Assembly: GCA_000316135.1 (NCBI GenBank)
Contig: JH993832.1
Span: 21,118 to 40,007, forward strand
DNA: 18,890 nt
Source: Trachipleistophora hominis
Taxonomy: Eukaryota; Microsporidia; Pleistophoridae
Reading direction: 5' to 3'
How positions within the stretch are numbered: the first letter of the stretch is position 1; the number at the start of each line of letters is the position of its first letter. The position numbers were made by a program, and so were the translations under genes. Positions 1-18,890 of the stretch are shown here, one piece after another. The notes below the pieces were generated by a model. That model saw nothing but the letters and a program-made list of their open reading frames with translations. It was not told the DNA's origin and did no database searches.

Positions 1-26
1 TTTCGTTTTTTTATTAGAAAGATCAG

Positions 27-120
27 TTAATTAATTCTTCACACTATTTACATACCTAAACGACCTCTTCTGGTGCGCTGAGCGCTGACCATGGTCACAA
101 CAATCTTTGGTTTATAAAAC
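27..120 (-). repeat. Dispersed short repeat, copy A
   Basis: Read on the minus strand, this copy aligns along its length with 4914-5019, 13668-13760 and 17483-17575. The order of shared blocks is an AACCAAAG-like 5' block, CCATGGTC, a GCGC hairpin core, CCAGAAGAGG, a GTTTAGGT/GTGT block, and a GAAGAATTAATTAA tail. The core holds the hairpin GCGC-TGA-GCGC (75-85) and the perfect palindrome TGACCATGGTCA (86-97). The left end is near the window edge, so flanking duplications cannot be judged. Strand is given relative to the copies at 13668 and 17483. Confidence 0.75.
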
Positions 121-2587
121 CATATTCTTCGATGATTAACATTTTTGTTGGCTGCGTGTTGTAGATAATTCTATTCATCCCAACTAACAATTTCTAATCA
201 AATTATGAATAATTAATTAAAGTTTCTATCCAGAAGTAGACACAATGCTTTTGTTGAACTGTTTATTGAAACCCATTACATATCGTTTTACATATGTAAT
301 GTCATCTGACGATTAGAATACACACAATGCCCTTGCCTTTCAAATCTTCTTTAAAATCGTACGAATCACTAAACAAATAGAAATTGTTAATAATGTGCAC
401 CGTGCGTAAGGTATTCCACGAATTTTCGCTTCTGATGCTGAATGTATATTTATAATATTTTTGTAATATTATTGTTGGGCCGATACATGGTGCAACATAA
501 GGAAAGGTTTCATTTATTTAAATGATTAAATAGAGGAGGTTGATTCTGGGCCAACAACTATAGTTTTGTAAATTAGAAAACAGTTACGTTCCGGTAAAAT
601 TGATCCGCTAATATCATTTATTTTTGCTATCTATTCAAATAACATCCATTGATGTTTTCATAACGGCGTAAATATTCGCTTGATGTAGTCATCTCGACGG
701 TAGTTTCTACGATGCAGCATTCTAATCGGAGAGGTATACTTATTGCTGTATTATAAATAGGACTAGATTATTTTTAAAATTAAAAGTTATTTAATTTATT
801 TCTATTTTACGAATGCAGATAGCAAAGCAGCACAAAATACTATGCCACAAGCTCACTATCACTGCGTTGCTTTTTGCAATATCAGTTGGTATCGAATCAC
901 AAGACCACACAATATAATGAATAAATAATGTTGATAATGACGAATTTAATAAGAAGAGATAATAAAAAAGGGTTTTGTTAAACCTCGGTTCGTTTGAAAA
1001 CGGTACCATCCTTTAATATCAGTGTTAAATAAATCATCTTCTCAAGCAACATTTGTGATAACAAAACACTTAGAGAGTTTTGCTATACAAAAGTTGGAAA
1101 ATTGTGGTATAGCAGTTTGTATCTAACTATCTAAGTTATTTCTTATCCAAAAAATTATATAAACCCGATTTTACATGTAGAAAACGCTTCCGGACATGAA
1201 AATTAGTAGAGTTCTAAATTATGTTATTGATAATTAAATTTTTACCATTTTAGATAGATCAAGTTTTTTGGAAGTGGTTGTTTTACCAGATACGATGTAA
1301 CTTTCAAAATCTTCTATTTAATATCTCATAATGCTGCGAACAAAATAATTATTCATAAAAATAGATCATACTAATTGCTTCACGTAAATTCGTGATATAC
1401 AGCTGCATGCAACAGTAGATGTTGAAATGGTATTGCATTGGTTGTTTTACAATACAGCATGTAAAATGTTAATACTATAAACTTTAAATCACCGTGATCG
1501 TTCGTTTGTTATCGCTTTTTTTGTTCATTATTACCATTCAATTGCTAATCAAATATTCTATATTTTGTTGTATGATTCTTGCATTTTATGGTTAATTAAT
1601 TCAAACAATGCTATTTCAACCATTTGATAGCTACATACAATGAAATGTCAGAGTTTGCAGTATATTTTGAACAGAATAACTATATTAACAATTGATGATG
1701 TATATAAACAAAAAACTATGTTACGCTATTTTATCTTCTTCTCTACATGTGACATTCTCAGCACAGAAATAACCATATCTTGCGCATCGAAAGAGAGATA
1801 GTGTTTATTTTAAATATAATTTTCACATATAGTCCATAGAATCTTAATATTATTTATTTAAATATGCTGAAAACGATTATAAATTTGTTAAAGCACTTTT
1901 GATATTTTTTCTCGTAAAAATTAATTTACGCTAAATAACAATCCACAATTGAATGTACATGTTTCAGCTTTGAATTGATGCGTGAACAATATACAGTATT
2001 ATATTTAACATATCAACTAATCACGTCAAAAACTCCCAATGATTAAATATGACATTTAATGATATTTATGATTTAATATAAAATGATGTTTATTAAAAAT
2101 ATTAAATGAAACCAAAAGTTAGTATATCTATTTATTGCTATACACGGAAAAATACGCAAAATGAATTTCAATGTAAAATAGGAATCGTAAATAAATCTAG
2201 ATCTCCAAAAACAATATCTCTTGCTTATTGTTTGCTACAATAATAAAGTTATATATTAGACGGTCATAATCGCTGTTCTAGAGTATTATATACGGGCATT
2301 ATATGATTATATAGCTATCGCTCAGGAAAAAATAAATATTGATAGGAAAAACATGGGGTCAAGGCAGATCGTTTTGATGGAAGCCACGCAATTTATATCT
2401 AATAGCTGTATCGAATCCACAGATATTTTTATTATATCGTTTGAACATGACAAATTAAAAATAAAAGCGAGATTTTCGTGGTATTGATTTTAGATTTATG
2501 TGACATTATCCTCTTTCTAACAGTTCTGAAAAAGTAGATTTCAAACGCGGTAGATTAGTTATTTTGTCTAATTAATTACCGAAATTA

Positions 2588-2619
2588 TGATTAAATCACA
2601 AGTGAATGTGATTTAATCA
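2588..2619. repeat. Perfect 13-bp inverted repeat (hairpin)
   Basis: TGATTAAATCACA (2588-2600) is followed after a 6-base loop by its exact reverse complement (2607-2619). No gene adjoins it. A 13-bp perfect stem with a short loop stands out even in AT-rich DNA. It could be a cruciform-forming sequence, the end of a vanished element or a structured transcript; nothing here decides between these. Confidence 0.6.
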
Positions 2620-3471
2620 AATCATCTCGAAATATTGTAAACAAACAGAGCGCTCGTTTGGCTATAGAAAGTAAATTTGCCTATTGACACAGCCACCTTG
2701 TCAACATTATAAAACATTTTTATACACCATTGTAGACTGCAAATAAGAATAATCTCTCATAGCTTTTTAATGATTGTCTATTTATGGAATTATGACTACA
2801 ACATACATGATCTGTTTTACGAAATTTACTTGACTCACAAGCCATGGTTTTATAAATAGTCACGAAATGGGAGTTATTATTGATAATATTAAATGCTGCA
2901 ATTCTTTGTTATGGTTCATATCCAAAATGTATTATCCTAAATAAACTCACACCTATATTTGCGTATATTTAACGAACAAAGCGTACTTTTGGCGTTCACT
3001 TGAGCACATTAATGAATCGAATAAATTTTGTATAAGATATGAAGGCAATACTTTCCATGTAATTAAAAATTTCTTCTTCCGTCCAAATGAATTTAATATT
3101 TACATAATGAGCCATTAACATTTTTTATCATTTAATAAATATTTATTGTCTATTAATTTTTCGATAACAGTGTTTTATATCAGACATTTTGACATTTATG
3201 TGAAAAATGATTTTGACCATAAAAGGTAAATTTAAATTAAATATTTTTGGTTGCTCGTAGATTCGAATTAAATAAAAAGTGCAATTAACGAATAATTCTT
3301 GACGTATTTTCCTGGGTATCTGAAAATTGTATTTTAACATGCACCTTTATTAAAGTGGCTATCTGTGATCAATTTCCGTCTTTTTTATTTTTGTAATTTA
3401 TAATTCATTAATAGGATCTATTTATTTAATTCGGCTCTAATCTGTGCAACTTGAAATTTCGTGTAAATAAT

Positions 3472-4344
3472 ATGAAATGGGAAAAAACTAGAGAACAGAA
3501 GGATGAATATATTGTTGAGTCACCGGTCGGAGCAATTCTATCCACCGATGGGAGGAGGTTGAGGGCTTCCCGGGAGAATATGTACGTAGGTTTGTTCACA
3601 AGAAGTGGTAAAAATGAACTGGAACACTTGGATTTAATCGCCATGGCATCATTAAGGGGACTTCAAAGAGAAAAGGATATGTCACTCCTTAATAATATTA
3701 AAAAGGAGAATAATAAATATATAAGAGAAAAATCAAATAACAGGGAAAGAATGAGGAAAAAACCTACAGAATTAAGCGACTCCTCAGAGATATCGGAAAA
3801 TTTCGAGGTTAGAAAACCTAAATCAAAATATAGTACTGTAGAAACGTCGCATCGCAAGGTCAAGGTCAACCTACATGCTGAGGATGAAAATGCTGGGAAG
3901 GATAAGACGGCTCTGGATTACCTATTGGAACAAGCAGAAATTGAGTCGCAAAAGATGGCAGAGATAGAACGAATAGAACAATTTAGACGTGATAGGGAAC
4001 AAGCGATCAGGATGGCGAGAATGAGCCGCAGAGAAAGTGAAGATGTAGGACACGATGAAATTGATTACTTATACGATGGATATCAGATCCCGGATGACAT
4101 TTTCAAGGTAGAATACGAAAATGATAATAAAATGTATTACTGCCCGAAGAAAAACTGTGGGAAAAATTTTCCATCCCTCAGCCGAGTAAAAAGGCATTAC
4201 ATCGTACATACAGGAAAGAAACCATACAAGTGTTTAAACCCCGATTGTAAGAAAAGTTTTTCAAGAAAAGATAATATGTTGCAGCACTATCGGAATCATT
4301 GCACGATGTCAAGAAGAAAGCGTTTCAAGGAGTACGAGCCGTGA
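3472..4344 (+). CDS. C2H2 zinc-finger protein, two fingers at the C-terminus
   Basis: A 290-residue protein, probably a nuclear DNA-binding factor. Two consecutive fingers of the form CX4CX12HX3H lie at about residues 224-246 and 254-276, joined by the linker TGKKPYK, close to the classical TGEKPY linker. The second finger carries FSRKDNMLQH, a helix start typical of fungal C2H2 regulators. Before the fingers there is a lysine/arginine/glutamate-rich stretch (about 65-120) and a long charged predicted helix (about 147-188) that could dimerise. The tail after the fingers is basic (SRRKRFK). The frame is open back to a TTG at 3451, but the first ATG is at 3472 and is used here. No CCC motif precedes that ATG; another ATG at 3580 does have CCCGGG just before it, so a shorter form starting at residue 37 is possible. 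Target genes and orthologue are not recognisable. Confidence 0.88.
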   Translation: MKWEKTREQKDEYIVESPVGAILSTDGRRLRASRENMYVGLFTRSGKNELEHLDLIAMASLRGLQREKDMSLLNNIKKENNKYIREKSNNRERMRKKPTELSDSSEISENFEVRKPKSKYSTVETSHRKVKVNLHAEDENAGKDKTALDYLLEQAEIESQKMAEIERIEQFRRDREQAIRMARMSRRESEDVGHDEIDYLYDGYQIPDDIFKVEYENDNKMYYCPKKNCGKNFPSLSRVKRHYIVHTGKKPYKCLNPDCKKSFSRKDNMLQHYRNHCTMSRRKRFKEYEP

Positions 4345-4530
4345 TGGAGTGTGTTATACCATGTATAAGACTTAAGCTCTTCTAATTTTATGCGTGTATA
4401 TACACTTAACGTTAATATAGTTAGCCATGACACACATATAGAGCAGTATTTTTAACGAATAAACAATATTGATGACTCATGACTCGTCTAGTGCGTATTT
4501 TGTAACCAATTAATTAGTTTAGAATATTAA

Positions 4531-4719
4531 TTGAATCTTTCTGTGGTAGAAAAATATCCGGATACGATTCGTTTGAGCGCAAAATTTGTTTTTACCAATG
4601 CTAGGTTTAGTATTAATCAGGTGACAAAGGCAGAATTTATAACGTATTTACCTAGTATCAGGCACTTTGTACAGTTTAAAAACGTGCACATAGACTTTCC
4701 GAACAACGGTGGAAATTAA
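4531..4719 (+). pseudogene. Possible coding fragment, unknown (weak hAT-transposase-like pattern)
   Basis: An open stretch of 62 codons lies between in-frame stops, with no ATG at its start (first codon TTG directly after a TAA). The translation is less AT-biased than the surroundings and contains a run of the kind RFSINQ...AEFITYLPSI, loosely like the PFS-V-x-F-x-L-P segment near the N-terminus of hAT transposases. There is no DDE catalytic residue, zinc finger or other confirming motif. It may be chance. If real, it is a short remnant, not a functional gene. Confidence 0.15.
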
Positions 4720-4900
4720 TTTATTTCTAGCCATTTTAGAGGAAAAAAGCTCAAAATTATTAATTAAATTTAATTTAAATAAATTATTTGATTCGCACAG
4801 ATTTAAATGAATTATTATCTAATAAACTGTTAAGTTAATTAAAAAACACGGAACGTTCTGCAGGTGAGGTGAAACGAGCAATAAACAACGCTTAACGCAT

Positions 4901-5032
4901 AGAGATACGCATTGTTTGAAGTATCTTCTAATTAATTCTTCACACTTTCCACACACCTAAACAACCTCTCCTACTGCGCTGAGCGCCGGCCATGGTTTCA
5001 ACGACCGCTGGGTCATGAAAGAGATACGCATT
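4901..5032 (-). mobile_element. SINE-like short element, copy B, flanked by 13-bp direct repeats
   Basis: The element body is 4914-5019 (106 bp), read on the minus strand. It is bounded on both sides by the same 13 bases, AGAGATACGCATT (4901-4913 and 5020-5032), which looks like a target-site duplication. On the minus strand the body opens with a potential hairpin (TTCA-T-GACC pairing with GGTC-GT-TGAA), followed by a GCGCTCAGCGC hairpin, and ends in GAAGAATTAATTAG. It shares these blocks with copies A, D and E. It has no coding capacity, so it would have to be mobilised in trans. No poly-A tail and no clear pol III A or B box are visible. Confidence 0.65.
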
Positions 5033-6155
5033 CTCTCAAAAAACAAAAACGAGAAATAACCACGAATGTTACTTACGGTGTGGCACATTATTCCTATCTA
5101 ATAATAACCTGTGCTAAATTATTAGCTATTCCAGCAACCTTATAGGTCCTCTTACAGCTTGTTATGATTGGTTTGTTTCATTTTAATCTTATTCATTAAT
5201 GAAATACGAACCAATTGTTTGTTGCGAATTATCTCATACATTTTTGAACTAATTAATTGCCATTTAACTTCATGAACCTCTTCTCACATTATAAACACCC
5301 ACTATGTTTAATTAAACAGCGATTTAAAATAGTACTCATTGTATAAAATCATTCAAATATCAAAAAAGCGCAATTACTGGTATCAATTAGCTATTAAAAC
5401 ACATTTTTAACAAACGATAACCAATAATAGCTAGAAAAAGCATGGCCTTTGCTGTACAAAAAGTATGATTACTAATGGCTAGACTCGAAGAATAAAATTT
5501 TATCTTGGAATTACATTGTCGCGTCTCGGAATTACATACACTTACCGTCTATATAAGTAGAAAAACGAGTTTTTACATTAAAATTACTGTATCAAATTTT
5601 ATTTCAGTCTTGACGAATATTAAGGCTGTTGAATGTTATAAAAACATCTTTTAAACAATTTAATGTCCTGTGTTATAATAATAACATACTAGTATCTAAA
5701 TGAACTGATGATACATGATAAAAATACTTGTATCCATCGCTTTATAAATCCAAATGGCAAACGCTTATTCCAATACATCATCCACAACTAAGAAAGACAT
5801 TATATCTTTCAATAATATTTTGGCTATATAAACCTTAAAAACAGGCAAATGTATAATATGTACACGTTGACGTATTTAAGTGAATATAACGACAAAAAGA
5901 ATAGGGACAGCTATATAGATGTACATTTCTTGATTTGCTGCTCTCATTTTACTTTCATCAAGAATTTACGTTTGTAAATAAATTTAAACACAAGCAGTTA
6001 TACTTCCTTAAATATCCCAATAAATTGACATTCTAAAATGAGTCGTTCCTATTTGCTGTATTTTGGTAGTGTAACTCTCACGTAGGCAAAAGGTTCAAGT
6101 TCAAATATATTTTAATAACGATAATCTATTTTTTATGAACGTTCGTTTAATTTAT

Positions 6156-6232
6156 TGTCATACCTCCCACGCATCTAACCAAACTCTACTGGCACGTCAA
6201 ACATCTACCGCTGTCTTTTCAGCCTCTAGTTT
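6156..6232 (-). repeat. Dispersed short repeat, diverged copy C
   Basis: On the minus strand this reads GACGTGCCAGTAGAG, then a TTTGGTTAGATGCGTGG block, then GTATGACAATAAATTAAA. It follows the order of the CGCGCCAGAGGAG, GTTTAGGTGTGTGG and TTAATTAA blocks of the other copies. The 5' hairpin part is poorly preserved. It is more decayed than copies A, B, D and E, so the boundaries are approximate. Confidence 0.5.
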
Positions 6233-6724
6233 GCGATCTGACAATGATCTTTAATTGATGAAAATGTAAGTAAAGACATAATTTAACGATATAATTAGGT
6301 GAATCAGTTGAACAATATGGAAACAATTGTGATAGTGTATCATCATGGTGAAATACAGATTGTCACATGTAAAAATTTCTTATAAATATATCACCACGAG
6401 TTTATTTAGCAAAAACTACACAAACACATGCGATAAAGCATGCGTATACGTCTTGATACAGCAATTTTTTCTCAGAATTAAGTACTTTATAAACAAAACT
6501 GCCATGTTGTAATATGATTAGGCATATATGTGAAGAATCATAGTTAATTTTTATCAATTATTAAAATATTTAATAAACCACTTATACCAGCACAAATAGC
6601 ACAATCCCGTTGGTTAAGATAAGAAAAACGTGCCTATAGAAAAAAATGCAGAATCTTGCTGCGTGTCTGTAGTGTAATAATTAACTATTTGTTTCATTTG
6701 CAGTAATCCAGCATATAACCTACC

Positions 6725-6856
6725 ATGATCATCAAAGAATTAGAATCAGACCAGAAATGATACATACATCAACCCGATAGATAATCTGTCATGATCATCA
6801 AAGAATCAAAATGAGACCAGAAAGGATACATACATTAACTTAACTGATCATCTATC
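6725..6856. repeat. Imperfect 66-bp direct repeat, two units
   Basis: The units begin with ATGATCATCAAAGAAT at 6725 and 6791, an exact period of 66 bases. Both units continue with GAGACCAGAAA- or CAGACCAGAAA-like and GATACATACAT blocks. A third, truncated start (ATCATCTATCATGAAGC) follows near 6846. The repeat marks the left edge of the compositionally different 6.7-7.2 kb tract. It could be a minisatellite or part of an old element. Confidence 0.7.
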
Positions 6857-6950
6857 ATGAAGCAATAAAGCCATAAATAGACAAGACTAAAACTCTAAAA
6901 GCGAAGCTAAAACTTAAACACAGGCGAGCAGCGCAGTGAAGAGTTCACAA

Positions 6951-7181
6951 ATGATTACACCAACGAACAAACAAACATGGCATAACAAGATATAGAATAA
7001 CTAGACCAAATAGGTTAGTTATCCAAGGGCAGGTTCTACCCAAAGAGATTGGTATAACAAACAATTAAGTGGGACCCGATAAAACGGTTCTATTAGAAAA
7101 GAGTCAACTACCATGATAAAGTCGGTTACTGCGTCCTTTTTATCAGGCATGCTCACTGCCCAGGATCACTACTCATTATTT
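6951..7181 (+). pseudogene. Possible decayed coding sequence of unknown origin
   Basis: The frame from the ATG at 6951 reads protein-like (for example TNKQTWHNK, then YPRAGSTQRDWYNKQLSGTR, then a 33-codon stretch ending at TAA 7182). It is interrupted by TAG at 6993, 7002 and 7011 and by TAA at 7080. Three of the stops could derive from TGG tryptophan codons by a single G-to-A change. The tract is richer in A and C than its surroundings. No family is recognisable, and a non-coding explanation is possible. Confidence 0.2.
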
Positions 7182-8591
7182 TAATACAACGTAATAAAAT
7201 CCTCATCTTAAGTGTATTGCCTGATCAAGCGAAGTTTACCATATGATAATTCACCAAAAGAGTAATCATCTGTTAATTATATAAATTAACCTCATTATAA
7301 ACGTTTTACACTTGTAATCCGCATCTAAGCGCAGAAACTGTTTTATTGACGCAATGTCTACCAGAGAATATAATAGGACCTTAAATACATATTTTGAACG
7401 ATTCTATAATCACATCTTTTTTCTAAGAACCAATTTACGTGTCACAGTAAATTCACAGCTTTTCTCTATAAAGATACCTTAAACTATACGTGAATTATCA
7501 TCAACATCCATTTATTTTTCCTTTTGTACTGTCTGCAAGTCCCAAATTACTCAACCCACTGCGATCAACTCACCTATCATGTCCTATCTTGATGGTAGGA
7601 CAAGAGGGAAAAATTAAAAGGCACTACTCCCAAACCGTGCGAAGATGTTCCAATTCTCCAGTTTATGTTCAGATTATCTAGTTTCAGACTAGAACGACCA
7701 TGAAAACAATCCATAAATGGATGTACGTGTCGTTGTGCATAGTAATCATTATAACGTCCGTTAATGATTACAATCCGCACGGTAATCAAGAACAAGTTCT
7801 CATAGAACCACCGTATTTGTATAATCAATACGTGTAGTAAAGTAATGTAGATGACAACTAGGAAAGATAAAAATACGCGAATTTCACTTTTCCTACTTCT
7901 ACACTGTATAGGTTTATTACAAAACTACTTTTACGTTGTTTATACGGCTGTTTTATATCTACTGGTCAGTCAAAAACCCGTTTACGTACTTTAATACTAA
8001 GACAACAGCTCAGTAATTGTAATTATAGCAATTTTAGAAAATAAATTTAATTACAGACCGTTTTACAGAACGTACCAGTCCATAATTCATTTACTACGTG
8101 AATTGATGAATAACCTACACTGTCATGTATTTCAACAAAACATTTCGTGTTTAATTACAGTAGCGCGTCTTACCGCCCAGACACGCATAGCATGTCCGAA
8201 AATTCCCATATTAAGACGCTGACCATGAGAATGTGTTGATTTCCGGTTACCATAAGCGGGCACAGTCCATGAATGCCAGGACAAGCCATTCATCATTCTT
8301 AAATAAGTGATAAGCAGTACACCCGTGCTATAAACATTATTCTACGTAATTCTATTGTTATAACTATTAATACTCTCTGATATTTTACACCTACCTCCAT
8401 ACATTGACATGTTTCCGTTCTAAAAACGTGTCTGCTCATCTCTTACGCTCTTTAATTATCACCATCATAGACATCGTCCAATTATTTGCCACTCGTCCTT
8501 TTATTCTGCTATGACCAGCCATGGCCACAGCTTTTAGTCTATAGATCCGCACGTTAACACGTGGTAGTATCAAGCGCTGGTAAATCATGAT

Positions 8592-8681
8592 CAGACCCGC
8601 TGTACAGTTTCTAAAATAAGGCGCATGTCCAAGTTTAGTATAGAACGAGCACCAAATATTTCGGCTATCATCACACGTCAT
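8592..8681 (-). pseudogene. Possible eroded zinc-knuckle (gag-like) fragment
   Basis: On the minus strand, part of an 86-codon open stretch (8436-8696, first codon GTG) reads WCSFYTKLGHAPYFRNC. This resembles a CX2CX4HX4C retroviral-type zinc knuckle in which the second cysteine is tyrosine (TAT instead of TGT) and the last spacing is six residues instead of four. The tail of the open stretch is basic (IKERKR). No reverse transcriptase, protease or integrase motif could be found nearby, so a link to a Ty3/gypsy-type gag is only a suggestion. Confidence 0.15.
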
Positions 8682-8831
8682 TTTTGAATGAAACACGCGC
8701 GGAGTATTTTATCAGTCCAAATAGAAATAAAGAAGACGCACGCGTTCTTACGGCAATATCATCCGATGTAAACATTAATATCAAGTAAAATACGCAGTGT
8801 TTTTATTATACGTGTTATTCGGTGTACTTCC

Positions 8832-8985
8832 CATTGCTAAGAAGTAATCACTGGTTTAGAGGAGTAATCACTGGTTTAGAGAAGTAATCACCGGTTTAGT
8901 CTGCACAGCTGTCCATCTGTAAATGCCACATTGCTAAGAAGTAATCACCGGTTTAGTCTGCACAGCTGTCCATCTCTAAATGCCA
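8832..8985. repeat. Compound tandem repeat upstream of the DCAF5-like gene
   Basis: A 20-base unit (GAAGTAATCACYGGTTTAGA) occurs three times in tandem (8841-8860, 8861-8880, 8881-8900) and again at 8938-8957. The last two units belong to a 57-base repeat that also includes CTGCACAGCTGTCCATCT and AAATGCCA. The short lead-in CATTGCTAA precedes the unit at 8832 and again before 8938. The array ends about 170 bases before the start codon of the WD40 gene, so it may be a promoter-proximal cis element or simply a minisatellite. Confidence 0.85.
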
Positions 8986-9153
8986 TAGTCTTGCCTTACA
9001 CGCTCGGCAAGAACCAATTTGGTGATCACCACGTCCTAAATCAGCAAATTTGGCATGACCAGCCTTTCTGGGCAAAACCATGTTTGATACGCCACGGCAG
9101 GAAAAACAAATGCATATCACGTCTAGACTTGATATTTGGTAGAAAAAAGGATA

Positions 9154-9157
9154 CCCC
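9154..9157 (+). promoter_or_regulatory. CCC-type start-proximal motif of the DCAF5-like gene
   Basis: CCCC lies immediately before the ATG at 9158. In microsporidia, short C runs close to the start codon have been described as a translation- or transcription-start signal. An in-frame TAG at 9140 shows that the protein cannot start further upstream. Confidence 0.6.
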
Positions 9158-10513
9158 ATGTCATGTAGTAGGACAAACGACTTCAGATACGTGCAGGCTT
9201 TGACCGGCCATACAGGATGTGTGAACGCGCTTGCAATAAGCAGGAACATTGGCAGATACTTGGCCACCGGCTCTGATGATAAACGCATTATTCTTCACGA
9301 TCTGTTCTCCGCCAATTTCAACCACCAGCCTGCCGTCCTCCACGGCCACGAAAATAACGTGTTCTCCATAAAATTTGGAAAGCAGGACAACCACGTGTAT
9401 TCGTGCGGGTTGGACGGGTTTTCGTTCGTATACGACCTCAACAAGTCAAACAGGCCGTTTTACCGCGGGGGAAACGCCTCGGAGCAGGCGTACAAAATTG
9501 ACGTGAAGAAGGACAACGACAACCTGTTCGCCGTGGCGAGCACGCAGTCGCTCGAGCTGTTCGATCTGCGAATACGCGCGCCGTACAACGAGCTGGCATG
9601 TCGCCAGCAGCTCTCGACCGTTAATTACCACCCGATCGAGCAGAAAATACTGATCGCGAGCATGAAGGGAAAGCTGGATCTGCTGGACGAGCGCAAGCTT
9701 GACAGGCCGTACTTGAAGTACAACACCGCGCTGCGCTACTATCCCTCGTTCTTCCAGCAGCGTGCATCCGATGCGGTCACGCTGTTTGAGGAATTTAGTT
9801 TTTCTGGAAATGAGACGATCAGATTAGAACTGCCAATTTCAAATGCTACGTTTAATTACAACGGCGAGCTCATCCTCGCATCCCCCCTGTTCTTCTTCCC
9901 CACGCTGTACAGAACGTCAGACGCCGACCCTCAGGTTGTTTTCTACGCGCGCGAGTTAAGACACGTGTGGACGATGAAGAATTTTAACTTTGGCGGGCCG
10001 TACGACAAAATGATCCTGGCGGGGAGCGACAAGAAATTAGGATTCTTCTGGCACCTGCCAGACACCTTCTGCACAGGATTTGAGCATGCAAAACAAAGAC
10101 AAGATAGAAAGCAGCACGCGTTCACCCGGCAGGGACGGTGTGTTAATCAGCCGGCCGCCAACGTAACCCTTGCAAGGGATGTTTTGCTGGCGCAGCCGTT
10201 CAACGAGGCCGTGTCAGACACCGTCGACTTCTTCTCCAATTCTTCGTACGCAGGCATTCAATTCAGGGATGCTAAGAGATCCTTTGAGGTGGCACAGACG
10301 TACGGCAAGCTGCTCAACGCCAAGGGCATGATCAACAGCGTAGTTATGCACAGTAAGATGCCGCTCATCTTTACGGCCGGCGTAGAGAACATCGTCCACG
10401 TCTATTCAAATTTAGAGCTGGGCCACATCACCAAGAGCTACAACCGAAATTCCGAGACTCTGAACATTTTTGAGCAGCTGCTGCAGCAGAACAACCTCAA
10501 CGACCTTTTCTGA
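9158..10513 (+). CDS. DCAF5/DCAF8-like WD40 repeat protein
   Basis: A 451-residue WD40 protein resembling DDB1-CUL4-associated factors 5 and 8, which present substrates to CUL4-DDB1 ubiquitin ligases. Repeat 1 shows GHTGCVNAL (17-25) and TGSDDKRIILHDL (37-49). Repeat 2 has GHENNVFSIKF (63-73). Later repeats carry FDLR (136-139) and LLDERK (175-180), at the places where DCAF5 has WDxR boxes. A late repeat reads NFNFGGPYDKMILAGSDKKLGFFWHLP (275-301, here cited as a landmark), close in pattern to the DCAF5 segment with SGSDDFNLYMWRIP. About 200 residues of human-type N- and C-terminal extensions are absent or shortened. The tryptophan of the WDxR DDB1-contact box is replaced, so DDB1 binding is uncertain. 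The gene is noticeably GC-rich at third positions, unlike the zinc-finger and RWD genes. The family call is good; the exact DCAF number is inference. Confidence 0.87.
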   Translation: MSCSRTNDFRYVQALTGHTGCVNALAISRNIGRYLATGSDDKRIILHDLFSANFNHQPAVLHGHENNVFSIKFGKQDNHVYSCGLDGFSFVYDLNKSNRPFYRGGNASEQAYKIDVKKDNDNLFAVASTQSLELFDLRIRAPYNELACRQQLSTVNYHPIEQKILIASMKGKLDLLDERKLDRPYLKYNTALRYYPSFFQQRASDAVTLFEEFSFSGNETIRLELPISNATFNYNGELILASPLFFFPTLYRTSDADPQVVFYARELRHVWTMKNFNFGGPYDKMILAGSDKKLGFFWHLPDTFCTGFEHAKQRQDRKQHAFTRQGRCVNQPAANVTLARDVLLAQPFNEAVSDTVDFFSNSSYAGIQFRDAKRSFEVAQTYGKLLNAKGMINSVVMHSKMPLIFTAGVENIVHVYSNLELGHITKSYNRNSETLNIFEQLLQQNNLNDLF

Positions 10514-10547
10514 TGGCATTCTGCGGTAAGACACGATTAAATGTAAA

Positions 10548-10771
10548 TTACAAACAAGCGTTTGAAATGGTTCCTTCTGTATTGGCAGGTATAATTTCTG
10601 CGGGTGTTCGTATCATTTCTTCCTCAGTACCAATATTTCCTTTTATTTTTACTACGTTGATTGCCTTGACACTGCCATCATCATCATTTTGTGCCTTTAA
10701 GAATGGCCTAACTAATTTTGTACCACGAACTCTTCTGATCAGCAAACGTTCGTTTTATTGGACCTACACAT
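10548..10771 (-). pseudogene. Possible small minus-strand gene, spliced or frameshifted; unknown product
   Basis: The minus strand is open for about 68 codons ending in TAA at 10548. The product is charged and protein-like (contains RRVRGTKLVRPFLKAQNDDD and KIKGNIGTEEE) but has no ATG in its frame until late. An ATG at 10771-10769, preceded by CGCTGAGA (eL30 has CCCTGAGA before its ATG), is out of frame with it. Removing 29 bases that begin GT and end CAG (about 10763-10735) would join ATG-TGT-AG to the open frame and give a 64-residue product. That GT is followed by CCAAT, a poor match to the usual microsporidian donor GTAAGT. So it may be a frameshifted relic or chance. The plus-strand frame over the same bases looks like a shadow. 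Confidence 0.25.
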
Positions 10772-11415
10772 TCTCAGCGTAGCTGTTTCGGTTCTAAAAT
10801 TTTACTCCTTCGTTGTTCTATCAAATAACACGCGTATAAAATACGGTTTTATCACTTTGAAGGTGTTTTACCTTAAAAACGTTTCTTGTACACTCTACGC
10901 ATACCTTCTCAGTTTATCTTGTCCACGTTTTTACGGCAGATTCGTTGTTTATCATCATCCCACAGAATAGAAAAACCGGGGTACACGATGTGACCTGTAA
11001 TAAGGTAAGTAATACAGAAGGACCTTCTTTATTAATCTAAATAAATTTATGATTGGAAAGAGTTTTTATACTCAGTTAAAGTGTTTACGCTCTTTTATAT
11101 GAACGCTGGTCTTATGAATAAGGATATACAGCGATAAGAAATGTTATTAAGTGATACGTGATAGAGCTGTTAGACAGTTTAAAAGGGACGAGAATTGATA
11201 GAATAGGATATAAACGTTTAATTAAAGCACTCTTCAGTTGTTATTGTTAACTCGTATGGTGTATTTATCATAGATTACGTATTATTTTGTTCTTAGCTGG
11301 TAATGATTGAAGAGTTTACGATTATTAACAAGAAATAACGGAGAGGATGGTTAAATGGTATGAACGCACCATTCTAAATTTCTTTACGACAATAATATCG
11401 GAGGAATACCCCGTG

Positions 11416-11508
11416 CTCTGAAGATACAAGTACAATAAAAACGCCCTTAGAGCTAAAAGATCGGTCCGTACTTCTCTGAAGATACAGGTAAAATAAAAAC
11501 GCCCTTAG
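11416..11508. repeat. 35-base direct repeat, two copies
   Basis: CTCTGAAGATACARGTAMAA followed by TAAAAACGCCCTTAG occurs at 11416-11450 and 11474-11508, with two mismatches and a period of 58 bases. It lies about 400 bases upstream of eL30. A weaker relative with AAAACGTTCTTA follows near 11550. Function is unknown; a local duplication is the simplest explanation. Confidence 0.8.
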
Positions 11509-11889
11509 CAAATGTAGTAATGGTAAATAAACATTTTTTAGTAAAAATAAATGAAAACGTTCTTAACTAAAAACATCCTTCTAGAAGGAGACGTGTTCAT
11601 TGTACCTCCTCTGATACTTAAAATTAATCACATTGGATCATCGTACAGAATGTTTCACAAGATTTGCATCTCATACAGCAATAAAAACGGCATCAACGCT
11701 TGTAGAACGTTGTAACATATTAAGATTGTTTAATTCGTAAGTTATCACGTTTTGGAAAAAGTTGCGGTTCAGGAGGATGTTCTACAAAAATTTACACTCG
11801 GCCTGCAAATAACAATTCATCAATTCTTCTTAATGTCCCTGCCACGTGCCCACCAAATATTCATCGCTCAGACTGCGCCAATAAATTTC

Positions 11890-11904
11890 AAATTTTTTGT
11901 ACCC
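11890..11904 (+). promoter_or_regulatory. AAATTT and CCC motifs upstream of eL30
   Basis: AAATTT (11890-11895, with another at 11883-11888) and CCC (11902-11904) lie within 30 bases of the ATG at 11910. This pairing matches the arrangement described for microsporidian ribosomal protein genes: a C-rich start-proximal motif plus an AAATTT-like signal. Confidence 0.6.
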
Positions 11905-11909
11905 TGAGA

Positions 11910-12236
11910 ATGGCAAAGAAGAACACGCGAGAAGTCGCATTTGAGGACAAACTGCCCCTTGCAATACAAACAGGCGACGTTTTATTCGGCTTTAAAGAGT
12001 GCATCAAGTCGCTCATGAACCAGAGATGCAAAATGGTCGTTGTTTCTGCTAATCTACCGCCGCTCAAGCGCAGGATGCTTGAATACTACGCTTATCTGAA
12101 CAACAACGTTCCACTTTACTTCTTCAACGGCACTAACAACGATCTTGCACGGTCGTGCGATAAGTTCTACAGGATTGGTGTTCTTTCTATTATTGATGAT
12201 GGTGAGGCTGATTTAATACCGGCAGAGGCTGCTTAA
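11910..12236 (+). CDS. RPL30: 60S ribosomal protein eL30 (L30e)
   Basis: A 108-residue L30e-family protein of the large cytosolic ribosomal subunit, where eL30 binds 25S/28S rRNA near the subunit interface. The order of family landmarks is complete: an N-terminal lysine patch (AKKNTR), the helix with GDVLFGFKECIKSLM matching the GKYVLGYKQTLKMI region, the strand KMVVVSANLPPLKRRMLEYYAYL matching [22 protein letters not shown] (landmarks only), then FFNGTNNDLARSCDKFYRIGVLSIID matching [25 protein letters not shown], and a GEADLI end. Length is normal for the family. Microsporidian ribosomal protein genes sometimes carry a short intron at the start; none is needed here. A CCC motif sits 5 bases before the ATG. 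It converges on the CDT2-like gene, 314 bases downstream. Confidence 0.95.
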   Translation: MAKKNTREVAFEDKLPLAIQTGDVLFGFKECIKSLMNQRCKMVVVSANLPPLKRRMLEYYAYLNNNVPLYFFNGTNNDLARSCDKFYRIGVLSIIDDGEADLIPAEAA

Positions 12237-12550
12237 AGAGGAAGAGTAAAGCTTTTTTATCATTTTGTTAGTCGTGCTGTTCGTAATTAGAGCGGAACAT
12301 TTCTTGGAAGCAGCGCTTTCTTGTACGTTTTACGTAATTTTATTTAATTTTCTCCTGCCGTTCTGTCAGGGGTATTTGTGAAAGTACGACTTGTCCATCC
12401 TTACAGGCCGTTGATTATGGCCGGTCCTAGCGGATCAGAAGGACGTTTGGTTGAGTAACGTTAACGATCAAACGGGCACTCTAAAAAGATAGAATTGCTG
12501 CTCATTGTGAAGAGCACGCATTTACAGCGTTCATACAGCCCATCGATCGT
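12237..12550. other. Convergent intergenic region between eL30 and the CDT2-like gene
   Basis: Both genes end into this 314-base gap. It contains T-rich stretches shortly after the eL30 stop, and a diverged copy of the dispersed repeat (12404-12470). No hairpin terminator or separate gene was seen. Confidence 0.6.
12404..12470 (+). repeat. Dispersed short repeat, partial copy F
   Basis: AGGCCGTTGATTATGG, CCGGTCCTAGCGGATCAG and AAGGACGTTTGGTTGAGT follow the same order as the AGGCCGGTGGCCATG, AGCCTAGCGGACCAG and AGGAGTAGGTTTGATTAGGT blocks of copy D. The AT-rich 3' tail is not clearly preserved. Its place in a 314-base convergent gap shows that the family also enters tight intergenic spaces. 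Confidence 0.55.
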
Positions 12551-13519
12551 TCATATAATTTGTACCTGTGTCTCCTTAAATACCATTTCATAGATTGTTA
12601 CTCTTCCGTACTCGTCGTACGTTAAGAAATTGTTTCTTCTTATACAGTTGAGCCCGTTAATCGGGTCAATATCGTGTGTACACGCAAGATGCGTGTATTT
12701 CGCATCAAACACGACCACTTTATTGGCAAAACCTGCAAGCACAAGATCTAAATGTGCGCTGTAATCAATTTTTCCGTGTGATACTCCGTACGTACTTCCG
12801 GGCTGTACGTAATTCATGAATGTGCCCGTTTCTGTCAGCCTTAGAACGCCTGAATTGGAGAGTAACAGGTAAATATGACGGTCTTTATGGTAAATACTAT
12901 TGGTTATTGCATTCGCAATGCTGTTCTGTTCTGAAATGTACATCCCCCGCTTGGTGTATCGTAGGTCCCACGTGTTCAGGATAGTACCTGGCGTGGCGGT
13001 CCCATAGATCGTGTACTCCTCTTCCCTGTTCAACTCGAGCGCACTTACCATTTTATGGCCCCGGGGATAAAAGTTCAGCTCTAACACCGGGTCCTTGCTC
13101 CTCACATCCCAGCAAAAAACCTTTCCATCACTACCACCCGTATAAACACGGCCGGCAGCGTGTTTTACACACCGCACAGATTTTGTGTGTCCTCTACGTT
13201 GTGTAAATTCTCCTTTAAATACATCAAACAGGTACACGTTTGAGTCTCCGCTTGCTATGCCTATCAACGAGTTGGTCAACCAGCAAACATCAAATATGGC
13301 AGATGAGCTCACACCAATCTCAGTATTAAGAAATTTACGTTCATCTATGTCTGTATCCATCAGAAATAGATGGCCTGAGTCATCACCAAGTGCTGATATA
13401 ACACATTCTGAAAATGTATCGCAACATAAAAACGAATAGTTGGTTAGTCTCTTAGTAAAGACCGTCAAAGGTTTGTAAATTGATGCTCTGCTGATAGCAG
13501 GCCTTGTGCCTTGTTTCAT
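12551..13519 (-). CDS. CDT2/DTL-like WD40 repeat protein (DCAF2-type)
   Basis: A 322-residue WD40 protein whose best pattern match is CDT2/DTL, the CUL4-DDB1 substrate receptor that targets CDT1 and other PCNA-bound proteins during S phase. AIFDVCW (74-80), IASGDSNVYLFDV (88-100) and GHTKSVRCVKH (110-120) are followed by TGGSDGKVFCWDVR (127-140) and later TILNTWDLRY (179-188). Two intact WDxR boxes, WDVR (137-140) and WDLR (184-187), sit where CDT2 has its two DDB1-contact boxes. The long C-terminal region of animal CDT2, with its PCNA-interacting box, is absent. The frame is open further upstream to a TTG at 13558, but the first ATG is at 13519, preceded by CCCCAACT, so 13519 is the likely start. 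Convergent with eL30. The WD40 call is secure, the CDT2 assignment moderately so. Confidence 0.88.
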   Translation of the reverse strand: MKQGTRPAISRASIYKPLTVFTKRLTNYSFLCCDTFSECVISALGDDSGHLFLMDTDIDERKFLNTEIGVSSSAIFDVCWLTNSLIGIASGDSNVYLFDVFKGEFTQRRGHTKSVRCVKHAAGRVYTGGSDGKVFCWDVRSKDPVLELNFYPRGHKMVSALELNREEEYTIYGTATPGTILNTWDLRYTKRGMYISEQNSIANAITNSIYHKDRHIYLLLSNSGVLRLTETGTFMNYVQPGSTYGVSHGKIDYSAHLDLVLAGFANKVVVFDAKYTHLACTHDIDPINGLNCIRRNNFLTYDEYGRVTIYEMVFKETQVQII

Positions 13520-13523
13520 AGTT

Positions 13524-13527
13524 GGGG
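13524..13527 (-). promoter_or_regulatory. CCC-type start-proximal motif of the CDT2-like gene
   Basis: On the minus strand CCCC lies 4 bases before the ATG at 13519, in the same position class as in the eL30, RWD and DCAF5-like genes. It decides the start against the upstream TTG of the open frame. Confidence 0.6.
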
Positions 13528-13592
13528 AACAAATTATTTGAGAACCTCTTAAAAACAAGGCGCCGTATTAAAATTTTTGAATGAGCACCGTT

Positions 13593-13695
13593 TCGTGTTT
13601 TAACAATAAAGTTCCATGAACTAAAGGCCGGTGGCCATGGTCGGTCTCTCGTGTTTTAACAATAAAGTTCCATGAACTAAAGGCCGGTGGCCATG
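13593..13695 (+). repeat. Exact 47-base tandem duplication at the head of repeat copy D
   Basis: The 47 bases from TCGTGTTTTAAC to GGTGGCCATG occur identically at 13593-13639 and 13649-13695, with 9 bases (GTCGGTCTC) between them. Perfect identity points to a recent event. The unit contains the 5' hairpin part of the dispersed repeat plus upstream flank, so it is either a local duplication or a truncated second insertion. Confidence 0.9.
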
Positions 13696-13760
13696 ATTAG
13701 CCTAGCGGACCAGAGGAGTAGGTTTGATTAGGTAGTGTGTACGAAGAAGATAATTAAACT
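13668..13760 (+). repeat. Dispersed short repeat, copy D
   Basis: Block order: CCATGAACTAAAGGCCGGTG, GCCATGATTAGCCTAGCGG, ACCAGAGGAGTAGGTTTGA, TTAGGTAGTGTGTACGAAG, AAGATAATTAAA. CCATG and CATGG near the 5' end can pair, as can GGCC-GGT-GGCC. The 9-mer AACAATAAA occurs just before the element (13658-13666) and again at 13795-13803, a weak candidate target-site duplication in AT-rich sequence. Confidence 0.75.
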
Positions 13761-13850
13761 ATTTTTTAGTAAAAAACAACAAAATTGTTCGTTCAACAAT
13801 AAATATGCGTTACTAAAGCATTTATTGGTGAACTATTCGCTAAATGTCGT

Positions 13851-13868
13851 TTGATAACGAGTTATCAA
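13851..13868. repeat. Short perfect palindrome
   Basis: TTGATAAC and GTTATCAA (8-bp arms) are separated by GA, about 90 bases after repeat copy D. It could be a binding site or chance. No adjacent gene start gives it a role. Confidence 0.4.
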
Positions 13869-16398
13869 CATTAAGGCCGGTTTTTATAAAAATGTGATTA
13901 AAATGTTCACATTCAAGACAATCTCTTAATTTAAACGCAGTAAATGCTTTAAAATATTTAATAGCACATACAACAATAGTTGAATTACCTTTGTTTCTCT
14001 CTTAAACAAACCATTACCTCGTACTGTGCAAGCAATGTTATTATCTTTAAAATTAAAACGAATATTTCCATGCATTAGATGTAAATAACAATTTATCTTG
14101 CATCAGATATATTTACTAGCATTTTTACTTCTTTTCGGTTAACGCTACTCCATAATCTAACATTTCTTATAATTCAAATAAAATATTTTTATAGTTCGTG
14201 AAGGACAGCGTACGTTCAGAATAATTCTAGGCGCATTAGTCCTTAACACCATTGCTATAACAAATTATAACCTTTTATTTTACATCGAAGCGTAAAATAT
14301 TAATTTTGTATCTTTAGGAACAAATAATTAAATTATGAACTGCTCACTTATCAGTTTTTAACTTTTTCATCTCACAGACATTAAAGATTATACTGTCCAA
14401 GGTTTTTGTTTCTTAATTTTCTATGGTTCATTTATTTGGAGCCTTGCACAGAGCCTGGTTGAATATACACTTATATTCTGTAGAGTATCTGAATAGAGCA
14501 CAGAACGTGTATTACAATAAATAATATTAATTTGCTGAAATATTTATAGAGATACGCTTACTTTTGATCCGTTTAAAAAATGTTTATGTCAGGCAATAAC
14601 CTGAGAAGTATTTTAATCATGATGATACGTGGCTTAGAACGATTGTTTAAATATTTATATTAATTAAATGATTATTTACGTAATACGCTATATATAAAGT
14701 AAATAATAATTCTTTATATTTCAAACCTGAGAGACTTCTGTGTAGGATTTAAAGTTTTGGGTTTCCAACAAGATTTATTAATAAAGTATTACGATGATTC
14801 TATAATATTATGCACAGTCTTTCATCGTTATATAGGCTGTTATTCTATCATTGATCTCTACCAGCCTTGTTTCGAACAAATAAGTTTATTTGATAGGCCA
14901 CATCTTCTTTCCTATTCTGTAGGCTTACTGTTCCAACATAAAGCATTCTTATAGCATTGTGCAGACCAGTAATTGCCCGTAAAAGAGGTTAAAGGTTGTA
15001 AAAATAAGTTTAAACAACAAATAATACGAAACTAACGAATATAAAACCACGTCATAATCATTTAAAGGCTTAGTAAAATAATTTATCATCATACAACTAC
15101 ACAGAAGAGCTCTTAGTACTGATCGAATCTAGTATGATTATTAACTACACGATACCACAGAATATTTCTGCTGTAGAATAATCTTTAACTCAGTTTATGT
15201 ATCGGTAAAGCTTTATCTTTATGAGACATGTACATATCAAAAAATAGTATAATTAAATAAACAGTGTTGTCTAATAAGTTGTGATATGTAATTTTTATTC
15301 CAAATATAGTAACTCAAAAATATCTTACCTGTCGAACATAGTGTAAATTTAAGAGGTTAAAGCGGTTAACATGAATACGAATTGTAATCTAAATATCAAC
15401 ATGTAGAAAAGTTCGATTTGATATTCCTCTACAAACCAGATTTATAAATTAAAATCTTTAGTTTACTTATTATAAATACCAATTCTACCGAAACCACAAA
15501 CGTTCCACAAATAAAATATCTTTTATGGCACAAAATTTATTAAACTGTAATTTTTATATCCATTTTAATGATTAAAAGGTATTTTGATGTTAATGTAGTG
15601 CAGAATTTACGGTCACATGTATAAAAAACAATATTGTATTTTTGGATAGATTAGTACAAGAATTGACCTCAGTATTAATGATCAACAAAACATCCATTTA
15701 TAGCGAGAATGCTATTTTATACTCGTATCAACTATACTACTTATTATAAAGTACCAAAAATTCACATATACTAGATGTACAGCTTTCCTTGCGACCTGAA
15801 ACGAACAATTAAATAAACGCGTTACATTTCAGTACCAACAATAAAAATGAATCTCAAAACCAACGATGTTCTTGTTACCTTGAGAGTTTAGAATTTATTC
15901 GTTTTGTTTTATGTTTCAAGGTTTGATTCGGAACTACCACACATTGTTAGATATATTTTAAAATATTACATAGTTCATGGATGCTAGACCATACAATGTA
16001 TATTTAATCTCTTTATATCATTGTTATACTATTATTTGGTGCTCATTACATCAAGCTTATACGTGTATCACGTTTCAATGTTTGGTATTTGTCCTATACG
16101 CGCTAATTCTTTGAACCAATTATAACAACATCATAAATATGTTACAGACTACGCCAACTGAATCTTAATACACGATTATTTTGGATTATTACGTTAGAGA
16201 TGACCAATGAGTGAGCAACTTGCTGTTGTCGTACATTCTTAAGTTTAAAAAGAACCAATCACAGCTACCGCACATAAAAACACCACAATCACGATTTAGA
16301 TAGACCTATTATCAGTACCATTAGATCTTTAACGTCACAGTATTGTTAGTAATCATATTTCAAAGTTTAAAAAACAATAAAATTCAAGAAGAGCTACG

Positions 16399-16623
16399 AT
16401 GTTTAAAATATTGGTCATAGCTATTTTGGGAATTATCACTTGCCTTGTACAGAATACGGCAAGCAACCCTGATAACCTTACGAAAAGCAACTTATACGGG
16501 TTTATGGATAGTGTCGCACATAAAGTATATTTTGGTCATAGTTTGGAGCGATGTTCGGTCACACCAGGAGAATTCAGCAGTTACAGCCCATATTCACATC
16601 ATGATAAGAACGATCGGTACTAG
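16399..16623 (+). CDS. Small predicted secreted protein, unknown
   Basis: A 74-residue protein starting at ATG 16399 with a classical signal peptide: a basic residue at position 3 (MFK), a hydrophobic core (ILVIAILGIITCLV, residues 4-17) and a likely cleavage after NTAS (about residue 22). The mature part is about 52 residues, polar, with one cysteine and a serine/tyrosine/histidine-rich tail (SSYSPYSHHDKNDRY). No family is recognisable. Small lineage-specific secreted proteins are common in microsporidia, which fits. No CCC motif precedes the ATG, and the body is short, so it could also be the surviving 5' end of a longer gene. The overlapping frame 16445-16636 is treated as a shadow. Confidence 0.5.
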   Translation: MFKILVIAILGIITCLVQNTASNPDNLTKSNLYGFMDSVAHKVYFGHSLERCSVTPGEFSSYSPYSHHDKNDRY

Positions 16624-17482
16624 AAGATGTATGTAATCTAATAAAATTGCTTATAAGTCTTTAATTTTTATTGAATGTGCTTGCAATTTCCCAATTTTCA
16701 TGGAGCTGAATATGTGTATTGAAAATATTCTCTTGCTGTCAATAGTTTATCGGTGATAAGATAGACCGATGTTAAATGATTGACTTTATAAACGAAGTGT
16801 TATCCACTTTTTAAGGATAAAAGGTGATATATACGAGTTGAACGAACCTATTATACACACAATAGATCATGAAAGGTTTTTATTACACATTTGATTGGAA
16901 TAAAGAATTAAAAATGGTGTTTGCGCGTATAATCTCTATCATTATTTTTCAAATATATTAAATAAAGTGTTTCCCTCGTAAAAATAAGACAACTACTCGT
17001 TCTTTAACGAAAAGTGTAATATTCTGTTTAGTTCTGTTAATAAAAGATATTCATCTGTCATTTTATTAGCAATACATGAAGAAAAGCTTTCTCTTGTGCT
17101 AGTTTTCTAACTTTTGTCAAAAAAACAAGCTCAAATAGCGAACTAATAAAGGAAAAGAATAACATTTAATGAAGATAATTGCTGTAAGTGCTATCCACAA
17201 TAAATATTTACAAATAAATAACTCACCACCAGAAAGAGTATATTAAATAGGTGTTGGATGAATATTCAATTATTAATTAAATATGTTTCTTCAAAAAAAA
17301 TAAATAACTCTCAACCTTTCTGGTCAACACGATGATAAATTCAAAACATACAGATAAAGATTTTAATGGTAATTCCAATGAACAGGTAATTACTTAAAAT
17401 AAGAATCGTACTGTTAAAATTAAGTTTAAAACATTTTTGTATAATGGGAAACGAGGTGTAACTCATGTATTATGTCAATGAA

Positions 17483-17575
17483 ACCGTGAACCAAAGGCCG
17501 ACAAGGTCATGGTAGGCGCTAGCGCGCCAGGAGAGTCTGTTTAAAGTGTGTGGTGGTAAGAAGATTTAATTAAAA
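17483..17575 (+). repeat. Dispersed short repeat, copy E
   Basis: Block order: ACCGTGAACCAAAGGCCGAC, AAGGTCATGGTAGGCGCTAG, CGCGCCAGGAGAGTCTGTTT, AAAGTGTGTGGTGGTAAGAA, GATTTAATTAAAA. ACCGTGA can pair with TCATGGT (one G-U pair), and GGCGC-TAGC-GCGCC forms a second hairpin. The 8-mer CAATGAAA occurs at 17476-17483 and 17599-17606, only weak evidence for a target-site duplication. Confidence 0.75.
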
Positions 17576-18194
17576 TAACTCTCAAATAAAAAAAATACCA
17601 ATGAAATATTTATAAACCATGAATGTATCTCGTTGTCATTATGCTGCATCGTAGCAATACAGTTGTAAACAAAAGCAAATATTAACAGTCTTTTCAAACG
17701 CTCTAGTTAAACGAATTAATCCTACGTAAATAACTTTATTTTAAAACAGTGTTCGCGGATTATTATGAGATTAAATTAAAAATGATAACATGGACTAATG
17801 GGCAGTTCTTGAAAATATAGATTTGTTGCATCAACCAAACCCGCATTTCTTGCAAATATCACCGCTAAGTTAATGAACGGCCAATACACTCTTTTTATTG
17901 CACATAGTATTCATAAATTTTATTTTTGTTCTTCGTTTAATTCTTGTATTCATTGCTATAACATAACACGCGATTGATTTTAAGGCACTATAAACACAGT
18001 GAATCTGTGTTTATCATTGCGATCGTTTCATATATTGGTTATATGAATCAAACTATCAACTTTCTATCAAAATCTATTAAATACATTGCATTTAGTACCA
18101 AACAGAGACTCATTTGTTACCATTCGCAGTATATAAAATTTTTGATTCTAAAACCATTACATCTTCTCCCAAGAATTAATTTGGAATTAAGCAA

Positions 18195-18198
18195 CCCC
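18195..18198 (+). promoter_or_regulatory. CCC-type start-proximal motif of the RWD gene
   Basis: CCCC lies one base before the ATG at 18200, supporting this start and matching the other CCC-preceded genes of the window. Confidence 0.6.
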
Positions 18199-18199
18199 G

Positions 18200-18685
18200 A
18201 TGGAAAACTTGAAAGAGGAAGAAATTGCTATTCTACAAAATATATTTAGGACAGATTTATCAGTGGAAAAAAACACGTTAAGAATTACGACGATATTTGG
18301 AGTATTAAATTTTGTGTTAGACAGTAGTTATCCGGATACATCGCCAATACTGGATGTATACTATGAAAATAAAAAATCTGCTGAGCAGGTCGTAAATTAC
18401 TTGACTGAGCGTTCAAGAATGCACCAGGGTCGGCCTATGTTATATCCTCTTGTGATAGATTTTCTTCAATACCACGAGCGATCCAGAGAACAAGGCGCTA
18501 AGGACATTGGTGGTTCTGTTGAAATGTCGTACGAGATTGTGGATAAAACTGATCAAAGAGTTACAGAACAGGAGTTTTATAGTTGGGTTAATTCTAACAG
18601 GCCGGCATCTGTCGTACAAACCGGAATTTCGGGAAAAGAGTTCTTTTTGAGAATGAAGGGAAATTATCAGGAGGAGGACGTGTAA
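18200..18685 (+). CDS. RWD-domain protein, Gir2/RWDD1 (DFRP2)-like
   Basis: A 161-residue protein. The RWD domain covers about residues 1-95: an N-terminal acidic helix (ENLKEEEIAILQNIF), the RWD hallmark YPDTSP (44-49) and the GRPMLYPLVIDF segment (78-89) that corresponds to the GxxMIFxLV helix of the family. The C-terminal part has VTEQEFYSWV (121-130) and ISGKEFF (143-149). In RWDD1/Gir2 the equivalents are a VT-x-F-x-W block and an LTG/LSGKQLF block, followed by an acidic tail; here the tail is QEEDV. In other eukaryotes these proteins bind and stabilise DRG2/Rbg2 GTPases and contact GCN1 in translation control. This one is shorter than its human counterpart (about 240 residues). It could instead be another RWD-plus-C-terminal-box protein. 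The start is supported by the CCCC motif. Confidence 0.82.
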   Translation: MENLKEEEIAILQNIFRTDLSVEKNTLRITTIFGVLNFVLDSSYPDTSPILDVYYENKKSAEQVVNYLTERSRMHQGRPMLYPLVIDFLQYHERSREQGAKDIGGSVEMSYEIVDKTDQRVTEQEFYSWVNSNRPASVVQTGISGKEFFLRMKGNYQEEDV

Positions 18686-18890
18686 ACGTGCCATCAGTTA
18701 TGGCTTAAACAACAAATTAGGTTCTTTACATTCAATGGTATGACCTTCCTCGTAGAATGCTTAGTCTTACGTGTAATAGAGAAATAATTAAATTTATTGT
18801 TATTATACACGGGCTGTTTATAACAGAGAAATACGTTCTATCTAACGAGTTGTTCATTTGTTAAGTAAATACGAGTGGTGAATATTTGCA
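18686..18890. other. Window end, 3' flank of the RWD gene
   Basis: AT-rich 3' flank. Nothing recognisable in 205 bases. Confidence 0.6.

What the first reader, a model, noticed from the sequence alone, without database searches (positions are those of the whole stretch)
27..17575. New-looking family of about 90-110 bp dispersed elements, at least six copies in 18.9 kb
Copies at 27-120, 4914-5019, 6156-6232 (minus) and 12404-12470, 13668-13760, 17483-17575 (plus) share the same block order: an AACYAAAGGCCG-like head, CCATGGTC, a GCGC-rich core, a CCAGAGGAGG-like block, a GTTTAGGTGTGTGG-like block and a GAAGAATTAATTAA-like tail. All lie between genes, in both orientations, with different degrees of decay. 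None codes for a protein. I know of no named microsporidian repeat with this sequence. A very small SINE-like or MITE-like element, or a dispersed structured RNA, would explain it.
Basis: seen in the sequence. Interest (0 to 1): 0.8.

Follow-up and report, generated by a model that had tools for sequence, protein, structure and literature searches.

The report
SINE-like elements from a LINE tail
The repeats are mobile elements of about 110 bases, an estimated thousand or more in the genome of a microsporidian parasite, that match the tail (3' untranslated region) of a longer retrotransposon and were most likely copied into place by that retrotransposon's enzyme.

Summary
In detail: all six copies are real, and profiles find three more pieces in the window. 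They belong to a dispersed family of 105-115 bp, found at 0.25 copies per kb in fetched loci, about 1,400 in the 5.5 Mb held (extrapolated). The genome is almost certainly Trachipleistophora hominis.

The copies are retroposed. They end in an A-run; 63 of 109 copies without LINE sequence upstream have matching target-site duplications, against about 4% of mismatched flanks, while 0 of 9 copies with LINE sequence do. In LINE copies the element starts six bases after the stop codon, so there it is the 3' UTR. Subfamilies share a three-hairpin fold with compensatory changes. No terminal inverted repeats, convincing pol III boxes or Rfam match were found.

Full-length solo copies start at one base, and in subfamily C they intermix with LINE-linked copies on a weakly resolved tree. 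So the 3' UTR probably became a discrete RNA repeatedly and was retrotransposed in trans. What makes its 5' end is unknown; an HDV-like fold was tested and not supported. The LINEs were known; I found no report of this element.

The parts
8..115 (-). Subfamily A copy, near full length; the contig reads N beyond window base 1, so its 3' flank cannot be tested
   Evidence: Profile 97.1 bits; flank N seen
4912..5018 (-). Subfamily A copy; 13-bp perfect target-site duplication AGAGATACGCATT at 4901-4913 and 5020-5032 (+ strand)
   Evidence: Profile 96.7 bits; flank alignment score 14
6131..6231 (-). Decayed copy; duplication unconvincing
   Evidence: Profile 24.0 bits; flank score 9, partly through A-runs
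8450..8538 (-).
   Evidence: Profile 30.4 bits; flank score 6
12403..12464 (+). Partial, decayed subfamily C copy; duplication unconvincing
   Evidence: Profile 29.2 bits, positions 10-73; flank score 8 with a gap
13614..13648 (+). First 35 bases of a subfamily C copy, in a tandem duplication (56-base period) with the next copy's 5' end
   Evidence: Profile 29.3 bits; direct repeat D5
13670..13776 (+). Subfamily C copy; possible 12-base duplication with one mismatch at 13655-13666 and 13792-13803, 15 bases beyond the A-run
   Evidence: Profile 84.3 bits; flank score 10
17225..17298 (+).
   Evidence: Profile 51.3 bits at 17227-17298; genome match; flank score 13
17484..17592 (+). Copy of a minor type (E; B-like); 8-bp perfect duplication CAATGAAA at 17476-17483 and 17599-17606
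   Evidence: Profile 65.5 bits; flank score 8

Best explanation
The repeats are short non-autonomous retroelements made of the 3' UTR of a resident non-LTR retrotransposon (LINE). Shown: the unit is dispersed, ends in an A-run, is often flanked by target-site duplications, starts at one base (CCATGAAC) when full length, and in subfamily C is the sequence that follows the stop codon of a LINE reading frame. Supported by comparison: the RNA folds into three hairpins that subfamilies keep through compensatory changes. Inferred: the hairpins and A-tail are what the LINE reverse transcriptase recognises, so an RNA carrying only the 3' UTR is copied into nicked DNA by target-primed reverse transcription, as SINE RNA is. 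Inferred: in subfamily C the short RNA arose repeatedly, with the same 5' end, from different LINE variants. Unknown: whether the 5' end comes from transcription start, RNA processing or self-cleavage, and which LINE moved subfamilies A and B. The copies sampled look old.
For: Target-site duplications: 63 of 109 non-LINE-linked copies score 9 or more against 3.4-4.2% of mismatched pairs, z 28.6 over all 118; first set of 58 of 82 copies, z 18.2. Internal control: 0 of 9 LINE-linked copies. Duplications end 0-2 bases before element base 1 in 53 of 63. LINE frame, stop codon, six bases, element: six copies (one of them holds only 68 bases upstream) and 16 of 20 further fetched ends. RVT_1 upstream in L022 and L025. 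Fold: helices paired in 92, 89 and 79% of cells. Solo and LINE-linked C copies intermix: 15 changes on the tree, at least 5 forced by strong branches.
Against: 46 of 109 copies show no clear duplication. No LINE partner seen for A and B: their upstream flanks share only short matches. No AP-endonuclease domain in the held genome. The label on the C tree is somewhat clustered (37 and 21 of 500 shuffles as low) and the tree is poorly resolved. Single-copy folding energies are ordinary (z -2.0 to 0.0). No transcript evidence; no relative's genome to show empty sites.
Confidence: 0.88

Rival explanations
1. The short copies are ordinary 5'-truncated LINE insertions in which reverse transcription stops at the ORF/3' UTR boundary; no separate short RNA exists.
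For: Truncated copies with variable 5' ends are common: 16 of 40 D matches start at positions 9-59, and of 43 incidental copies only 17 start at position 5 or less (decay also shortens local matches). Solo and LINE-linked C copies intermix.
Against: A sharp end at one base in 24 of 40 D matches (start 4 or less) and a duplication ending within 2 bases of it in 53 of 63 is not expected from random stops. Of 42 C matches, 28 are solo, 12 LINE-linked and 2 second copies at LINE ends (my reading of flanks). The end lies 5' of all three hairpins, so a structure block is a poor reason for it. A and B have no LINE-linked copy in hand.
Confidence: 0.2
2. A true SINE lineage with its own internal promoter, whose 3' end was later taken over by the LINE as its 3' UTR.
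For: A and B behave as stand-alone lineages.
Against: No convincing pol III boxes: B-box pattern in 3 of 128 copies (0 of 128 shuffled), A-box-like pattern in 13 of 128 (41 shuffled). No Rfam match over the elements. Solo C copies are not one lineage.
Confidence: 0.15
3. A self-cleaving (HDV-like or unrecognised) ribozyme at the 5' end releases the 3' UTR from longer RNA.
For: Fixed 5' end; pairing order P1-P2-P3-P1'-P4-P2' can be drawn; such ribozymes release retroelement RNAs in trypanosomatids (PMC4035085, abstract seen).
Against: P1 has no two-sided change; P2 pairs in only 63.5% of cells. No Rfam match. No C was seen where the catalytic C is expected (recalled motif).
Confidence: 0.08
4. 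A MITE (miniature DNA transposon).
For: Short, dispersed, non-coding, in both orientations.
Against: No terminal inverted repeats seen in the alignments; A-tail; duplications of variable length, 9-24, median 14; adjoining LINE frame.
Confidence: 0.01

Closest known systems
LINE/SINE pairs sharing a 3' tail (stringent type; eel and zebrafish examples recalled; PMC4176376 and PMC5135761 seen in the search listing with starts of abstracts)
   Same: A short element and a LINE share a structured 3' end, which the LINE enzyme is thought to recognise.
   Different: In those pairs, as recalled, the SINE adds a tRNA-, 5S- or 7SL-derived head; here the whole short element matches the LINE 3' UTR.
RIME/ingi and SIDER elements of trypanosomatids (PMC4035085, abstract and outline seen), and R2-derived SIDEs of flies (recalled)
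   Same: Short non-autonomous elements derived from a LINE rather than from a small RNA gene.
   Different: Those keep the LINE 5' end with the Pr77 or ribozyme region (PMC4035085 abstract for Pr77; SIDEs recalled). Here the HDV-like fold was tested and not supported, and the LINE 5' end was not available for comparison.
Non-LTR retrotransposons of T. hominis (PMC3486916: sections 7, 8 and 21 read, other passages seen; PMC4202319: passages seen)
   Same: Same LINE type: an RT fragment in L025 is identical to a GenBank T. hominis non-LTR RT protein. PMC4202319 Table 1 lists nine LINE families for T. hominis.
   Different: The parts read describe reading frames and frameshifts, not the 3' UTR or solo copies. 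The word search for 'sine' found none in either main text; supplementary tables were not available.

Membership tests
SINE | Short, dispersed, non-coding, multi-copy | tested here: met
   105-115 bp; 82 distinct copies in the first fetched loci; 0.25 per kb in flanks
SINE | A-rich 3' tail and target-site duplications | tested here: met
   63 of 109 copies against about 4% of mismatched pairs
SINE | Internal pol III promoter or tRNA/5S/7SL-derived head (strict definition) | tested here: not met
   B-box 3 of 128, A-box-like 13 of 128 against 0 and 41 shuffled; no Rfam match over elements in the window or in 20 loci. Hence filed as SINE-like, not as a strict SINE
LINE-mobilised element with shared 3' end | 3' end the same as that of a resident LINE | tested here: met
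   Element follows the LINE stop codon in six copies and in 16 of 20 fetched ends; one of the other four reads N, three gave no profile match on that strand. Shown for C; one D pair shares upstream sequence; no LINE seen for A and B
LINE-mobilised element with shared 3' end | Enzyme of that LINE copies the element | not testable with these tools
   Needs a biochemical assay
MITE | Terminal inverted repeats and fixed-length target duplication | tested here: not met
   None seen; duplications 9-24 bases
HDV-like ribozyme element | Nested double pseudoknot with conserved P1 and P2 | tested here: not met
   P1 84.9% paired, no two-sided change; P2 63.5% paired; no Rfam match
HDV-like ribozyme element | Self-cleavage at the 5' end | not testable with these tools
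   Needs in vitro transcription
Dispersed structured RNA gene | Conserved secondary structure | tested here: met
   Three helices; fraction paired, two-sided cells and covariation score beat all 500 shuffles and all six slides, two other measures do not beat the shuffles (48 of 120 listed copies, chosen by me)
Dispersed structured RNA gene | Copies kept by selection in place | tested here: inconclusive
   Mean divergence from subfamily consensus 12-15% in A-D, truncated and decayed copies; no relative's genome to test conservation in place

The most novel reading that the evidence does not exclude
Each LINE lineage carries its own parasite: the 3' UTR is a self-sufficient RNA module whose 5' end is set again and again, in different LINE variants, by a signal at the ORF/3' UTR junction (a downstream start site, a processing site, or an unrecognised self-cleaving RNA). 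This would be a class of short retroelement that needs neither a captured promoter RNA nor the LINE 5' end.
Probability: 0.35. Interest if true: 0.72.

Novelty: new variant of a known kind. Interest (0 to 1): 0.55.

Why it matters
Most SINEs, as I recall the literature, join a promoter-bearing small RNA to a LINE tail. Here the tail alone seems enough, and in subfamily C it appears to have been launched many times from the LINE rather than from one founder. If so, it is a very small natural definition of what a LINE reverse transcriptase needs: three hairpins and an A-tail. The elements also make up a small part (about 2-3% if the estimate holds) of a genome noted for long intergenic DNA (PMC3486916, section 7 read). 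I found no SINE or SINE-like element reported for a microsporidian in the listings (20 of 43 papers shown; 15 of 16; 15 of 15), nor by word search for 'sine' in six main texts. Supplementary tables and Repbase were not searched.

Tried and rejected
MITE: no terminal inverted repeats; rejected.

HDV-like ribozyme: the pairing order looked right by eye, but pair counting did not support P1 and P2 and Rfam found nothing. Kept as a minor rival.

All-against-all covariation (G-test with average-product correction, 124 copies): dominated by subfamily differences and uninformative; replaced by named-helix counts.

Pol III boxes: not convincing. AP-endonuclease families PF14529 and PF03372: no match in the held genome, so the LINE clade and nicking enzyme stay unassigned. 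Of the nine RVT_1 matches, L021 and L024 look like LTR (Ty3/gypsy-type) elements by my reading of their frames and were set aside. Target-site motif: only an A-rich start, partly an artefact of aligning to the A-tail. Relatives of this genome are not held, so empty sites could not be compared.
Full report
What was checked first. Twenty shuffled windows and the reversed window gave no match above 12 bits; the weakest piece scores 24.

Which organism. The 451-aa WD40 protein of the window is 89% identical to Vavraia culicis VCUG_00841, and the database entry identical to the window's protein has a longest contig of 311,951 bp. That is the length of scaffold #00035, the largest of Trachipleistophora hominis, in the Figure 1 legend of PMC3486916. 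A 108-aa reverse transcriptase fragment in L025 is identical to a protein named 'RNA-directed DNA polymerase, Non LTR Retrotransposon, partial [Trachipleistophora hominis]'. The contig that holds the window here is 289,032 bp, and the genome held is 5.51 Mb in 119 contigs against 8.5 Mb published, so I take it for a trimmed copy; that is inference.

Copy number. One window copy finds 14 places. Queries with copies of subfamilies B, A, C and D give 40 (61 candidates, 40 scored), 28, 42 (144 candidates, 40 scored) and 40 (43 candidates, 40 scored) matches; by the tool's statement these are lower bounds. In 176 kb of fetched loci, leaving out the 55 copies taken as the reason for fetching, 43 further copies were found, 0.25 per kb, or about 1,400 in 5.5 Mb. 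Eight of the 43 lie in loci fetched for reverse transcriptase matches, which raises the figure somewhat.

Anatomy. The consensus is 105-115 bp, starts CCATGAACCAA and ends in an A-run. Four main subfamilies (A-D: 13, 33, 57 and 23 of 128 aligned copies) and a minor type E (2) differ mostly in the second half. Three helices recur: helix 1 (GGYC..GRCC), helix 2 (GGCGC..GCGCC in A and B, GGTCC..GGACC in C, GGTGC..GCACC in D) and a long helix 3 closing the 3' half. On 48 of 120 listed copies, chosen by me, they are paired in 92, 89 and 79% of cells. Fraction paired, two-sided cells and covariation score exceed all 500 shuffles and all six slid versions; the number of pairs with two-sided change and the number of pair types do not exceed the shuffles. 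Part of this is expected because the structure was drawn from these sequences, as the tool warns. Four more pairs below helix 1 add little covariation. Folding of seven single copies gives the three hairpins in five (A, B, C, D and E types) and not in two window copies, with ordinary energies (z -2.0 to 0.0).

How it moves. Flanks were tested by aligning the sequence before each copy with that after its A-run, against all mismatched pairs. In the first set, 58 of 82 copies (near full length, usable flanks; 24 dropped), own pairs average 8.67 against 5.55, z 18.2. In the larger set, those 58 plus all 60 fetched C and D copies, 63 of 109 copies without LINE sequence upstream score 9 or more against 3.4-4.2% of mismatched pairs, while 0 of 9 LINE-linked copies do; z over all is 28.6. 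The matched stretches, which can include part of the A-tail, are 9-24 bases, median 14, and in 53 of 63 end 0-2 bases before element base 1. In the window, the copies at 4912-5018 and 17225-17298 have perfect 13-base duplications and that at 17484-17592 an 8-base one; 13670-13776 has a 12-base match with one mismatch that lies 15 bases beyond the A-run; 6131, 8450 and 12403 are unconvincing. Truncated copies can have duplications too (5 of 10). This is the signature of target-primed reverse transcription.

The LINE link. The copies without duplications at the 5' boundary share the same upstream sequence: the end of a reading frame with a zinc-knuckle-like motif (CPFCGKEKRETAWHLLWEC; only weak Pfam matches), a stop codon, six bases, then the element. 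A search with its last 106 residues gave 45 matches. Of 20 ends fetched, 16 have the element next to the frame; one reads N there, and three gave no profile match on that strand although the alignment shows partial similarity. Reverse transcriptase motifs lie upstream in L022 and L025. So subfamily C includes the LINE's 3' UTR. Among D copies one pair shares upstream sequence, with a stop codon next to the element in L145, which suggests a second LINE. A and B copies share only short matches upstream. LINE ends in L097, L099, L105 and C107 are followed directly by a second, 5'-truncated copy, which fits template jumping.

One founder or many. On a tree of 56 distinct C copies (31 solo, 25 LINE-linked; 108 columns, poorly resolved) the label needs 15 changes, against 18.5 when shuffled; 37 and 21 of 500 shuffles are as low, so there is some clustering, but strong branches alone force at least 5. 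Solo C copies are therefore not one lineage. Of the 42 C matches, 28 are solo, 12 LINE-linked and 2 are second copies at LINE ends (my reading). Not all copies are full length: 24 of 40 D matches start at position 4 or less and 16 at 9-59, and 17 of 43 incidental copies start at 5 or less. The pattern is a sharp peak at base 1 plus the usual truncation tail, which is what a discrete RNA with imperfect reverse transcription would give.

What sets the 5' end. Not known. Pol III boxes are not convincing, no Rfam family matches the elements, and the HDV-like pseudoknot I first found attractive fails pair counting. RNA processing, a start site near the LINE stop codon, or an unrecognised ribozyme remain open.

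Relation to what is known. PMC3486916 (sections 7, 8 and 21 read) reports expanded, frameshifted non-LTR elements in T. hominis and used RepeatModeler; a word search found no 'sine'. PMC4202319 (passages) lists nine LINE families for T. hominis and none for V. culicis, and no 'sine'. Listings showed no report of a microsporidian SINE. The element works like a SINE, but under the strict definition (pol III promoter or small-RNA head) it is not one; it is a LINE-derived short element of the broad kind of RIME or SIDEs, here reduced to the 3' UTR.

Limits. One genome, no relatives, no transcripts, no intact LINE seen, no endonuclease domain found. The mobilising enzyme is inferred from the shared 3' end, and for subfamilies A and B no LINE partner is in hand.

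Noticed in passing
window 16399-16623 (+): A 74-codon open frame beginning MFKILVIAILGIITCLVQNTAS, which looks like a signal peptide; a possible small secreted protein in a long intergenic stretch (read by eye).
   Followed up: no
window 8832-8985: Tandem and near-tandem repeats of a GAAGTAATCACYGGTTTAG unit, just upstream of the WD40 gene at 9158.
   Followed up: no
window 6715-6846: Two 66-base tandem copies, 80% identical; part of the second is complementary to 2774-2816.
   Followed up: no
window 3472-4344, 9158-10513, 11910-12236, 12551-13519, 18200-18685: Genes: C2H2 zinc finger, WD40, ribosomal L7Ae/L30e type, WD40, and a possible RWD protein just under its cut-off.
   Followed up: partly
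L097, L099, L105 and C107:9523-9716 (L025): LINE 3' ends followed at once by a second, 5'-truncated element copy; a possible trace of template jumping.
   Followed up: partly
L019, C87:169986-170128: Two 5'-truncated A-type copies in tandem with the same 14 bases (one mismatch) after each: tandem duplication or a second insertion at the first copy's tail.
   Followed up: no
L021 (C108) and L024 (C16): Reverse transcriptase matches that look like broken LTR (Ty3/gypsy-type) retrotransposons rather than LINEs (my reading).
   Followed up: no
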